Below, piece after piece: positions 1-64,000 of a DNA stretch of 64,000 bases; the stretch's first letter is position 1, and the number at the start of each line of letters is the position of its first letter. The stretch lies in assembly GCA_035571835.1 (NCBI GenBank), contig DATNBU010000045.1, positions 186,001-250,000 of the forward strand. Direction: 5' to 3'. Made by a program: the position numbers and the translations under genes. This DNA is from Candidatus Limnocylindrales bacterium (GTDB lineage: Bacteria > Desulfobacterota > Binatia > UBA1149 > CAITLU01). The notes under the pieces are model-generated. The model was given only the letters and a program-made list of their open reading frames with translations. It was not told the origin of the DNA and searched no databases.

Positions 1-892
1 CGTACGACTGATCCGACGACGGAGTCTCGCACCAGCGTGTATGCGACGGATAGTAGCGCGCGCCGCTGGCGCCCCGCCGCGGGTCGAGCACGAGGTCGGC
101 GAGCGCGCTTCCCGATTTCTCCGCCGTGCTGATGCCGGGCACGAAGCGGGTCAGCCCGGACGCCATCGCCGGCATCACCGATTCCCACACGTAGCGCATC
201 CATCCCGGATACTCGCGCGCGAGACCGGATCCCGGCACCAGGCCGGGGTCGAACGCGTTGATCGCAATCGGCCGGCTCGCGCCGCCGAGTCCGATCGCTT
301 CCATCCGTCGCGCGAGCTCATAGGCGAACCACAGGTTGCAGAGCTTGCTGTTCACGTAGGCCAGACCGCCGTTGTACTTGTCGCGCGACGCATTGCCCGT
401 GGCCGCAAGCGTTTCGAGATCGCCGATCTTCGCTTTGGGCATTCCGGTGACACGCTTCGGGTCGTGGACACCCGACGAGACGATGACGATGCGCGCCGGT
501 GCATTCGCGGCCAGCGTTTCGAGCAGCAGGTTGGTCAGCAGGAAATGCCCGAGATGATTGACCGCGAACGTCAGCTCGTAACCGCGATCGGAAAGCACCG
601 GGCCCTTTGTGAACTGCAGGCCGGCGTTGCAGACCAGCGACTGCAGAGCAAGATTGCGTGCGCGCAGCGCAGTCACTGCGCTCCGGATCGACTCCGGTGA
701 TGCAAGGTCCAGATCCATCGCCTCGATGCGATCTGCGCCGCTTTCGGCAGCGATCCTGCGAACGGCCTCGTCGGACAGCCGGCGGTTGCGGCTCGCGATG
801 ATCACGTGCCGCCCTGCCTTCGCGAGCGCTCGCGCGCATTCGTAGCCGATTCCCGAATTGCCGCCGGTGACGAGGACCGTCTGTTCACTCAT
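1..892 (-). CDS. SDR-family oxidoreductase, C-terminus cut by window edge
   Basis: Short-chain dehydrogenase of the retinol-dehydrogenase / protochlorophyllide-reductase-like type, using NAD(P)H on an unknown carbonyl or alcohol. The frame reads without a stop from ATG at 892 to the window edge. The cofactor motif TGGNSGIG is at residues 9-16, NAG lies near residue 92, and the catalytic pair YVNSK gives Tyr179 and Lys183, all in family order. At least 297 residues are present, so little is missing. Its ATG overlaps the TGA of the upstream dehalogenase gene (ATGA), so the two are translationally coupled and may act in one pathway. The family is certain; the substrate is unknown. Confidence 0.88.
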   Translation of the reverse strand, partial: MSEQTVLVTGGNSGIGYECARALAKAGRHVIIASRNRRLSDEAVRRIAAESGADRIEAMDLDLASPESIRSAVTALRARNLALQSLVCNAGLQFTKGPVLSDRGYELTFAVNHLGHFLLTNLLLETLAANAPARIVIVSSGVHDPKRVTGMPKAKIGDLETLAATGNASRDKYNGGLAYVNSKLCNLWFAYELARRMEAIGLGGASRPIAINAFDPGLVPGSGLAREYPGWMRYVWESVMPAMASGLTRFVPGISTAEKSGSALADLVLDPRRGASGARYYPSHTRWCETPSSDQSY

Positions 893-1800
893 GAAGTTGC
901 CTCGATGAATTTCGCGACGACGCCGGCGAGCTCCTCGCCCTTGTCTTCCTGCAGGAAATGCCCGCCGCCCGTGATGGTCGTGTGGGGCTGGCCGTTGCAG
1001 CCCGGGATCATTTTCTGGAAACGGGCGTCGCCTCCGGCAGTCACCGGGTCGTTGTCGCTGAACGCGGTAAGAAACGGTTTGTTCCAGCGCTCCAGTACCT
1101 TCCACGCGCGGCGGTTGTCTTCGCTTGCCGGATTGTCGGGCGACGCGGGCACGAGCGTCGGAAACTGGCGGGCTCCGGATTTGTAGGATTCATCCGGAAA
1201 CGGGGCATCGTAGGCGGCAAGCACGTCCGGGCTCAGCTCGGTCGACGTTGCTCCCTGCAGGATCCGCGAGGTCGGGAACACAGGAACCTCCTGCGAGAAC
1301 TTCCGCCACGCAAGAAAGGCTTCGCCGGGAGACTGGTCGCCGGTCGGCAGAAACGTATTGGCCGCGACGACGCGGTCGAAGCGGCCTTCCTGCTCGGCAA
1401 CCAGACGAAGACCGAGCAGCCCTCCCCAGTCCTGGCAGACGAGCGTGATGTGCGTGAGGTCGAGCCGGTCGAAGACGAGCTCACGCAGCCATGCGACGTG
1501 TCGTGCGTACGTATAGCTCTCGCGCTCGGCGGGCTTGTCCGAGCGCCCGAAGCCGACGAGGTCCGGAGCAACGCACCGATGTCCCGCAGAGACGAGGACG
1601 GGAATCATCTTGCGATAGAGGTAGCTCCATGACGGCTCGCCGTGCAGCAGAAGAACCGGCGCGCTGCCGCGTGGACCTTCGTCCACGTAATGCATCCGCA
1701 GCGTGCCGCCTTCGCCGTCGGCGACGTCCGCATAGTGCGGCCGGAACGGATAGCCGGAGAGATTGGCGAAGCGTTCGTCAGGCGTTCGAAGGACTTTCAT
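889..1800 (-). CDS. dhmA: Haloalkane dehalogenase (HLD-I type alpha/beta hydrolase)
   Basis: Hydrolyses carbon-halogen bonds of haloalkanes to an alcohol plus halide in the cytoplasm. The protein has 303 residues, the usual length. The oxyanion motif HGEP is at 53-56. The nucleophile Asp124 in CQDWGG is followed by halide-binding Trp125, the same numbering as in Xanthobacter DhlA. The acid is probably Asp249 or Asp251 in FSDND, and His281 sits in GGGHFLQED. It is first in a two-gene unit with the SDR downstream (4-base overlap) and divergent from a GST gene across 144 bp. An aldehyde dehydrogenase lies 1 kb away, which would suit onward oxidation of the alcohol. An epoxide hydrolase is less likely because of Trp125. 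The symbol is by similarity only. Confidence 0.9.
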   Translation of the reverse strand: MKVLRTPDERFANLSGYPFRPHYADVADGEGGTLRMHYVDEGPRGSAPVLLLHGEPSWSYLYRKMIPVLVSAGHRCVAPDLVGFGRSDKPAERESYTYARHVAWLRELVFDRLDLTHITLVCQDWGGLLGLRLVAEQEGRFDRVVAANTFLPTGDQSPGEAFLAWRKFSQEVPVFPTSRILQGATSTELSPDVLAAYDAPFPDESYKSGARQFPTLVPASPDNPASEDNRRAWKVLERWNKPFLTAFSDNDPVTAGGDARFQKMIPGCNGQPHTTITGGGHFLQEDKGEELAGVVAKFIEATS

Positions 1801-1944
1801 GGCGCGAGCGTAGGATGGATGACGGCTTGGAGCCAGCGACGACGCCCGGTGCGGGTACGCCCGTGCGACCCGCGCTGTTGTCTATTGCCACGGTCCGGAT
1901 ATCTCGGCGGCCGGCGCCCGCAACGGTCGCCGGAGAGGAACCGC

Positions 1945-2559
1945 ATGCAGCTCATCGGAATGCTCGATTCTCCATATGTTCGTCGCTCGGCGATCTCGCT
2001 TCGCATGCTTGGAGTTCTGTTCGAACACCGCGCGGTATCGGTGTTCCGCCACTTCGACGAGTTCCGCGGCATCAACCCCGTGGTCAAGGCGCCCACGCTG
2101 GTCTGCGACGACGGCACCGTGCTGATGGATTCCAACCTGATCGTCGCGCATGCCGAAGACGTCGCGCCGGCGGGAAGAACGCTGATGCCCGCCGCGGCTG
2201 CCGAGCGTGTGGCGGCGTACCGCGTGCTCGGCCTTGCGCTTGCCGCGTGCGAGAAGAGCATTTCGATTGTCTACGAGCGCCAGCTTCGCCCGGTGGAAAA
2301 GCAGCATGCGCCGTGGATCGAACGCGTAACCGGCCAGCTCCTTGCGGCTTGCTCGACGCTCGAGCAGGAGCTGACGAGCCCGCGTGCCCTGTCCGTCCTA
2401 ACGCCGAGCCTGCAGCCGGGCATCACCGCGGTTGTCACGTGGCGCTTCCTTCAGATGATGGTTCCCGAGATCGTCATTGCGGCCGAATATCCCGGGTGGG
2501 CCGCGCTTTCCGCGGAAGCAGAAAAGCTTCCCGCGTTCGTCGAGTTCCCGCCGGAGTAA
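1945..2559 (+). CDS. Glutathione S-transferase family protein
   Basis: A 204-residue GST-like protein. The N-terminal thioredoxin fold starts with the DSPYVRR segment, where Ser9 is the likely thiol-stabilising residue. It is followed by the KAPTLV cis-Pro loop and DSN glutathione-binding turn near residues 50-62, then an all-helical C-terminal domain. The ATG at 1945 is chosen because GGAGAGGA lies 6 bases upstream and the GST fold begins at once; a longer frame upstream has no family similarity. Members conjugate or reduce electrophiles. Beside a haloalkane dehalogenase a role in handling halogenated or electrophilic compounds is plausible but unproven. Confidence 0.85.
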   Translation: MQLIGMLDSPYVRRSAISLRMLGVLFEHRAVSVFRHFDEFRGINPVVKAPTLVCDDGTVLMDSNLIVAHAEDVAPAGRTLMPAAAAERVAAYRVLGLALAACEKSISIVYERQLRPVEKQHAPWIERVTGQLLAACSTLEQELTSPRALSVLTPSLQPGITAVVTWRFLQMMVPEIVIAAEYPGWAALSAEAEKLPAFVEFPPE

Positions 2560-2732
2560 TGCGCCGCAGTCGTGACGCCGCGGCTGCGACCGCCTGGGCG
2601 CGCGCGGCGATCCGTCCCCCGGATGCTGCGGCAATGAGCTCCCTTGACCGCCTCGCCACTCGGACGTAGCGTCGGCGCCCTGTGAACACGCAGCGCGCTT
2701 CCACTTCTTGAGTGCAACAGGAGGACCTCGCC

Positions 2733-4214
2733 ATGGCCGCAACCGCCGCAGCCTTCCGCACCGATCTGCCCGCGTCCGCTTCGAAATCCGGCAAGCTCTT
2801 CATCGACAACAAATTCGTCGATGCCGCGAGCGGAAAAACATTCGAGACCGTTGATCCCTCGACCGAGGAAGTCCTGACCACCGTCGCAGAAGGCGACAAG
2901 GCGGACGTGGACAAGGCGGTCGCAGCGGCGCGGCGCGCGTTCGAAAGCGGACCGTGGCCGAAGATGAGCGCGCGCGAGCGCGGCCGCATGCTGCTTCGCA
3001 TCGCGGATCTCATCATGAAGAACAAGGACGAGCTCGCGCAGCTCGAGACGCTCGACAACGGAAAGCCGATCGCCGAGACGGCTAACGTCGACATCCCGCA
3101 GGCTGCCGAAGTCTTCGCGTACTACGGCGGCTGGGCCGACAAGGTCTTCGGCCAGACGATTCCGGTCAGCGATTCGTTTTTCACGTACACGCTGCGCGAG
3201 CCGCACGGCGTCTGCGGACAGATCATCCCGTGGAATTTTCCGTTGCTGATGGCTTCGTGGAAACTTGCGCCGGCTCTTGCATGCGGCAACACCAGCGTGC
3301 TCAAGCCCGCGGAGCAGACGCCCCTTACGGCGCTTCGTCTTGCCGAGCTGCTGCTCGAAGCCGACGTGCCGGCCGGCGTCGTCAACATCATCACCGGCTT
3401 CGGACCGACCGCCGGTGCGGCCATCGCCGAGCACCGCGACGTGGACAAGGTCGCGTTCACCGGCTCGACCGAAGTCGGTCGCGTAATCCAGCGCGCTGCT
3501 GCGGGAAATCTCAAGAGCGTATCGCTCGAGCTCGGCGGCAAGTCGCCCAATATCGTGTTTGCCGATGCCGACCTGGCCGAGGCCGTCAAGGGCGCGATGC
3601 AGGGGATTTTCTTCAATCAGGGCGAAGTCTGCTGCGCGGGCTCGCGACTTTTCGTCGAGGAGAAGGCGCACGACGAATTCGTCGCGAAACTGGCCGAGCA
3701 TGCGCGTGCGATCCGTGTCGGCGATCCGCTCGATCCTTCGACACAGATGGGCGCGCAGGTCAGCGAAGAACAGTTCACCAAAATCCTCGGCTACATCGAA
3801 TCCGGCAAATCGGGCGGCGCGCGTCTCGTCACCGGCGGCGCGCGTGCCAAAGACAAGGGATACTTCCTGCAGCCGACGATCTTCTCCGGCGTGAAGCCGG
3901 ACATGAAGATCGCGCAGGAGGAAATCTTCGGACCGGTAGTATCGACGCTGACGTTCCGCGATCTCGACGAAGTGGTCGCGGCCGGCAATGCGACCAACTA
4001 CGGCCTCGCTGCGGCGGTGTGGACGCGCGACATTTCGAAAGCGCATCGCGTCGCGCGCGCGCTCAAGGCCGGCACGGTCTGGGTCAATACGTACAACATG
4101 TTCGACGCCGGCGTACCGTTCGGCGGTTACAAGGAAAGCGGCATCGGCCGCGAGCTCGGATCGCAGGCGCTCGACCTGTACACGCAGACCAAGGCGGTGT
4201 GGGTCGCGCTCTAG
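2733..4214 (+). CDS. NAD(P)-dependent aldehyde dehydrogenase
   Basis: Oxidises an aldehyde to the carboxylic acid in the cytoplasm. The protein has 493 residues, typical of the ALDH1/2-like superfamily. Visible motifs are PWNFPLLM (cofactor loop), FTGSTEVG (Rossmann), LELGGKSP with the general-base Glu near residue 266, and the GEVCCAGSR active site with catalytic Cys about 300; EIFGPV follows. The ATG at 2733 has AGGAGG 8 bases upstream; an in-frame GTG at 2712 lies ahead of that site and is unlikely. The gene ends 21 bases from the end of a convergent TetR gene. A role after the dehalogenase (alcohol to aldehyde to acid) is inference from position only. Confidence 0.93.
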
Positions 4215-4235
4215 ACGAGCGGCACCGATTCGGTC

Positions 4236-4850
4236 TCAGTCGGTCGTCGCGCCTGCCGAGTGGAGGGTCCTGCGCACGGCGCGGCGTGCGCGGCGGAACG
4301 CTTCGGCGTCGCCGTGAAGCTGGAAGGCCCAGTTGGCCTCCTGCACGAATGCGTGGATCTCGAACGCGAGCTGGGACGGGTCAGCGTCCGGCCCGAGGTC
4401 CCCGGCCTCGCGCGCCGCTTCCGCTTCGGCTTCGAGAATTGCGAGCCAGCCGCGGGTAAGCTCGACGACGCGGTCACGGACCCGCCCCGGCCGGTCGTCG
4501 ATTTCCGGCGAAACCGCGGCAAAGAAGCACCCACCGCGAAACGGTCCTTTTTCGAGATAGCGTATCCACGCTTCGGCGACCTCGACGAGTCGTGGAAGTC
4601 CCCCGGCGTGGGCTCGCTCCTCGCCGACGACGGCTTTCTCGAACGCCTCGGCGGCGGCGTCGACAATCGCCATCTGAAGGTCTTCCTTCGAGCCGAAATG
4701 GGCGAACAGCCCGCTTTTGCTCATGGAAATCGAGTCGCTCAGCCGGCCGATCGTCACTCCCGACAAGCCGTCGATCGATGCGAGATCGAGCGCGCGCTTC
4801 AGGATGTCCGTCCGAGTGTCGCGGGTTGCCTGCTGACTTCGCTTCGGCAT
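4236..4850 (-). CDS. TetR/AcrR-family transcriptional regulator
   Basis: A 204-residue one-component regulator. The N-terminal helix-turn-helix runs from about residue 8 to 58, with SISMSKSGLFAHFGSKEDLQ as the recognition helix region. The C-terminal all-helical ligand-binding domain resembles the TetR_C_6-like group, with an RGGCFFAA segment. ATG at 4850 is chosen because the family N-terminus (MPKRSQQATR) starts there; an in-frame ATG at 4913 would add a basic, non-family tail. It is convergent with the aldehyde dehydrogenase gene and divergent from a ferritin-like gene. It probably represses itself and a neighbour; the effector is unknown. Confidence 0.9.
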   Translation of the reverse strand: MPKRSQQATRDTRTDILKRALDLASIDGLSGVTIGRLSDSISMSKSGLFAHFGSKEDLQMAIVDAAAEAFEKAVVGEERAHAGGLPRLVEVAEAWIRYLEKGPFRGGCFFAAVSPEIDDRPGRVRDRVVELTRGWLAILEAEAEAAREAGDLGPDADPSQLAFEIHAFVQEANWAFQLHGDAEAFRRARRAVRRTLHSAGATTD

Positions 4851-4865
4851 CCCGCATTTATAGGC

Positions 4866-4900
4866 CGACCGTTCGCTATCGGTAAAGAGCACGACCGTTC
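4866..4900. promoter_or_regulatory. Possible TetR operator repeats
   Basis: CGACCGTTC occurs twice in direct orientation, at 4866-4874 and 4892-4900. The first copy sits in a small dyad ACCG-N8-CGGT (4868-4883). This is just upstream of the TetR start codon, where an autoregulatory operator would be expected. The assignment rests on repeat structure and position only. Confidence 0.3.
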
Positions 4901-5149
4901 TTTTTAGGATCATGCGGTTAATGGACGATGGTACGCCTCTCGATGGCTGCCCGGCCCACGTCGCCCTCCCAATCCGGCGCGCTTGCCGGTTCGATCTGCG
5001 AACCTCGCTGAGGGTTTGCGCGGGATGGAGACCTGGGCCGGCGGGCCCCGGGACGAATCCCCGTTGCTCGTGCCCTGCTTTCAATGTCATCCCGAACATA
5101 GCCGGGTTCTGCGGATCTTCGCGTTCGTATATAACCCGCCGACAATCTT

Positions 5150-5770
5150 ATGGACCTTGCCCTCCCATCCTCTGAACCTGGCGCTCCCTCGGTTGAGTCG
5201 CTGATCAAGATCTTCAGCTTCTATCGAGATGCCGAGATCCGTGGCGCAGCGCTTCTGATGAAGATGACCCAGTGGGAGAAGGACCCCGAAGCGCAGGTGC
5301 TTTTTTCGCGGCACGTCGCCGACGAGACCCGTCACGCATGGCTGTGGACGAAACGGATCCGGCAGCTCGGGGGAATGCCGGTCGAAGTTCCCGACGGCTA
5401 CCAGCGCAGGCTCGGCAAGGCGATCGGTTTTCCCGCGAACATCGTCGACCTGTTCGCGCTGACGGTGATCGTCGAAGAACGTTCGGTTGCGCGTTACACC
5501 GAACACGCCGCGAGCCGCTACTGCGATGAGCTGACGCGCGAAGTTCTCGACGAGCTCACCAAGGACGAGAAGTGGCACATCTCGTGGATGGAGGAGTGGA
5601 TGCTGCGCATGGCAAAGGAACGCGGCATCGAAGACAAGGCCCGCGCGCAGCTCGCACGCTATCGCAAGCTCGAGCTCGAAGTGTTCGAAGCGTTCAAGGA
5701 AGACGAGCGCCGTTGGCTCGGCTTCTCGTTCTCGGATGTCGAGCCCGTAACGGCAGCGGTCGGAATCTGA
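5150..5770 (+). CDS. Ferritin-like di-iron protein (hypothetical)
   Basis: A 206-residue helical protein with the ligand pattern of a ferritin-like four-helix bundle. Glu29 is in RDAEIRG, Glu59 and His62 in DETRH, Glu109/Glu110 in EERSVARY, and Glu140 and His143 in DEKWH: two ExxH pairs plus two single Glu, as in rubrerythrin or ferritin-like oxidases. No rubredoxin Cys pairs are present. The C-terminus (ERRWLGF) is shared with uncharacterised ferritin-like proteins. It probably binds two metals and may act as an oxidase or oxygenase, or in metal or peroxide handling. The ATG at 5150 is the first in frame. Substrate and partner are unknown. Confidence 0.75.
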   Translation: MDLALPSSEPGAPSVESLIKIFSFYRDAEIRGAALLMKMTQWEKDPEAQVLFSRHVADETRHAWLWTKRIRQLGGMPVEVPDGYQRRLGKAIGFPANIVDLFALTVIVEERSVARYTEHAASRYCDELTREVLDELTKDEKWHISWMEEWMLRMAKERGIEDKARAQLARYRKLELEVFEAFKEDERRWLGFSFSDVEPVTAAVGI

Positions 5771-5855
5771 CCCGACTGCCGCACGCACCTGGACCTCCGC
5801 GCTGCTGGCAAATGCTTCACTCGTGCCGAATGCTCCGCTAGTGCGAGGCATCCCG

Positions 5856-6992
5856 ATGTTGCCTAACGCCGCGCTCGTCGGTGTTCCCGGATCGCGCGAA
5901 AAGCTCGTCACGCCTGCGCTCGTTCTCGATCTCGATATCCTCGAAGCAAACATCGCTCGCATGGCCGACCACTGCCGGCGCGCGGGAATCGCACTTCGCC
6001 CGCACGCCAAGACGCACAAGTCCGCCCGCATCGCACGGTTGCAGATCGAAGCGGGAGCCATCGGCATCTGCTGCGCAACGATCGGCGAAGCCGAAATCAT
6101 GGTCGGGAGCGGAATCGGCGGCGTTCTGATCACTTCGCCCGTGGTGCATCCGGCGAACATCGAACGGCTCGTTCGCCTGCACGGCCGAGCGACCGATCTG
6201 ATGTGCGTCGTCGATCACCCGGACAACGTGCGCGCAATCGCGGATCGAATGAGCGCGAGCGCTCCAAGTCTTCGACTGCTCGTCGACGTCGACATCGGCC
6301 TCGGTCGCACCGGTGCGAGCACGGTGCACGACGTGGTTTCGCTTGCGAAGCAGATCGATGATTCGCCGCATCTCTCGTTCGCCGGCGTGCAGGGGTATGC
6401 CGGACACGTGCAGCACATCGAGAGCGTTGCTGCGCGCGCCGAGCTTGCGGCGGGCGGCCTCGCGAAGATGGCCGAAGTCGTCGATGCACTCGCCGCAATC
6501 GGAAAGAAGCCGGCGATCGTGAGCGGCGGCGGCACGGGGACGCACGACATCGACTTCCGCGGCGGCGTGTTCACCGAGCTTCAGGCCGGATCGTATACCG
6601 TGATGGACGTCGAGTACGCCGATCTCCAGTGGGATGCGGCTACGCCGGCACGATTGCCGTTCCAGACCGCGCTGTTCGTGCGGACGACGGTCATCAGCAA
6701 CAACGCGGCGGGAATGGTGACCACCGACGCCGGACTCAAGCGCTTTGCGACCGACGGCCCGCGGCCTCGTATCGCACGCGGCGCTCCCGAAGGTGCAGTC
6801 TACGCGCTGACCGGCGATGAGCATGGATGCGTGGTCTTTGCCGACGCGTCGCAGTCGCTGCCGCTCGGCGCGGCCGTCGAGTGCGTGGTTCCGCACTGTG
6901 ATCCGACGGTGAACCTCTACGACCATTTTCATTGCGTGCGCGGAGATACGCTCGTCGACTTGTGGCCGGTCGATGCTCGCGGCGCGTACTGA
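5856..6992 (+). CDS. D-threonine aldolase / D-serine dehydratase-like PLP enzyme (DSD1 family)
   Basis: Fold-type III PLP enzyme, 378 residues. The N-terminal alanine-racemase-like barrel carries the PLP lysine, Lys52, in RPHAKTHKS. The phosphate-binding segment SGGGTGTHD lies near residues 224-232. The C-terminal domain has the metal-binding His347-Cys348 (PHCDPTVNLYD) that defines D-threonine aldolase and DSD1. Expected chemistry is metal-dependent cleavage of D-3-hydroxy amino acids or dehydration of D-serine; the two cannot be told apart by eye. ATG at 5856 is preferred; GTG at 5823 would add 11 residues. It follows the ferritin-like gene by 85 bp. Confidence 0.85.
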   Translation: MLPNAALVGVPGSREKLVTPALVLDLDILEANIARMADHCRRAGIALRPHAKTHKSARIARLQIEAGAIGICCATIGEAEIMVGSGIGGVLITSPVVHPANIERLVRLHGRATDLMCVVDHPDNVRAIADRMSASAPSLRLLVDVDIGLGRTGASTVHDVVSLAKQIDDSPHLSFAGVQGYAGHVQHIESVAARAELAAGGLAKMAEVVDALAAIGKKPAIVSGGGTGTHDIDFRGGVFTELQAGSYTVMDVEYADLQWDAATPARLPFQTALFVRTTVISNNAAGMVTTDAGLKRFATDGPRPRIARGAPEGAVYALTGDEHGCVVFADASQSLPLGAAVECVVPHCDPTVNLYDHFHCVRGDTLVDLWPVDARGAY

Positions 6993-7058
6993 GCGCGGGC
7001 TGCGCGACCTGGAGGTTTTGCCGCCCGCATTTTCGCCGGTGCGGACGATTCGGGTTTG

Positions 7059-9389
7059 TTACGGAACCGCAGCGCCGGTCGCATCGCCGACGGTGGCAGC
7101 AAGCTCGACCAGAACCGGCCTCACGAACGGCAGGAACGAAGACTCGATCTTCACGTCGAGCGCGTCGGTCCCGCCGGAAACCGGAGACGAGAGAGGCGGC
7201 ATCCGCAGCACGATCTCATCGTCACCGGAAAGTCGTACGGTCGACCGGCTCTCGAGAGCGGTGTCCGGCCGCCGCACCTCGATGCGGATCTCGTCGACGG
7301 AGCGCCCGGTCCTGGCCTCGATGCGCAGCACGATGTCGCGCCGGTCCCGAAGCGCGTCCGAAAGCGCAATCCGGCAGTGCACGACGGGAGGCGCGGCCGA
7401 CCACAGGTCGCGGCGCGCGCGAAGCGGCGGCGGCTGGCACTCTGCGCGCGCGACGGTCGTCGTCTGCGTGATGCCGGCGGCCCGGGCGAGAGCGGGCGGC
7501 GTGCGGGGCTCGCGAGCCGACGGGTCGATCTCGCACAGCGAGTAGCCGGTGGTTTCGAGCAGCCTGCTGCGGCAGCGCGGCATCGCGTCTTTGCGACGCG
7601 GATCGAAGATCGCGTGCGTCGGTGCGACGGCCGCCGCAGCGGCCAGTGCCTGCGCATCGTCGTCGCCGGCAAGCAGTGCGGCACGTGCGCGCAGCCGTGC
7701 TTCGCCGCGCTCGCGGGATCCCGAAAACACGATCGTCGAACGGTCGAGCCCGGCGACGACTCGCCGGGCCGTCAGTGCGGGCAGGCGCTCGGCAAGCTCC
7801 GGCGCGGCAACCACGAGAGCGTCGAGCGGCAGCGTGCGAACGGCATGCACGAGCAGATGAAACGGTGTGGCGCGCGGTTCGGCGACGCGCCCGCGAATTT
7901 CACCGAGCCGGTCGCGCGCACCGGCTGCCGCGACCGGCAGTCCGAGCGCAACGAGAAGCAGCGTCGCGGCAATCTCGCCGCGTGAAAACCGGCTCGCGAG
8001 CGAGTCAGCGGTCAGTGCGACGAGCGGCGCGACCGGCAGCAGCCACAGCACGCGGTAGACCATCCACGGCGGAATGACGGCTCCGGCGAGCGACGGAAGC
8101 GGCGGAACGAACGCAATTGCGAGCGGCAGCGTCGTCGCGATCAGAAGCAGCGAGCGCGGAGCGTCGCGAATCGGGATGCGTGCACGATCGCGCTGCGGCC
8201 GAAGCAGCACGATCGGCACGCCGGCAAGCGCGAGCAGCATCAGCGGGTGCAGCAGCAGGCGCGGGCTGACGACGAATCCGCCCGAGCGCCCTGCGACCGG
8301 GAATTCGATCAACCGGCCCCGTCCTTCGTGAACTCGCACGACCGGATGTCCGGGTTCGGACAGTTCGGCCCCGATGTCCGCAAGCCGCTCGCGAACGATG
8401 AGGCCGGAAACCGCCGGCGCAATGGCAATCACGCCGAGAAGTGCGCCTGCTGCGAGCATGCGTTGCCGCCGTTCGGGTTGCGCGCCCACAACCACAGCCG
8501 CAGGCAGCAGGATCACGAGCACGAACGCGTACGCGAGGGCATGCACGGCAGCAGTGGCTACCGCTGCCACTGCAAGCAGGACCCAGCCGCTGCGATCCGG
8601 ATCGCGTACGATGCGAAGAAACGCCGCGCTGCACAGCGGCAGCAGTGCCGCTGCCGCGAGCACCTTGTCTTCGCCGGCGCGAGCCAGGACCGGGACGACC
8701 GAGCCGCTCCACAGGAGCATCGTGGCGATCACGCTCAGTCGTGCGCGCCGTCCGCTGCCGAACAACTCGCCGGCAAGCGCGAACGCCGCCGAGCACGACG
8801 CGAGAACCACGAGAACCGGGGCGCATCTCTCGTAAAGGAACACCGGATCGACGCCGGACATGCGCGACCACAGCGCAAGCCCGAACAGCCACGGATGAAC
8901 GCCGAAGCGCGCGAACGACTGACCGGTTGCTAGAAACGGCTCGGCCAGCGAGAGCACCGGCGCCTCGAGCCACGACCGGACGTAGGCGAGGTACCACCAG
9001 CGGTCCACGCTGCCGAGCGGCGCGAAGACGACCGCGGCGATCACCGCAGCAATCAGCAGAAGCGCGAGAACGACCTGGACTGCCGGTGACGATCGCGTCG
9101 CAGAATCCACTGTCGCGGCTGCGGGCCGCGTCGCCGGTACGAGCCAGCGCAGCAACAGCGCGAGCGGCGCGGTAACCGCTGCCACACAAAGCGGTGCCGC
9201 ATCAATGGACGATCCGAGCGCAAGACAGGCTGCGAAGGCAGCGGTCAGCATGACGAGCGACGCAGCGAACGCGTATGCCAATCGCTCGCTCGCGGGCAGC
9301 CGTATCCGCGCTGACGCAAGCACGGCCGCACCCGGCGCGACGAAGATCGCGAGCCCGGAGACGATGATCGCGATCGCAGAAGCGATCAC
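7059..9389 (-). CDS. Large polytopic membrane protein of unknown function
   Basis: A 776-residue protein. The first about 500 residues hold a dozen or so hydrophobic segments, starting with an N-terminal helix (IAIIVSGLAIFVAPGAAVLA). The last about 270 residues are soluble and rich in beta-forming sequence, ending in a predicted outside domain. An acidic-aromatic loop (GSVDRWWYLAYVRSW) between early helices recalls GT-C type glycosyltransferases, but no diagnostic DD/DE motif is clear. I do not recognise the family with confidence; DUF6077-type membrane proteins are one possibility. The start lies 6 bases after the stop of the LLM oxidoreductase gene, so the two are probably co-transcribed. 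Confidence 0.7.
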   Translation of the reverse strand: MIASAIAIIVSGLAIFVAPGAAVLASARIRLPASERLAYAFAASLVMLTAAFAACLALGSSIDAAPLCVAAVTAPLALLLRWLVPATRPAAATVDSATRSSPAVQVVLALLLIAAVIAAVVFAPLGSVDRWWYLAYVRSWLEAPVLSLAEPFLATGQSFARFGVHPWLFGLALWSRMSGVDPVFLYERCAPVLVVLASCSAAFALAGELFGSGRRARLSVIATMLLWSGSVVPVLARAGEDKVLAAAALLPLCSAAFLRIVRDPDRSGWVLLAVAAVATAAVHALAYAFVLVILLPAAVVVGAQPERRQRMLAAGALLGVIAIAPAVSGLIVRERLADIGAELSEPGHPVVRVHEGRGRLIEFPVAGRSGGFVVSPRLLLHPLMLLALAGVPIVLLRPQRDRARIPIRDAPRSLLLIATTLPLAIAFVPPLPSLAGAVIPPWMVYRVLWLLPVAPLVALTADSLASRFSRGEIAATLLLVALGLPVAAAGARDRLGEIRGRVAEPRATPFHLLVHAVRTLPLDALVVAAPELAERLPALTARRVVAGLDRSTIVFSGSRERGEARLRARAALLAGDDDAQALAAAAAVAPTHAIFDPRRKDAMPRCRSRLLETTGYSLCEIDPSAREPRTPPALARAAGITQTTTVARAECQPPPLRARRDLWSAAPPVVHCRIALSDALRDRRDIVLRIEARTGRSVDEIRIEVRRPDTALESRSTVRLSGDDEIVLRMPPLSSPVSGGTDALDVKIESSFLPFVRPVLVELAATVGDATGAAVP

Positions 9390-9395
9390 GAGCGG

Positions 9396-10400
9396 TCAGG
9401 CCGCCGGCGCCATGAGCTTGAGGTACATCGAGCAGATCTCGGGCCCCATGTCGGTCGGAAGCCCGAGGATCGGCAGATCCATTCCGGCGCGCCGCCATTC
9501 GGACAGGCGCGTCCGGCAGAAGCCGGGCTCGCCCGCGATCACCAGCGCATCGAGCAGCTCCTGCGAGACGGCGGCTGCAGCTTCCGGCCGCTGTTTGGCC
9601 ACGTAGAGATCGCGCACGACGTCGCAGTTCTCGCGATAGCCCATGCGCGAAAGCATCTCGTGGTAGTAGACGCCCATTCCGCCGATGTAGAACGAGATGA
9701 TGCCGCGCGCCGAATGGTAGCTCATCTCCTTGTCGGGCATCGGAATCACCGTCGTGAACGGCGCGACCGAAATGTCGTCGACGCTTCGGCCGCTCTTCGC
9801 TGCTCCTTCCGCGAGGACGGCGATGCCTTTCTCGAGCTGCTGATACGGCCAGAACGTCGGCATCCAGCCGTCGGCGAGCTCGCCGACCATGCGGATCGCC
9901 TTGTCATTGAGGCATGCGCAATAGATCGGGATGCGCTCGCGCACCGGCGTCATCGCGAGCTGGAAATGCCGGAACTCCCACAGGTCGGCTCCGGCTTCGT
10001 TCAGCCGCTGTCCGGAGATCAGGCACTGGATCACCTTGATGTACTGCCGCATGCGCGTCAGCGGCTTGTCGTACGGAATGCCGTGAAATCCTTCGATGAC
10101 CTTCTCGCCCGACGTGCCGAGCCCGAGAATCACGCGCCCTTCGGAGATCTCGTCGAGCGTCGCAGCGTGCATCGCCAGCAGACCGGGCGAACGGCTGAAG
10201 ACGTTGACGATCCCGGTTGCGAGCTTGATGCGTCTGGTGTGACACGCGATCTCGGTCAGCAGGCCGAAGGCCTCGTAGCCCCAGGCTTCGGGAATCCAGA
10301 ACGATTCGTAACCGAGCTCGTCGGCCTCCTGCGCATGGCGCAGCACCTGCTTGCGATTGAAGTTTTTCCAGAAGGCGACGATGCCTGATCGTTCGGTCAC
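9396..10400 (-). CDS. LLM-class F420-dependent oxidoreductase
   Basis: A 334-residue TIM-barrel flavin/deazaflavin oxidoreductase of the luciferase-like monooxygenase superfamily. Motifs include ADELGYESFWIPEAW at the N-terminus, TRRIKLATGIVNVFSRSP, the SEGRVILGLGTSGEKV phosphate-binding loop, and GMDLPILG near the end. Members reduce or oxidise small organic substrates with cofactor F420. The GTG start at 10400 has AAGGAG 7 bases upstream; the longer frame upstream is not family-like. The next gene on the strand, a big membrane protein, follows after 6 bases. It implies that the host makes F420, in line with the Ddn-type protein at 60.5 kb. Confidence 0.9.
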   Translation of the reverse strand: MTERSGIVAFWKNFNRKQVLRHAQEADELGYESFWIPEAWGYEAFGLLTEIACHTRRIKLATGIVNVFSRSPGLLAMHAATLDEISEGRVILGLGTSGEKVIEGFHGIPYDKPLTRMRQYIKVIQCLISGQRLNEAGADLWEFRHFQLAMTPVRERIPIYCACLNDKAIRMVGELADGWMPTFWPYQQLEKGIAVLAEGAAKSGRSVDDISVAPFTTVIPMPDKEMSYHSARGIISFYIGGMGVYYHEMLSRMGYRENCDVVRDLYVAKQRPEAAAAVSQELLDALVIAGEPGFCRTRLSEWRRAGMDLPILGLPTDMGPEICSMYLKLMAPAA

Positions 10401-10672
10401 CCTGTTCTCCTTGCGAGCGGACCCCGCGGCGATTTTACGAAGAAAGCCGGCAGGCATCGGCGCGGCTTGCGGTCGGCGCGGCACAGATCCGGCCGCACTT
10501 AAGAAAGACGGGTCGCGCGAGTCAAATGCCGCGCCGCCGAACCCAGGCCCGCACGATGCATGCTTGCGCCGCCGCGAGATGCCTGCGGCCGCGAGACTTC
10601 CTTCGATCGCAGGATCGGCATAGAGCACGTGCCGGAAGACCGGGACGCTCCCGGCTCTCGTACCGGGGCATC

Positions 10673-11302
10673 GTGAACAATCGTCGAAGCAGTCGTTCGT
10701 TCCTGCGCTCGCTGACTGGCAGCGGCGGTCTTCTTCGCGGGCCGCTCGCAAGAACTGCTGTGTTCATCGCAGCCGCCGTGCTCACGGTCGCTGCCGGACG
10801 CTGGACGACGGCGGATACCGGGCGAGTTGCCGGGCCGCACCGCGGCGTCGTTCCGGCCGGCGTTTCCGGAAAAGCACGCGTCGTCGACGGCGATACGATC
10901 GAAGTCGGCGGCGTACGGATTCGTCTGTTCGGGATCGACGCTCCGGAGCTTCACCAGTCGTGCAGGCGGCCCGGCGGGGAACGTTATGCGTGCGGCGATT
11001 TCGCTCGCGGCGCCCTCGTCGCCGCAATCGGAGGTCAGGCGGTGTCGTGCTCGCGGCGAGATGTCGACAAATACGGCCGCATGGTCGGCGTCTGCACCGG
11101 TTCTTCCGGCGATCTCGCCGGGAATGTCGTCACGCGCGGAGCCGCCATGGCGTATCGTCACTACAGCCTCGACTACGTTGACGAAGAAGAGCGGGCACGC
11201 CGGGACCATACCGGCATCTGGCAGGGGTCGTTCGAGGCTCCGTGGGAATTTCGGCACAACGAGCCGGCGAAGCATGCGTCGCCGGCGAAGCGTACGTACT
11301 GA
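10673..11302 (+). CDS. Thermonuclease-family (SNase-like) nuclease, membrane-anchored or exported
   Basis: A 209-residue protein with an N-terminal hydrophobic segment (ARTAVFIAAAVLTVAAG, about 26-42) followed by a staphylococcal-nuclease fold from about residue 60. Catalytic features are VVDGDTIEVGGVRIRLFGIDAPE (calcium-binding Asp and first Arg), RGAAMAYRHYS, and EEERARRDHTGIW with the later Glu/Arg pair. It is expected to cleave DNA or RNA outside the cytoplasm. The GTG at 10673 is taken as start because it places the signal segment sensibly; earlier residues of the frame are Arg-rich noise. The stop lies 5 bases before the enoyl-CoA hydratase start. Confidence 0.82.
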   Translation: MNNRRSSRSFLRSLTGSGGLLRGPLARTAVFIAAAVLTVAAGRWTTADTGRVAGPHRGVVPAGVSGKARVVDGDTIEVGGVRIRLFGIDAPELHQSCRRPGGERYACGDFARGALVAAIGGQAVSCSRRDVDKYGRMVGVCTGSSGDLAGNVVTRGAAMAYRHYSLDYVDEEERARRDHTGIWQGSFEAPWEFRHNEPAKHASPAKRTY

Positions 11303-11307
11303 TAGCG

Positions 11308-12069
11308 ATGTCGACCATCCGGACAATCCCGCTCGTCGACGATGCCGTGCTGCTGACGCTCGCCAGGCCTCCTGCCAATGCGATCGATGAGCACCTGCTG
11401 ATCGACCTGCACGCGACGCTCGTCTCGTTGCGGACCGACGACTCGGTTCGCGCCGTGGTCATCACCGGAAGCGGTGCGTTCTTCAGTGCCGGGTTCGATT
11501 TCTCCGCGCCCCGTCGCGATGACGAGATCGCGCTCGACCTGTACCGGCGCTATCGCGACTGTCACCTCGCGCTGCTGACGATGCCGAAGCCCACGATTGC
11601 GTGGATCAACGGCCATGCGATTGCAGGAGGCTTCGTGATCGCGCTCGCGTGCGACCACCGGATCGCGGCCGGTGGCGACTATCGAATCGGCATGAACGAG
11701 GTTGCCGTGGGCGCGTCGTTTCCGCGCACGGCCATGGAGATCGTTCGCCTGCGGCTCACCCATGCGCAGGCCAGCGAGCTGGTTCTCGGCGCACAGCTTT
11801 TTCCGTCCTCGAAAGCGGTCGCGCTAGGCCTTGCGCACGAGATCGTTGCACGTGAATCGATCGAGACGCACGTTCGCGCTCTCGCCGGACGCCTCGCTGC
11901 ATTTCCGTGCGATGCCTACGCGCGAACCAAGCAGGCGCTCGTCGCCGACGCCGAGAGACGCATCCTCGCCGAGACCGACAGCGAAGCGGTCGCGACGATG
12001 TCGGTCTGGATCTCCGACGAAAGCCGCGCGGCGCGCCGGCGCCAGCGCGAAAAACTCAACGTCCGGTAG
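11308..12069 (+). CDS. Enoyl-CoA hydratase/isomerase family protein
   Basis: A 253-residue crotonase-fold protein acting on acyl-CoA thioesters. The first oxyanion segment is GSGAFFSAGFDFS (about 51-63) and the second is INGHAIAGGFVIALACDHR (about 98-116). Both catalytic Glu positions of hydratases appear kept: MNEVAVG and ASELVLGAQ. The C-terminal trimerisation helix ends in a basic tail. Fifteen bases separate it from the HSDL2-type SDR downstream, so the two probably form an operon for acyl-chain or steroid-side-chain metabolism. The exact acyl-CoA substrate cannot be read from sequence. Confidence 0.9.
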   Translation: MSTIRTIPLVDDAVLLTLARPPANAIDEHLLIDLHATLVSLRTDDSVRAVVITGSGAFFSAGFDFSAPRRDDEIALDLYRRYRDCHLALLTMPKPTIAWINGHAIAGGFVIALACDHRIAAGGDYRIGMNEVAVGASFPRTAMEIVRLRLTHAQASELVLGAQLFPSSKAVALGLAHEIVARESIETHVRALAGRLAAFPCDAYARTKQALVADAERRILAETDSEAVATMSVWISDESRAARRRQREKLNVR

Positions 12070-12084
12070 ACAAAGGAGAGACCC

Positions 12085-12954
12085 ATGAGCCTTTCGGGAA
12101 AAACGCTGTTCATCACCGGTGCCAGCCGCGGGATCGGCCTCGCGATCGGCCTGCGCGCCGCGCGCGACGGCGCCAACGTTGCCATTGCGGCCAAAACCGC
12201 CGAGCCGCATCCGAAGCTCGAAGGCACGATCTATACGGCCGCGAAAGAGATCGAGGATGCCGGCGGAAAGGCTCTTCCGTTGATCGTCGACGTGCGCGAC
12301 GAGTCGAGCGTCCAGGCGGCGGTGGACAAAACCGTCGCGACGTTCGGCGGCATCGACATCTGCATCAACAACGCATCGGCCATACAGCTGACCGGCACGC
12401 TCGAAACCGACATGAAGCGTTACGACCTGATGCACCAGATCAACACGCGCGGCACGTACGTGACGTCGAAAGCCTGCATTCCGCACCTCAAGCGCGCGTC
12501 CAATCCGCACGTCCTCAATCTGTCGCCGCCGCTCGACATGAAGCCGCGCTGGTTCGGCGGTCACGTGGCGTACACGATGGCCAAGTACGGCATGTCGATG
12601 TGCGTGCTCGGCATGGCCGAGGAGTTCAAGGACGACGGAATCGCGTTCAATGCGCTGTGGCCGCGCACGGGAATCGCGACGGCGGCAATCCGCAATGCGC
12701 TGGCGGGCGACGAAGGCATGCGCGCGTGCCGCACCACCGACATCATGGCCGACGCGGCGCACTGGATCTTCACGCAGCCGGCCCGGCTGACGACCGGCAA
12801 CTTCTACATCGACGACGTGCTGCTGTACGCCGCCGGCGAGCGCGACTTCGACAAATACCGCGTCGATCCGACGAGGGAGCTGATGCGCGACTTCTTCGTC
12901 CCTGACGACTGCGCGCTTCCGCCGGGTGTATCGCTGGCGCCGGCGCGGACGTGA
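12085..12954 (+). CDS. SDR-family oxidoreductase, HSDL2-like
   Basis: A 289-residue short-chain dehydrogenase. The cofactor motif TGASRGIGLAIG is at residues 11-22, NNAS near residue 93, and YTMAK (Tyr about 164, Lys about 168) provides the catalytic pair; ALWPRTGIATAA follows. The AAKTAEPHPKLEGTIY segment after the Rossmann start is characteristic of hydroxysteroid dehydrogenase-like protein 2, without the SCP2 tail found in eukaryotes. AAAGGAGA precedes the ATG by 7 bases. It probably follows the enoyl-CoA hydratase in one transcript. A role in lipid or acyl-CoA oxidation is inferred from family and neighbour. Confidence 0.9.
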   Translation: MSLSGKTLFITGASRGIGLAIGLRAARDGANVAIAAKTAEPHPKLEGTIYTAAKEIEDAGGKALPLIVDVRDESSVQAAVDKTVATFGGIDICINNASAIQLTGTLETDMKRYDLMHQINTRGTYVTSKACIPHLKRASNPHVLNLSPPLDMKPRWFGGHVAYTMAKYGMSMCVLGMAEEFKDDGIAFNALWPRTGIATAAIRNALAGDEGMRACRTTDIMADAAHWIFTQPARLTTGNFYIDDVLLYAAGERDFDKYRVDPTRELMRDFFVPDDCALPPGVSLAPART

Positions 12955-13009
12955 ACCCGGACGAATCGAACTTGAGAAGGGCACGGAGTCCCGGCTCGAG
13001 ACGCTTGAC

Positions 13010-14263
13010 GTGAGCACCGGCGCTGACGCCCCGGCGATTCCAGCCGGCGTCGTGACCGAAAACGCGGCGATGAAGAGCGCGCCGTTCTGGCGGCGCGAGC
13101 CGTACGCCGTGTTCTTCCCGCTCGGCATCCTGCTTTCGTGGGCCGGCGTCGGCCGGTGGATCGAGTTCGTGCTGTCCGGACGGAGCGAAGACTACGTTGC
13201 CGTCTACATTTTCCACAGCATGACGCAGATCGAAGGCTTCCTGCTCTCGTTCGCGCTCGGATTCCTGTTCACGATGATTCCGCGCCGCAGCGGCACCTGG
13301 CCTCCATCCGTCATCGAGATGGCCATCGGCATCGCTGCTCCGCTGGCTACGGCCGTTGCCGCCGCGAACGGACAATGGGCGCTCTCGCAAGCCGGGTGGA
13401 TGGCAGCCTGCGTCCTGCTCGTCCAGTTCGTCGTGCGGCGATTCGCATCGGCTGCGGCGCGCCGGCGTCCGCCCGCGAGCTTCGTGTGGATCCCCGTCGC
13501 GCTCCTGCTCGGCCTCGCCGGCTCCGTCATGACGGGCGTGGGAGGGGCGCTCGGTGCGTCGTGGATGTGGCTTCACAACCTCGGGCAGCAGTTCGTGCTG
13601 CAGGGCGTTTTCATCGCGCTCGTGCTCGGCGTGGGCGGACTTGCGCTGCCGCTGATGACCCGCGGCGTCGCGCCGCCGGACGCGTCATTGTCTCCGAGGG
13701 ACCTGCGCGGGATCTTCGGGCACGTGCTCGCAGCCGTGCTCGTGGTCGCGAGTTTCTTTGTCCAACTGAACGTATCGGTTCGCGCTGGCTGCGCTCTCCG
13801 TGCTGCGGTCATCGCGGCTGTGCTCGTTCTCGGTGCGGAACTGTGGCGGCTGCCGACGCGTGCGGGGCTCAATCGCCGCGTGATCTGGCTGGCGGCGTGG
13901 TGCCTGCCGGCGGGCTTCGCATTCGCGTCGATCTATCCGCAGTACTACCAGGCCGGAATCCACATCAGTTTCATCTCCGGCTTCGCGATGCTGACGCTCG
14001 GCGTGAGCACGCACGTGATCCTCGGACATGGAGACCGCAGCGATCTGCTGAACGGACAGCCGTGGCAGGTGGCGGCCATTCTCGGCCTGATGATCGCCGC
14101 AACGGTTTGTCGTGTCGCAACCACGGTCGACATGGTTCACCGCAACGCGTGGATGGTCACGGCAGCGATGTTCTTTCTGGCGGCGACCGGCGTCTGGACG
14201 GTGCTGCTGGTGCCGGTGCTGCGCACGCGCGCGAAAGGATCGGCAGGAACAGGCTTGCCTTGA
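13010..14263 (+). CDS. nnrS: NnrS family membrane protein
   Basis: A polytopic protein (about 12 hydrophobic segments) of the NnrS family, haem/copper membrane proteins linked to protection from nitric oxide and nitrosative stress. The diagnostic stretch FHSMTQIEGFLLSFALGF followed by TMIPRRSGTWP is present, as are HNLGQQF and GIHISFISGF with conserved His. The GTG at 13010 gives 417 residues; ATG at 13070 (397 residues, beginning MKSAPFWRREPYAVFFP) is equally plausible and no ribosome-binding site decides. It lies 1 kb from the assimilatory nitrate genes, but its own promoter region shows no sigma-54 or NNR/FNR site I can identify. Confidence 0.87.
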   Translation: MSTGADAPAIPAGVVTENAAMKSAPFWRREPYAVFFPLGILLSWAGVGRWIEFVLSGRSEDYVAVYIFHSMTQIEGFLLSFALGFLFTMIPRRSGTWPPSVIEMAIGIAAPLATAVAAANGQWALSQAGWMAACVLLVQFVVRRFASAAARRRPPASFVWIPVALLLGLAGSVMTGVGGALGASWMWLHNLGQQFVLQGVFIALVLGVGGLALPLMTRGVAPPDASLSPRDLRGIFGHVLAAVLVVASFFVQLNVSVRAGCALRAAVIAAVLVLGAELWRLPTRAGLNRRVIWLAAWCLPAGFAFASIYPQYYQAGIHISFISGFAMLTLGVSTHVILGHGDRSDLLNGQPWQVAAILGLMIAATVCRVATTVDMVHRNAWMVTAAMFFLAATGVWTVLLVPVLRTRAKGSAGTGLP

Positions 14264-14302
14264 GCGCTTCGTCGCGGGGCGCATTCGCCGCAACGATCGC
14301 AA

Positions 14303-14713
14303 TCACTCCGCTTTCTTCGGCACCAGCTTCATCGTGTACGGGTGATTGAAGTAGTGGATGAAGAGGTCGCTCGAATATTTCTGCGCCATCGCGGCAGCTA
14401 CGCGCTCGGCCATCTCCGGAGTGTTGACCATCTCGATGTTGTCGAACTGCTGGCCGGCGATCTTGATCGACGTCAGCGGTTTGGTCCTGCTGCAGTCGAC
14501 ACGGCCTGCTGCTCGCGATCCGAGGCGCACCCACGCATCGCCGTCGAGCACGACCACCCAGACGTACGACCAGTACTCGCCTTCGTCGGGACAGTCGGTG
14601 CGGAACTGCAGCGTCTCCTCGTCCGTCCATTTTTCCGGTGTCCATTCGGCAGCGTGCGCGAATGTCGCGGCAAACATGAGGAACGTAGCGGCAAACAGGC
14701 TGGCAAGTTTCAT
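14303..14713 (-). CDS. Small exported protein, unknown function
   Basis: A 136-residue protein with a clear Sec signal peptide (FAATFLMFAATFAHA, cleavage probably after residue 21 before AEWTPEKW). The mature part has one central hydrophobic strand (YWSYVWVVVL) and two Cys (in TDCPDE and VDCSRT) that could form a disulphide. GGAGG is 4 bases before the ATG. I do not recognise the family. It sits between nnrS (convergent) and nasA with no clear functional link. Confidence 0.7.
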   Translation of the reverse strand: MKLASLFAATFLMFAATFAHAAEWTPEKWTDEETLQFRTDCPDEGEYWSYVWVVVLDGDAWVRLGSRAAGRVDCSRTKPLTSIKIAGQQFDNIEMVNTPEMAERVAAAMAQKYSSDLFIHYFNHPYTMKLVPKKAE

Positions 14714-14837
14714 GGAACCTCCGTCGTGCGCGCGCGCAACGCTGGCGGACGACGGAAAACGTTTATGCGTCCTGCCGTGACGCGGCAAGAGGCGGCACGT
14801 GCAGCCAAGGGCGAGGCCGATCACTCGAAAGCAGGGA

Positions 14838-17522
14838 TCAGGCGGCGCGGCTTCGATTGGCGAGGATCACGCCGAGCAGCGTGCGGATCTCGGGGACGCA
14901 GGATCCGCAGTTGGTGCCGGCCCTGGTGCAACTGCCGACCTCTTCCGGCGTCTGCAGTCCGTGCCGGTCGATCGCTTCGTCGATCGCCGAGCGGCGCACG
15001 TTAAAGCACGAGCAGATGATCGGGCTGTTGTCGGTCGCTCCGGCAAGCGGCCTTCCGGCCAGTAACGCCATGCGATCGTTCTCGTCGAGCGCGGGTTTTG
15101 CGAGCAGGCCGGCAATCCAGTCGCGTGACGGCATTTGCGCACGACGCGACAGGAAAACGCACGCGGCAATCCGGTCATCGCGGACGATGGCCGCCCGATA
15201 GATTCCAGCGCCTTCGTCGGCGTACTCGAGAAGGTCCGCGCGGCCCGGCTGCACGTTGAGGAGCAGACGTCCGCGTGCGGCGAGATCCTGCTCCGGCCGC
15301 AGGCCCGCGAGCTCGAAGCGCACGAATCCGTCGCCGCAGACCCTGGTCCACAGCTCGGCATCCGGAACTTTCTGCGTGGTGCGTCCGAACAGCACGCCGT
15401 GCCAGGCCGGCACGACCCGTTCGATCGCTGCGGGCGTATGCTTGAGCTCGGGCTCGCCCGACGCGGGATCGACGGCCGGATTGACGAGCGCACCGACGCG
15501 GCCTGAAGCGCAATTCGCGTCGCTCCAGTGCATCGGTGCGAACAACATTCCGCGCGGCATCTCACCGCTGGTTCGCGAGCGCAGGACGGCCGCCCCCCAC
15601 GCGGTCGTCACCTTGACGAAGTCGCCGTCGTCGAGCCGGATTGTCGCGGCGTCATCGGGGTGGAGATCCACGTACGGCTCCGGCATGTGATCGGAAAGAC
15701 GCGGCGAGGTGCCGGTGCGCGTCATCGTGTGCCACTGGTCGCGGATGCGTCCGGTGTTCAGGACGAACGGGAAACGCATGCACGTCTCGTGCGACGGACG
15801 CCGCGGCGTCGTCGGAACCAGATGCGCGCAGCCGCTCGGATGAAAAAATGCTCCATGTTCGGCCAGTCGCGCCGTTCCGCGATGACCGCGCTCGGGTACA
15901 GGCCACTGGATCGGCTCGAGCGATTCGTACTCCTCCGCCGACAGTCCGGCCAGGCCGCCGATATCGAATGCACGCGCGCCGTCGTTGCCAGCGGACGACA
16001 GTCGCGCATGCTCGTCGAAGATCTCGTGGACCGATTCGAACGCGAACGCGTCGGCATAACCCATGCGCTCGGCAACCCTGCTCAGGATCCACCAGTCCGG
16101 CCTGGCTTCGCCGGGCGGATTCAGGAACGCGCGTTGTCGCGAGATGCGGCGCTCGGAGTTCGTCGTGGTACCGTCGCGCTCGCCCCACGCGGCAGCCGGT
16201 AGCAGCACGTCAGCAAGCACGGCCGTATCGGTGTCCGCCGCGCAGTCGGAAACCACGACGAAGTCGCAGCTCGCGATTGCATCGCGCACGCGATCGGCCG
16301 CCGGGAGGCTGACGGCAGGATTGGTCGCGACGATCCACAGCGCCTTGATGCGTCCCTCGCGCACCGCTTCGAACAGGTCGACCGCCTTGAGTCCCGGTCG
16401 CGACGCGATGCGAGGGCTCTTCCAGAACTCCTGCACGATGCGCCGGTGTCCCGGGTCGTCGAGCGACATGTGCGCCGCGAGCATGTTCGCCATGCCGCCG
16501 ACTTCACGGCCGCCCATCGCGTTCGGCTGTCCGGTCAACGAGAACGGACCCATGCCCGGTTTGCCGATGCGACCGGTCAGCAGATGGCAGTTGACGATGC
16601 TCGTGACTTTGTCGGATCCGGACGACGACTGGTTGACGCCTTGCGAGAACGCCGTCACGACGCGCGCGGTCGCGGCGAACATGCGGTAGAACTCTTCGAG
16701 GTCGGAGACCGCGAGACCGCAGGCGGCTGCGACGACGGCCGAGGATCTTGCGCTCTCTCGCGCCGCGGCAACCGCTTCGACTGCACCGATCGTGTGCTCT
16801 TCGAGGAAGTCGTAGTCGCGGCAGCCTTCGCGATCGAGCCAAGCCAGCAGCCCGTTGAACAATTCCACGTCGCTGCCGGCGCGGATCGCAAGATGCAGGT
16901 CGGCGATGCCGGCGGTTGGCGTCTGCCTCGGGTCGATGACGACGATGCGCATGTCGGGTCGCCGCTGGCGCGCGTCCTCGAGCCGGCGGAACAGCACGGG
17001 ATGGCACCACGCCAGGTTCGAACCGACGAGCACGACGAGATCGGCAAGATCGAAATCCTCGTAACAGCCCGGAACGATGTCTTCGCCGAACGCCCTCTGG
17101 TGGCCGACGACCGACGACGACATGCAAAGCCGCGAGTTCGTGTCGATGTTGGCCGAGCCGATGAATCCCTTCATCAGCTTGTTGAAGACGTAGTAGTCCT
17201 CGGTCAGGAGCTGCCCGGATACGTAGAAAGCGACCGAGTCCGGGCCGTGCTTTGCGATCGTATCGCGAAACCGGTGTGCGACGAGCTCGAGAGCTTCGTC
17301 CCAGCCGGTATCGCGCCCGTGGACTCGCGGACGAAGAAGACGTCCGCCATGGCCGAGCGTTTCGGCGAGAGCTGCGCCTTTCGAACACAGCAGCCCGCCG
17401 TTGGCCGGATGTGCGGCGTCGCCGGCGATCGTCGTATTGCCGTCAGCGGTGGTCGCGACGATCCCGCAGCCGACGCCGCAGTACGCGCACGTCGTGCGCA
17501 CCGGAGTCGGCTGCTCGCTCAT
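14838..17522 (-). CDS. nasA: Assimilatory nitrate reductase catalytic subunit
   Basis: Reduces nitrate to nitrite in the cytoplasm. The 894-residue molybdopterin oxidoreductase has an N-terminal [4Fe-4S] site (Cys12, Cys15, Cys19, Cys46), followed by SANIDTNSRLCMSSS with the likely Mo-ligand Cys, and GPFSLTGQPNAMGGREVGG. The C-terminal about 60 residues form a BFD-like [2Fe-2S] domain (CSCFNV ... CTRAGTNCGSC), typical of NasA proteins fed by NADH or ferredoxin partners. The ATG at 17522 overlaps the upstream gene's TGA. It is third in the operon nirB - fusion reductase - nasA, so transcription depends on the sigma-54 promoter and leader 4.3 kb upstream. A gene for the molybdenum cofactor is not in view. 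Confidence 0.95.
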   Translation of the reverse strand: MSEQPTPVRTTCAYCGVGCGIVATTADGNTTIAGDAAHPANGGLLCSKGAALAETLGHGGRLLRPRVHGRDTGWDEALELVAHRFRDTIAKHGPDSVAFYVSGQLLTEDYYVFNKLMKGFIGSANIDTNSRLCMSSSVVGHQRAFGEDIVPGCYEDFDLADLVVLVGSNLAWCHPVLFRRLEDARQRRPDMRIVVIDPRQTPTAGIADLHLAIRAGSDVELFNGLLAWLDREGCRDYDFLEEHTIGAVEAVAAARESARSSAVVAAACGLAVSDLEEFYRMFAATARVVTAFSQGVNQSSSGSDKVTSIVNCHLLTGRIGKPGMGPFSLTGQPNAMGGREVGGMANMLAAHMSLDDPGHRRIVQEFWKSPRIASRPGLKAVDLFEAVREGRIKALWIVATNPAVSLPAADRVRDAIASCDFVVVSDCAADTDTAVLADVLLPAAAWGERDGTTTNSERRISRQRAFLNPPGEARPDWWILSRVAERMGYADAFAFESVHEIFDEHARLSSAGNDGARAFDIGGLAGLSAEEYESLEPIQWPVPERGHRGTARLAEHGAFFHPSGCAHLVPTTPRRPSHETCMRFPFVLNTGRIRDQWHTMTRTGTSPRLSDHMPEPYVDLHPDDAATIRLDDGDFVKVTTAWGAAVLRSRTSGEMPRGMLFAPMHWSDANCASGRVGALVNPAVDPASGEPELKHTPAAIERVVPAWHGVLFGRTTQKVPDAELWTRVCGDGFVRFELAGLRPEQDLAARGRLLLNVQPGRADLLEYADEGAGIYRAAIVRDDRIAACVFLSRRAQMPSRDWIAGLLAKPALDENDRMALLAGRPLAGATDNSPIICSCFNVRRSAIDEAIDRHGLQTPEEVGSCTRAGTNCGSCVPEIRTLLGVILANRSRAA

Positions 17523-19129
17523 CGGGCTCCCGCGTTCGCCTGGGCCTCGCCGAACAGCAGCGCTTCGCGAATCGACGCCACGTCGCGGCCGTCGCGCATC
17601 ATCTCGCAGTACCACGCGCCGTCGCTGACGTCGCCGTAGAGCAGCGCTCCCTGCATGCGGTTGTCGCGAAGCACGAGCCGCTTGTAGATCCCGCGCGCCG
17701 GATCCTTGAGCACGATCGATTCGGCGCCGCTGCCGCCGCGCACGTCTCCCGCAGAGAAGACGCTGACGCCGGTGACCTTGAGCTGCGCCGGCGCAAGCGG
17801 CGAGCGGTAGCGCGAGACGCCGAGCTCGGCGAGATGCGTCGCGCACACGCGCGCCTGTTCCCACAGCGGAGCCACGAGGCCGAACGTCACGCGCCGATGC
17901 TGTACGCATTCGCCGATCGCGTAGACGCGCGGATCGAACGTCTGCATCGTGTCGTCGACCAGAATGCCGCGTCCGCATTGCAGCTCGGCCGCGGCGGCAA
18001 GAGCGATGTTCGGCCGGATTCCGAGCGCAGTCACGACGAGATCCGCGCGAAGCTCGCTGCCATCGTCCAGCATCACGCTTGCCGCGCGGCCTTCGCTGTT
18101 CGAGCCGAACCCGAGCGTCCGTGTGCCGGTCCGGCAGGCGATGCCGCGCTGCTCGAGCGATTCGCGCAGCAGCCGGCCGGCCTCCGGGTCGAGCTGGCGG
18201 TTCATCAGCGTGTCGGAGCGGTGCACGATCGTGACAGTCATGCCGCGCTGGAGAAGCCCCGAGGCCGCTTCGACTCCGAGCATTCCGCCGCCGATCACGA
18301 CCGCGTGACCGCCGCCGCCGGCCACGCGCAGCATCTCTTCGACGTCGTCTACCGTGCGGAAGCGGATCACTCCGGGCAGGTCACTGCCGGGTACGTCGAG
18401 CTCGACCGGAACCGAGCCCGTAGCGAGCACGAGCCGATCGTATTCGCAGCGCACGCCGCCGGCCGATTCGACGACGCGGCGTACGCGGTCGATGCGCGTA
18501 ACCGGATCGCCGGCGTGCAGTGTAATTCCCCGGCTCTGGTACCAGGCGCGGTCGTGTCCGGCGATGTCGTCGAACGTCTTGTCGCCGCCGAGCACGCTCG
18601 AGAGCAGCACGCGGTTGTATCCGCCGCGCGGCTCGGCGCCGAAGACGGTGATCTCGTAGCGATTGGGTGCGAGCGCGAGCAGCTCCTCGAGCGCGCGCAT
18701 TCCCGCCATGCCGTTGCCGACCAGAACGAGCCGCCGTTTCCTCAGCGGGATCGGCGCGCGCACGACCTTGCGCTCGACCATCACCCGCCCTTCGATGAGG
18801 CGCACCCGGTGTGTTGCGACCGCGACGTCCGGATTCTCGAGGCAGCGTCCCGTCGCGAGGTTGAAGTGCTGCTTGTACAGCGGCGATGCCACGACGAGCT
18901 CACCGCCGATGTCTCCGACGATGCCGCGCGACAGCACGTTGGCCCCGCCGATCGGATCGGCGTTGTCGATGGCGTAGACGCCGGACGTCGTGTGGAAGAT
19001 CGCGATCTGGCGGCCATCGACGAGGGCGCAGACGCCGGAATCCGGCAGGATGTCGTCGAGCGCGCAGACGTCGCGCCATGTGGTGGCCGCCGGTGCGGGC
19101 GTTGCCAGCTTTGCCGTCGCGGTTCTCAT
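17519..19129 (-). CDS. NirD-like Rieske domain fused to FAD/NAD(P) oxidoreductase
   Basis: A 536-residue two-domain protein. Residues about 15-115 resemble the nitrite reductase small subunit NirD: a Rieske-type fold (WRDVCALDDI ... GVYAIDN ... GELVVASPLYKQHFNLATG) lacking both Cys-x-His and Cys-x2-His iron ligands, as in true NirD. Residues about 125-536 form an FAD-dependent pyridine-nucleotide reductase, with VLVGNGMAGMRALEEL, VVIGGGMLGVEAASGL and YAIGECVQHR dinucleotide-binding motifs, like the N-terminal third of NirB. No sirohaem or BFD motif follows. It lies between nirB and nasA with ATGA overlaps on both sides. It may supply electrons from NAD(P)H to NasA and also act as NirD for NirB; which of these holds is inference. 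Confidence 0.88.
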   Translation of the reverse strand: MRTATAKLATPAPAATTWRDVCALDDILPDSGVCALVDGRQIAIFHTTSGVYAIDNADPIGGANVLSRGIVGDIGGELVVASPLYKQHFNLATGRCLENPDVAVATHRVRLIEGRVMVERKVVRAPIPLRKRRLVLVGNGMAGMRALEELLALAPNRYEITVFGAEPRGGYNRVLLSSVLGGDKTFDDIAGHDRAWYQSRGITLHAGDPVTRIDRVRRVVESAGGVRCEYDRLVLATGSVPVELDVPGSDLPGVIRFRTVDDVEEMLRVAGGGGHAVVIGGGMLGVEAASGLLQRGMTVTIVHRSDTLMNRQLDPEAGRLLRESLEQRGIACRTGTRTLGFGSNSEGRAASVMLDDGSELRADLVVTALGIRPNIALAAAAELQCGRGILVDDTMQTFDPRVYAIGECVQHRRVTFGLVAPLWEQARVCATHLAELGVSRYRSPLAPAQLKVTGVSVFSAGDVRGGSGAESIVLKDPARGIYKRLVLRDNRMQGALLYGDVSDGAWYCEMMRDGRDVASIREALLFGEAQANAGAR

Positions 19130-21708
19130 GAATTCCCCCCGATATGCTCGAGCCGCTCTTGTTGCGTGGCCGGCCGGATCTGACCGCGCTCCTCGACGAA
19201 CAGCACGTCGGGATCCTTGCGGTCGTCGTTGACGAAATGGCGGAAGCGGCGAAGCGTGGCCGGATCCTCGACGGCCTTCTTCCATTCGCACTCGTAGCTC
19301 GCGACGACCGAGGCCATGTCGGCCTCGAGCTCGCTCGCGATGCCGAGCGAGTCTTCGCAGACGACCGCCTTCAGGTAGTCGAGGCCGCCTTCGAGATGCT
19401 CGAGCCACGTGGCGGTGCGCTGCAGCCTTTCGGCCGTGCGCACGTAGAACATCAGGAAGCGGTCGATGAAGCGGACGAGCGTGGCCTCATCGAGGCCCGT
19501 CGCGAGCAGGTCGGCGTGACGCGGCTTCATGCCGCCGTTGCCGCCCACGTACAGGTTCCAGCCGTTCTCGGTTGCGATGACGCCAACGTCCTTGCTCTGC
19601 GCTTCCGCGCATTCGCGCGTGCAGCCGGACACGGCGAGCTTGATCTTGTGCGGCGCGCGCAGGCCCTTGTAACGATCCTCGAGCCGGATCGCGAGACCCA
19701 CGCTGTCCTGCACGCCGTAGCGGCACCACGTCGAGCCGACGCACGATTTGACCGTGCGCAGCGCCTTTCCGTATGCGTGGCCGGACTCGAAACCGGCAGC
19801 GATCAGCTCCTCCCAGATGAGCGGGAGCTGATGCAGATGCGCGCCGAGAAGATCGATGCGCTGTCCGCCGGTGATCTTCGTGTACAGCCTGTACTTGCGC
19901 GCGACCTCGCCGATCGCGATCAGCTTTTCCGGCGTGATCTCTCCGCCCGGAACGCGCGGCACCACCGAATACGTGCCGTCTTTCTGCATGTTGGCCAGGT
20001 AGCGGTCGTTGGTGTCCTGCAGCGGGGTGCGATCCGGCGACAGCACGAACTCGTTCCAGCACGACGCGAGGATCGACGCGACGGCGGGTTTGCAGATGTC
20101 GCAGCCGCGGCCGCGGCCGTGCTTCGCAATCAGCGTGTCGAAGTCGCGGATGTTGCCGCTGCGCACGAGATGGAAGACCTGCTGGCGCGAGAACGGGATG
20201 TGCTCGCAAAGCCTGCGATCGATCGCGACGCCGCGCCTGGCCATCTCGGCGTTGAGGATCTGCGTGACCAGCGACGTGCATCCGCCGCACGAGGTTCCGG
20301 CCTTGGTCGCCGATTTGACGGCGCCGAGGGTCGAGCAGCCGCCCGAGATCGCTGCGCAGATCGCGCCTTTGCTCACGTTGTTGCACGAGCAGATCTGCGC
20401 CGCGTCGGGCAGCTCGGCCTTCGATGCAGCAGGAGCGCCGTCGCGCGCCGGCACGATCAGCGCTTCCGGCCCGTCCGGGATCGCGCTTCCGCTCTGGACG
20501 AGGTGCAGCAGCGAGCCGTAATCGTCGGTATCGCCGACGAGGATCGCTCCGAGCAGGCGGCTGCCGTCTTCGCTGACGACGATCTTCTTGTACGAATCGC
20601 TTCTGCCGTCGACGAACGACCAGCAGCGCGCTCCGGGAGTCGCAGCGTGTGCGTCGCCGAGCGACGCGACTCCGACGCCGAGCAGCTTGAGCTTGGTGCT
20701 CATGTCGGCGCCCGCGAACTCCGCATCATCCTCGCCCGTTGCGCTTTGGTGGTTGCGGCGGCCGATGTCGGCGGCTGCCACGCGGGCCATCTCGTAGCCG
20801 GGTGCGACCAGGCCGAACGTCTTTCCTTGCCAGACGGCGCATTCGCCGATCGCATAGATCGCCGGATCGCTCGTCCGGCAGCGGCCGTCGATCGCGATTC
20901 CGCCGCGGGCGCCGACCTCGAGACCGCATGCGCGGGCGAGCTCGTCGCGAGGGCGAATGCCGGCCGACCAGACCACTACGTCGACGTCGAGCGCGCTCCC
21001 GCCGGCGAACTGCATCCGGTGCGGATGCGTGTCGCTGCCGGCAATTTCGAGGGTGTTCTTCCCGGTGTGGACCGTGACGCCGAGGCTCTCGATCTTGCGC
21101 CGCAGCAGGCTTCCGCCCGCGTCGTCGACCTGGACGGCCATCAGGCGCGGAGCGAATTCGACGACGTGGGTTTCGAGGCCGAGATCGTGAAGCGCCTTGG
21201 CCGCTTCGAGCCCGAGCAGGCCGCCACCGACTACCGCACCGCGTGCTGCGCGCTCATTCGCCGACGCCCTCGCAGCACATGCGGCATTGCGGATGGCCTC
21301 GAGGTCTTCGATCGTGCGGTAGACGAAGCAGCCTTCGCGGTCGCGGCCCGGCACCGGCGGAACGAACGGAGCCGAGCCGGTCGCGAGCACGAGCACGGCC
21401 CACGCGACTTCGCGGCCGGCGGCCGTGCGCACGACGCTCGCGTCGCGGTCGATCGAGACGACCCGGTCGTCGAGCTCGAGCGTGATCGCGTGCTTTTCGA
21501 AGAACCCCGGCTCGACCATCGAGAGGTCGCCCGCGGTCTTTCCGGAAAACAGCGACGTCAGCTGCACGCGATCGTATGCGGCGCGCGGCTCTTCGGTGAA
21601 GACGGAAATCGCGAGGCCGGGCGCTGCCGCGACGATGGTTTCGAGAAACCGCTGGCCCACCATGCCGTTGCCTACGACGACGAGTCCGGCAGTGCTTCGC
21701 GTTTCCAT
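19126..21708 (-). CDS. nirB: Assimilatory nitrite reductase large subunit
   Basis: Six-electron reduction of nitrite to ammonium with NAD(P)H, cytoplasmic. The protein has 860 residues. Residues 1-400 form an FAD/NAD(P) reductase (VVVGNGMVGQRFLE, YAIGECAVW). A BFD-like [2Fe-2S] domain near 430-490 (CSCNNV ... AGTSCGGC) is followed by the ferredoxin-like half-domain and the sirohaem/[4Fe-4S] domain with CVGSTWCRYG and GCTRECAEAQ. ATG at 21708 is chosen because the Rossmann start lies at once downstream and GAGGA precedes it by 8 bases; the longer frame upstream runs through the leader. It is first of the nirB - NirD/FAD fusion - nasA operon, controlled by the promoter and leader terminator at 21727-21876. 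Confidence 0.95.
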   Translation of the reverse strand: METRSTAGLVVVGNGMVGQRFLETIVAAAPGLAISVFTEEPRAAYDRVQLTSLFSGKTAGDLSMVEPGFFEKHAITLELDDRVVSIDRDASVVRTAAGREVAWAVLVLATGSAPFVPPVPGRDREGCFVYRTIEDLEAIRNAACAARASANERAARGAVVGGGLLGLEAAKALHDLGLETHVVEFAPRLMAVQVDDAGGSLLRRKIESLGVTVHTGKNTLEIAGSDTHPHRMQFAGGSALDVDVVVWSAGIRPRDELARACGLEVGARGGIAIDGRCRTSDPAIYAIGECAVWQGKTFGLVAPGYEMARVAAADIGRRNHQSATGEDDAEFAGADMSTKLKLLGVGVASLGDAHAATPGARCWSFVDGRSDSYKKIVVSEDGSRLLGAILVGDTDDYGSLLHLVQSGSAIPDGPEALIVPARDGAPAASKAELPDAAQICSCNNVSKGAICAAISGGCSTLGAVKSATKAGTSCGGCTSLVTQILNAEMARRGVAIDRRLCEHIPFSRQQVFHLVRSGNIRDFDTLIAKHGRGRGCDICKPAVASILASCWNEFVLSPDRTPLQDTNDRYLANMQKDGTYSVVPRVPGGEITPEKLIAIGEVARKYRLYTKITGGQRIDLLGAHLHQLPLIWEELIAAGFESGHAYGKALRTVKSCVGSTWCRYGVQDSVGLAIRLEDRYKGLRAPHKIKLAVSGCTRECAEAQSKDVGVIATENGWNLYVGGNGGMKPRHADLLATGLDEATLVRFIDRFLMFYVRTAERLQRTATWLEHLEGGLDYLKAVVCEDSLGIASELEADMASVVASYECEWKKAVEDPATLRRFRHFVNDDRKDPDVLFVEERGQIRPATQQERLEHIGGNS

Positions 21709-21726
21709 CCAATGATTCCTCGACCC

Positions 21727-21786
21727 AAAAAAAACGCTGCCGACAAGGCGGACCATCCTTTCGGATGGATCCGGTTGTCGGCAGCG
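21727..21786 (-). terminator. Intrinsic terminator inside the nirB leader (attenuator)
   Basis: On the minus strand a perfect 12-bp stem (bases 21775-21786 with 21735-21746) encloses a second helix CCATCC-GAAA-GGATGG capped by a GNRA-type loop, and is followed at once by eight T (21734-21727). It lies between the predicted transcript start (about 21850) and the nirB ATG (21708), so it would stop transcription unless overridden. This is the expected target of an ANTAR antiterminator such as the NasT encoded next door. Confidence 0.9.
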
Positions 21787-21795
21787 CTGCCCTTC

Positions 21796-21846
21796 GGACC
21801 CCACACTAGGCCCGTTCCATTCGTGCCGGCGGAGATGAACCGGCAC
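21796..21846 (-). promoter_or_regulatory. Two leader hairpins upstream of the nirB terminator
   Basis: Hairpin one pairs GTGCCGG (21846-21840) with CCGGCAC (21829-21823) around a 10-nt loop. Hairpin two (21813-21796) pairs GGGCCT with GGGTCC, with two G-U pairs, leaving hexaloop AGUGUG, which begins with A and has G at position 4 as in known ANTAR-bound hairpins. Tandem hairpins before an intrinsic terminator match the NasT/NasR leader design; the first loop is larger than the usual six. Confidence 0.55.
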
Positions 21847-21860
21847 TCGGCGGCTGTAAC

Positions 21861-21876
21861 TGCAACGCACGTGCCA
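21861..21876 (-). promoter_or_regulatory. Sigma-54 promoter of nirB operon
   Basis: Minus-strand TGGCACG-N4-TTGCA is an exact match to the sigma-54 -24/-12 consensus with correct spacing (GG at -24, GC at -12). The predicted start is about 21850, giving a leader of about 142 nt that contains two hairpins and a terminator before nirB. Such promoters need an enhancer-binding activator, probably NtrC here. Confidence 0.9.
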
Positions 21877-21961
21877 CGACTGCCGCGTCAGGCAGCTCGC
21901 AAAAACACCGTTGGAAACGCTCGAATTGCGAAATCCGCGGCTTGGGGAAGACGAGACGAGA

Positions 21962-22007
21962 TGCACAAGCGTCGAGCATCGCGTCGCATCTGCACGCAAT
22001 TCGGGCA
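21962..22007. promoter_or_regulatory. Paired NtrC-like sites shared by nirB and nasT
   Basis: Two dyads of the NtrC type lie 29 bp apart: TGCAC-N7-GAGCA at 21962-21978 and TGCAC-N7-GGGCA at 21991-22007. Each is one base off TGCAC-N7-GTGCA. The near edge is 112 bp upstream of the predicted nirB start, and the pair is also 150-195 bp upstream of the nasT start, so it could serve as a shared enhancer. Confidence 0.6.
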
Positions 22008-22131
22008 TCGCCCGGGCTCTTCAGACCCGTCCGTCAGCCATCACGCCGGTATCGGTCCCGGGTGCGAACCGCGTGCGAATTGTCGCTCGCGATGCCTCGC
22101 GGCGCCCATCGATAGGCCGGCGCACGGCCGA

Positions 22132-22147
22132 TGGCATGGACGTTGCT
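22132..22147 (+). promoter_or_regulatory. Sigma-54-type promoter of nasTS
   Basis: Plus-strand TGGCATG-N4-TTGCT differs from the sigma-54 consensus at one base and keeps the invariant GG and GC at the right spacing. The predicted start is about 22158, 46 nt before the nasT ATG, with no leader terminator in between. It faces away from the nirB promoter across the shared NtrC-like sites. Confidence 0.65.
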
Positions 22148-22203
22148 CAGCACCCGGCGAGGCCTGTTTTGTATTTCCGCTGCACAGATCCGCACGAGAC
22201 CGG

Positions 22204-22791
22204 ATGACCGAGCCGTCGCTGCGCATTCTCGTCGTGGATCCCGACAGCATCCGGGCATCCATCGTCGAGGACGGTCTGCGCGAGGCGGGCTACGAGAACG
22301 TCACGATCATCCGTGAGATGGACAACCTCCTGCGACGCATCGTCGACGTCGATCCGGAGGTCATCTTCATCGATCTCGAAAACCCCAACCGCGACGTGCT
22401 CGAACAGATGTTCCAGGTCTCGCGCTGCGTCCACCGCCCGATCGCGATGTTCGTCGACGAATCCGACAGCGGCATGATCGAGGCCGCCGTCGACGCCGGC
22501 GTCGGTGCGTACGTCGTCGACGGGCTGCGCAAGGAAAGGATCCGCTCGATTCTCGACACGGCGGTCAGCCGCTTCAATGCATTCAGCAAGCTTCGTGACG
22601 AGCTCGACCGCACGCGCCAGGCGCTCGAGGAACGCAAGCTCGTCGAGCGCGCCAAGGGAATCCTCATGAAAGCACGCGGCGTCGACGAGGCCGGCGCCTA
22701 CGAGCTCATGCGCAAGGCCGCGATGAACGAAAACCGCCGGATTCCGGACGTGGCCCAGAGCGTCGTTACCGCGTCGAGGCTGCTGCGATGA
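22204..22791 (+). CDS. nasT: ANTAR-domain antiterminator, NasT-like
   Basis: A 195-residue RNA-binding regulator. Residues 1-120 form a CheY-like receiver with early acidic residues (VVDPDS), FIDLENPNRD at the acceptor Asp region, and a degenerate C-terminal part. A short coiled linker (LRDELDRTRQALEERK) leads to an ANTAR domain (about 138-192), with ERAKGILMKARG and the AYELMRKAAMNENRRI segment. ANTAR proteins bind tandem hairpins and stop terminator formation; two such leaders occur in this locus. Its stop overlaps the nasS start (ATGA), so sensor and antiterminator are made together. In the known NasS/NasT pair NasS holds NasT inactive until nitrate binds. Confidence 0.93.
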   Translation: MTEPSLRILVVDPDSIRASIVEDGLREAGYENVTIIREMDNLLRRIVDVDPEVIFIDLENPNRDVLEQMFQVSRCVHRPIAMFVDESDSGMIEAAVDAGVGAYVVDGLRKERIRSILDTAVSRFNAFSKLRDELDRTRQALEERKLVERAKGILMKARGVDEAGAYELMRKAAMNENRRIPDVAQSVVTASRLLR

Positions 22792-24056
22792 GCGATCTCA
22801 TGCCGGTGACGGTCGGCTTCATCCCGCTCGTCGACTGCGCGTTCCTCGCGGTCGCGCGCGAGAAAGGATTCGCTGCGGCCGAGGGAATCGACCTGACGCT
22901 GGTGCGGGAATCGTCGTGGGCGAGCATCCGCGACCGCCTGATCGTCGGCCATTTCGACGCCGCGCACCTGCTCGGTCCGATGACGGTGGCCTCCACGCTC
23001 GGGATTCGCCACGTCGCAGTTCCAATGATCGCGCCGTTCGCGCTCGGCCTCGGCGGCAACGCGGTCACGTTCTCGACGGCGCTGCGCGATGCGGTGTACA
23101 GAGAAGGCGCGCCGTCGGGCCTGCCGCCTCGCACGTCCGATGGATGGCGCCGCCGCGCGCTCGACGTCGGCGAGGCGCTGCGGCGCGTAGTCCGCCAGCG
23201 CGGCGCGCTCGGGCTCGAACCGCTCACGTTCGCCGTGGTTTTTCCGTTCTCGTGCCACAACTACACGCTTCGCTACTGGCTCGCCGCGGTCGGAATCGAC
23301 CCCGATCGCGATGTCCGCATCGTCGTCATTCCGCCGCCGCTGCTCGCCGACTCGATGCGCGCCGGTTATGTGGACGGCTTCTGCGCCGGTGAGCCGTGGA
23401 ACAGCGCCGCGGTGGCCGGCGGAGTCGGCAGCATCGAGTTTCCGACCACGGCGATCTGGCGTCAGTGCCCGGACAAGGTTCTCGGCTGCCGTTTCGACTG
23501 GGCAGAGCGTCGCACCGACGACCTCTTCGCGTTGATGCGAAGCCTCTACCGCGCTGCGGTCTGGTGCGACGAAGCCGGCAACCACGCCGAGCTGGCGCGC
23601 ATCCTCGCCGAACCGAGCTATGTCGGCGCCGCGCCGGAGATGATCGAGCCGGCACTTTCCGGCGTCTTCACGCTTTCGGAGGCCATGCCCGTCGCCAAAG
23701 TCGACGACTTCCATATCTCGCTGCGCAACGCTGCGACGTTTCCGTGGACCAGTCATGCGCTCTGGTTTTATTCGCAGATGGTGCGCTGGGGACAGACGGT
23801 GTGGTCGGAAGCGGGCCTCGCACGCTCGGTCAGGACGTACCGTCCCGATCTGTACCGTCGTGCGCTCGCATCGGTTGATGTCGACATCCCTGCAACCGAC
23901 TCGAAGATCGAAGGCGCAAGCAACTCGGAGATCGAGCTTCCTTCCTCCAGGGGCAGGCTTCGAATCGCTCCATGTGGTTTCCTCGACGATCGCATCTTCG
24001 ATCCATCGGACGTTCGCGCATACGTCGATGGCTTCGAAGGCGACGAGCCGATCTGA
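22788..24056 (+). CDS. nasS: Cytoplasmic nitrate sensor, NasS-like (NrtA-related)
   Basis: A 422-residue protein of the NrtA/CmpA nitrate-bicarbonate binding fold (VTVGFIPLVDCAFLAVAREKGF at the N-terminus, FDAAHLLGPM, PFSCHNYTLRYWL, VDGFCAGEPWN). It has no signal peptide or lipobox, so it should stay in the cytoplasm. That is the mark of NasS rather than of a transport binding protein. NasS binds NasT and lets it go when nitrate or nitrite binds. It is translationally coupled to nasT upstream and followed by a 338-bp regulatory gap before the ABC permease gene. The C-terminal about 40 residues are poorly conserved and hydrophilic. Confidence 0.92.
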   Translation: MSDLMPVTVGFIPLVDCAFLAVAREKGFAAAEGIDLTLVRESSWASIRDRLIVGHFDAAHLLGPMTVASTLGIRHVAVPMIAPFALGLGGNAVTFSTALRDAVYREGAPSGLPPRTSDGWRRRALDVGEALRRVVRQRGALGLEPLTFAVVFPFSCHNYTLRYWLAAVGIDPDRDVRIVVIPPPLLADSMRAGYVDGFCAGEPWNSAAVAGGVGSIEFPTTAIWRQCPDKVLGCRFDWAERRTDDLFALMRSLYRAAVWCDEAGNHAELARILAEPSYVGAAPEMIEPALSGVFTLSEAMPVAKVDDFHISLRNAATFPWTSHALWFYSQMVRWGQTVWSEAGLARSVRTYRPDLYRRALASVDVDIPATDSKIEGASNSEIELPSSRGRLRIAPCGFLDDRIFDPSDVRAYVDGFEGDEPI

Positions 24057-24070
24057 TTCGTCGCTCGCGC

Positions 24071-24119
24071 TGCACGGATTTCATGCAATGCCACGACTCG
24101 GGTGCACGGCGCGTGTGCA
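24071..24119. promoter_or_regulatory. Paired NtrC-type sites upstream of nitrate permease gene
   Basis: TGCAC-N7-ATGCA at 24071-24087 (one mismatch) and a perfect TGCAC-N7-GTGCA at 24103-24119 are spaced exactly 32 bp, the spacing of the strong NtrC sites at enteric glnA. The near edge is 112 bp upstream of the predicted sigma-54 start, the same distance as for the nirB pair. Confidence 0.75.
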
Positions 24120-24204
24120 CGCGCGGAAGTCAGCGTTGCCGCGTCGCGGCGTAAGTGTGCGCCACTCCTCATTCCACACACTTGCTGCACACCTTCCGAT
24201 TCGA

Positions 24205-24220
24205 TGGCACATGGGTTGCA
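24205..24220 (+). promoter_or_regulatory. Sigma-54 promoter of nitrate transporter operon
   Basis: TGGCACA-N4-TTGCA matches the sigma-54 -24/-12 consensus at all core bases with correct spacing. The predicted start is about 24231, giving a leader of about 164 nt that contains hairpins and a terminator before the permease gene. Confidence 0.88.
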
Positions 24221-24240
24221 CTGTGCCGGCCAGGCCGACC

Positions 24241-24301
24241 GCGGACTGCGCGTGCTGCGCAAACCGCATGGACGGCCACGCGATCCCAACAGCGGGATCG
24301 C
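24241..24301 (+). promoter_or_regulatory. Two leader hairpins upstream of the permease-gene terminator
   Basis: Hairpin one (24241-24267) has outer arms GCGG/CCGC, a 2x2 internal loop, inner arms TGCGC/GCGCA and a 5-nt loop. Hairpin two (24280-24301) has a perfect 8-bp stem GCGATCCC/GGGATCGC closed by hexaloop AACAGC. The order, two hairpins then a terminator, matches the nirB leader and the known NasT/NasR leader design, although the loop lacks G at position 4. Confidence 0.55.
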
Positions 24302-24309
24302 ACGGCAGC

Positions 24310-24373
24310 GACGCCGACTCTCGCGCGCGACATCCTGGTTGTCGCCGCACGCGAAGGTCGGCGTCTTTTTTTT
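24310..24373 (+). terminator. Intrinsic terminator in the nitrate transporter leader (attenuator)
   Basis: A 9-bp outer stem GACGCCGAC/GTCGGCGTC (24310-24318 with 24357-24365) encloses CGACA/TGTCG and is followed by eight T (24366-24373). It lies 21 bases before the permease start codon and after the sigma-54 start site, so it should block expression unless NasT prevents its formation. Confidence 0.88.
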
Positions 24374-24394
24374 GGTGCACAGCCGGAGGCGAAT

Positions 24395-25531
24395 GTGAGC
24401 GGACAGGTCGATATGAAGATTCTGATGCCGGTCGTGACCCACCATGAGGACGAGGAGGACGCCGAGATAGTGCCTGCTCCGCCCGCGCCTTTGCCGAGCG
24501 GCAGGCTTTCGCGTGCTCTGTCGATCGATTCGCTGCTTCGAGGCCTGACGATGGCAGGGCTCGGATTCGTCGTGCCGATGGTAAAGCTGCTGCGCGGCGA
24601 GGATCCGCGCGAACAGCTTCGCGAGCTCTGGCAGCTGGTCGGCGTGCCGCTGGTCGCCATCGGCGTTTTCCTGCTGCTGTGGAGCCGCTTGTCGGCTGGA
24701 GTCCAGACCAGCCTCGGGCAGATTCCCGGACCGGCTGCGGTTGCGCACCAGGCAGTCGTGTTGTGGGACGCGCACAAGGCCGGAAGAGCCGAAGCGGCCG
24801 CATTCTACGAGCACCAGGCGGTTCGCAATGCGGAAAAACTTGCCGCGGACCCCAAAGCCGAGGTCGTGGTCCGCAAGTACACCGGCCGGCCGACGTTCAT
24901 CGACCAGATCTTTACCAGCCTGAAGACCGTGTTCGTCGGCTTCCTGCTGGCATCGATCGTCGCGATTCCGCTTGGCGTCGTCTGCGGGCTCAGCCCGACG
25001 ATGAACGCCGCGTTCAACCCGCTGATCCAGCTGTTCAAGCCTGTCTCGCCGCTGGCGTGGCTGCCGATCGTCACGATGGTGGTCAGCGCCGTCTATGTGA
25101 GCGACAACCCGGCCTTCGAGAAATCATTCCTGAATTCGGCGATCACCGTGACGCTGTGCTCATTGTGGCCCACGGTGATCAACACGTCGCTCGGCGTCGC
25201 ATCGATCGACCGCGACCTCATCAACGTGGCGCGCACGCTGCAGCTCGACTGGCGCACGCGGCTGTTCAAGCTCGTGCTGCCGTCGTCGCTGCCGCTGATC
25301 TTCACCGGCCTTCGCCTCTCGCTCGGCGTCGGCTGGATGGTCCTCATCGCCGCCGAGATGCTCGCGCAGAATCCGGGGCTCGGGAAGTTCGTCTGGGACG
25401 AATTCCAGAACGGCAGCTCGGATTCTCTGGCGCGCATCATGGTTGCCGTGCTGGCGATCGGCAGCATCGGCTTTCTGCTCGACCGCGTGATGATGACGAT
25501 CCAGGGCCTGTTCAGCTACGAGAGGCGCTGA
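24395..25531 (+). CDS. nrtB: Nitrate/nitrite ABC transporter permease
   Basis: A 378-residue inner-membrane permease of the NrtB/TauC type. After a hydrophilic N-terminal about 45 residues there is an isolated hydrophobic segment, then a long periplasmic-type insert (about 105-165), then the binding-protein-dependent permease core with the EAA-type loop (INVARTLQLDWRTRLFKLVLPSSLP, about 280-304) that docks on the ATPase. The TAFIDQIF/ISPLAWLPI-like segment is as in NrtB. The GTG at 24395 is chosen because GGAGG lies 5 bases upstream, just after the leader terminator; ATG 24413 is an alternative. It imports nitrate for NasA. Confidence 0.9.
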   Translation: MSGQVDMKILMPVVTHHEDEEDAEIVPAPPAPLPSGRLSRALSIDSLLRGLTMAGLGFVVPMVKLLRGEDPREQLRELWQLVGVPLVAIGVFLLLWSRLSAGVQTSLGQIPGPAAVAHQAVVLWDAHKAGRAEAAAFYEHQAVRNAEKLAADPKAEVVVRKYTGRPTFIDQIFTSLKTVFVGFLLASIVAIPLGVVCGLSPTMNAAFNPLIQLFKPVSPLAWLPIVTMVVSAVYVSDNPAFEKSFLNSAITVTLCSLWPTVINTSLGVASIDRDLINVARTLQLDWRTRLFKLVLPSSLPLIFTGLRLSLGVGWMVLIAAEMLAQNPGLGKFVWDEFQNGSSDSLARIMVAVLAIGSIGFLLDRVMMTIQGLFSYERR

Positions 25532-25534
25532 GCG

Positions 25535-27292
25535 ATGGCACTGCTCGAGCTCGACGGCATCGCAAAGACCTACGTGCGCGGTTCGGTAACGACCGAGGTC
25601 CTCGCGGACATCCACCTTTCGATCGAAGACGGGGAGTTCCTGGCGATCGTCGGATTCTCCGGCAGCGGCAAGACCACGCTGATTTCGATGCTGGCCGGGC
25701 TGCTCGCGCCCGACGCGGGCGAAATCCGGCTGCGGGGAAGCAAGATCACCGGTGCAGGCCCGGATCGAGGCGTCGTCTTCCAGAGCTACTCGCTGTTTCC
25801 GTGGCTCACGGTGACCGGCAACGTTGCGCTCGCGGTCGATGCATGTTCGCCGGATCTTTCGCGCGGCGAGCGCGCGGCCGAGGTTCGCAAGTACGTCGAG
25901 CTGGTCGGGCTCGCGCACGCGTGCGACCGCCATCCGGCCGAGCTTTCGGGCGGCATGCGGCAACGTGTCGCGCTCGCCCGCGCGCTCGCCACGAGGCCGC
26001 AGATCCTGCTGCTCGACGAGCCGCTGTCGGCGCTCGACGCGCTGACGCGTGCCAACATGCAGGACGAGCTCGAACACATCCGCCGGCACCAGAAGCGCAC
26101 GATTGTGCTCGTGACCAACGACGTCGACGAAGCGCTGCTGCTCGCGGACCGCATCGTCCCGCTGACGCCGGGGCCGGGTGCGACGCTCGGGCCGGAATTT
26201 CGCGTCGACATTGCGCGCCCGCGCGATCGCCGCGCCGTCAACCACGATCCGGCTTATCGAAAGCTTCGCGGCGAGATCACCGAATACCTGCTCGACCTCG
26301 CCGCTTCGCGCGCGGTGCCGCTGGACGATCAGCGCGAGGCTCCGACCGCCGTCCCGAAAAACCTGAGCAAGGTGAAGAGGCCCGCGCGGATGGTAACGAC
26401 GAAGGATCTCTCGCCGCCGCGGCTTCCGTCGGAAGATGCCGGCGAACCTCTGCCGGCGGTGCTTCGCAATCTCGGCCGCAGCCACGTCCACGACAGCCGG
26501 CGGTTCGTCGAGTTCTCGCAGGTCACCAAGACCTATCCGACCAGGGACGGTCTGCTCACGGTCGTCGACCGGATCGATCTCGATGTCGCCAAAGGCGAGT
26601 TCATTTCGCTGATCGGACATTCGGGCTGCGGAAAGTCGACGCTGCTGTCGATGGCCGCCGGCCTTACCGACGTGACCGGCGGCGGAATCATCCTCGACGG
26701 CCGCGAGGTCGAGGCTGCCGGTCCGGATCGCGGAGTCGTCTTCCAGGCGCCGAACCTTCTTCCGTGGCTGACGTCGCGCGAGAACGTCGCGATCGGAGTA
26801 GATCGCGTCTATCCGCACGTTGCCGCTGCCGAGCGCCGCGACATCACCGAATATTATCTGTCGCGGGTAGGGCTGGCCGACGCGATGGATCGCAAGCCCG
26901 GCGAGCTTTCGAACGGAATGAAACAGCGTGTCGGTCTTGCGCGCGCGTTCGCATTATCTCCGAAGCTGCTGCTGCTCGACGAGCCGTTCGGCATGCTCGA
27001 TGCGCTCACGCGCTGGGAGCTCCAGGAGCTGCTGATGGAGATCTGGACGCGCACGCGCGTGACGGCGATCTGCGTGACGCACGACATCGACGAGGCGATC
27101 CTGCTTGCCGACCGCGTGGTGATGATGACGAACGGTCCGCGTGCACAGATCGGAAAGATCATGGCCGTCGATCTTCCGAGGCCGCGAAGCCGCAAGACCG
27201 TCCTCGACCATCCCCGCTACTACGAGTATCGAGAAGAGCTCCTCACCTTCCTCGAGGAGTGTGTGCACAGCAGCGCTGCAGACGCGGCGTAA
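25535..27292 (+). CDS. Nitrate ABC transporter ATPase, two nucleotide-binding domains in one chain
   Basis: 585 residues carrying two complete ABC ATPase domains. Domain one has Walker [10 protein letters not shown] (40-48), LSGGMRQR (about 136), ILLLDEP and a switch segment VTND in which Asn replaces the usual His. Domain two has Walker [10 protein letters not shown] (about 361), signature LSNGMKQR (about 458), LLLDEP and the normal VTHD. A charged linker of about 80 residues joins them. It combines what cyanobacteria encode as NrtC and NrtD, but without the NrtA-like C-terminal domain of NrtC. It starts 3 bases after the permease stop. Asn at the first switch position suggests that one ATP site is weak. 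Confidence 0.92.
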
Positions 27293-27342
27293 TCAGGTTA
27301 CGAAACCAGGGACACCCGAAGGCCGTTTACGGAGGACACGTC

Positions 27343-28887
27343 ATGTCTGAAAAAAGGGGAATGAGCCGCGCGTTTGCGGCGCTTGCGATCGCACTGCCGC
27401 TTTCTGCAGGGATTGCCGCTGCCGCCGGGGAAACCCCGGCGGCGGCCGACGCACCGCACTCGGCGCTGTCGAAACTGAAGATTTCCGGTGCGTGGAGATT
27501 TCGTAACGAAGTCTGGGATTTCTTCGAGCCGTCGGGTGTTGCTGGGGCGAACAACACGTACGACTTCGTCGGCAGCGACCTGCGGCTTGCCGCGACCTGG
27601 ACCGACGACTGGTTCGATGCGCTCGTCGAAGGGCAGGGCGTGTTCCTCGGGAATCTTCCCGATCATGCGACCGGCGGCCCCACGGAAGGACCGCTCGGAC
27701 TCGGCGCGCTCTACCGCGCGAACAACGGCGACAACGAAAACGAAGGCGACGTGTATCTTCGCCAGGGTGCGCTCAAGCTGAAGAAGCTCGGCGTTCCGGG
27801 CCTGTGGGTCCGGGGCGGGCGCCTGTCGCTGTCCGAAGGCAAGGAGGCGATCTCTGCAGAGCCCACGCTCGCATGGCTTGCGAACATGCGCATCGCGGAG
27901 CGACTGATCGGCCCGTTCGATTTCACGTATGCCGGGCGCTCGTTCGATTCCGCGCAGGTCTCGTGGACGCACGATGCGTACAATGTGACCGCGTTCGGCG
28001 GCAAGCCGACGCAGGGTGGAGTGGCCATCGACGGAATGGACGAGATCGACGATATCGCCGTCGGCTATGCGTCGGTCAACCTTACGAGCCCGTCGTACGC
28101 GAAGAACACGGCGGCGCGCCTGTTCTACATCTACTACGAGGACGACCGGCCGGTCGACAACAAGCCGCTCGTGATGCTCGACAACCGGCCGCTTGCGATC
28201 CGGCAAGCCGACGTGAGCAACATCAGTATTCATACGATCGGCGGAGACGTGCTCCAGGTGGTGCCGACTCCGATCGGTCCCGTCGATCTGCTCGGATGGT
28301 TTGCCTACCAGGGCGGCGACTGGGGTTCGCTCGATCACAGCGCGTGGGCGTTCGCATTCGAGGCGGGTCTCCAGCCGTCGAAGCTCCCGTGGAAACCGTG
28401 GCTGCGCGCCGGCTTCGACATGGGCTCCGGCGACAACAACAACACCGACGGCGATCACGAAACGTTCTTCCAGATCCTGCCGACCGCGCGCGTCTATTCG
28501 TGGTCGACGTTCTACAACCTGATGAACAGCGAGGACGCTTTCGTGCAGGTCATCCTGCGGCCGAAAGCCGGCCTCGTGTGGCGAACCGATCTTCACGTCG
28601 TGAGGCTCAGCGACGATGACGATCTGTGGTACTTCGGCGGCGGCGCGGCACGCGAGCACAAGCAGCCGGGATTCGGTTTCGGCGGGCGCCCGTCGGACGG
28701 AAAGGACTCGCTGATGGAAGTTCTCGAGACGCAGGTCTCGTACAACTGGAACGATTACGTGGCGACGACGTTCTACTACGGCCACATGTTCGGCGAAGAC
28801 GTCGTCGAGTCCGACTTCAGCGGGAAGTCGGCGAACTACGCGTTCATGGAGTTCACGCTGAAGCTGCCGCCGATGGGTCCGAACTAG
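27343..28887 (+). CDS. Alginate-export-family outer-membrane porin
   Basis: A 514-residue exported beta-barrel protein. The signal peptide is about 28 residues (SRAFAALAIALPLSAGIAAAA). The rest is rich in alternating aromatic strands with acidic loops (GDNENEGDVYLRQ, DDRPVDNKPL, NNNTDGDHETFF), as in the alginate_exp family of specific porins. It ends near FTLKLPPMGPN, without the usual C-terminal Phe. GGAGG precedes the ATG by 7 bases. The gene lies 50 bp after the transporter ATPase on the same strand with no terminator between, so it is probably the outer-membrane gate for nitrate in this operon; that role is inference. Confidence 0.85.
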   Translation: MSEKRGMSRAFAALAIALPLSAGIAAAAGETPAAADAPHSALSKLKISGAWRFRNEVWDFFEPSGVAGANNTYDFVGSDLRLAATWTDDWFDALVEGQGVFLGNLPDHATGGPTEGPLGLGALYRANNGDNENEGDVYLRQGALKLKKLGVPGLWVRGGRLSLSEGKEAISAEPTLAWLANMRIAERLIGPFDFTYAGRSFDSAQVSWTHDAYNVTAFGGKPTQGGVAIDGMDEIDDIAVGYASVNLTSPSYAKNTAARLFYIYYEDDRPVDNKPLVMLDNRPLAIRQADVSNISIHTIGGDVLQVVPTPIGPVDLLGWFAYQGGDWGSLDHSAWAFAFEAGLQPSKLPWKPWLRAGFDMGSGDNNNTDGDHETFFQILPTARVYSWSTFYNLMNSEDAFVQVILRPKAGLVWRTDLHVVRLSDDDDLWYFGGGAAREHKQPGFGFGGRPSDGKDSLMEVLETQVSYNWNDYVATTFYYGHMFGEDVVESDFSGKSANYAFMEFTLKLPPMGPN

Positions 28888-28970
28888 CCGCCGGCGCCGC
28901 AACGCGCGGAAGCGCTTGCGGCTTCCTCCGAAGCGAATAGTTTTTCCACGCTTCGCACGGAGGGATACTC

Positions 28971-29705
28971 ATGGGACGGATACAGAGATGGAACGTAGTT
29001 GCGCTGGCGGCCGGTGTCTTGCTGACCGCTTCGACTTCCGCCATGGCAGCGGCGGCGTGCGGTGACGTCAATGCCAACGGCACCGTGACGTCGTCCGATG
29101 CACTGGCGGTGCTCAAGGAGGCCGTCGGCCAGCCGGTGAATCTGCAGTGCGGGGCTCCGGCGCAGCCGCTCAAAACCGGCGACACGATCAATCGCGGGTC
29201 GCGTTCCGACGGGTTTCTGGAGACCGGCGTCGCCCGATCGTTCCTCGACAACGGCGACGGCACGATCACCGACGACGCGACCGGGCTGACATGGGAGAAG
29301 AAGGACAACGCCGGCGGCATTCACGACCGCGACAACGAATACACGTGGTCGACCGGAAATGGCGAGATCAACGGCACGATCGTGTCGGACTTTCTCGCCG
29401 GCCTGAATGCATCCGGCGGATTCGCAGGACACACGGACTGGCGCATTCCGAATCGTTTCGAGCTCGAAACGCTGCTCAACGCCGGCGAAGAGGTACCGTC
29501 GACGTGGCCGGTGTTCGCAACCACCTGCAACGGCGGCTGCACGATTCATACCTGCAGCTGCACGCTGTCGGGATACTACTGGACGTCGACGACGTTCCAG
29601 AGCGACACGAGCGGCGCGTGGGCCATCCGTTTCAACGACGGCGGAGTGAACGCGATCCTGAAGACCACGACGCTTCACGCGCGCGCGGTGCGCGGCGGGC
29701 TGTGA
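28971..29705 (+). CDS. Exported DUF1566 (Lcl-like) protein with dockerin-like calcium loop
   Basis: A 244-residue exported protein. Signal peptide residues 1-27 (ALAAGVLLTASTSAMA) are followed by a dockerin-type EF-loop CGDVNANGTVTSSDALAVL (about 29-48) with paired Cys. A DUF1566/Lcl domain fills residues 75-244, with the hallmark DNGDGTITDDATGLTWEK start, GHTDWRIPNRFELETL and the YWTSTTF ... RAVRGG end. Such proteins are common on the surface of environmental Proteobacteria and candidate phyla; binding of glycans or host factors is suggested for relatives. GGAGGG sits 6 bases before the ATG. Function here is unknown. Confidence 0.82.
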   Translation: MGRIQRWNVVALAAGVLLTASTSAMAAAACGDVNANGTVTSSDALAVLKEAVGQPVNLQCGAPAQPLKTGDTINRGSRSDGFLETGVARSFLDNGDGTITDDATGLTWEKKDNAGGIHDRDNEYTWSTGNGEINGTIVSDFLAGLNASGGFAGHTDWRIPNRFELETLLNAGEEVPSTWPVFATTCNGGCTIHTCSCTLSGYYWTSTTFQSDTSGAWAIRFNDGGVNAILKTTTLHARAVRGGL

Positions 29706-29720
29706 CGCGACATCGCGGGA

Positions 29721-30818
29721 TTACGGAACGATTGTCACAGCGGTTACCGCAATCTCGGCCGTGATTCCGACAGCATCGGTATCGGTCGCGTCGTCAACCA
29801 CGACCGGAAAATCCTCCGGTACCGGTGCGTCGGAAGCTCGGAAAATACACCGCGCGAGATCGATTGGCGCGGCAATCGGGCCCAGTGAGATCATTCCGAG
29901 TTTCAACGTGCGGATCGCTTCGACATCGTTCGGAGCGAACAGCGCGCCGCTGACAAGGCTGGTGCAAGCGGCTCCCGCTCCCGTACCCACGAACCCGCCC
30001 GGGACAGCGGAGTAGTCCGTGTGGAACTGCAGCGCGCCGGCACCCGCACTTGCCGAGGTCAGGCGGAAAAGCACGCTGTAGTCCCGGTCGGGTTCGTGCG
30101 TGTCCGTCGGACCTTCGGTGGTCGAAGGCGGGATCGTCGACGGAATGGTCGTCGTCCCCACGATCTCGTGGCAGTCGATGTTCGAGACGACGACGTCCGG
30201 CAGCGGCGTGACCGGAACGAGCACTGTAGTCGACGCTTCCGTGACGGTGATGGCGAAGTCGGACGCGACCGGCGTCGTTCTTGCTGCGAACGCGCAGTCG
30301 GCGACGAGTATCGGGCCGGTAAATCCATCCAGGCTGATGACGCCGGCGGTCAACGTCTCCCGCCCGTCGTCATCGCTGTACTGCGACAGTGTGCCCACGA
30401 GCAGCGAGGTACACTCCACATCCTCACCAGAACCGGAAAACTCGCCGGGCGCGGCGCTGTAGTCGGTGTCGAACACCAGCGAGCCGAGTGTGACATCGTC
30501 CGTCAGGCGGAAGTAAACGTGGCACGCGAGAGCGCCTCCGAGCGTGCTCGACGTGGTCGAAGACGATGTGGACGTGATCGCAACCGAAGTCGACGTGATC
30601 GCAACCGAAGTCGACGTGGTGGTGGTCGGCAGGGCGCAGACCGGAAGGCGCCGGCAGTACGGCTCCTCGCAATCGATCAGGCCGTTCTCGTCGTCGTCGA
30701 ACCCGTTATAGCAATTTCGTTCGGGCGGCAGGCCTGATCCGTCGTTGCAGCCGGTCACCAGGACCGCGAGCGTAAGAGTCGCAGCGGTCAATCCGATCCG
30801 GCGAGACCTTGTCGTCAT
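29721..30818 (-). CDS. Lipoprotein with two tandem cohesin-like domains
   Basis: A 365-residue predicted lipoprotein. The signal peptide carries a lipobox LVTG-Cys at residue about 24. An acidic calcium-loop-like segment follows (CYNGFDDDENGLIDCEEPYC, with four Cys), then a Ser/Thr-rich linker with SVAIT repeats, then two copies of a domain of about 115 residues. Both copies share FRLT, FDTDYSA or FHTDYSA, FxGxGxxxxCTSL, a GxISL strand and a final Cys. A second Thr/Pro linker separates the copies. The pattern resembles cohesin-type surface domains that could pair with dockerin-like loops such as the one next door; that link is inference. Confidence 0.7.
   Translation of the reverse strand: MTTRSRRIGLTAATLTLAVLVTGCNDGSGLPPERNCYNGFDDDENGLIDCEEPYCRRLPVCALPTTTTSTSVAITSTSVAITSTSSSTTSSTLGGALACHVYFRLTDDVTLGSLVFDTDYSAAPGEFSGSGEDVECTSLLVGTLSQYSDDDGRETLTAGVISLDGFTGPILVADCAFAARTTPVASDFAITVTEASTTVLVPVTPLPDVVVSNIDCHEIVGTTTIPSTIPPSTTEGPTDTHEPDRDYSVLFRLTSASAGAGALQFHTDYSAVPGGFVGTGAGAACTSLVSGALFAPNDVEAIRTLKLGMISLGPIAAPIDLARCIFRASDAPVPEDFPVVVDDATDTDAVGITAEIAVTAVTIVP
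30571..30612. repeat. Two 21-bp tandem repeats in the lipoprotein linker
   Basis: GACGTGATCG followed by CAACCGAAGTC occurs twice head to tail and a third partial copy follows. It encodes the repeated TSVAITS segment of the Ser/Thr-rich linker. Length variation by slippage between strains is likely. Confidence 0.85.
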
Positions 30819-30923
30819 TCGATAGCCTCTGCCGGTCGGGCCGAGACAGTACAAGGGCCGAAGGCATTCTCGCACAGGTTCGCGCGCGGGCGCTAGGGCC
30901 GGCCGTCGCCGAGCTCGCTGCGG

Positions 30924-31000
30924 CTTGACGACGTCGTCGCGCGCTCTTGACGATCGTCGTCGCGCGCTCGCTTCGCCTTGACGATCGCTGTCGCGCCGCC
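30924..31000. repeat. Three imperfect direct repeats upstream of the adenylate cyclase gene
   Basis: CTTGACGA followed by TCGTCGCGCGC-type sequence occurs three times between 30924 and 31000, the last copy diverged. The repeats fill the gap before the cyclase start. They could be regulator half-sites or leftovers of slippage; no known operator fits. Confidence 0.5.
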
Positions 31001-31012
31001 TATCGAGTCGCC

Positions 31013-32107
31013 ATGACTGCTGCCGAGTTTGAAGCCGCGGGGCTGTACGACCCCAGGTCACCGAAAGCGGCGCAGCGCCTCGAGCTGCTCGAATGGCTCG
31101 ATGCGCGCGGAATCACGCTCGACCAGATGAAGCACGCGAACGCGATCGGTCAGTTGCAGTTCGTCGCATCGATGTCGTTCATTCGGCCCGGCCCGTACCT
31201 GACCCAGCAGGAGCTTGCCGACCGGCTGGGATCGACGATGGAGCAGGTCGACGAGTTTCGGACTGCATTCGGACTTCCTCCGGTCGCTTCGGATGCGCCG
31301 TGGTGCAACGAGGCCGAGGCAAAAATGTTCGCCGCAGTCGGCGGCGGTCTCGGACTGTTCGGAAGCTCCGGCATGCTTCGGCTTTCGCGCGTCATCGGCT
31401 CGTCGGTCGCACGCATCGCCGAGGCGATGGCTACGACCAATCACGAGCGCATGCGTGCGATTGTCGGCAGCGGCGCGTCGGAGCTCGAGATCGCGAAGGC
31501 CAATCTCCGCGCCAGTCAGACCTCCGATGCTCCGGCGCTCATCACCCATGGGTTGCTGCCGCTTCACCTGCAGCTCGCGTCGATTCGGCTTCGCGAGCGC
31601 CGCCGCGAGTACGAGCAGCTTACCGTGCACGGCTGTGTCGGATTCGTCGATCTGGTCGGCTCGACGACCTTGTCGCGCAAAGTATCCGTAAGCGACCTCG
31701 CGTCGATCGTCGATCGATTCGAAGAAGTGGCCTACGAAGTCGCGACCAATCGCCGCGGACGCGTCATCAAGTTCATCGGTGACGAAGTCATGTTCGTGAC
31801 CGGCGATGCAGCATCGGCATGCGACATCGCGCTGACGCTGATCGAGCGTTTCGCCGACGACGACGCGGTGACGCCGCGCGCGGGCCTTGCCGAAGGCGAG
31901 ATGCTCGATCGCGGAGGCGACTACTACGGGCCGGTCGTGAACCTTGCCGCCAGGCTGGCCGAGCTTGCGGTACCGAACGAAGTTCTGCTCTCGGCCGATC
32001 TGGCCGATCAGGCGTCGAGCAAAGGGCTGCGGTGGGAATCCGCAGGACGGCGGATGCTGCGCGGATTCGACGAACCGGTTTCGCTGATCAGTGTCAGCCG
32101 CGCGTAG
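31013..32107 (+). CDS. Class III adenylate/guanylate cyclase with N-terminal sensor-like domain
   Basis: A 364-residue soluble protein. The C-terminal half (about 195-364) is a class III cyclase homology domain: VHGCVGFVDLVGSTTLS holds the first metal Asp, RVIKFIGDEVMFV the second metal and substrate region, and YYGPVVNLAARL the late Asn/Arg motif. Expected product is cAMP. The N-terminal about 190 residues are helical. A segment LTQQELADRLGSTMEQVDEFR looks like a small HTH-type fold and is shared with actinobacterial-type cyclases that have a regulatory N-domain. The ATG at 31013 fits the end of the upstream repeats. No membrane segment is present. Confidence 0.85.
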   Translation: MTAAEFEAAGLYDPRSPKAAQRLELLEWLDARGITLDQMKHANAIGQLQFVASMSFIRPGPYLTQQELADRLGSTMEQVDEFRTAFGLPPVASDAPWCNEAEAKMFAAVGGGLGLFGSSGMLRLSRVIGSSVARIAEAMATTNHERMRAIVGSGASELEIAKANLRASQTSDAPALITHGLLPLHLQLASIRLRERRREYEQLTVHGCVGFVDLVGSTTLSRKVSVSDLASIVDRFEEVAYEVATNRRGRVIKFIGDEVMFVTGDAASACDIALTLIERFADDDAVTPRAGLAEGEMLDRGGDYYGPVVNLAARLAELAVPNEVLLSADLADQASSKGLRWESAGRRMLRGFDEPVSLISVSRA

Positions 32108-32182
32108 CCGGACCGGCTCTGTTCGCAACGAGCCCACGAACCGGCGGTGCCTGCGCCCGGCGAGTCGGCGAAGATTGCGCGA

Positions 32183-33127
32183 TCAGCGTCGCACGCGCGC
32201 CGCGACCTGACGCAGCAGGCCCTCGGCAAGACCGACTCCGGGCGTGAGCGCCTTTGTCACTTCGGCCTCGCGCATGATCATCCGCAATACGATCGCGGCG
32301 ATCACGATCACGTCCGCGCGATCCGGCCGCAGCTCGAGGCGTGTCTCGCGCTCGCCGGGCGTCATCTCGAGCAGCCGCTCGATCATCGAATCCAGATCCG
32401 AGAGCTTGACCTTGCCGATCTTGCTCTTGCCGAGAAGCGCGACGCGCAGTCGTCCGAGCGCGTTCGGATTGCCGCCGGTTGCGACGCAGACCTCGACCGG
32501 CTTCTTTTTGAGCTGCGCGCGGATCAGGTCGGCCGCGGCGCCCTGGAACGGTACGAGGAGCTCTTCGAGATCGCGTTCCGATTTTCCGGCGGCACGCATT
32601 TGCGAGAGCAGGCGAACACCGCCCATCGGAAGCGCAAGGCATCCGAGCGCAACGCCGTCACGCGCAACCGTGATCTCCACGCTGCCGCCGCCCATGTCGA
32701 CGAGCAGCGACGTCTTCCCGAGCAGATCGACTTCTGCGGCCACGCCGGCGAAAACCAGATGAGCCTCTTCGAGACCGTCGATGATCTCGATCTGAATGCC
32801 GGTTGCCGCAAGAACGTGCGCGACCAGATCCTTGCCGTTGGCCGTATCGCGAGTCGCGCTGGTTGCGACGGCGCGGTAGTGCTCGATGCCGTTGGCGCGC
32901 ATCAGTCCGGCGAAACGTTCGAACGCACCCGCAGCCGCGGCGAACGTAGCCTCCGAGAATTGCCCGTGTGTGAACGCATCGGCACCGAGGCGCACCGATT
33001 CGCGAATGTTCTCGAGCTCGCGGAATGCCCCGTTCGCTTCCACGCGGCCGATCGCGAAACGGATTCCGTTCGAGCCGGCGTCGATGGCGGCGACGAGAAT
33101 GGGTTGCGGATCGCTGGTGGTCGTCAT
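32183..33127 (-). CDS. ppx: Ppx/GppA family phosphatase
   Basis: A 314-residue protein of the exopolyphosphatase / guanosine pentaphosphate phosphatase family, which breaks down polyphosphate or pppGpp. The ASKHA phosphate loops are visible: AAIDAGSNGIRFAIG at residues 13-27 and LLVDMGGGSVEITV near 141-154. RAVATSATRDTANG and the glycine-rich NPNALGRL segment also match. It is the short single-module form without the C-terminal HD domain of E. coli Ppx. It is divergent from the M20 peptidase gene. Which nucleotide or polymer it prefers cannot be read from sequence. Confidence 0.9.
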   Translation of the reverse strand: MTTTSDPQPILVAAIDAGSNGIRFAIGRVEANGAFRELENIRESVRLGADAFTHGQFSEATFAAAAGAFERFAGLMRANGIEHYRAVATSATRDTANGKDLVAHVLAATGIQIEIIDGLEEAHLVFAGVAAEVDLLGKTSLLVDMGGGSVEITVARDGVALGCLALPMGGVRLLSQMRAAGKSERDLEELLVPFQGAAADLIRAQLKKKPVEVCVATGGNPNALGRLRVALLGKSKIGKVKLSDLDSMIERLLEMTPGERETRLELRPDRADVIVIAAIVLRMIMREAEVTKALTPGVGLAEGLLRQVAARVRR

Positions 33128-33256
33128 GGGAGCCCCTGAAGCTGCGACAGGGGATCATGCCCGTTTTCGCAACGGAAGTGAGCCGGTGCGAAACGGCGCT
33201 CAGGGGAGCCCGTGCGTGTTTCTCCTGCCTCGTCGAGTGGCGTAAGGTTCCCGACC

Positions 33257-34609
33257 ATGTCGACAGCAACCGCCGAAACCTCCGTCCTTCCGATCGACTG
33301 GAACGAGATCACCGAGCACGCGACGAAGCTTCTCGGAGATTACATCCGCATCAATACGACGAATCCGCCGGGCGGCGAGGAAGCCGGCGCGGTGTTCCTG
33401 CGCGAGGCGCTCAAGCGCGAAGGGATCGAATCGAAATTCTACGACGCGGGCAGCGGCCGCGTGTCGATGTCCGCGCGCGTCCCGGCAACCGTCAATCGCG
33501 GCAACAAGCCGATCGTGCTGCTGTCGCATATCGACGTCGTGCCGGTGGAGCCCGAGCACTGGAAGATGGATCCGTTCTCGGGCGCTGTCGTCGAGAACGC
33601 GATCTGGGGACGCGGCGCGCTCGACATGAAAGGCATGGGGGTGATGGAGCTGCTGACGATGGTGCTCGCAAAGCGCCACGCCATCCCGCTCGATCGCGAC
33701 CTGGTCTTCGTTGCCGTCGCCGACGAGGAAGAGGGCGGCATCTACGGCGTGCATCATCTGGCCGAGCATCACGCCGACATCCTCGAGTCCGACTACGTCT
33801 TCAACGAAGGCGCCTACGGGTTCTGCGAGTTCATGGGCCGTGAAGCGAAGATCGTCGGCATTGCGCCGAGCGAGAAGAGCCCGTGCTGGCTGAAGCTCAA
33901 GGCGAAGGGAATGCCGGGCCATGCGTCGGTGCCGCATTCGAAGAACGCGCTCGTCAAGCTCGTCAAGGCGCTCGCGCGCGTCGAAGCAGCCGAGCGGCGC
34001 ATCGTGCTGACGCCCGCTGTCGAAGCGATGCTGCGTACTCTCGCGCAGAAAGGCTTTCTACCCGCCGATCTCGATCCTCGCGACGAAGGCGTCCTGACCA
34101 TGCTGACGTCGATGGATGCGCACCTGTCGGCGATCACGCACGACACCTGCAGCATCACGAGCGTTCATGCCGGACAGAAGATCAACGTGATTCCCGCGGG
34201 AGCGGAAGCGACGGTGGATTGCCGCCTGCTGCCGACGACCGATCCGCTCGAATTCGTCGCCGAAATCCGGCGCGTCGTTGACGATCCGGACGTCGAGGTC
34301 GAGATCGTCTACCAGCACGACTCCGGCATGTCGTCGATGGATACGCCGGTCGTGAGCATCGCCGCGCAGGTCATCCGCGAGAAGCTCGGCGAGGATGCGT
34401 TCCTGATGCCGCAGCTTTCACCGGGGTTCACCGATTCGCATGCGTACCGTGCGGCCGGCGGGCAGGCGTATGGCTTTACGCCGGCGTTGCTCACGCGCGA
34501 GGAGCTTACGACGATCCACGGGCACAACGAGCGGATCAGCGTCGCGAACCTGCGGTTGGGGACGGAGGTTCTGTTCGAGGTCGTGCGGAGGCTTGCGTCG
34601 CACGGCTGA
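33257..34609 (+). CDS. M20-family metallopeptidase
   Basis: A 450-residue di-zinc amidohydrolase or peptidase of the M20/ArgE/DapE group, cytoplasmic. Zinc ligands are in LLSHIDVVP (His), GRGALDMKG (bridging Asp), ADEEEGG (catalytic Glu pair) and the late GHNERI (His). GMPGHASVPHS is the lid-domain His motif. The ATG at 33257 is preferred over an in-frame start 15 codons earlier that adds a basic tail. Likely substrates are small N-acyl amino acids or dipeptides. It converges with a GNAT gene, and no operon partner is evident. Confidence 0.9.
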   Translation: MSTATAETSVLPIDWNEITEHATKLLGDYIRINTTNPPGGEEAGAVFLREALKREGIESKFYDAGSGRVSMSARVPATVNRGNKPIVLLSHIDVVPVEPEHWKMDPFSGAVVENAIWGRGALDMKGMGVMELLTMVLAKRHAIPLDRDLVFVAVADEEEGGIYGVHHLAEHHADILESDYVFNEGAYGFCEFMGREAKIVGIAPSEKSPCWLKLKAKGMPGHASVPHSKNALVKLVKALARVEAAERRIVLTPAVEAMLRTLAQKGFLPADLDPRDEGVLTMLTSMDAHLSAITHDTCSITSVHAGQKINVIPAGAEATVDCRLLPTTDPLEFVAEIRRVVDDPDVEVEIVYQHDSGMSSMDTPVVSIAAQVIREKLGEDAFLMPQLSPGFTDSHAYRAAGGQAYGFTPALLTREELTTIHGHNERISVANLRLGTEVLFEVVRRLASHG

Positions 34610-34643
34610 ACGCCGTCTCGATCTGCCGAATCGCGTATACGAG

Positions 34644-35153
34644 TCAGGGGCAGCGGTAGCGCATCGCCACTCTCGCGGCGGGATCGAGTCCGCGTGCGGT
34701 TTCGTCCCGAATGACTTCGAGAAGCTCCGGCGACAGCTCCGCTGGCGGAATCTCCTCAAATCCCATCCGTGAGTAGAACGGCATGTTCCACGGCACCGAC
34801 CGGAACGTCGTCAGCGTCAGTTCCTCGTAACCGCCCTTCACCGCCCATGCGCAGATCGTGCGGACGAGCGCCGCACCGATGCCGCGGCGACCGTGATCGG
34901 GATGAACGTCGATCTCGTTGAGATGCGGCATGCCGTCCGCGAGCATCTCGACGATCGCGAAGCCGACGGGAACGTCCTCTTCAAGCGCAACCCAGAGGCG
35001 ACCTTGCGCCTGCGCTGCGTGAAGGGCGTCAGGATGCGTGCTCTCGGTGAGGATCGACTCGGGCGCATGACCAATGAGCAGCCGCGCGGCGGCAAGCTCG
35101 ATCGCTGCAAAGCGACCGACATCCGAAGGTCGTGCGAGTTGGATCGTAAACAT
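34644..35153 (-). CDS. GNAT-family N-acetyltransferase
   Basis: A 169-residue GNAT protein. Motif A is NEIDVHPDHGRRGIGAALVRTICAWA (about 79-104), binding acetyl-CoA pyrophosphate; motif B is NMPFYSRMGFEEI. The N-terminal LARPSDVGRFAAIELAAA is typical. ATG at 35153 is used; a TTG 9 codons earlier (35180) is possible but has no ribosome-binding site at proper distance. It shares strand with the GFA protein gene upstream (30 bp gap), so the two may be co-transcribed. The substrate is unknown. Confidence 0.87.
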   Translation of the reverse strand: MFTIQLARPSDVGRFAAIELAAARLLIGHAPESILTESTHPDALHAAQAQGRLWVALEEDVPVGFAIVEMLADGMPHLNEIDVHPDHGRRGIGAALVRTICAWAVKGGYEELTLTTFRSVPWNMPFYSRMGFEEIPPAELSPELLEVIRDETARGLDPAARVAMRYRCP

Positions 35154-35183
35154 GCGCAGAGCAGAGCCGATTGTCCGCAACCT

Positions 35184-35591
35184 TCAACCGAGCGGAGGTC
35201 CTTCCTCGAAGTACGGCAGGTCGTCGGCAAGCTGGAGCCAGCCGAGTTTGTGGCTCATCCAGCTGTGCGCCATCGGCGGAAATCTCTCCGGGTCGTCGAG
35301 ACTGCAGGTCGTCACGTCGAGCGCATTGACGTAGCTCGCCAGCACGTACGTCAGCGGCGTGCCGCAGCGTCCGCAGAACGTCCGCGTGACATTCGGCGAC
35401 GAGTGAAACTCCACCGGTTTGCCGGAGGTGAATGAGAAACTTCCGGTACTGACGTGCAGCCACGGCACGACTGGTGCCGCCGAAGCCTTCCGGCAGGTGC
35501 GGCACAGGCATGTGCCGCTGCTCAGCGGATGGCCTTGAATACGATATCGGACGTCACCGCAGAGACATCCGCCTTCGACAGACTCACCCAT
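35184..35591 (-). CDS. GFA family (glutathione-dependent formaldehyde-activating-like) zinc protein
   Basis: A 135-residue zinc protein with the full Cys set: GGCLCGDVRY (residues about 8-17), CLCRTCRK (about 29-36) and FCGRCGTPL (about 73-81). Family members fold like GFA, first reported to join formaldehyde and glutathione; most homologues have no proven activity. It is followed by the GNAT gene and preceded by a frameshifted small gene on the same strand (26 bp gap). Confidence 0.9.
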   Translation of the reverse strand: MGESVEGGCLCGDVRYRIQGHPLSSGTCLCRTCRKASAAPVVPWLHVSTGSFSFTSGKPVEFHSSPNVTRTFCGRCGTPLTYVLASYVNALDVTTCSLDDPERFPPMAHSWMSHKLGWLQLADDLPYFEEGPPLG

Positions 35592-35617
35592 GCGTCACCT
35601 CGCTGGCGTCGATCACC

Positions 35618-35960
35618 TCAATCTGACCAGTCATTCTCGGAACCCGATGCGACAAAGCCTGCTTGCCGGATGGATTCGAGAACATCGTCGGGCGACCGCC
35701 ATGTGTAGAAGAACAACCTCGGGACTACCGTGCGCCGATTGTGATGAATCTCGAGGCCCCATGACAGGTAGCGTATCCTTACGAAGCGTTTGAGCGAGGT
35801 CACTTCGTTCGGCCGGAACGAGACCTCGCCGGTTTCGGCGCTGATCCGGAGCTCATTCGACGACGCAAAGAGCCGGGCGCGGCCCCATCTGGCAATGACG
35901 TGACTGCGCCCGCCGGCTGCGAGCCCTTTTTGCGATCGCTTCGAGATGGGGCAGCGTCAT
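35618..35960 (-). pseudogene. Small conserved-looking gene broken by one-base frameshift
   Basis: From ATG at 35960 the frame codes 36 residues and stops at 35853. Dropping one A from the A5 run (35927-35931) gives a single open frame of about 113 residues down to 35618 that reads sensibly throughout (AIAKGLAAGG, VIARWGRARLFASS, ISAETGEVSFRPNEVTSLKRF, FYTWRSPDDVLESI). The start overlaps the upstream membrane gene's TGA (ATGA), which supports a real gene. Either a homopolymer read error or a recent mutation. The intact product resembles a bacterial PH-like or YcxB-like C-terminal module, but I cannot name it. Confidence 0.7.
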
Positions 35961-36466
35961 GATCTCCCGGCTATCGCGCGCCGCACACCGAGGCTTGCCC
36001 ACACCAGCAGCGAAATGCCAGCCAGCGCGAACTTGACCGAAGCAAACGTGCCGGCTCGCATGCCGTATGTGGAAGTGTCGCCGCCCGACACGATCTGAAT
36101 CAACGAATAGTTCTCGAGCGCGTCCGCGAGGCCTGCAACGATGGAGCCTGCAGCAACCAGTTCGACGAGCCGCCGGAGCCGCGGCTCGAGACTCACGGAA
36201 GTCAGCAGCAGACCGACGCACAGCACGCCGGCGTAGGCGAGCATGAACAGATAGTCGAGCCCGAGACTCAACATTGCGGACTCCCGACCTTTCGCGCCCC
36301 ACTCTTCGAGTATCGCGGAGCACGATTCAGCAAAACCGCAGAACTCGAATGATACGATTCCGTGCGGGGAGTGCACCGTTCTCAGATCGACGTCGATTTT
36401 CCCCATCGCAATGGCTGTTGGTACAAACAGTGTTGTGAGGATCCAGAACGATTGCTTCAACGTCAT
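35957..36466 (-). CDS. Small integral membrane protein, unknown
   Basis: A 169-residue protein with an N-terminal hydrophobic segment (FWILTTLFVPTAIAMG), a soluble loop with two Cys (FCGFAESCSA) and three further membrane segments (YLFMLAYAGVLCVGLLL, VAAGSIVAGLADAL, FALAGISLLVWASLG). It resembles no family I can name. ATG at 36466 is given; TTG at 36472 lies 5 bases after AAGGAG and may be the real start. Its stop overlaps the start of the frameshifted gene downstream, and a second small membrane gene lies 17-22 bp upstream, suggesting a four- to five-gene unit ending with GFA and GNAT. Confidence 0.65.
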   Translation of the reverse strand: MTLKQSFWILTTLFVPTAIAMGKIDVDLRTVHSPHGIVSFEFCGFAESCSAILEEWGAKGRESAMLSLGLDYLFMLAYAGVLCVGLLLTSVSLEPRLRRLVELVAAGSIVAGLADALENYSLIQIVSGGDTSTYGMRAGTFASVKFALAGISLLVWASLGVRRAIAGRS

Positions 36467-36488
36467 GTGCAAGCCCGCTCCTTGTTGC

Positions 36489-36908
36489 TTATGTCTTCGA
36501 CCGCTCCATGCGTATCGCGACGTTGCGCGAGACTGCTGCGGTGATCACCACGGCGAGTACGGTGATCGAGACCTGGATGATACCCCGCAACCAGTAGTCC
36601 GGAGTGTCAATCCACATGTCGTGCCCGATCGGAAGCCCCGTGAATGTTCCATACACGGTGACGAGAACGATGGGCGGTACGGCGAGCCACAGTCCGTTCG
36701 TCAAAGCCTCGCGTGCAGTACGGGACACAATGCCGGCGGCAACTATCGCGGCGAGAATCGGAAGAAGGTAAGCCAACCACCACACGATTGGTACGTGTCG
36801 CATTTCCGGAAGCCGAGGGATGATCCCCAGGCGATAGATCAACTCGGACGCCACCCAGGCGGAGATTCCGAGCGCCGCGAGTGTAAGAGATTTGCCAGAG
36901 TGTCTCAT
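36489..36908 (-). CDS. Small integral membrane protein (4 segments), unknown
   Basis: A 139-residue protein with four clear hydrophobic segments: LTLAALGISAWVASELIY, IVWWLAYLLPILAAIVAAGIV, LWLAVPPIVLVTVYGTF and IIQVSITVLAVVITAAV. It ends in a basic tail RNVAIRMERSK. No catalytic motif is visible. It is first of a run of same-strand genes with short gaps. The base composition of this stretch (36.3-37.0 kb) is slightly less GC-rich than its neighbours, which may hint at later acquisition. Confidence 0.6.
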   Translation of the reverse strand: MRHSGKSLTLAALGISAWVASELIYRLGIIPRLPEMRHVPIVWWLAYLLPILAAIVAAGIVSRTAREALTNGLWLAVPPIVLVTVYGTFTGLPIGHDMWIDTPDYWLRGIIQVSITVLAVVITAAVSRNVAIRMERSKT

Positions 36909-37043
36909 CGCCGAATCAGTTCATGCGAGGGGAGAGAAGAAAAACCGTTTCGTATCCGATGGCCGAGCTTCAGCATAGAGGCTGCACGGCGGAGCGGGCG
37001 CGACTCTTCGCGTCGCTTCCTCGGAATCAGCGTACCCGCTCCT

Positions 37044-37358
37044 CTACTGCTCCTCGCGACGCCAGCGTTCGAAGTCGCGGGCTCCATGAATGAACGCAAG
37101 AATCGTGATCCTGGTCTCGGCTACGCGATAGAGCAGCCGGTAGGCGTAGACGAAAGTTTCCCGAACCAAGGGGTCGTTAATTTCGGGAACGATCCGACCG
37201 CGCTCGCTCAACGTGGAGAGTGAACCTGCGGCCTCCAACGTCCGGTGGGCGATTGACTGCGCGCCGCTTGGCGAATCCTTTGCGACGTGTGCGAGTACTT
37301 CTTCCAGCTCACGTTGCGCGCTCTGCGACCAGACTACTGGCCTTGGCCGAGTTGCCAT
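37044..37358 (-). CDS. RelE/ParE-family toxin
   Basis: A 104-residue toxin of the ParE/RelE superfamily. VWSQSAQRELEEVLAHVAKDSP at the N-terminus, GRIVPEI, VYAYRLLYRV and ITILAFIHGARDFERW at the end are the standard ParE layout. ParE toxins poison gyrase and RelE toxins cleave mRNA on the ribosome; ParE fits better because of the YRLLYRV and late Phe-Ile-His segments. The start overlaps the antitoxin gene by 25 bases, so it is translated from the same message. The system is plasmid- or chromosome-stabilising in relatives. Confidence 0.88.
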   Translation of the reverse strand: MATRPRPVVWSQSAQRELEEVLAHVAKDSPSGAQSIAHRTLEAAGSLSTLSERGRIVPEINDPLVRETFVYAYRLLYRVAETRITILAFIHGARDFERWRREEQ

Positions 37359-37531
37359 TTGCGGCGCAAGGCATCGGCCACTTCGGCGTGAGGAATGACC
37401 CGCCCCGCCTCCGCGTCCGCAAGGCCCGTCTCGACGGCCTGAATTACGTGCAAGTGATAGAGGACCTCTTCCAGCGTACAGTCTTCCGGAAGGCGGTCGA
37501 GAAGATCACGGACAGCCTGTTTCGTCTGCAT
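37334..37531 (-). CDS. Antitoxin of the ParE-type toxin
   Basis: A 65-residue acidic protein (VRDLLDRLPEDCTLEEVLYHLHVI, then a C-terminal region with ADAEAGRVIPHAEV typical of the toxin-wrapping tail). The LDRLPEDCTLEEVLYHL pattern matches short antitoxins that pair with ParE/RelE toxins. ATG at 37531 is followed by the toxin start 25 bases before its own stop. The short palindrome AGGT-CTC-ACCT at 37535-37545, just ahead of the ATG, is a likely binding site for autoregulation. Confidence 0.8.
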   Translation of the reverse strand: MQTKQAVRDLLDRLPEDCTLEEVLYHLHVIQAVETGLADAEAGRVIPHAEVADALRRKWQLGQGQ

Positions 37532-37534
37532 TGT

Positions 37535-37545
37535 AGGTCTCACCT
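37535..37545. promoter_or_regulatory. Palindrome upstream of antitoxin gene
   Basis: AGGT-CTC-ACCT, flanked by TTGT and ACAA, sits 4 bases before the antitoxin start codon on the minus strand. Position and symmetry suit an autoregulatory operator of a toxin-antitoxin pair. Evidence is pattern only. Confidence 0.35.
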
Positions 37546-37718
37546 CAACAATACGAACTCTACTCCCAAACTCGCCCGGCGGTAAATGATATAGAGAGAC
37601 TGACGTTGTGCTGAGTAGCCGGCCAGAAGACCACCTGTCCCGCTCCCACCGCCCGAATTGGCCCTTGCCGCCGGCCTTCAATCCTCCACAATGCCCCGTC
37701 GACCAGGAGGAACAGCGC

Positions 37719-38180
37719 ATGTCCGAACTCAGATCCGCCGCCGCCACGCATCCTATGACCGACGTCGTCCGCGGCGCCATCGTCGGCGCACCGCTCGCGG
37801 CGCTTCTCGGCATGGAGCTCGTCGATGTCGAAGACGATGCGGTCCGCGTGCGCCTCCCGTTCCGCCCCGAAGTCACGACCATCGGCGACCTCGTCCATGG
37901 CGGCGCAATCTCCGCGCTCGTCGATGTCTCGGCAACGGCTGCAGCATGGACTCGCGCCGATCTCGCGCGCTCGCCGCGCGGCACGACGATCGGCTTCAGC
38001 CTGAACTTCCTGCAGGGCGCGGTCGCAACCGACCTCGTCGCGGCGGCCCGCATCATCCAGCGCGGCCGCTCGGTCCAGGTCTGCGAAGTCGACGTGCGAA
38101 ACGCGGCGGGCGACGCGGTCGCGCGTGCGATGGTCACCTACAAGCTCGATCACAAAGCCGAGGTCCGCTCGGCAACCTGA
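37719..38180 (+). CDS. PaaI-type hotdog-fold thioesterase
   Basis: A 153-residue hotdog protein hydrolysing acyl- or aryl-CoA thioesters. Signature HGGAISALVDVSATAAAW (about 66-83) holds the active-site loop, with GTTIGFSLNFLQGA later and AMVTYKLDHK at the end. ATG at 37719 has AGGAGG 8 bases upstream; the longer frame upstream has a different composition. It converges with recQ and is divergent from the toxin-antitoxin pair. Confidence 0.9.
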   Translation: MSELRSAAATHPMTDVVRGAIVGAPLAALLGMELVDVEDDAVRVRLPFRPEVTTIGDLVHGGAISALVDVSATAAAWTRADLARSPRGTTIGFSLNFLQGAVATDLVAAARIIQRGRSVQVCEVDVRNAAGDAVARAMVTYKLDHKAEVRSAT

Positions 38181-38182
38181 CG

Positions 38183-40075
38183 TCAGCCGGACAGAGTCGC
38201 CGCGTACTCTCGAATCGCATCGAGAAACGCATCGCCGAATCGCTCGAGCTTGACCTCGCCGACACCAGTGATCGCCGACAGCGCATCGCGCGACGTCGGC
38301 ACGTCGCGCGCCATCTCGCGCAGCGTGACGTCGCCGAAGACGATATACGCCGGCACCGCCAGCTTGTCGGCGATCTCGCGCCGCAGCGTGCGCAGAATCT
38401 CGAACAGCGTCTCGTCGCAGACGATGTCGCCGGCGCGTCCCTTCGGCGTGCGCGGTGCGGACGCATCTCCCGAGCTTTTGCCGGCGCGCGTGCTTCGCTC
38501 CGGAAGCTGCGCAAGCATCACCTGGCTGCGCGAGCGAAGCACTTCGATGCCTTCTTCGGTGACGTCGACGGTCGGAAACTCGCCGGTCGACGAGCGCAGA
38601 TAGCCGAGCCGCAGAAGCTCGCGCCCGATCGACTGCCATTCGCCGCGCGTGTGCTCTTTCCCGATGCCCCACGTCGTGAGCTTTTCGTGTCCCCAGCGGC
38701 GGATGCGCTCGGTGTCGCCGCCGGTCAGCACTTCCGCGTGATGCGCGAGGCCAAACGTCGCATCGCCGCGAAACCCGGCCACACGGGCGCGGATGACCGT
38801 GCTCAGGAACTTCTGCGCGGCAACTGTTCCGTCTCGCAACTCGCGCGGGACGAGGCAGTTGTCGCACGCACCGCAACCCTCGGCAGCGGACGGATCGCCG
38901 AAGTACGCGAGCAGGGAATGGCGGCGGCAAGACGTCGTCTCGGAGTACTCGATCATCTGCCGGAGCTGGCGCTCGGCGATGCGCCGTTGCGCCGGATCGG
39001 AGATGTCGTCGAGGAAACCGATCTGCTTGGCGGCGTCGGATGCGCGGAAGAGCAGCAGGCATTCGGCGGGAAGACCGTCGCGGCCGGCGCGGCCCGTCTC
39101 CTGATAGTAACCTTCGACGTTCTTCGGAAGGTCGTGGTGCACGACGAAGCGGACGTTCGGCTTGTGCACGCCCATGCCGAACGCAATCGTCGCGCAGATG
39201 ACGCGTGCTTCGTCGCGAAGAAATGCTTCCTGGTTGCGCGAGCGCTGCTTGTCAGTGAGCCCCGCGTGATAGGGCCGTGCGGCGATCCCGTGACCCGACA
39301 GATGCTCGGCGAGCGACTCGCAGGTCTTGCGGCTCTGGCAGTAGACGATGCCGCTGTCGTGCGGACGCTCGCGAAGAAACGCGAGCACCTGCGCCGACGG
39401 CTTCTCCTTGTCGGCGACGCGGTACGTGAGGTTCGCGCGGTTGAAGCTCGCGACGAAGATCGCCGGATCGCGAAGCTTGAGCTGCGCGAGGATGTCCTCG
39501 CGGACGCGTTCGGTCGCCGTTGCAGTCAGTGCGAGAAACGGGACCTGCGGAAGCATCTTGCGAAGCTCGGCAAGACGCCGGTACTCGGGACGGAAATCGT
39601 GGCCCCACTCCGAGATGCAGTGCGCTTCGTCGACGGCCACGGCGCCGACGTTCCATTCGCGCAGGCGTTCAAAGAACGAGCCGGCAAACAGCCGTTCGGG
39701 CGCTACATAAAGCAGCCGCCAGCGGCCGGCGAACAGCTCGCGAAGCCGCGAGCGCGCTTCGGCTTCGTCGAGCGTCGAGTTGAGGAACGTTGCGGCGACG
39801 CCCATCGCTTCCAGCGAATCGACCTGGTCTTTCATCAGCGCGATGAGCGGAGAGATGACGATCGTCAGGCCGGGCCGCAGCAGGGCCGGAAGCTGGTAGC
39901 ACAGCGACTTGCCGGCGCCGGTCGGAAGAAGCGCGAGGACGTCGCGTCCGGCGAGCGTCGCGGCGACGATCTCCTCCTGGAGCGGGCGGAATCTCTCGTA
40001 GCCGAAGACCTGCTTCAGCGCGTCATGAAGTCGTCCGGAGCCCTCGGCGACGATCTCCGGCGCGGCAGTCAGCAT
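38183..40075 (-). CDS. recQ: ATP-dependent DNA helicase RecQ
   Basis: A 630-residue 3'-5' helicase for recombination and repair. Motif order is FRPLQEEIV (motif 0), LLPTGAGKSLCYQ (Walker A), VDEAHCISEWGHDFRPEY (DEAH and the aromatic-rich loop), TATATERV, FGMGVHKPNVRFVVHHDLP, and QETGRAGRDG (motif VI). The zinc site (CRRHSLLAYFGD, then CGACDNC) and RQC winged helix follow, and an HRDC domain ends the protein (AITGVGEVKLERFGDAFL). ATG at 40075 is used, with TTG at 40084 as alternative. The length is typical of bacterial RecQ with one HRDC. Confidence 0.96.
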   Translation of the reverse strand: MLTAAPEIVAEGSGRLHDALKQVFGYERFRPLQEEIVAATLAGRDVLALLPTGAGKSLCYQLPALLRPGLTIVISPLIALMKDQVDSLEAMGVAATFLNSTLDEAEARSRLRELFAGRWRLLYVAPERLFAGSFFERLREWNVGAVAVDEAHCISEWGHDFRPEYRRLAELRKMLPQVPFLALTATATERVREDILAQLKLRDPAIFVASFNRANLTYRVADKEKPSAQVLAFLRERPHDSGIVYCQSRKTCESLAEHLSGHGIAARPYHAGLTDKQRSRNQEAFLRDEARVICATIAFGMGVHKPNVRFVVHHDLPKNVEGYYQETGRAGRDGLPAECLLLFRASDAAKQIGFLDDISDPAQRRIAERQLRQMIEYSETTSCRRHSLLAYFGDPSAAEGCGACDNCLVPRELRDGTVAAQKFLSTVIRARVAGFRGDATFGLAHHAEVLTGGDTERIRRWGHEKLTTWGIGKEHTRGEWQSIGRELLRLGYLRSSTGEFPTVDVTEEGIEVLRSRSQVMLAQLPERSTRAGKSSGDASAPRTPKGRAGDIVCDETLFEILRTLRREIADKLAVPAYIVFGDVTLREMARDVPTSRDALSAITGVGEVKLERFGDAFLDAIREYAATLSG

Positions 40076-40301
40076 CGCGCGCAACTACCACGTTGACGGG
40101 GCAGCCGCGATGCCATCGAAGGAATGAATGGCGACGGCGCACCGCGCGATGTGCACAATTCTTCGGCCCGGACAGGTGCAGAAGTATTCCTGGCTCTTCG
40201 GCCAGCTGTTCCCGCAATGCGCAAAAGCTCAGGGGAGGGCGGCTCGTACTGGCATCGAAAGGGCCGCATAGTAGCTGCGAGCGGGAGATCCGCGACACGG
40301 A

Positions 40302-41000
40302 ATGAACGTACTGTTCGTGCATGGCTTCGGGGGAGCAAAAGGGCGAGTGGAACGCGCCCTTGCGGACGCGGCGCGCGGCGGGCCGCACTACCTGCTGTCG
40401 GTTCGCTGGCCGAGCGGCGACCTGCGCGAGATGCGGGCGAGGGCCGTCGTCGAAGTGGCGAGGAAAGTCGCCGAGCACAAAAGCATCTCGAAAGGTCTGA
40501 TGCAGGCGGCGATGTTCGGCAGCCAGCAGGCATCCGATGCGTGGGCGCAGGCCGTTGCGAACGTGCCGGCGGGCGCGGCCGAACTGGCCAAGGCACTCGA
40601 GATGTCGCACTCGACGGGCCGGCCTGTGTCGCTGATCGCGTTCAGTCTCGGGTGCCGCGTCGTTCTTTATGCGATGCGCGCCGGTGTGATTCCGCCGGGA
40701 AGCGTCGAGCGCGTTGTGTTTGCCGGGTCGGCCGCGCCGGCGTCGGCCTTCGATGTGCTGCCGCCGGTGATCGAAAGCGGGACCGGCGTCACGCACGTGT
40801 TCTCGCGACGCGATGCGATCCTCGACCGGCTTTATCCGCTCGGGAAAGACACGGCGCGGCCGTCCGGCCGCGAGCCGCTGGAAATCCCGGGGGTCGAGAA
40901 CCTCGAGGTCGACGTCGGACATCGAAGTTATGCGTCGATCGCGGGAACGCTGTGGGGTCTTGCGCTGTCGCCTGGCAGCCGCCCGGTCATCTCGCTGTAG
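40302..41000 (+). CDS. DUF726-like alpha/beta hydrolase-fold protein
   Basis: A 232-residue protein with an N-terminal NVLFVHGFGGAKG strand-loop, a helical insert, and a nucleophile elbow AFSLGCRVVLYAM (about 111-123, Ser about 113), followed by FAGSAAPAS and a late GHRSY that could give the catalytic His. This matches DUF726 (TMCO4-like) hydrolase-fold proteins of unknown substrate. The 217 bp upstream to recQ hold no other feature I can identify. No signal peptide. Confidence 0.75.
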   Translation: MNVLFVHGFGGAKGRVERALADAARGGPHYLLSVRWPSGDLREMRARAVVEVARKVAEHKSISKGLMQAAMFGSQQASDAWAQAVANVPAGAAELAKALEMSHSTGRPVSLIAFSLGCRVVLYAMRAGVIPPGSVERVVFAGSAAPASAFDVLPPVIESGTGVTHVFSRRDAILDRLYPLGKDTARPSGREPLEIPGVENLEVDVGHRSYASIAGTLWGLALSPGSRPVISL

Positions 41001-41041
41001 ACCGGCGCGACCTTATCTCGCCACCCGCGAGATCATTGAAG

Positions 41042-41074
41042 AAATAAAAATGTACCTGTCCCCATTTTATTTTT
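41042..41074. repeat. AT-rich imperfect palindrome, REP-like element
   Basis: AAATAAAAATG and CATTTTATTT arms flank TACCTGTCCC. The 33 bases stand out sharply from the GC-rich surroundings. The form (A/T-run, GGGGACAGGTAC core, T/A-run) resembles short repeats that in many environmental genomes accompany IS200-like REP-associated transposases. Here it lies at the end of the helical-repeat gene and supplies its last Lys codon and TAA stop. It may double as a terminator. Confidence 0.55.
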
Positions 41075-41615
41075 CCTCGGTGTCTTCGGTGGCTTCGCGC
41101 ACGGCTTGGCCGGTGTCGTGGGCGGCGTCGCGAGTGGCGTCGGCGGCGTCGTGCGCGCCTTCGCGGATGGCGTGGCCGGTTTCGTGGGCGGCATCGCGAG
41201 TGGCATCGGCTGCGTCGTGGGCACCCTCGCGGACGGCATGGCCGGTTTCGCGTGCGGCCTGGCGCGTTCGCTGGGCGGCGTGACGGGACTCGGCAGCGGC
41301 GCGGCGGGCAGCGCGCCTTGTCGCACGGGCTGCACGCCTTGCTTCTCGACGTGTTGCCCGGGCTGCGCGCCGTGCCGCCCGAGCGGTGCTGTCGACCGCA
41401 TGCTCGGCGGTATCTGCGGCCGCGTGCCCGACGGCCCGTGCCGCGTCGCCTGTTGCGTGAGCGGCATCGCGCCACGGATGATCCGAACCTTGTGCTTCGG
41501 CAGAACCCGCCGGGCCGAATGGGAAAGTAATGGTCGCGGCCAGAACCGAGGCGGCCAGCGCCGGGCAGCGGCGGAGAATCGATCGGCTGGTCGTAGGGAA
41601 GCTCGTTGTGTTCAT
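41067..41615 (-). CDS. Exported Ala/Arg/His-rich helical repeat protein (LEA/apolipoprotein-like)
   Basis: A 182-residue protein with a signal peptide (AASVLAATITFPFG, cleavage near SAEA). The mature part has low complexity and strongly amphipathic helix: an Arg/Ala block (about 75-122) with RRAARATRR units, then two near-identical 22-residue units (ETGHAVREGAHDAADATRDAAH, residues 123-166) and a partial third. The 11-mer phase (AADATRDAAHE) is like late-embryogenesis-abundant and group-3 stress proteins. A periplasmic stress or nucleic-acid/membrane-binding role is possible. The reverse strand also has a long open frame, but that is a product of the repeat. The stop lies in the AT-rich element. 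Confidence 0.65.
   Translation of the reverse strand: MNTTSFPTTSRSILRRCPALAASVLAATITFPFGPAGSAEAQGSDHPWRDAAHATGDAARAVGHAAADTAEHAVDSTARAARRAARATRREARRAARATRRAARRAAAESRHAAQRTRQAARETGHAVREGAHDAADATRDAAHETGHAIREGAHDAADATRDAAHDTGQAVREATEDTEEK
41085..41249. repeat. 66-bp tandem repeats
   Basis: Two copies of a 66-bp unit (41118-41249) plus a partial third (41085-41117) encode the 22-residue helical repeats. The near-identity of copies suggests recent duplication or homogenisation. Confidence 0.8.
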
Positions 41616-41756
41616 GCGACCGAGCTTAAACCCGCAGCCGTTCGCGAAAAAGGTGCGAGCGCACGCATTTCATTCGAGTTCGGCCCGCTGCGCAGGCAGG
41701 TTAGCCGCAATCGGAAGTCTACGAGGCGTCACGGCGCGTCGTAAGGTCCCTCAAAC

Positions 41757-42500
41757 GTGGCACTCAAAGAGGAATTTGCGTCGTCGGGTGCATGGTTGTT
41801 CCGCTGGCGGAGCTACCTGCCGCTCGTGCTGCTGCCGCTGTTCGTCTACGGCCTCAGCGGCTTCGCGGAGAAAAGCGTCGACGAGAGCCTCGGCGAGCGC
41901 TTCGAAGTGTTCTGCATGCTGGTCTCGTTCGCGGGACTGCTCGTAAGAGCCGCGACCGTCGCGCAGACGCCGGCTCGCACCTCGGGCCGCAACACGCTCG
42001 AGCAGGTCGCCGACTCGATGAACACGACCGGCATGTATTCGATCGTCCGGCATCCGCTCTATCTCGGAAACTTCCTGATCTGGCTCGGCGTTGCGATGTT
42101 TACGCAGAGCATGCTCATCGTCCTCGTCTCGGTGCTCGCGTTCGCGCTCTACTACGAACGCATCATGTTCGCCGAAGAGAGGTTCCTGCGCTCGAAGTTC
42201 CGCGAGAAGTTCGACCGGTGGGCCGATCGCACGCCGGCGTTCCTGCCGGATCTGCGCCGCTGGAAGGCGTCGGCGATTCCGTTCTCGTGGAAGCTGGTGC
42301 TCCGGCGCGAGTACTCGGGCTTCTTCGCGATCGTCGTCACGTACACCGTGTTCCACGTGCTGCGCGGGTATTTCGAACGCGGATGGTTCCGGCTCGAGCC
42401 GGCGTGGGCGATGTTTCTGGCGTTCGGCGTCGCCGCTTACGTGGCGCTTCGCTCGGCAAAGAAACGCGAGCGGCGGGCGGCGGGAATGTCGCGGCTGTGA
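41757..42500 (+). CDS. Isoprenylcysteine-carboxyl/phospholipid methyltransferase-like membrane protein
   Basis: A 247-residue membrane protein with about five hydrophobic segments (LPLVLLPLFVYGLSGF, FCMLVSFAGLLVRAA, LIWLGVAMF, VLVSVLAFALYY, FFAIVVTYTVFHVL). The signature GMYSIVRHPLYLGNFLIWLG (about 91-110) is that of the ICMT/PEMT fold, where it binds SAM, followed by ERFLRSKFREKFDRWADR at the C-terminal edge. Leptospiral lipid A Kdo2 1-phosphate O-methyltransferase is the closest described type I know with this N-terminus; the target here is unproven. GTG start at 41757; no ATG occurs earlier in frame. Confidence 0.75.
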   Translation: MALKEEFASSGAWLFRWRSYLPLVLLPLFVYGLSGFAEKSVDESLGERFEVFCMLVSFAGLLVRAATVAQTPARTSGRNTLEQVADSMNTTGMYSIVRHPLYLGNFLIWLGVAMFTQSMLIVLVSVLAFALYYERIMFAEERFLRSKFREKFDRWADRTPAFLPDLRRWKASAIPFSWKLVLRREYSGFFAIVVTYTVFHVLRGYFERGWFRLEPAWAMFLAFGVAAYVALRSAKKRERRAAGMSRL

Positions 42501-42573
42501 TGCGGGCGGCTGCACCCGCATCGCGCTGATTCTACGGAGCGCCCTTCGCGCGCTCGACGGCAATCGTTCCGGG

Positions 42574-44790
42574 TTATCCTTGGGTGCGCACGCCCGACCA
42601 GTCATGCGCCTGTTCACCCGCGGCCGGTTTCACGTCGACGAGAAACCCCGTGAGATGCGCCATGCCGGAAACTTTCTCGATCCTCCCCGGCCCGTCCGGC
42701 GACAACAGGTTCACGTTCACGCCGCGCGTCTTGCTTGCCACGCTGAGACCGCTTGCAGCCTGATGTCCCCAGCCATGTGGCAGCGCTACGGTGCCCGGCA
42801 TCAGCTCCGGAAGCAGCTTGATCGGGACGCGCACTGTCGCCGTGTCGGTCGTGACGTCGGCGAGCGCTCCTTCTGCAATACCGGCCGCGCGCGCGTCGTC
42901 CGGATGCATGTAAAGGTAGTTCGTCACGCGGTCGGCTTCGACGAATTCGTCGAGGTTGTGAGTCCACGAGTTGTGCGTGGTCACGGCGCGGCGGGTGATG
43001 AGCTTGAGCTTGCCGGCATTGGCGAGCTCTTTGTCGAAATCGGCTTCGAGCTTTGCGGCCTGCTCGACGAGCACTGGCGGCGCGAGGTCGACGCGGTGGT
43101 CGGAGGTGATCACGCGTTTTCCGAGGAACGTCTCGGCCTGATGATCCGGACGGATGCGGCCGTGCGGCTCGCGCATGAGCTTGTTGAAGCCGCCCTGCTT
43201 CGTACCGCGCAGGATGAGCGACAGGATCGCCTTCTGCGGAACGGAGGGTTGCTGCTGGCGGCGTCCTGCCGAATGCAGCTTCTTCGAAAGCTCGAGCGCG
43301 GCCTGCACCGGCTTCGAGCCGAACAGCGACACTCCGCTCGCACGCGCGAGGTCGACGTAGATGGTCGCTTCGTCGCGCTGCTCACCTTCCGGCTCCGCGA
43401 CCCGGTCGGTCGCCTGCAGATACGGTTTCGACTGAAGCCCGAGCATCAGCGGAAAGATGAACGGAAGATCGGGACGCTGAAGCGGCGACGTGCACGGCAG
43501 GTTGTAATGCGCGAGCTCGCCGGTCTCGGTGCGGAAGATGTCGAGCGTGACCAGGAGCTCGAGCTTCTTGAATGCATCGCGAAGCCGGCCGCCGTTGGCC
43601 ATCGTCAGCAGCGGGTTGCCGCCGGTCACGAACAGTGCGCGCACCTGGCCGTTGCCGGGCGTTTCGATCTCCTCTGCGAGAATTCCCCCGGGCAGAGCAT
43701 CGTTGGTGGCGGTAAATCCGCCGACGCGCGACTTGTGATCGCTCAGCAGCGTTCCGGTCTTCTTGCCGAACGCGATGAAGTCGGTGACGCCCATGCCGAC
43801 GAGCGTGCCGCCGCGACGGTCGAGATTGCCGGACACGGCGTTGATGCACTCCTGGATCCAGAACGCGAGCGAGCCGTTGCCGCCCATGTTGACGCCGGTC
43901 GACGAGTACATCGCTGCACCGTTAGCGTTGCGGTACGCGGCGACCATCTCGCGAAGCTTGTCGGCAGGAATCTGCGTGACTTCGGCGGTGCGCTCGGGCG
44001 TCCACGGCGCGCAGAGCTGTTCGAGCTCGCCCATGCCGCGCATGTGCTGCGCGACGCGGTCGCGGCTGACGCCGCCTGTCGCAATCAGCTCGCGCAGGAA
44101 CGACAGGAAGTAGAACACGTCGGTACCCGGGCGGATGAATACGTGTTCGCCGGCCACTTTTGCGGTTTCGGTGCGCCGCGGATCGACGATGTAGATCTTC
44201 GCACCGCGCGCCTCGAGATCGCGCAGGCGCTTGATGGGATTGGAAACCTGAAGAAAGCTCCACTTCGAAATGGCCGGATTCGCTCCGGTGATGATCAGGC
44301 ATTCGGTGTGGTCGAGGTCGGGGAACGGCTGCGTGAACGGAAAGCCGTACACCTGGCGGGACACGGCGAACTTGTTCGCACAGTCCTGCGTTGCCGACGA
44401 ATACATGCTCTTGCTGCCGAGCCCCGTCATGAAGCCCTGCGCGAACGCGGGATGCAGTACGCCGAAACCGGCGGCGGTGCCCACGTACATGGCGATCGAG
44501 TTCGGCCCGGTGTCGCCGCGAATGGCCTTGACCTTCGCACCGATCTCGTAGTTCGCCTGCTCCCACGAGATGCGCTGCCAGCGGCTGCCGATGCGCTTCA
44601 TCGGATACTTCAGCCGGTCGGGCGAGTCGTACATGCGGTGCTGCTTGAGCCCCTTCGCGCACGCGAAGCCGCCGGTGACGATGTGCGCGGTATCGGGACG
44701 GATGTCGGTGACCCGTCCGTCCTCGACATCCACTTCGAGGCCGCACAGCGCTTCGCAGATGCGGCAGAACGTCTGGCGGGTCTCCTTCAT
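42574..44790 (-). CDS. Molybdopterin-dependent oxidoreductase (DMSO reductase superfamily)
   Basis: A 738-residue cytoplasmic enzyme with no Tat signal. The [4Fe-4S] site is CRICEALC ... CAKG (Cys9, Cys12, Cys16, Cys44). The molybdenum site region SSATQDCANKFAVSRQ offers Cys as ligand. LIITGANPAISKWSF, IYIVDPRRTETAKVA and GNLDRRGGTLVG bind the cofactor, and the C-terminal barrel has HGWGHQAASGLS. It belongs to a group of stand-alone FdhA/NarB-like proteins of unknown substrate. It is followed upstream by hisI with a gap of 21 bp on the same strand. It differs clearly from NasA at 15-17.5 kb. Confidence 0.88.
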   Translation of the reverse strand: MKETRQTFCRICEALCGLEVDVEDGRVTDIRPDTAHIVTGGFACAKGLKQHRMYDSPDRLKYPMKRIGSRWQRISWEQANYEIGAKVKAIRGDTGPNSIAMYVGTAAGFGVLHPAFAQGFMTGLGSKSMYSSATQDCANKFAVSRQVYGFPFTQPFPDLDHTECLIITGANPAISKWSFLQVSNPIKRLRDLEARGAKIYIVDPRRTETAKVAGEHVFIRPGTDVFYFLSFLRELIATGGVSRDRVAQHMRGMGELEQLCAPWTPERTAEVTQIPADKLREMVAAYRNANGAAMYSSTGVNMGGNGSLAFWIQECINAVSGNLDRRGGTLVGMGVTDFIAFGKKTGTLLSDHKSRVGGFTATNDALPGGILAEEIETPGNGQVRALFVTGGNPLLTMANGGRLRDAFKKLELLVTLDIFRTETGELAHYNLPCTSPLQRPDLPFIFPLMLGLQSKPYLQATDRVAEPEGEQRDEATIYVDLARASGVSLFGSKPVQAALELSKKLHSAGRRQQQPSVPQKAILSLILRGTKQGGFNKLMREPHGRIRPDHQAETFLGKRVITSDHRVDLAPPVLVEQAAKLEADFDKELANAGKLKLITRRAVTTHNSWTHNLDEFVEADRVTNYLYMHPDDARAAGIAEGALADVTTDTATVRVPIKLLPELMPGTVALPHGWGHQAASGLSVASKTRGVNVNLLSPDGPGRIEKVSGMAHLTGFLVDVKPAAGEQAHDWSGVRTQG

Positions 44791-44811
44791 CGGGCTCCTT
44801 TGCGCGAAGTG

Positions 44812-45249
44812 TCAGCGCATGCCGTCGAGGAACGCGGCCTGGTCGGCAGAATCGAGGCGCCGGTAGTAGCACGTCTCGCGCGTGTGTCCGCGCGAATCCT
44901 TTGTGTGGCAGCATCCGGTGCGCGTCGGGCGCACGATGTACAGCAGCGAGTTCTGCTCGCAGTTGATGCGCACGTCGACGAGCTCGAGCACGTCGCCCGA
45001 GGTTTCACCCTTGCGCCACAGCTCGTTGCGAGACGTCGACCACAGCACTGCGCGGCGCGTCTTCAGGGTCTCGGCAAGCGCCAGGTCGTTGGCGTACGCG
45101 ATGTACAGGACCTCTTTGGTATCGGCATGCTGAAGGACGACCGGCACGACGCGCTGCGGCTGCTCGCCCGCCGCGGCAATCTTGGCGAGCTTGTGAAAAT
45201 CCAGCGCGACGGTCGTTCCCTCTTCGAGTGCCTCGAGATCCTTCGACAT
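44812..45249 (-). CDS. hisI: Phosphoribosyl-AMP cyclohydrolase
   Basis: Third step of histidine synthesis: opens the adenine ring of PR-AMP. The protein has 145 residues and is the monofunctional form without the HisE pyrophosphatase. Diagnostic stretches are STSRNELWRKGETSG (about 71-85), zinc-binding DVRINCEQNSLL (Cys) and GCCHTKDSRGHTRETCYYR with the two further Cys. Zinc and magnesium sites are complete. GGAGG is 6 bases before the ATG. It stands away from other his genes and next to an unrelated Mo enzyme on the same strand. Part of its upstream region is duplicated (see 45250-45390). Confidence 0.93.
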   Translation of the reverse strand: MSKDLEALEEGTTVALDFHKLAKIAAAGEQPQRVVPVVLQHADTKEVLYIAYANDLALAETLKTRRAVLWSTSRNELWRKGETSGDVLELVDVRINCEQNSLLYIVRPTRTGCCHTKDSRGHTRETCYYRRLDSADQAAFLDGMR

Positions 45250-45578
45250 ACATGCCTCCGGGCGCCGTCTTAGCGGGAAGGGCGGCCGGAGTCATCCGCG
45301 GCATGATCGATGCCAGGCGAGGGCAATCACTGTACGTGCCCGCGGGCGCTGTCTTATCGAAAGGCGCCGCCGGGCCGGCCGGTTCGCCTGGGAGAAGATC
45401 TCGACGCAACACGTCGAGCATCGAGATCCTCTGTCGTCGTCATCGGCCTTGTGGGCACCGCGTCGGCGCTCGCTGCTGCGCTGATTCGTCGCTCAGCAAC
45501 TCCATTTCGCTGCGGACGGAACGGGACGAAGGCGCGTTCGCAATGGTCACAGTGGCGCATGAGTAGTAAGTAAGGCGG
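45250..45578. other. 329-bp gap between hisI and kinase operon, with partial duplication and hairpins
   Basis: Just upstream of hisI, GGGCGCCGTCTTA at 45260-45272 recurs as GGGCGCTGTCTTA at 45344-45356, each followed by a GGCGGCCGG-like stretch: a copy of the hisI leader displaced by about 84 bp. Further on are two mutually exclusive hairpins, CTCGACG/CGTCGAG (45400-45418) and GATCTCGA/TCGAGATC (45397-45428). No T-run follows either. The divergent promoters of hisI and the kinase operon must lie here, but I see no clear -35/-10 pair. Confidence 0.5.
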
Positions 45579-46994
45579 ATGAGTGCCGCCTTCTCCCGAG
45601 CAATTGCGATGCCGGCAACGCTTCGGCTCGCCGCGGCAGACGCCGATTCGTACCCGGACTCCGATGCCGTCCGCGCTTACATGCTCGTGCAGACAAGGGC
45701 GATACTTCTGTCTCGCGCGAGCGCCGTGGTCTGGACGATCCTTGCGGCGATCGTAATCTTTTCGGCTGCCAAGGCGTGGTTCGAACCTGCGACCGGATAT
45801 CTCTGGTACGGCCCCGCTCTCGCGCTCGCCCTGATACAGGTCGTGATGCTCGGCCTGCTTCGACAGCATGCGACAACCTCGCGGCTCGAAGGAGTCCTGC
45901 TTGCGGACACCTGCGCAGTGTGCGCGCTCATTGCGTGGCTTGGCATCGCTGCAGGGCGAACGACGGGCGCCGACTTCTTTCTCATTGGTCTGGCCATCAA
46001 TACGGCTGCAATCGTGCCGTGGGGGCCGCGTTCTCAGGCATGGCTGGCTATGGGCGCGGCCGCAGCAATCGTCGGCAACGCCTATGTTGTCAACGGAGCA
46101 CTGTTCGGTTCGCTGGATTTCCGAACCTTCGTTCCGGCCGTGGTGCTGATCGGCGCGTCGATCTACACGAGCTCGATGCTGGAGTCTGCGCGCCTGCGAA
46201 GTGCGCGCGCCGATCTGCTTCGTGAACGCGCCGAAGCAGAAACTCGCGAGCTCAATGCCACGCTCGAGCAACGCGTCGTCGATCGAACGGCCGAGCTGCG
46301 GGCGGCCAACCAGGAGCTCGAAGCATTCGCACATTCGGTATCGCACGATTTGCGCGCACCGCTGCGCGCGATGAACGGCCTGAGCCAGGCCCTGGTCGAA
46401 GACCACGCCGAGAGCCTGCACGAAGATGCCAGAGACTATCTGCAGCGGATCCGCGCGGAAGCGACTCGTCTCGGTGAGCTCATCGACGATCTGCTTCGGC
46501 TCTCGCGCGTGACGCGCACCGTCATGACGCGGTCCGACGTTGACTTGAGTGCGCTCGTGTCCGAGATCGCGGAGAGATTGCGGACTTCTCGACCGGACCG
46601 CGACGTAGTCTTCACGATCGCCGGCGGGCTGCATGAGCATTGCGATGGTCCGCTTGTCAGGGTGCTGCTCCAGAACGTTCTGGAGAATGCCTTCAAGTTC
46701 AGCCAGAAAACCCCGGTTGCCCGGATCGAATTCGGATGCGAGCAGCATGGTCGCGATCGGCGCTACTTCGTCAGGGATAACGGCGTCGGTTTCGAAATGA
46801 AGTTCGTCGACAAGGTCTTCGGCGCGTTCGAACGGCTGCACAGCTCCGCGGATTTCGAAGGCACCGGCATCGGGCTGGCAACGGCCGACCGGATCGTGCG
46901 ACGGCACGGTGGAATGATTTCGGCCGAAGGAGAGCCGGGCAAGGGCGCGACGATTCGCTTTACCCTGTGTCCGGCGCGGGAAGATCTCTCATGA
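45579..46994 (+). CDS. Membrane-bound sensor histidine kinase
   Basis: A 471-residue kinase. The N-terminal half has about six membrane segments (SAVVWTILAAIVIFSAA, GPALALALIQVVMLGL, LLADTCAVCALIAWLGIAAG, FLIGLAINTAAIVPW, WLAMGAAAAIVGNAYVV, VPAVVLIGASIYTS), then a coiled coil (ERAEAETRELNATLEQRVVDRTAELRAANQELEAF). The kinase core follows, with H-box SHDLRAPLR (His about 256), N-box QNVLENAFKFS, DNGVGFEMKFV and GTGIGLATADR. The C-terminal ATPase is of the phytochrome-like type. Its stop overlaps the start of the receiver gene downstream. Confidence 0.92.
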   Translation: MSAAFSRAIAMPATLRLAAADADSYPDSDAVRAYMLVQTRAILLSRASAVVWTILAAIVIFSAAKAWFEPATGYLWYGPALALALIQVVMLGLLRQHATTSRLEGVLLADTCAVCALIAWLGIAAGRTTGADFFLIGLAINTAAIVPWGPRSQAWLAMGAAAAIVGNAYVVNGALFGSLDFRTFVPAVVLIGASIYTSSMLESARLRSARADLLRERAEAETRELNATLEQRVVDRTAELRAANQELEAFAHSVSHDLRAPLRAMNGLSQALVEDHAESLHEDARDYLQRIRAEATRLGELIDDLLRLSRVTRTVMTRSDVDLSALVSEIAERLRTSRPDRDVVFTIAGGLHEHCDGPLVRVLLQNVLENAFKFSQKTPVARIEFGCEQHGRDRRYFVRDNGVGFEMKFVDKVFGAFERLHSSADFEGTGIGLATADRIVRRHGGMISAEGEPGKGATIRFTLCPAREDLS

Positions 46995-47431
46995 CAGAAC
47001 CTACCGTGCTTCTCGTCGAGGACGACCCCAATGACGAGCTGCTCACGATTCGGGCGCTCCGCAAGGAAAACATCGCGAATCACATCGTGGTCGTCCGCGA
47101 CGGTCAGGAGGCACTCGATTATCTTTTCGCTACCGGGGCCTACGCCGGCCGCAACCTGGCCGTACTGCCGCACGTGATGCTTCTCGATCTCAAATTGCCC
47201 AAGGTCAATGGTCTCGAAGTTCTTGCGCGCGTGCGCGGTGACGATCGGCTGAGCACGCTTCCGGTCGTAATTCTCACATCGTCGGCGATGGATCGCGACA
47301 TCGTCGAAGGTTATCGCCTCGGCGCCAACGGCTACGTTCAAAAACCGGTGGGTGCGGACGAGTTCCGCGACGCCGTGCAGAGACTCGGACTGTATTGGCT
47401 GCTGGTCAACAAAGTACCGGCAAGCTCGTGA
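46991..47431 (+). CDS. Single-domain response regulator (Rcp1-like)
   Basis: A 146-residue stand-alone receiver: VLLVEDDPNDELLT acidic pocket, phosphoacceptor Asp about 64 in VMLLDLKLPKVNG, TSS and KPVGADEF. The extra loop (ATGAYAGRNLAVLPH) is typical of Rcp1-type receivers that pair with phytochrome-like kinases. ATGA overlap with the kinase gene upstream; its TGA overlaps a GTG of the next gene. It has no output domain, so it probably shuttles phosphate or acts by protein contact. Confidence 0.92.
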   Translation: MTEPTVLLVEDDPNDELLTIRALRKENIANHIVVVRDGQEALDYLFATGAYAGRNLAVLPHVMLLDLKLPKVNGLEVLARVRGDDRLSTLPVVILTSSAMDRDIVEGYRLGANGYVQKPVGADEFRDAVQRLGLYWLLVNKVPASS

Positions 47432-47472
47432 AGCCGGCCTCGGCAGTCCGTCCGTCGAGCGCCGCCTCCAAT

Positions 47473-50364
47473 ATGCCGATCCCTTTAAGGCTGCTACTCA
47501 TCGAGGACAACGAATTCGATGCGGTCCTCATCTCCAAGGAACTCGCGCGAAACGGGTATGACGTTACCTGGGAACGGGTCGATACGGCGCAGGCACTCGC
47601 CGCCGCGCTGGAACGCCCCTGGGACCTGATTACCTGCGACTGGATCATGCCGCGCTTCGGTGCGCCGGCCGCCCTGGAAATCCTGCGGCAGCATGGCGTG
47701 GACTCGCCGATCATCGTTCTTTCCGGAGAGGTCGGCGAAGAGATGGCCGTGACCGCCATGAAGGCCGGAGCACACGATTTCGTGGGGAAGAACAACCTCG
47801 CGCGACTGGTTCCGGCCCTTCAGCGCGAGCTGCAGGAAGTCGAGATCCGGCGCGCACGCAAGCGCGAGGAGGCACTGCGCGACGAAGAAATTCGCAGGCT
47901 GGCGTTCCAGCATCAGTCTGTCGAGAACGCGCTTCGTGACACCGAGGAGCTCTATCGGCTGACCACCGAGAGCTCACGCGATCTCGTCACGATCATCAAC
48001 CTCCGCAACGAGATCCGTTTCATGAGCCCTTCGGTGTTCGCGCTGATGGGACGCAACGTGGAACAGGAGATGAATACCGCCGCTTTCGCCAACGTGCATC
48101 CCGACGACGTCGAGGAACTGATCGGACTGTGGGGTAAGGCTTTCACCGGCGAGACGGTCAGCTACTGCCACCGCGCACGTCATGAGGACGGAACCTGGAG
48201 GTGGCTCGAAGGCTGGGGCCGTCTCGTCGAGTTCCGCGGCGAGAAATGCGCGCTCGCCGTGTCGCGCGATGTAACCGAGCGCAAGCTCGCCGAAGAGGCC
48301 CTGCGTTTGAGCGAGGATCGCTACCGCGACCTCATCGAGAACGCCCACGATCTGATTTACGTGCACGACCTCCAGGGCAATTTCCTCTCCGTCAATCGGG
48401 CCGCCGAAATCGTCAGCGGATATTCGCGGGACGAGCTGCTGACGATGAACATCACCCAGATCGTCGCGCCGGAGCACATCGACCGCGGCCGCGAGATCCG
48501 GCGCTCGCAGATCGCCGGCGACGCGCCTTTCGAGTCAGAGATCGTGATCGTGACGAAAGACGGGCGGCGCGTAGCGCTCGAAGTCAGTCCGCGCCTGACC
48601 GAACGCGATGGTGTAAAGGCGCTGCAGGGCATCGCCCGCGACATCACCGACCGCAAGCGCGCGGAGGAACAGAGCCAGACCCATCTGCGCATGCTGCAGG
48701 GTATGGAGAAAATCGACCGCGTCATCCGCCTCGCCGACGACCCGGACGACATGATGGCCGATGTCCTCGACATGGTTCTGTCGCTCTTCCAATGCGACCG
48801 CGCGTGGCTCCTGCATCCGTGCGATCCGGATGCGGCCTCGTGGCGCGTTCCGATGGAGCGTTGCCGTCCTGAATATCCGGGAGCCTTTGATCGCGGGCAC
48901 GAGATCCCGATGCTTCCGGAGGCGCGCGCGGCATTTCGGGCGGCGCTCGATTGCGACGGCCCGGTCGTTTTCGACCAGCACTCCGGGCGCGAGATGCCCG
49001 CGCAGACCGCGCTCGAATTTTCGATCCGCTCCCAGGTGTTCCTCGCGGTTCATCCGAGACGAGGAAAGCCATGGCTTTTCGGGCTGCACCAGTGCTCGTA
49101 CGAACGCGCCTGGACGCCGGAAGAACTGACGCTCCTGACCGAAACGGGGCGGCGAATCGCCGACGGCCTGAGCAGCCTGATGTTTCTTCGCGAGCTCCGC
49201 AGCAGTGAGCAGCGCTACAGGGATCTGTTCGAGAACGCGCCCGACGTCATCTACCTGCACGACCTGTCGGGAAACTTTCTGAACATCAACCGGGCCGGAG
49301 AAAAGGTCACGGGTTATACCCGTGAAGAGCTGCTGTCGCTCAATCTCGTGCGCCTCGTCGCGCCCGAAGACTTCCCGCGCATGCGTGACCTGCTACGGGC
49401 GCAGATCTCCGGACAGGCGCCGGTGGTCGCAGAACTGGCGATCATCGCCAAGGATGGCCGCCGCGTGACACTCGAAGTCACGCCGCGACTGACGCATGTC
49501 GGCGAAGACCATGTCTGGGAAGGCATCGCGCACGACATCACCGACAGAAAAGCCGCCGAGGACCAGATCCGCGCGCTCAACGAGAGCCTCGAGCGTCGTG
49601 TCGCCGAGCGAACGAAGAACCTCGCCGCAATCAACCACGAGCTCGAGTCGTTCAGTGCATCGGTTTCGCACGACCTGCGGGGACCGCTTCGGATCATCAA
49701 TGGTTTCAGCCGCGCGCTGGAAGACGAATTCGCGCGCGTGCTCGAAGAACGAGGCCTTCAATATCTTCATCGTATTCGCAGCTCGGCGACGCGCATGGGC
49801 CAGCTCATCGACGACTTGCTGGGACTGTCACGCGTCACTACCGGCAAGCTGCAGTGGGAATCGGTCGACCTCAGTGCGATCGCGCGCGCGGTCGCCATCG
49901 AGCTGCAAAAACCCCACCCCGAGCGGCGCATCGACTGGCGCATTGCGTCGGGACTGGTCGGGTGCGGCGACGCCGGTCTGCTTCGGGTCGCGCTCGAGAA
50001 CCTGCTCGGCAATGCCTGGAAATACACGAGCAAGCACTCGAACGCGCGCATCGAGTTCGGCGTAATGCCGGGCGCCGAGTGCCTGGAACGCACGAGTGTC
50101 GATTCCGCTGTCGAGCCGGACGATCGCGTCTATTACATACGGGACGATGGTGCGGGCTTCGACATGAAGCTGGCAGACGAGCTGTTCAAGGCGTTCCGGC
50201 GGCTCCATTCCGAAGGGGAGTTCGAAGGCAGCGGAATCGGGCTCGCGACCGTCCAGCGGATCGTTCACTGCCATGGTGGTCGCATCTGGGCGGAAGCAGC
50301 TCCCGAGCAGGGAGCTTCGTTCTACTTCACCCTCGGCAAACCCGACACGGAGATCGAGTCTTAG
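47473..50364 (+). CDS. Receiver-PAS-PAS-GAF-PAS hybrid histidine kinase
   Basis: A 963-residue cytoplasmic sensor with no membrane segment. Domain order is an N-terminal receiver (LLLIEDNEFDAV, acceptor Asp in TCDWIMPRFG), coiled coil, PAS (about 165-280), PAS (about 295-415, ENAHDLIYVHDLQGNFLSVN), GAF-like (about 430-590), PAS (about 600-720, ENAPDVIYLHDLSGNFLNIN), then the kinase core with SHDLRGPLR, ENLLGNAWKYT, DDGAGFDMKLA and GSGIGLATVQR. Two of the PAS domains are near-copies. ATG 47473 fits the receiver start; GTG 47428 overlapping the previous stop is an alternative adding 15 residues. It is last in the three-gene operon. The ligand is unknown. Confidence 0.92.
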   Translation: MPIPLRLLLIEDNEFDAVLISKELARNGYDVTWERVDTAQALAAALERPWDLITCDWIMPRFGAPAALEILRQHGVDSPIIVLSGEVGEEMAVTAMKAGAHDFVGKNNLARLVPALQRELQEVEIRRARKREEALRDEEIRRLAFQHQSVENALRDTEELYRLTTESSRDLVTIINLRNEIRFMSPSVFALMGRNVEQEMNTAAFANVHPDDVEELIGLWGKAFTGETVSYCHRARHEDGTWRWLEGWGRLVEFRGEKCALAVSRDVTERKLAEEALRLSEDRYRDLIENAHDLIYVHDLQGNFLSVNRAAEIVSGYSRDELLTMNITQIVAPEHIDRGREIRRSQIAGDAPFESEIVIVTKDGRRVALEVSPRLTERDGVKALQGIARDITDRKRAEEQSQTHLRMLQGMEKIDRVIRLADDPDDMMADVLDMVLSLFQCDRAWLLHPCDPDAASWRVPMERCRPEYPGAFDRGHEIPMLPEARAAFRAALDCDGPVVFDQHSGREMPAQTALEFSIRSQVFLAVHPRRGKPWLFGLHQCSYERAWTPEELTLLTETGRRIADGLSSLMFLRELRSSEQRYRDLFENAPDVIYLHDLSGNFLNINRAGEKVTGYTREELLSLNLVRLVAPEDFPRMRDLLRAQISGQAPVVAELAIIAKDGRRVTLEVTPRLTHVGEDHVWEGIAHDITDRKAAEDQIRALNESLERRVAERTKNLAAINHELESFSASVSHDLRGPLRIINGFSRALEDEFARVLEERGLQYLHRIRSSATRMGQLIDDLLGLSRVTTGKLQWESVDLSAIARAVAIELQKPHPERRIDWRIASGLVGCGDAGLLRVALENLLGNAWKYTSKHSNARIEFGVMPGAECLERTSVDSAVEPDDRVYYIRDDGAGFDMKLADELFKAFRRLHSEGEFEGSGIGLATVQRIVHCHGGRIWAEAAPEQGASFYFTLGKPDTEIES

Positions 50365-51029
50365 CGCCGCGGACTCCTTGCTGGAGCCGCGGACGGCGCC
50401 GGCGGCGCGCTCGCGACAGCGGCCGCAATCGCGTCCGCCAGGCGGTCGATGCAGCGGTTGAGCGCTTCGACAATGCTTGCCGGATCGTTTCCAGCGGGCT
50501 CTTCGAACACCGACTCCGTGCCGGCGATCACCGCGCCGGTTGCGGCGACTTCGACGCTCCACCGCGCGTCGAGCACGGCGCGGCCGTCCGACGTCGCTTC
50601 GAAGCGCAGCACGTCGACGGGCACCTTGAAGTCCACGCGAGTGGTCGAGTACCACGGATAAGCCACCGCGTGCCCGGTGCCGATGCGCGAGCCGGTTCGA
50701 TAAAGCAGCGCTCGCGAAAAGCTGTCCTTGACCGACTCCGCCCAGAACGCGTCCGGCACGTACTCCACGCTCCCGCCGGCGCCCATGCGAACGATGTTCT
50801 GCGTGTCGAGATAGCCCGGGAGCTTGACGGGGCCGAGACCGAAATGAATGTCGGAGCGGCCGCGGGACGTGACGGCGGATGTTCCGCTCGACGAAATGAC
50901 GAAGTATCGCGAGCGATCGGGAGCGGCGCGCAGCAGCGAACAGCCGGCAGCGAGCATGGCGGCGGCGAGCGCTGCCGCGCGCAGAACCGTGTGATGTCCG
51001 GCGCGCAGTCTCGAAAAGGCGTCAATCAC
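50361..51029 (-). CDS. ABC-type transport auxiliary lipoprotein (PqiC/LptE-like, DUF330-type)
   Basis: A 222-residue outer-membrane lipoprotein candidate. Signal peptide with lipobox LAAG-Cys (Cys about 28), then DRSRYFVIS, GLGPVKLPGYLDTQNIVRM and the C-terminal IVEALNRCIDRLADAI helix, all in the pattern of PqiC-type auxiliary lipoproteins. It ends in a Pro/Ala/Ser tail. GTG at 51029 has GAGG 5 bases upstream. It is last in the Mla-like operon, 25 bp after the MCE gene, and probably links the MCE tunnel to the outer membrane. The end overlaps the convergent kinase gene by 4 bases. Confidence 0.88.
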   Translation of the reverse strand: MIDAFSRLRAGHHTVLRAAALAAAMLAAGCSLLRAAPDRSRYFVISSSGTSAVTSRGRSDIHFGLGPVKLPGYLDTQNIVRMGAGGSVEYVPDAFWAESVKDSFSRALLYRTGSRIGTGHAVAYPWYSTTRVDFKVPVDVLRFEATSDGRAVLDARWSVEVAATGAVIAGTESVFEEPAGNDPASIVEALNRCIDRLADAIAAAVASAPPAPSAAPARSPRR

Positions 51030-51054
51030 TGCTTCCTCACTTTCATGGCGTCGT

Positions 51055-52056
51055 TCACGGGGCAGCCTCCGGCGCCGGTGCTTCGCGGTTTCGCCTGCGT
51101 TCTCCCTTGCCTCGCAGCAGCGCGTCGGGCTGGCGTTCGAGCAGGGCCGCGAGGTCATGAACGGTCTTCGCGGTCACGGCCGCATCGCCGAGCGTCTTCT
51201 CGAGCGCGACGATGAGCGGCGAATCCGGCTGCAGCACCGCGCCGGCATTGACGGACGCCACGCGAAGATCGGCGAGCGTCGCGCGAAGCTGGGCAAGCGT
51301 CGGCTCGATTTCTTTCTTCAGCGGCTCGAGCGTGGCCCGCGTCGTGTCGGAGGTCTGCTTCAGGCTGGTCAATGTAGCATCCAATGTACCGAGAGTATCG
51401 TCGAGATGATCGATCGCGTCGTGCAGGCCCTGCGAGTCGAGCAGCGTCCTTGCCGACGTGGCCGCGGTCTTGATCTCCTCCACAAGCCCTTTGATGTCGA
51501 TCTGCTGGAGGTCGGCGAAGAACTGCGCGGCCTTCGTGGTGGCCTGTTCGAACGGCGTGGGAAGCGTCGGGATCTCCGGGTACGGAGAATGGGTCTGGTC
51601 GCCGAGCCGGAGGCCGCGCGTTGCCGGAAACAGGTCGAGCTTCACGTACAGCACGCCGGTGACGAGACTCTCGCTGGAAAGCTGCGCGCGAAGGCCGCGC
51701 GCGACCAGGTCGGCGATCGTCGGCGGATCCGGCTTGACGAGCGAGCCCAGGTTCGAGGTCTTGTCGGCGTCGAGCTCGATCACCACCGGAACGTAGAATT
51801 TCTCGCGCGTGCCGGTAAGCGCAGCCATGTCGCCGATGCCGAGCAGGATGCTCGAGACGGTGCCGATCTGGACGCCTTTGAGCTTCACGTTGGCGCCGAC
51901 CGAAAGGCCGCTGACGTCGCTTTCGAAATAGAGGATGTACTTGTAGCTCTCGCGGAAGAACCGACCCGAGCCGAAGATCGTCACTCCGACCAGCCCGAGC
52001 GCGACCGCACCGACGACGAACGCGCCGATCAGGGTCGGGCTACTTTTCTTGGACAT
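51055..52056 (-). CDS. mlaD: MCE/MlaD-domain lipid transport protein
   Basis: A 333-residue periplasm-facing protein with one N-terminal membrane anchor (LIGAFVVGAVALGLVGVTIF) and an MCE domain (about 40-130: YKYILYFESDVSGLSVGANVKLKGVQIGTV). A second tract LVARGLRAQLSSESLVTGVLYVKLDL is also characteristic. The C-terminal third is a long helix (TLDATLTSLKQTSDTTRATLEPL) expected to form part of a tunnel or needle, longer than E. coli MlaD and closer to PqiB/YebT-like single-MCE proteins. It overlaps the ATPase gene by 17 bases. Confidence 0.9.
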   Translation of the reverse strand: MSKKSSPTLIGAFVVGAVALGLVGVTIFGSGRFFRESYKYILYFESDVSGLSVGANVKLKGVQIGTVSSILLGIGDMAALTGTREKFYVPVVIELDADKTSNLGSLVKPDPPTIADLVARGLRAQLSSESLVTGVLYVKLDLFPATRGLRLGDQTHSPYPEIPTLPTPFEQATTKAAQFFADLQQIDIKGLVEEIKTAATSARTLLDSQGLHDAIDHLDDTLGTLDATLTSLKQTSDTTRATLEPLKKEIEPTLAQLRATLADLRVASVNAGAVLQPDSPLIVALEKTLGDAAVTAKTVHDLAALLERQPDALLRGKGERRRNREAPAPEAAP

Positions 52057-52903
52057 GGCCTTGGTCCTCGTCTCCTGCGCTGCGATTGAGGAAGCGCCGT
52101 ACTTTCGGATCCGGATGCGAATCGCGCAGCTCGCGTGGGTTTCCCTGGGCAATCATCGTTCGCGTGTCGATGTCGAGGAAGACGCTATTGTTACCGATTG
52201 TGAAGATGCTCGCGAGCTCGTGCGTGACGACCACTGCGGTCGACCCGAGGCTCGCCTGCAGCTCGAGGATCAGCTCGTCGAGCAGGCGCGAGCTGATCGG
52301 ATCGAGTCCGGCCGACGGCTCGTCGAAGAACAGGATGTCGGGATCGAGCGCCATCGCACGCGCGAGGCCCGCCCGTTTCTGCATGCCGCCGCTGATCTGC
52401 GACGGATAATAGTCCTCGAAGCCGGCAAGGCCGACGAGCGAGAGCTTGAGCGCAGCGATCTCGCGGATCTGGGCCGGCTTGAGGTCGGTGAACTCGGCGA
52501 GCGGAAGCGCGACGTTTTCGGCGAGCGTCATCGAGCTCCACAGCCCGCCGCCCTGATAGAGCACGCCGAACGTGCGCAGCATCTGTTCGCGCTTCTCGGG
52601 TGACGCGTTCGTGAAGCTTTCGCTGCCGTAGAAGATCTCGCCTTTGGCGGGCTCGAGCAGGCCGATCATGTGGCGCAGCAGCGTGCTCTTTCCGCAACCG
52701 CTCGCGCCCATGATGATGAACACGTCGCCGCGCTGGACGGTGAAATTGATGTCGCGCATGACGACGAAGTCGCCGAACGCCATCGTGACATCCTGCACCG
52801 TGATGCGCGCATCCGGATCGACGGCGGGCGCGCCGCTGTTTCCCTGCTTCAGGGCGATCGCGGCCGCCGTCGCGGCGAGCTCTGCATCAGATGCCGAGGA
52901 CAT
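52040..52903 (-). CDS. mlaF: Lipid transport ABC ATPase, MlaF-like
   Basis: A 287-residue ATPase: Walker A GASGCGKST (about 68-76), Q-loop YQGGGLWSSMTLAENVALPL (as in MlaF), signature ISGGMQKRAGLARAM, Walker B ILFFDEPSAGLDP and switch His VVTHELASI. The short N-terminal tail is not conserved. ATG 52903 lies within the permease gene (17-base overlap) and its end overlaps the MCE gene by 17 bases, so the complex is made in linked fashion. Expected to energise phospholipid movement between membranes. Confidence 0.93.
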   Translation of the reverse strand: MSSASDAELAATAAAIALKQGNSGAPAVDPDARITVQDVTMAFGDFVVMRDINFTVQRGDVFIIMGASGCGKSTLLRHMIGLLEPAKGEIFYGSESFTNASPEKREQMLRTFGVLYQGGGLWSSMTLAENVALPLAEFTDLKPAQIREIAALKLSLVGLAGFEDYYPSQISGGMQKRAGLARAMALDPDILFFDEPSAGLDPISSRLLDELILELQASLGSTAVVVTHELASIFTIGNNSVFLDIDTRTMIAQGNPRELRDSHPDPKVRRFLNRSAGDEDQGHVQEK

Positions 52904-54077
52904 AGAACACCACTGCAAAGATTCCACACGCCGAGATGATCGCGACGATGCTGCTGACGACCGCCCTGGTCGTCGCTTCGCCAACGGCCGATGAGCTGCT
53001 TCCCGACTGGATTCCGCGCAGGCAGCCGAACAGCGCGACCAGCACCCCGTACACGGCGGCCTTGACGAGACCGCCGACGAGATCGTCGAGCGTAACCGCC
53101 CACTGCGTGTACTGATAATACGTGACCGGCGACAGCCCGAGGCCGACCACGCCGACCGCCGCTCCGCCCAGAATTCCGACCGCGTCCGAGTACAGGCACA
53201 GAAGCGGCATCATCAGCGCCAGCGCGATCATCCGCGGGATCACCAGGAATTCGAGCGGGGAGATGCCCATCGTCGAGAGTGCGTCGATTTCCTGGTTCAC
53301 CTTCATGCTTCCGAGTGCGGCGGCGTACGCGGCCCCGGTGCGTCCCGCCATGACGATTGCGGTCATCATCGCGCCCATTTCGCGCACCATCGCGATGCCG
53401 ACGAGATTGGCGACGTAGATCTCCGCACCGAACTGCTCGAGCTGTACGGCGCCGACGAACGCAAGGATCGTCCCGACGAGGAAACTGATCAGCGTAACGA
53501 TCGGGAGCGCTTCGACGCCGGCCTCCTGCATGTGAACCGACAGGTCCGAGCGGCGAAACCTCGCCCGGCCGCGAATCACGCTGCCGAACGCGATCACGAT
53601 GCTGCCGACGAACTCGAGCGCTTCGAGGGCATTGTGGCCTGTGCGCGTCGTCCACAGCCCGATGCGCGTGACGACGCTGGGCTGAACCTGCTGCGCGCGG
53701 GCACCTTCGCGTTCCGGAACGGTCTCGGCGAGCTTCAGCATGCTGCGCGCGCCGTCCGGCAGCCCCTGACGGTCGAGATGAACGCCGTGCTCTGCAAGCA
53801 GATGCGTGAACCGGATCAGGAAGACGAGAAGCCCCGAGTCCCAGCGCTCGACCGCCGAGGTGTCGAAACGGACCACTTTGTGACCGAGTGCAATGACCTG
53901 CCTGGCGGCATTTTCCGGCTCCGGCAGGTTCTCGCGGATCGACCAGACGCCGCTCAGGTTGACGACAGCCTCATCGTGGTCGCCGCTGACGACGATCGAG
54001 GACTTCGTGTCCTCCATATCGATGGGCTCGGCAGCCTCGCTCCGGGCGGCTTCGTTCGTCGCGCTGCGCAGGGCCAT
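52887..54077 (-). CDS. mlaE: STAS-MlaE fusion permease of lipid transport system
   Basis: 396 residues. Residues about 22-120 form a STAS-like domain (LSGVWSIRENLPEP ... VRFDTSAVERWDSGLLVFLIRF), as in MlaB, and residues about 135-396 form the MlaE permease (VEALPIVTLISFLVGTILAF, the conserved MVREMGAMMTAIVMAGRTGAAYAAALGSMKVNQEIDAL core, and CGIFAVVFYVLG at the end). The fusion puts MlaB and MlaE, separate in E. coli, in one chain. ATG 54077 is used; an internal ATG at 54017 would still keep the STAS fold. First gene of the permease-ATPase-MCE-lipoprotein operon. Confidence 0.92.
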   Translation of the reverse strand: MALRSATNEAARSEAAEPIDMEDTKSSIVVSGDHDEAVVNLSGVWSIRENLPEPENAARQVIALGHKVVRFDTSAVERWDSGLLVFLIRFTHLLAEHGVHLDRQGLPDGARSMLKLAETVPEREGARAQQVQPSVVTRIGLWTTRTGHNALEALEFVGSIVIAFGSVIRGRARFRRSDLSVHMQEAGVEALPIVTLISFLVGTILAFVGAVQLEQFGAEIYVANLVGIAMVREMGAMMTAIVMAGRTGAAYAAALGSMKVNQEIDALSTMGISPLEFLVIPRMIALALMMPLLCLYSDAVGILGGAAVGVVGLGLSPVTYYQYTQWAVTLDDLVGGLVKAAVYGVLVALFGCLRGIQSGSSSSAVGEATTRAVVSSIVAIISACGIFAVVFYVLGI

Positions 54078-54243
54078 CCTCTACGGGATATCGGCCAGCG
54101 GACCGGCTGGCAAGCCTTGTGTGGCAATCGGGGGCGACCCTTCGGATTACGGTGATCCGTTCGAGTCGGCGGCGCGCGAAGCCATCGAGCCCGGGATTCG
54201 TGGAAGTTGGAGGACCGGGCGATCCCGGCTACCGTCGCCCGCA

Positions 54244-54663
54244 TTGAGACAGGCTTTCACGACGATCGAAATCGGAACCCGCGAGCCGGGTTTGTTCGAA
54301 ATCACGCACGAAGTTTCCGAGTGGGCTTCGGCGAGCGACATCGCCGACGGCCTGCTGACGATGTTCATCCGGCACACATCGGCGTCGCTCGTGATTCAGG
54401 AGAACGCCGATCCGGACGTGCTCACCGATCTCGATGCATTTCTTCGGCGGATCGTGCCGGAGGACACGCGGCTGTACCGGCATACCGCCGAAGGCGCCGA
54501 TGACATGCCTGCGCATATCCGTTCGGCGCTGACGTCCACGCAGCTTTCCGTTCCGCTGCGCGGCGGCCGGCTCAGGCTCGGCACATGGCAGGGCATCTAC
54601 GTGTTCGAGCATCGGCGCGGCCGCTTCCGCCGCAGCGTGGACCTTCACATCGTCGGCGACTGA
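54244..54663 (+). CDS. YjbQ family protein (UPF0047)
   Basis: A 139-residue protein of the YjbQ/UPF0047 family, some of which show weak thiamine-phosphate synthase activity. The family hallmarks are FIRHTSASLVIQENADPDVLTDLDAFL (His near residue 40), RHTAEGADDMPAHIRSAL (conserved His/Asp metal-site residues) and GTWQGIYVFEHR. TTG at 54244 is chosen as start since the fold starts immediately after it; no ATG precedes it in a sensible place. Head-to-head with the MlaE gene across 166 bp. Confidence 0.85.
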   Translation: MRQAFTTIEIGTREPGLFEITHEVSEWASASDIADGLLTMFIRHTSASLVIQENADPDVLTDLDAFLRRIVPEDTRLYRHTAEGADDMPAHIRSALTSTQLSVPLRGGRLRLGTWQGIYVFEHRRGRFRRSVDLHIVGD

Positions 54664-54714
54664 CCACCGAACAAATCGAGGACCACTCCGATTCCGGCCT
54701 TCCGGTCCGGCCGG

Positions 54715-55251
54715 TCAACCGTGACGTGCCGCGCGAAATGCTTCCATGTCGTGCGCCGGGGGCGGCATCGGGCGGATCGGCACGGGCTCCGGCATCACGA
54801 CTCGCGCGCCCATCGACGGGGCCAGACGGTTGAGCGATTCCCTCAGGCACGCGAGTCCCTTGGTCATCGTCGGCCGAAACAGCATCCCGAAGATCGGATC
54901 GAGCAGCACCAGCGGTGCGAACAGATGGATGTCGGACGTCCACCGGATCCGCGAGCCGCCGCGAAACGGCGTCACGGTGACGCAATCGGTGACTTTCGTG
55001 ATGAGACTGCGCCCCATGAACATCACACGGCGACCGGGCTCGTACACTTCGACGTGGTAGTCGAGCGTCGTGTTGACGCCCATCAGGCGCATCGTGACGC
55101 GGAATTCGGTTCCCAGCCCGACGGCACCCGGCGTGCACTGTTCGACCCGCGTGATGCTCGGATCCCAGGACGGAGCGTTGTTGAGGTCGCTCAGATACAG
55201 AAATGCGCCGGACGGCGGCGCATCGGTTACGATCCTTTCGTCGAAATTCAT
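54715..55251 (-). CDS. SRPBCC-family (START-like) lipid/ligand-binding protein
   Basis: A 178-residue helix-grip protein of the polyketide-cyclase/CoxG-like SRPBCC clan: NFDERIVTDAPPSGAFLYLSDLNNAPSWDP at the N-terminus, the EFRVTMRLMGVNTTLDYHVEVYEPGRRV sheet, and the long C-terminal helix MLFRPTMTKGLACLRESLNRL. A Pro-rich tail follows. Such proteins bind hydrophobic ligands; the ligand here is unknown. Converges with the YjbQ gene (51 bp). Confidence 0.85.
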   Translation of the reverse strand: MNFDERIVTDAPPSGAFLYLSDLNNAPSWDPSITRVEQCTPGAVGLGTEFRVTMRLMGVNTTLDYHVEVYEPGRRVMFMGRSLITKVTDCVTVTPFRGGSRIRWTSDIHLFAPLVLLDPIFGMLFRPTMTKGLACLRESLNRLAPSMGARVVMPEPVPIRPMPPPAHDMEAFRAARHG

Positions 55252-55465
55252 TCCGCGGAATGTACCTGAACCGAACCGCTCGTGTCCGATTTTCGGTCCC
55301 TCAAGCGGGCGCGATATTTAACGCGCGTCGCGTTTTTGCGCGAGCAAAATCCGCGCCGCCCGCACAGCCGCACGCCGAACGTGGCCGCGCGAGCGCAGGA
55401 CGTCGACGTGATGGCCCAGGATTATGCTCGTGATTACGCAAAGTGATCGCGTGCGAACCGACCGA

Positions 55466-56767
55466 TCATTGCGACGCCCCTTTCTGCCGGGCACCGAACG
55501 TGACTTCGATCGTCGTTCCGCCGCCATCGCGCGCCACGGCACGCGCCGTGCCGCCGTGACTCTCGGCGATGCGTCGAACCAGCGCCAGCCCGAGCCCGAC
55601 TCCGCCCCCTTCGCCCTCGCTCGTGCCGGATCTCCTGTAAAAGGCCTCGAAAACCCGCTCCCGCTCGACATCGGGAATACCGGGACCGCGATCGCTCACG
55701 CGCAGCACCGCTCCGCCACCCGGCGCCGGTGCGACATCGGCTTCGATTGCCGACCCCGAGCCGTAGCGGCGTGCATTTTCGAACAGGTTTCGAGCAAGCC
55801 GCCGCAGCAGCCGCGCGTCGCCGCGTAGCGTGACCGCGGTGCCGCCTACGTCGGCGCCGACGCGCGCACCTTCTTCGGCGACGAGCGCAAGCAGATCGAC
55901 GTCGTCGTTCCTGTCGACGTCCGGCGAAGCGTCGAGCCGGCTCGTCAGAAGGATTTCGCCGATCAGATCGTCGAGCTCGTCGATGTCGCTGGCGATCCTT
56001 TCGCGCACGTCGCGCCGCGTGTCGACGCCAAGCAGCTCGATGGCGACGCGCATGCGGGCAAGCGGTGAGCGCAGCTCGTGCGACGCCGTCGCGAGCGCAT
56101 CCTTCTGTGCGTGCACGAGACGTTCGATCCGCTCGGCGGCGCGATTGAAGCTGCGCGCGAGCTCGGCGATCTCGTCGCTGCCTTCGACGTTGACCCTGGC
56201 GCGAAGGTTGCCGCTGCCGAGAGTGTCGACTCCGGCGCGAAGGCGCTCGAGCCGGCGTGTCAGCCGGCGCGCAAGCGGAAGGCTCGCGAGCGCGAGCATT
56301 GCCGCAAGCACCGCAATCATCAGCAGCGCACCGAGCGGCCGGTGGCGGCCGGCGTGATCGGCGAGCAGCCGCCTGCCGTCGGGCAGCGCCATCACTGCGA
56401 GCATTCCATGACCGGCAGAGTGCGCGATGCCGCTGCCGGAAAAGCGCGTATGCGGCGCCGCAATCACTGGGCCGGCGCTGGCAACAGGCCGTCCATCGGC
56501 ATCGAGCAGCGTCAGGTCGGCCTCGAATTTTCCGGCCAGCCGTTCGAGCGCGATCTTCTGCTCGTCGGCCGGACGATCGGGGGGTGGCAGCACTTCGCCG
56601 ATCAGCTCGGCCATGCCGCCGAGGAACATTTCGGCCTCGCGATCGCGCGGCGCGATCCACCACAGGCAGCTCGCCGCGACGGCAAACAGCACGAGCGCCG
56701 TGACCAGCGCCAGGTAGATCTGCAGATAGAGGCGATGGCGAAGGCTGTGGCGATGAAGCCGCTTCAA
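55466..56767 (-). CDS. CpxA-like sensor histidine kinase
   Basis: A 433-residue two-segment membrane kinase: YLALVTALVLFAVAASCLWW (about 16-35), a short periplasmic domain (about 40-140), LLMIAVLAAMLALASLPLA, HAMP (RRLTRRLERLRAGVDTLGSGNL), H-box SHELRSPLARMR (His about 235), N-box RNLFENARRYG, SDRGPGIP and GVGLGLALVRRIA. It follows the regulator gene by 27 bp on the same strand. With the CpxP-like and CpxR-like genes it forms an envelope-stress-type operon. Confidence 0.92.
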   Translation of the reverse strand: MKRLHRHSLRHRLYLQIYLALVTALVLFAVAASCLWWIAPRDREAEMFLGGMAELIGEVLPPPDRPADEQKIALERLAGKFEADLTLLDADGRPVASAGPVIAAPHTRFSGSGIAHSAGHGMLAVMALPDGRRLLADHAGRHRPLGALLMIAVLAAMLALASLPLARRLTRRLERLRAGVDTLGSGNLRARVNVEGSDEIAELARSFNRAAERIERLVHAQKDALATASHELRSPLARMRVAIELLGVDTRRDVRERIASDIDELDDLIGEILLTSRLDASPDVDRNDDVDLLALVAEEGARVGADVGGTAVTLRGDARLLRRLARNLFENARRYGSGSAIEADVAPAPGGGAVLRVSDRGPGIPDVERERVFEAFYRRSGTSEGEGGGVGLGLALVRRIAESHGGTARAVARDGGGTTIEVTFGARQKGASQ

Positions 56768-56794
56768 ATCTTTTCCTCTTCCGCCGGCATCCGC

Positions 56795-57499
56795 TCAGCT
56801 CGCATCCTCGTCCTGGCGGCGCGCGAAAAGGTAGCCGGTGCCGCGGATCGTCAGCACGCGGCGCGGATGCTGCGGATCGTCCTCGATCGCAGCGCGGATG
56901 CGCGAGACGTGCACGTCGATGCTGCGGTCGAAAGCCTCGTGCTCACTGCCGCGCACCTTGTTCATGATCGTGTCTCGCGTCATCACGCGGCCGGCGCTCT
57001 CGGCCAGCGCGCACAGAAGATCGAACTGGTACGACGTCAGCGGCTTGTCGTCGCCGTCGACGCGAACAGTGCGGGCATCGCGATCGATCTCGAGCCGGCC
57101 GAAGCGGAGAACCGAATCCGCGGCGAGCACTGGCGCTCCGGAGCGCCGCAGCACGGCTTTGAGCCGCGCCAGCAGCTCGCGCGGATTGAACGGCTTCGGA
57201 AGATAGTCGTCGGCACCGAGCTCGAGTCCGACGATGCGATCGGTGTCTTCGCCGCGCGCGGTCAGCATCACGATCGGGACCTGCGAGCGGCTGCGGATCG
57301 TGCGGCAGACGTCGAATCCGTCGCGGTCGGGAAGCATCACGTCCAGGATGACCGCGTCGAATTCCTCTCGCGTCAGCGCGTCGAGGCCGCCGGCGGCATC
57401 CCCGCGCGTCGTCACGTCCATGCCCGACTTGCCGAGGTACTCGGCCACCATCGCGGCCAGCGCGCGGTCGTCTTCGACGATGAGGATACGTTCCGACAT
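56795..57499 (-). CDS. CpxR-like OmpR-family response regulator
   Basis: A 234-residue DNA-binding regulator. Receiver: ILIVEDDRALAAMVAEYL acidic pocket, acceptor Asp53 region in VILDVMLPDRDGFDV, MLTARGED and LPKPFNPREL. The OmpR-type winged helix (about 135-232) has LTSYQFDLLCALAESAGRVMTRD and FDRSIDVHVSRIRAAIEDDP, ending in the wing RTVLTIRGTGYLFAR-like segment. It lies 57 bp after the CpxP-like gene and 27 bp before the kinase gene. A perfect CpxR-type box upstream of the operon supports autoregulation. Confidence 0.93.
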   Translation of the reverse strand: MSERILIVEDDRALAAMVAEYLGKSGMDVTTRGDAAGGLDALTREEFDAVILDVMLPDRDGFDVCRTIRSRSQVPIVMLTARGEDTDRIVGLELGADDYLPKPFNPRELLARLKAVLRRSGAPVLAADSVLRFGRLEIDRDARTVRVDGDDKPLTSYQFDLLCALAESAGRVMTRDTIMNKVRGSEHEAFDRSIDVHVSRIRAAIEDDPQHPRRVLTIRGTGYLFARRQDEDAS

Positions 57500-57556
57500 G
57501 TTGCTTCCGGCGCCGGGCCTGCAGCTCGCGCTGCGCCGGTTCGCGAATCTATGCGC

Positions 57557-58132
57557 TCAGTGATGATGGCGGAAGCGGTCGAGGTGCTGGATGAGCTCGG
57601 CGCGCTGCTCGGTGGTCAGCACCTCGGCCGTATCGCCGAGCGCCGACGCGACGACGCGCGACAGGTTGTCGGCGAGACCGATCTCCTCGACCCGCAGCCG
57701 TTCGATGGCCGCGCGGTCGATCGTCGGCGCTTCCAGGATCGCGTGAAGCTGGTCGCGGTTCGAGCGGTGTTTCTCGACGATCGGGAACAGGCTGTCGACG
57801 GTTCCGTCGATGATCTTCTCGACGCGCTGCTGCTGGTCGGGCGTGGCGTCCAGCCGGTGAAGCGCGAACGCCGCGAAGAACTCCGCGTGGTCGCGGGCTT
57901 CTTCGAGCGTCGGGGGCCCGTCGCCGGCGCGCGAGATCGCGCCGAGGGCGGCCTCGGCAACCGGCATCGTCGCTCCGATCGCGAAACCGATCAGGCCGGC
58001 GCCGATTACGCCGAGGACCAGGCCGGCCACGAAGCCGCGCCGCTTTCGGTTAGGGCACGAGGATTCGGGGACTTCGTGGTTCGGGTCTGAAGAAGAGGAG
58101 GACGGGAGGGCGGGGGTGTCGTAAGTGTTCAT
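57557..58132 (-). CDS. Spy/CpxP-like periplasmic protein with membrane anchor
   Basis: A 191-residue protein: a Ser-rich cytosolic start, one membrane segment (VAGLVLGVIGAGLIGFAIGA, about 35-54), then a helical periplasmic domain with HRLDATPDQQQRVEKIIDGTVDSLFPI, LEAPTIDRAAIERLR, and LTTEQRAELIQHLDRFRHHH. The spacing and the LTxEQRAEL end are those of Spy/CpxP or heavy-metal-sensor proteins (DUF-type Spy), with a His cluster at the C-terminus that may bind metal. Likely senses misfolded protein or metal and inhibits the CpxA-like kinase. First gene of the operon. Confidence 0.87.
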   Translation of the reverse strand: MNTYDTPALPSSSSSDPNHEVPESSCPNRKRRGFVAGLVLGVIGAGLIGFAIGATMPVAEAALGAISRAGDGPPTLEEARDHAEFFAAFALHRLDATPDQQQRVEKIIDGTVDSLFPIVEKHRSNRDQLHAILEAPTIDRAAIERLRVEEIGLADNLSRVVASALGDTAEVLTTEQRAELIQHLDRFRHHH

Positions 58133-58289
58133 ACAGGCTCCTTCTTTTCCGGCGGCTTCTCGCCGGATGCTATGCGGCGGTTTGCGCCGGATGCTTGCCG
58201 GGACGGCATCGGCGGCCCGGTTCTGGCCGGAATCTGTCCGGCTCGGGAAGGAGACTAGGCGCGCGAGGTTTCGGGGATTGGTCGCGCAG

Positions 58290-58304
58290 GTAAAGTTTCG
58301 TAAA
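58290..58304. promoter_or_regulatory. Perfect CpxR box
   Basis: GTAAA-GTTTC-GTAAA is an exact match to the CpxR consensus GTAAA-N5-GTAAA. It lies 158 bp upstream of the CpxP-like start codon, in the only gap before the three-gene Cpx-like operon. It reads on the plus strand, opposite to the operon; CpxR boxes work in either orientation. Probably autoregulatory. Confidence 0.75.
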
Positions 58305-58345
58305 GGCGACGCGGCCAGGATCGGACGCCGCCGCAGCGCCGCGCG

Positions 58346-58999
58346 CTACTGCGCGGCCTGCACGGAGTCGGGATCGTCTTCGGTCGGCGTCATCGTCAGC
58401 ACGAGCGCGGCGGCGACGATCAGGCCGATGTCTTCGCGAAGACGCAGCTCGAACGCGAGCCAGGTCCCCATCGCCGCCCAGAACAGCGGCACCGCGAACA
58501 GCACGCGCGCGTACGGTGCGCGCGTCAGCAGCAGCATTCCGAACGTGAAGATCGTAACCGGCGTCGGCACTCCGAAGCTCGGCGACGTCGGATGCGCGTG
58601 GCCGAGCAGGGCGGCCAGCGCCGGATACGCAACCAGCGAATAGAAGATCAGCAGGATGCCGGCGAGGTGACGCGGGCCGGTGTGCGTCCAGAAGCGCACG
58701 TCATGGCGGGCAACGCCGAAATTGAGCAGCAGCGCCGCCTGCATCGCGAACACCGCGCCGAATACGTAACCGAGCGGCGTGATGCGGCTCAGGAATCCGC
58801 AGCAGTAGATCAGGCCCGACCACGCCCACAGCACCGAAAGCAGCGCGCACGCGATGCGGTCGCGCTGCGATCCCGGGAATAGCGCGAGGCACACCGCGAC
58901 GAATGCGACGAGGCCGAGAACTTCGGGCGCAGGCCACAGCGCCTCGTTGTAGGCGGTGAACACGCCGAGAAATTCGTCGCGTCCGAGATTGAGCGGCAA
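58346..58999 (-). CDS. DUF6064 family membrane protein
   Basis: A 217-residue protein with about six hydrophobic segments. The start (LGRDEFLGVFTAYNEALWPA) and order of segments (VLGLVAFVAVCLALF, SVLWAWSGLIYCCGFL, YVFGAVFAMQAALLLNFG, LLIFYSLVAYPALAALLGH, VTIFTFGMLLLTRAP, VPLFWAAMGTWLAF) are those of DUF6064, a family with no known function. ATG 58999 lies 18 bp after the stop of the thioredoxin-fold gene on the same strand, so the two are probably co-transcribed. Confidence 0.85.
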   Translation of the reverse strand: MPLNLGRDEFLGVFTAYNEALWPAPEVLGLVAFVAVCLALFPGSQRDRIACALLSVLWAWSGLIYCCGFLSRITPLGYVFGAVFAMQAALLLNFGVARHDVRFWTHTGPRHLAGILLIFYSLVAYPALAALLGHAHPTSPSFGVPTPVTIFTFGMLLLTRAPYARVLFAVPLFWAAMGTWLAFELRLREDIGLIVAAALVLTMTPTEDDPDSVQAAQ

Positions 59000-59017
59000 G
59001 GTTCCGGCCTCGTCCTG

Positions 59018-59620
59018 TCAGGCGGACGCGCCGAAATAATCGGGTTCGTTGCCGGGAGTCCACTTGATGTTGCAGCCGAGACTCGGTCGCTGGTCGGCGG
59101 CGACCTGGCGTCCGGCAAGCAGCGCATCCATCGCAGCACGAAGGTCGCGGCCGCTTACCGGCTCGCTGTTTCCCGGACGGCTCGAATCGAGCTGGCCGCG
59201 ATAGACCAGCGGGCGATGGCCGTCGGCTGCGGCCGGACCGAACAGGAAAAAGTCCGGCGTACAGGCCGCGTGATACTGCCTGGCCACCTGCTGCGTCGAA
59301 TCGAACAGGAACGGGAATCTCCAGCCGAGCTCGACGGCCAGCGCACGCATGTGCTCGGGGCCGTCCTGGGGATGCGTCTCGATGCTGTTCGCATTGATTG
59401 CGACGATCGAGATCCGGCCGTCGTAGTCGCGTGCGAGGCGCGAGAACTCGCCCCGTACATGCACGACGTACGGGCAGTGGTTGCAGATGAACATGACCAG
59501 AAGCGGACGCACGGCCGGGAAGTCGCTGAGCGCGACGTCACGTCCCGTCACGGCATCCGGCAACCGGAAGTCCGGTGCCGGCGTACCGAGAGGGAGCATG
59601 TCGGATGCGGTTTTGACCAT
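59018..59620 (-). CDS. Thioredoxin-fold AhpC/TSA-type protein
   Basis: A 200-residue cytoplasmic thioredoxin-fold protein. GTPAPDFRLPDAVTGRDVALSDF at the start, FICNHCPYVVHV with a CxxC (Cys46/Cys49), and CTPDFFLFGP with the cis-Pro region. The CNHCPYV motif marks the well-conserved but uncharacterised thioredoxin-family group found widely in bacteria. Likely thiol-disulphide reductase or peroxidase-related. The start lies 51 bp from the exported protein gene upstream, and it is followed by DUF6064. Confidence 0.88.
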   Translation of the reverse strand: MVKTASDMLPLGTPAPDFRLPDAVTGRDVALSDFPAVRPLLVMFICNHCPYVVHVRGEFSRLARDYDGRISIVAINANSIETHPQDGPEHMRALAVELGWRFPFLFDSTQQVARQYHAACTPDFFLFGPAAADGHRPLVYRGQLDSSRPGNSEPVSGRDLRAAMDALLAGRQVAADQRPSLGCNIKWTPGNEPDYFGASA

Positions 59621-59671
59621 GGGCGAACGTCCGCGCCGAACATAGCGGGAACGGTTCGCTCTGGGGAATCC

Positions 59672-60385
59672 TCAGAAATTGTACGCGATTGCGATGCCGC
59701 CCGGGTGCGGAGCGAAATGCCATTCGCCGAGCTTCGAGAGGCGCGTTCCATCGAACTGCTGGTGATAGTCGTTCCAGTCGTTCGCGGCACGCGTCGGGTG
59801 CGTCCACAGGAACGCTTCCGAAGAGACCTCGCTGACGGCGAACGACGTCCAGCCGTCGGACTGGTCGTGCTTGAACGCTTCGGCGATCACGAGCCCGTGC
59901 GCGAGGTTGAGCGTGAGGCTCCACACGTGGCGCTTCCAGTCCCAGCGCATGTTCGCTTCCTTGGCGGCAGTTTCCATCGTCTTTTCGGCAAGGTGCAGGC
60001 GCTCGGTGCAGTTCGCGCTCGACGACTTCGGAATCGCGCGGACGCGGTCGGCGCCGTAACGCGCGACATGCGGCCGGAACGTGAGGTCCGCCATTCCGAG
60101 CACGGCCTTTCCTGCGGTGATGAAGTTGTTGACCTGCGCGCCGTTGTCGTCGTGCAGAGTACCCTGCGTAACGCCGGCCACGACGCCGATCGTGAAGATC
60201 GCCATCCAGCTTCCCCACCAGAGCTTCGCGCGGGGCTGGCCGTCCTCGAGTCGTGTCTCGAGGAAATCGAGACGGGCTTCGGTGTTGGGGTCGCACGCCT
60301 GGGCGCTCGCGATCGACGGCGCGAGAAGGGCGACTGTGACGAGCATCGCGGCGAGGCAGCGACGGGGGGCACGGGCGATCTGCAT
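59672..60385 (-). CDS. Exported or membrane-bound protein, unknown
   Basis: A 237-residue protein with a Sec signal (AAMLVTVALLAPSIASA, cut near residue 28) and one possible internal membrane segment (WGSWMAIFTIGVVAGVTQG). Later parts are rich in Trp, His and acidic residues (WDWKRHVWSLTLNLAHGLVIAEAF, HPTRAANDWNDYHQQF). I do not recognise a family. The C-terminal PHPGGIAIAYNF ends with Phe, as in some outer-membrane proteins, but strands are few. Independent promoter probably in the 84 bp upstream. Confidence 0.6.
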   Translation of the reverse strand: MQIARAPRRCLAAMLVTVALLAPSIASAQACDPNTEARLDFLETRLEDGQPRAKLWWGSWMAIFTIGVVAGVTQGTLHDDNGAQVNNFITAGKAVLGMADLTFRPHVARYGADRVRAIPKSSSANCTERLHLAEKTMETAAKEANMRWDWKRHVWSLTLNLAHGLVIAEAFKHDQSDGWTSFAVSEVSSEAFLWTHPTRAANDWNDYHQQFDGTRLSKLGEWHFAPHPGGIAIAYNF

Positions 60386-60469
60386 GGCAATTTCTCCGAT
60401 CCGGACGGTTCCGGGATTGTCAGTAGGGCACGGTCTTACATCGATGGTTCACGGGAGAACAGCGATCTG

Positions 60470-60943
60470 TCAACGAGGATCGAGGATGATCACGGGAATC
60501 TCCCGCATCGTGCGGGCCTGGTAGTCGGCGTAGTCGGGATACATCCTGCACAGCGCGGGCCAGTAGTGACTTTTTTCTCCGGCATCGCCGCGCCGGGCCT
60601 TCATCGGGCGCCGGGTCCTGCCGATTTCGATCTCGACGTCGGGGTTCGCGTCGATGTTCTTTACCCACAGAGGGTCTTTGGCCATGCCGCCCTGCGAGCC
60701 GACCACCACCACGCGCGGCCCGTCCTCCAGGTAAAGAAGCGGCGCTGTTCGCCGCTCGCCCGACTTCCGGCCGACCGTGGTCAGCAGCAGGATCGGGGCG
60801 CCGTGCATCCAGACAGCGCCGAACCGGCCGCCGCTCCATCGGTAGATCCAGGTGTTGACCAGCGACATCACCCGGATGATCGGCTTGGCAATGCGCTCCT
60901 CGGTGGCGGTGAACGGGCGCGGCATTTTTACGGCGTCAGCCAT
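60470..60943 (-). CDS. Deazaflavin (F420)-dependent nitroreductase-family protein, Ddn-like
   Basis: A 157-residue split-beta-barrel protein of the DDN/Rv3547 group. ILLLTTVGRKSGERRTAPLLYLEDG (about 51-75) and VVVGSQGGMAKDPLWVKNIDANPDVEIEIG (about 78-107) are the F420-binding signatures; FPDYADYQ-type and IPVIILDP segments end the protein. Expected to use F420H2 to reduce quinones or enones. It follows the P450 gene by 18 bp on the same strand, which suggests a joint pathway. Confidence 0.9.
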   Translation of the reverse strand: MADAVKMPRPFTATEERIAKPIIRVMSLVNTWIYRWSGGRFGAVWMHGAPILLLTTVGRKSGERRTAPLLYLEDGPRVVVVGSQGGMAKDPLWVKNIDANPDVEIEIGRTRRPMKARRGDAGEKSHYWPALCRMYPDYADYQARTMREIPVIILDPR

Positions 60944-60961
60944 TTGTGAAGGATCCTTCTG

Positions 60962-62200
60962 TCAGCAGGAAATCGGAAGCGACTCGAGCCCGCGAAAGAC
61001 GAACTGGTCGCGGAAGTGTGCGTCGCCGGCTGCTGCGAGCTTCGGGCAGCGTTCGAGCAGCCGACCGATCGCGAGCACGGCTTCTCCGCGTGCGAGGTTT
61101 GCGCCGAGGCAGAAATGGATGCCGCTGCCGAACGACAGCGGTTCGATATCCTTCCGGCGGACATCGAGCGTATCGGGATCGGGGTACCTCGCCGGATCGC
61201 GATTGGCGGCGCCGAGGATCGTGACGATGCCTTCGCCTGCGCGGATGCGATGCCCGGCAATCTCGATGTCTTCGAATGCGGCGCGCCCCGAGAGCAGGAT
61301 CGAGCCGTCGAAACGCACGAGCTCTTCGATCGCGTTCGGGACCAGCGACGGATCCGCACGCAGCACATCGATCTGGTCGGGATGGCCGAGAAGATGGTGG
61401 ACGCCGTTGCCGATCAGGTTGGTCGTCGTCTCGAAGCCCGCGCCGAACAGCAGAAGGCTCATTCCGACGATCTCGTCGTCGCTCAGGCGATCGCCGCCCT
61501 CCTCGGCCTGCGCCATGCCGCTCATCATGTCGTCGCACGGTGATCTTCTTTTGTCGGCGAGGAGTGCGTGGAAATACTCGGACATCCACGCGACCGACGC
61601 GTCGGCGGCTTCGACGTCGGCGCGCGTCACGTTCATCTCGAGCGTTCGCGTGTTGAGTCGCACGCCTTCGCGAAACGGCGCGCGGTCGGCTTCGGGCACG
61701 CCGAGAAGATCGCCGATCACGGTAACTGGAAGCGGAAACGCGAGCGCATCGAGGAGGTCGCCGCCGCCGGCTTCCACGAGCGGATCGAGCAGCTTGTCGA
61801 CGGTTGCGGCCATGCGCGGTTTGAGCCGCTCGACGGTGCGCGGCGTAAAAGCCCTGGCGACCAGGCGCCGCAGCCGCGTGTGCTGCGGAGGATTGGCGAA
61901 CAGCAGGGTCGAGTCGCCGTAGCCGAGCGACTGGTGCTCGCGCCAGTCGTCGAACCCCGCGCGTTCCATCATTCCGGGCCAGTCTTTTCCGCAGCGCGGG
62001 TCGCGCAGCGCGCTGTGGCAGTCGTCGTAGCGGGTCAGGACCCAGTTGCCGAAGCTGCTCTTGAAGATCGGAGAAGCGCTGCGGACTTCATGAAGCGTCG
62101 GATACGGGTCGCGGCGAACCTCCGGATCCATGATGAGCGTAAGGAACGCGGCATCGGCGCGTGCCGGATCGTCGTGCGCTCCCGAATGTGCAGTGCTCAT
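60962..62200 (-). CDS. Cytochrome P450
   Basis: A 412-residue soluble bacterial P450. I-helix oxygen-binding motif LLFGAGFETTTN (about 240-251), ExxR in EELVR, and the haem loop FGSGIHFCLGANLAR with Cys364. The ATG at 62200 is chosen because the P450 N-terminus (MSTAHSGAHDD ... LIMDPEVRRDPYP) starts there. It monooxygenates an organic substrate and needs a ferredoxin partner, which is not encoded nearby. In one unit with a CMD-family protein, an SDR and an F420-dependent reductase: probably terpenoid, steroid or xenobiotic breakdown. Confidence 0.94.
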   Translation of the reverse strand: MSTAHSGAHDDPARADAAFLTLIMDPEVRRDPYPTLHEVRSASPIFKSSFGNWVLTRYDDCHSALRDPRCGKDWPGMMERAGFDDWREHQSLGYGDSTLLFANPPQHTRLRRLVARAFTPRTVERLKPRMAATVDKLLDPLVEAGGGDLLDALAFPLPVTVIGDLLGVPEADRAPFREGVRLNTRTLEMNVTRADVEAADASVAWMSEYFHALLADKRRSPCDDMMSGMAQAEEGGDRLSDDEIVGMSLLLFGAGFETTTNLIGNGVHHLLGHPDQIDVLRADPSLVPNAIEELVRFDGSILLSGRAAFEDIEIAGHRIRAGEGIVTILGAANRDPARYPDPDTLDVRRKDIEPLSFGSGIHFCLGANLARGEAVLAIGRLLERCPKLAAAGDAHFRDQFVFRGLESLPISC

Positions 62201-62300
62201 GCTGATCCTCCGTCCCCGCCCGGGACCGTACTTCCAGGTTTCATCGAACGAAACCGCGACAGGCCCCGAGCTCCAAGGTACGAAACCGACGGCCCGATTT

Positions 62301-62858
62301 CTACGGCTTCGGCTTGAGTGAGTCGACGACACGGGTTCCGACCGGTTCGTCGAGCTCGGTGTCGGTGCATTCGGTCAGCCGCGCGAGCATCTGGTAGTAG
62401 CCGATCGTCAGGATCGTCTCGACGATCTCGCGGTCGCTCAGGTGTTTCTTCGCTGCAGCGAATGCCGCGTCGCTGCAGCGTACCTTCTTTGCGCTCTCGT
62501 CGACGAACGCGAGGAACGCCTTCTCCTTCTCATCGAAGCACGATGCTCCGAGGTTGCCGTCCTCGATGGCCTTGATCTGCTCGGCCGTGGCGCCGCACGC
62601 TTCGGCGATCGGCACGTGCTGGATCCATTCGTATCGCCCGCCGTACGAATGAACGGCCTGAAGGATCGCATACTCGCGAAGCTTCGGCTCGAGCTGCTGC
62701 GCCGACAGGATCGACTGGCCGAGGCGCATGAGCGGCCGGAAGCTCATCGGTGCATGCGCCATCATGCGGAAGATGTTGAGCGGCACCGGAAGTGCGCGAA
62801 AGGCCGACTGCACGTCCGGCGAAGCGCTTTCGATATCGACGAGAGGAATTCGCTGCAT
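62301..62858 (-). CDS. Carboxymuconolactone decarboxylase (AhpD-like) family protein
   Basis: A 185-residue helical CMD/AhpD-fold protein. LVDIESASPDVQSAFRALPVPLNIFRMMAHAP at the start, LEPKLREYAILQAVHSYGGRYEWIQHVPIAEACGAT with Glu and His of the active-site region, then EIVETILTIGYYQMLARL. Only a single Cys lies in the usual CxxC place, so peroxidase activity is doubtful. GGAGAAAGCTC precedes the ATG. It lies between the SDR gene (20 bp) and the P450 gene (100 bp). Confidence 0.85.
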   Translation of the reverse strand: MQRIPLVDIESASPDVQSAFRALPVPLNIFRMMAHAPMSFRPLMRLGQSILSAQQLEPKLREYAILQAVHSYGGRYEWIQHVPIAEACGATAEQIKAIEDGNLGASCFDEKEKAFLAFVDESAKKVRCSDAAFAAAKKHLSDREIVETILTIGYYQMLARLTECTDTELDEPVGTRVVDSLKPKP

Positions 62859-62878
62859 GAGCTTTCTCCAGTATGCGG

Positions 62879-63682
62879 TCAGGCCATGAACAGGCCGCCA
62901 TTCGTATCGAGCGAGACACCGTTGATGTACGACGCGTCGTCCGACGCGAGGAACGCGATCGCGCCGGCCTGCTCGTCGGGAGACGAAAGCCGGCGAATCG
63001 GCATGAAGTACTCGTAGGCGGCGATGCGCTGGGCGCGAGCCTGAGCCTCTTCTTCGGTGGCGGCCTTGCGGACGCCGCCGGCGCGGATCATCGGCGTATC
63101 CACTCCGCCCGGGCAGATCGCATTGACGCGGATGCCGCGCGGGCCGTAGTCGAATGCGAGATGCCGCGTCAGCCCGAGCAGGCCCGCCTTGCTCGACGTG
63201 TAGGCGAGACCGCCGTTGGCGCTCTTGGAGCGGCCCGCAAGCGACGAGACGTTGACGACCGCGCCGCGGCCGCGTGCGGCCATCGACGGCATAAGCGCGC
63301 GGCAGCAGTGAAACGGTCCGCTGAGATTGACCGCGAGCACACGGTTCCAGCGCTCGTCGTCGAGCGTTTCGATGCCGTCTCTGGTCGCGGTGTCGCCGGT
63401 GCCGGCGACGTTGGCGAGGATGTCGACTGCGCCGAGCAACGTCTCGACCGCGGCTGCGGCTGCACGGACACTCGCGGAATCGGCGACGTCGCATTCGATC
63501 TCGATCGTGCGCGCACCGAGAGCTTCGATTTCGCGCCGAACCGCGGCGGCACCCGCGGCGTCGCGATCGACGCATGCGACCGCAGCGCCCTCGCGCGCGA
63601 ATCGAAGCGCGGTTGCGCGTCCGATCCCGCTGGCGGCGCCCGTCACGAACGCAACGCGTCCGGCAAATCGAGTGACGTCCAC
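62879..63682 (-). CDS. SDR-family NAD(P)-dependent oxidoreductase
   Basis: Classical short-chain dehydrogenase of about 267 residues: VTGAASGIGRATALR (about 12-26), CDVAD, NVAGTGDT, VVNVSSLAGRSKSANGGLAYTSSKAGLLG with catalytic Ser/Tyr/Lys, and the PGGVDTPM cap. The GTG at 63682 is used because the Rossmann start then has the usual distance; an ATG at 63736 would add 18 residues of Arg-rich sequence. First in the SDR - CMD - P450 - Ddn run. Confidence 0.9.
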   Translation of the reverse strand: MDVTRFAGRVAFVTGAASGIGRATALRFAREGAAVACVDRDAAGAAAVRREIEALGARTIEIECDVADSASVRAAAAAVETLLGAVDILANVAGTGDTATRDGIETLDDERWNRVLAVNLSGPFHCCRALMPSMAARGRGAVVNVSSLAGRSKSANGGLAYTSSKAGLLGLTRHLAFDYGPRGIRVNAICPGGVDTPMIRAGGVRKAATEEEAQARAQRIAAYEYFMPIRRLSSPDEQAGAIAFLASDDASYINGVSLDTNGGLFMA

Positions 63683-63783
63683 CGGCGCCTGATAGCGGTC
63701 ACGACCGGCGCGGTCCACAGGGCGCCGCTCCTGCATGTAACCGCCGCGATCTGCCGGCGTCCTGACGCGGCAGGGAGACGATC

Positions 63784-64000
63784 ATGAAGCCGATGAACCC
63801 AATCGCCGCCGGCGCGGCGCTCGCGTTGCAACTGTGGAATTCCGCACCGGCTTCGGCCGTCGAGCTGTCGGTACCGACTGACTTTCCGACGATCCAGGCG
63901 GCCATCGACGCGGCTCCGGATGGGGCAGTGATCTCGGTCGCTGCCGGCACCTGGTTCGAGGACATCGACTTTGCCGGCAAGGATATCGTCGTCCAGGGCG
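63784..64000 (+). CDS. Start of an exported beta-helix (pectinesterase/NosD-like) protein, cut by window end
   Basis: Only the first 72 codons are inside the window. The signal peptide (AAGAALALQLWNSAPASA, cut near VELS) is followed by VPTDFPTIQAAIDAAPDGAVISVAAGTWFEDIDF and GKDIVVQG, the standard opening of right-handed beta-helix surface proteins. AGGGAG lies 6 bases before the ATG. Divergent from the SDR gene. Confidence 0.8.
   Translation, partial: MKPMNPIAAGAALALQLWNSAPASAVELSVPTDFPTIQAAIDAAPDGAVISVAAGTWFEDIDFAGKDIVVQG

Follow-up and report, generated by a model that had tools for sequence, protein, structure and literature searches.

Sigma-54 promoters and predicted NasT-type attenuators before the nitrite reductase and nitrate-transporter genes of a probably acquired nas module

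What decides whether the nitrite reductase operon of this bacterium is transcribed is the question raised by the DNA upstream of nirB in the 64-kb window (by which we mean the whole stretch analysed here). The original prediction had placed there an exact sigma-54 promoter on the minus strand, a leader of about 142 nt with two hairpins, one of them closed by the hexaloop AGUGUG, and a 12-bp stem with a GNRA-capped inner helix and eight T just before nirB. Each of these elements was recovered. The promoter is read directly as TGGCACGTGCGTTGCA at 21876–21861; the predicted leader covers 142 nt (21850–21709, minus strand) from a start placed about 12 nt after the -12 GC of TGGCACGTGCGTTGCA, and includes the hairpins H0 and P1; the terminator (21786–21735) is GAAA-capped and is followed by T8 at 21734–21727. 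This account of the hairpins stands for the promoter, H0, P1 and the terminator, but it had overlooked a further hairpin, P2, which excludes the terminator.

19126–21708, minus strand: nirB, nitrite reductase large subunit (TIGR02374 1083 bits, NF011565 1259 bits, above cut-off)
21861–21876, minus strand: sigma-54 promoter of nirB, TGGCACGTGCGTTGCA, exact consensus
21823–21846, minus strand: accessory hairpin H0 (GUGCCGG/CCGGCAC), predicted by folding
21795–21814, minus strand: hairpin P1, CGGGCCU[AGUGUG]GGGUCCG, 7-bp stem and hexaloop with A1 and G4, predicted by folding; 36.9 bits with covariance model R1 (in its training set)
21780–21791, minus strand: hairpin P2, GGC[AGCGCU]GCC, hexaloop with A1 and G4, candidate antiterminator having bases in common with the 5' arm of the terminator
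21727–21786, minus strand: intrinsic terminator, predicted fold with a 12-bp outer stem, GAAA-capped inner helix and T8

The terminator begins inside P2, so that P2 cannot form alongside the complete terminator; 11 bp are possible between P2 and the arm before T8. The terminator itself (21786–21735) has a predicted energy of -39.1 kcal/mol, and the leader up to and including T8 reaches -70.7 kcal/mol against a shuffle mean of -45.9 (z = -6.2; 0 of 200 shuffles as good). When the window was scanned for a P1 and a P2 that both carry A1/G4 hexaloops, with P2 lying over a terminator arm and a T-run behind it, the nirB leader was the one site returned; of 30 windows simulated with a first-order Markov model, one held any such site. 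The hexaloop form of P2 has only 3 bp (-2.8 kcal/mol, set against the -39.1 kcal/mol of the terminator), and without protein the folding program favours a 4-bp tetraloop in this region, so NasT would have to do the work. When the nascent leader is folded step by step, the early structures are P1 and a small hairpin around P2; the complete terminator wins out only after its 3' arm has been made, an order that fits a default-stop attenuator with a time window for NasT action. Sites matching TGGCACN5TTGCA with at most one mismatch number two in the window, both exact (21861–21876 minus and 24205–24220 plus), and shuffled sequence also yields them (mean 0.73 over 100 shuffles; at least two matches in 9 of 100), so that the sigma-54 motif alone is weak evidence. 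The nirB promoter has the -24/-12 consensus at the correct spacing in a genome with rpoN, which lies on the same contig as the window, and the strict consensus TGGYAYN5TTGCW has three sites in the window, one each before nirB, nasT and the transporter unit, all of them nas units.

The neighbouring genes and control sites are listed below.

17519–19408, minus strand: nirD fused to an NAD(P)H/FAD reductase (TIGR02378 above cut-off, Pyr_redox_2)
14838–17978, minus strand: nasA-like molybdopterin reductase with a C-terminal BFD [2Fe-2S] domain, below NCBIfam equivalog cut-offs
21962–22007, plus strand: two NtrC-like dyads upstream of the nirB promoter, one mismatch each (21962, 21991) to a presumed consensus
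22132–22147, plus strand: sigma-54 promoter of nasT, TGGCATGGACGTTGCT, matching TGGYAYN5TTGCW
22204–22791, plus strand: nasT, 195 aa, receiver-like and ANTAR domains (PF03861 2.4e-20)
22788–24056, plus strand: nasS-like gene, 422 aa, overlapping the nasT stop (PF13379 5.6e-72)
24071–24119, plus strand: NtrC-like dyads (TGCAC-N7-GTGCA) preceding the transporter promoter, an exact one at 24103 and one with a single mismatch at 24071
24395–25531, plus strand: ABC permease (PF00528)
25535–27292, plus strand: double-ATPase ABC protein (PF00005, two stretches)

The nirD fusion joins a NirD Rieske domain to a rubredoxin-reductase-like NAD(P)H/FAD domain (17519–19408, minus strand), and its true start probably lies inside this ORF. 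The permease, judging by its context, probably belongs to a nitrate transporter, and its start is probably the GTG at 24395 behind GGAGG rather than 24155. Dyads of the form TGCAC-N7-GTGCA, which we take to be the NtrC site consensus, occur nine times in the window at up to one mismatch; four of these are in the two nas intergenic regions, and one of those four is exact. The genome contains several NtrC-type matches, the best of which (525 bits) is below the TIGR01818 cut-off of 558.6. The NasS assignment is based on the NMT1-like family, on position and on the lack of an obvious signal peptide by eye. The divergent nasT gene, 0.5 kb from the nirB leader, is the sole ANTAR match in the genome, and its receiver domain is slightly below the Pfam cut-off (28.8 against 30.2 bits); sigma-54-like sites also lie directly before nasT in three related loci (L045, L048 and L066). 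Mapped by alignment with an inferred numbering offset of two, NasT retains nine of the 11 residues that the accessible part of PMC8934654 names as RNA contacts in EutV (R142, K143, K149, E160, Y164, R168, M172, N173 and R177) and departs from them at two (K147R and R175N).

A second leader of the same design, absent from the original prediction, lies at 24205–24373 on the plus strand, before the nitrate-transporter genes.

24205–24220, plus strand: sigma-54 promoter of the transporter unit, TGGCACATGGGTTGCA, exact consensus
24280–24301, plus strand: predicted twin P1, stem arms GCGAUCCC and GGGAUCGC around the loop AACAGC, A1 kept and G4 not
24303–24316, plus strand: twin P2, CGGC[AGCGAC]GCCG, with A1 and G4; 34.2 bits with R1, outside its training set
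24310–24373, plus strand: twin terminator and T8 (-37.2 kcal/mol)

In this twin leader P2 can pair over 9 bp with the arm that precedes the T-run, and the fold again stands out from shuffles (z -5.68). R1, a covariance model built from 15 leaders (alignment A2) and run over the window with filters off, gave 36.9 bits for the nirB leader, which is in training, and 34.2 bits at 24277–24319 plus, which is not, the next-best match scoring 13.6 bits. The dual-hexaloop scan passes over the twin leader because it demands A1/G4 in both loops. Under the stricter filters of an R1 search across the phylum the twin leader went undetected, so that search cannot show that these two leaders are the only targets in the genome. 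Set against the ANTAR dual-hexaloop design, the nirB leader combines an intrinsic terminator with two hairpins, each bearing A1 and G4 in a six-base loop (in the twin leader this holds for P2 only); P2 and the terminator exclude each other through common bases, and the adjoining NasT provides a cognate ANTAR protein. As with nas/nir leaders of NasS–NasT systems, genes of nitrate/nitrite assimilation follow it, and nasT and a nasS-like gene are present. The nirB leader is, on this analysis, a well-formed NasT-type attenuator under sigma-54 control, to which NasT would bind with nitrate as the signal. The original reading as a sigma-54-driven, NasT-type attenuator thereby gains support at the level of sequence from the overlap of P2 with the terminator, from the adjoining nasT and nasS-like genes and from the twin leader.

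Comparable leaders occur elsewhere. Relatives were gathered with the NirB N-terminus as query, 80 of 285 being kept, and within 400 bases upstream of the match 18 of the 80 have a sigma-54-like site and 15 a T6 run. Inspection of 19 of the 80, together with motif scans, showed that many loci carry a matching leader upstream of nirB or of a nas gene nearby, which adds further sequence support to the predicted NasT-type attenuator. Clade A comprises the window, L026, L045, L048, L066, L002, L025, L017 and L028, plus L035, which has a leader and was placed in the clade with no NasT match in its locus; by record title the nine loci besides the window are gammaproteobacterial MAGs, and the NasT proteins of eight of them are 60–76% identical to that of the window. 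Set B is made up of canonical leaders from other NirB-relative loci and from the class of L002's genome, where NasT is found at E <= 1e-25 in 74 of 369 genomes, the identities listed being at most 50% apart from L002's own genome. A sigma-54 site lies upstream of 15/15 clade A leaders and 17/27 of set B, and P2 pairs over at least 6 bp with the arm before the T-run in 15/15 and 27/27, counts made with a loose T-run test and without a shuffle control, many of the clade A leaders having been found through their sigma-54 site. Changes on both sides of a stem are seen at five of nine pairs (13 of 500 shuffles have as many) and in 16 cells (0 of 500 as many); the number of stem pair types is not above shuffles (449 of 500 as high), and slid structures score worse than the proposed stems on every measure.

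These comparisons bear on two other explanations of the nirB leader. The strong terminator with its T8 could serve to produce a stable NalA-like sRNA from the sigma-54 promoter, or to end another transcript, with no regulated attenuator, and the Pseudomonas leader is itself named as an RNA, NalA, in what is accessible of PMC12830290. We consider this improbable given the pairing of P2 with the arm before the T-run in every leader of both groups, the adjoining nasT and a twin leader with the same parts; a terminated leader RNA would in any case be compatible with an attenuator. Alternatively, the leader could be under control other than that of NasT, either riboswitch-like or by another RNA-binding protein, as might be suggested by the extra hairpin H0, for which there is no room in seven clade A leaders with a promoter-to-match distance of 24–30 bases, and by the P1 loop bases, which vary in close relatives. 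Yet the P2 loop carries A1 and G4, the only ANTAR match of the genome adjoins, matching leaders are present in other nasT-bearing genomes, and no Rfam family is found at gathering; we therefore think such control very improbable. The Rfam search, which the original prediction had proposed with an ANTAR-target model, did not further its case: it gave 0 matches at gathering over the 64-kb window with the families of Rfam 15, which may lack such a model, and the sole match around the nirB leader at E <= 10 is an unrelated mycobacterial sRNA on the plus strand (E = 1.2).

The promoter matches, predicted hairpins, common bases, neighbouring genes and matching leaders elsewhere can be combined with NtrC use, release of NasT from NasS by nitrate, NasT binding and readthrough, as inferred from described systems, into a two-gate control element for nitrate assimilation, in which a sigma-54 start would be followed by nitrate-gated terminators that NasT relieves. 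We put the probability of this reading at a little under nine in ten. At the first gate, sigma-54 RNA polymerase would start nirB, the transporter unit and nasTS, probably with an NtrC-type protein as activator under ammonium scarcity. At the second, the nirB and transporter leaders would fold into strong intrinsic terminators, the default being to stop. Nitrate or nitrite would free NasT from NasS, and the freed NasT would bind the hexaloop hairpins and keep P2 folded, withholding the 5' arm from the terminator; the polymerase would then carry on through nirB-nirD-nasA and the transporter genes. No attenuator was found before nasT despite its sigma-54 promoter (22132–22147), so the sensor could be made before nitrate arrives.

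The remaining question is how such an element came to this host, which the original prediction had regarded as an extension of NasT control to a distant lineage. In an RpoB tree of 25 rows from 27 loci (partial L183 and L184 left out) the host falls among members of its order and class (99/98), separate from the seven sequences of beta/gamma type (100/100), its RpoB being 96% identical to that of a genus-mate and 59% to the best gamma sequence. The window's NasT, by comparison, is 76% identical to that of a gamma MAG and 69% to that of L002, and this greater likeness of NasT than of RpoB to gamma sequences fits horizontal transfer. Additionally, where the window has positions 14654–33286 (18.6 kb, with the cluster inside), a same-genus genome (G004, contig C81) has about 0.56 kb, and synteny holds on either side. 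Since the host RpoB stands apart from the beta/gamma sequences and this stretch is replaced in G004, the nas module was probably acquired, and from the sequence comparisons its source looks gammaproteobacterium-like. The claim of a distant lineage is thus borne out as regards the host RpoB among the beta/gamma sequences sampled, but what it appears to show is transfer and not ancestral spread.

GC content shows no difference (0.659 vs 0.658 and 0.650), no tRNA was found in the window as a mobile-element mark, and there is no convincing repeat at the island ends, the longest being 10 bases. Loss in G004 instead of gain is less likely, the other family members having been searched without close NirB or ANTAR matches: ANTAR genes are present in 3/13 genomes of the order and 0/6 other family members, and the NirB relatives in six family members are distant, at 39% identity at best. 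Contamination of the bin was rejected, as the contig is collinear with the same-genus genome on both sides of the island. Across the phylum, 125 of 297 genomes have ANTAR genes; judged by identity, most of those whose loci were retrieved are not NasT-like. Dual-hexaloop motifs with a terminator nearby were noted at four ANTAR loci elsewhere in the phylum, L121 (G208, same class), L135 (G031), L144 (G205) and L145 (G276), and R1 has weak matches in G205 (E 0.0019) and G276 (E 0.006). The island also encodes an Lcl_C-domain protein (28971–29705, plus) and a cyclase-like protein (30947–32107, plus), and an NnrS-like protein is encoded just outside it (12926–14263, plus). A dsrA gene scores above cut-off in 57 of the 118 phylum genomes examined, the window's own genome not being among those 57, and from this we take the phylum to be probably Desulfobacterota-like; no 16S match was obtained in the window's genome. 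One record titled Rhodospirillales (L061) has an RpoB that groups with Sinimarinibacterium, a gammaproteobacterium, and is possibly a mislabelled MAG judging from this placement; record titles are accordingly not fully reliable.

An acquired leader might have become a relic, unresponsive in a new host without the right partners, which would agree with the absence of the stretch from the same-genus genome and with the lack of an NtrC match above the curated cut-off. We give this hardly any weight, as the parts look intact and nasT, the nasS-like gene, rpoN and several NtrC-type matches are all present. Taken together, the two-gate reading and the acquisition suggest the transfer, in one piece, of an entire cassette for control by ammonium and nitrate, along with its RNA switches, to a bacterium beyond the groups in which such switches have been studied.

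The leader loops differ between the two groups of relatives, although P1 persists as a hairpin in the close relatives. P2 carries A1 and G4 in 15/15 clade A leaders and 27/27 of set B, a constancy that is partly built in because A1/G4 was a search criterion for many of the leaders; P1 carries both in 1/15 clade A leaders (the window's nirB leader) vs 27/27 of set B, counts that are not independent events because the leaders are related. The comparison used R1 on 48 loci chosen for earlier scan matches, with the L002 plus-strand leader added by hand; for alignment A3 (58 rows), one clade A row (a weak off-leader match) and 16 set B rows (nine with an unalignable P1, mostly with long linkers, and seven weak or off-leader) were dropped after the loops had been seen. 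By eye, one more clade A leader, outside these counts, precedes the L048 divergent unit, with AACAGA in P1 and AAAGCC in P2. In the ANTAR region (positions 131–195), three positions (139, 172 and 189) pass the filter used to tell clade A and the other proteins apart; residue 172 is Ala in 9/9 clade A proteins vs Leu or Met in 30/42 others, a difference that may be unrelated to the loop. One tentative reading, which we regard as doubtful, is that a single NasT-system lineage, the island included, uses a relaxed leader with its recognition bases in the P2 hexaloop alone, the cassette having apparently crossed a phylum boundary. In the available text on EutV, loop bases matter in each hairpin (PMC3369931) and the structure contains contacts to a single hexaloop (PMC8934654); the further statement of PMC8934654 that the dimer must touch each hexaloop to prevent termination speaks against this reading, though that paper leaves the role of single-hexaloop motifs to further work. 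A literature search, with subscription papers mostly outside its reach, turned up nothing that clearly dealt with this lineage or with P1-relaxed NasT leaders. If true, the relaxed-leader reading would be a case of natural single-hexaloop antitermination in a complete two-gate cassette (nasTS, two leaders, reductases and transporter). With the related leaders one could ask whether recognition by ANTAR proteins depends on bases in both hairpins or in the terminator-competing one alone.

Judged by arrangement, the nirB leader comes closest, among described systems, to NalA, the leader under NasT control before nirBD in Pseudomonas, which the accessible part of PMC12830290 presents as a sigma-54-driven leader with a terminator and NasT antitermination, NasS sensing nitrate/nitrite. 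The present locus is like it in its sigma-54-driven leader, its terminator before nirB(D) and its NasT and NasS-like pair, which would act in the same way; as far as that description goes, it is unlike it in having nasTS divergent and adjoining, a nirD-reductase fusion, a second leader before transporter genes and a host whose RpoB groups apart from the beta/gamma sequences sampled. With the eut leaders bound by EutV, as described in the portions of PMC3369931 and PMC8934654 available, it shares two small hairpins, A1/G4 hexaloops and a P2 embedded in the terminator stem, but the P2 stem of the nirB leader is 3 bp, and P1 is without A1 or G4 in the twin leader and most close relatives. In Paracoccus denitrificans, for which the sources were likewise accessible in part, NasT shifts the nasA leader RNA (PMC3795266) and a leader hairpin mutant has been compared with a nasT mutant on nitrate (PMC5424462); the NasS–NasT pair and the leader hairpins before nas structural genes are alike, whereas nasTS there is directly upstream of nasA and gene content differs. 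The nasF leader of Klebsiella, on the available accounts (PMC3369931, PMC5424462), is under nitrate-responsive ANTAR antitermination, as is predicted here, but through NasR, a one-component NIT-ANTAR sensor, in place of NasS–NasT. To this known picture the analysis adds P2, the twin leader, a third promoter, evidence that the module was acquired as a unit and, for the clade, a relaxed P1 loop.
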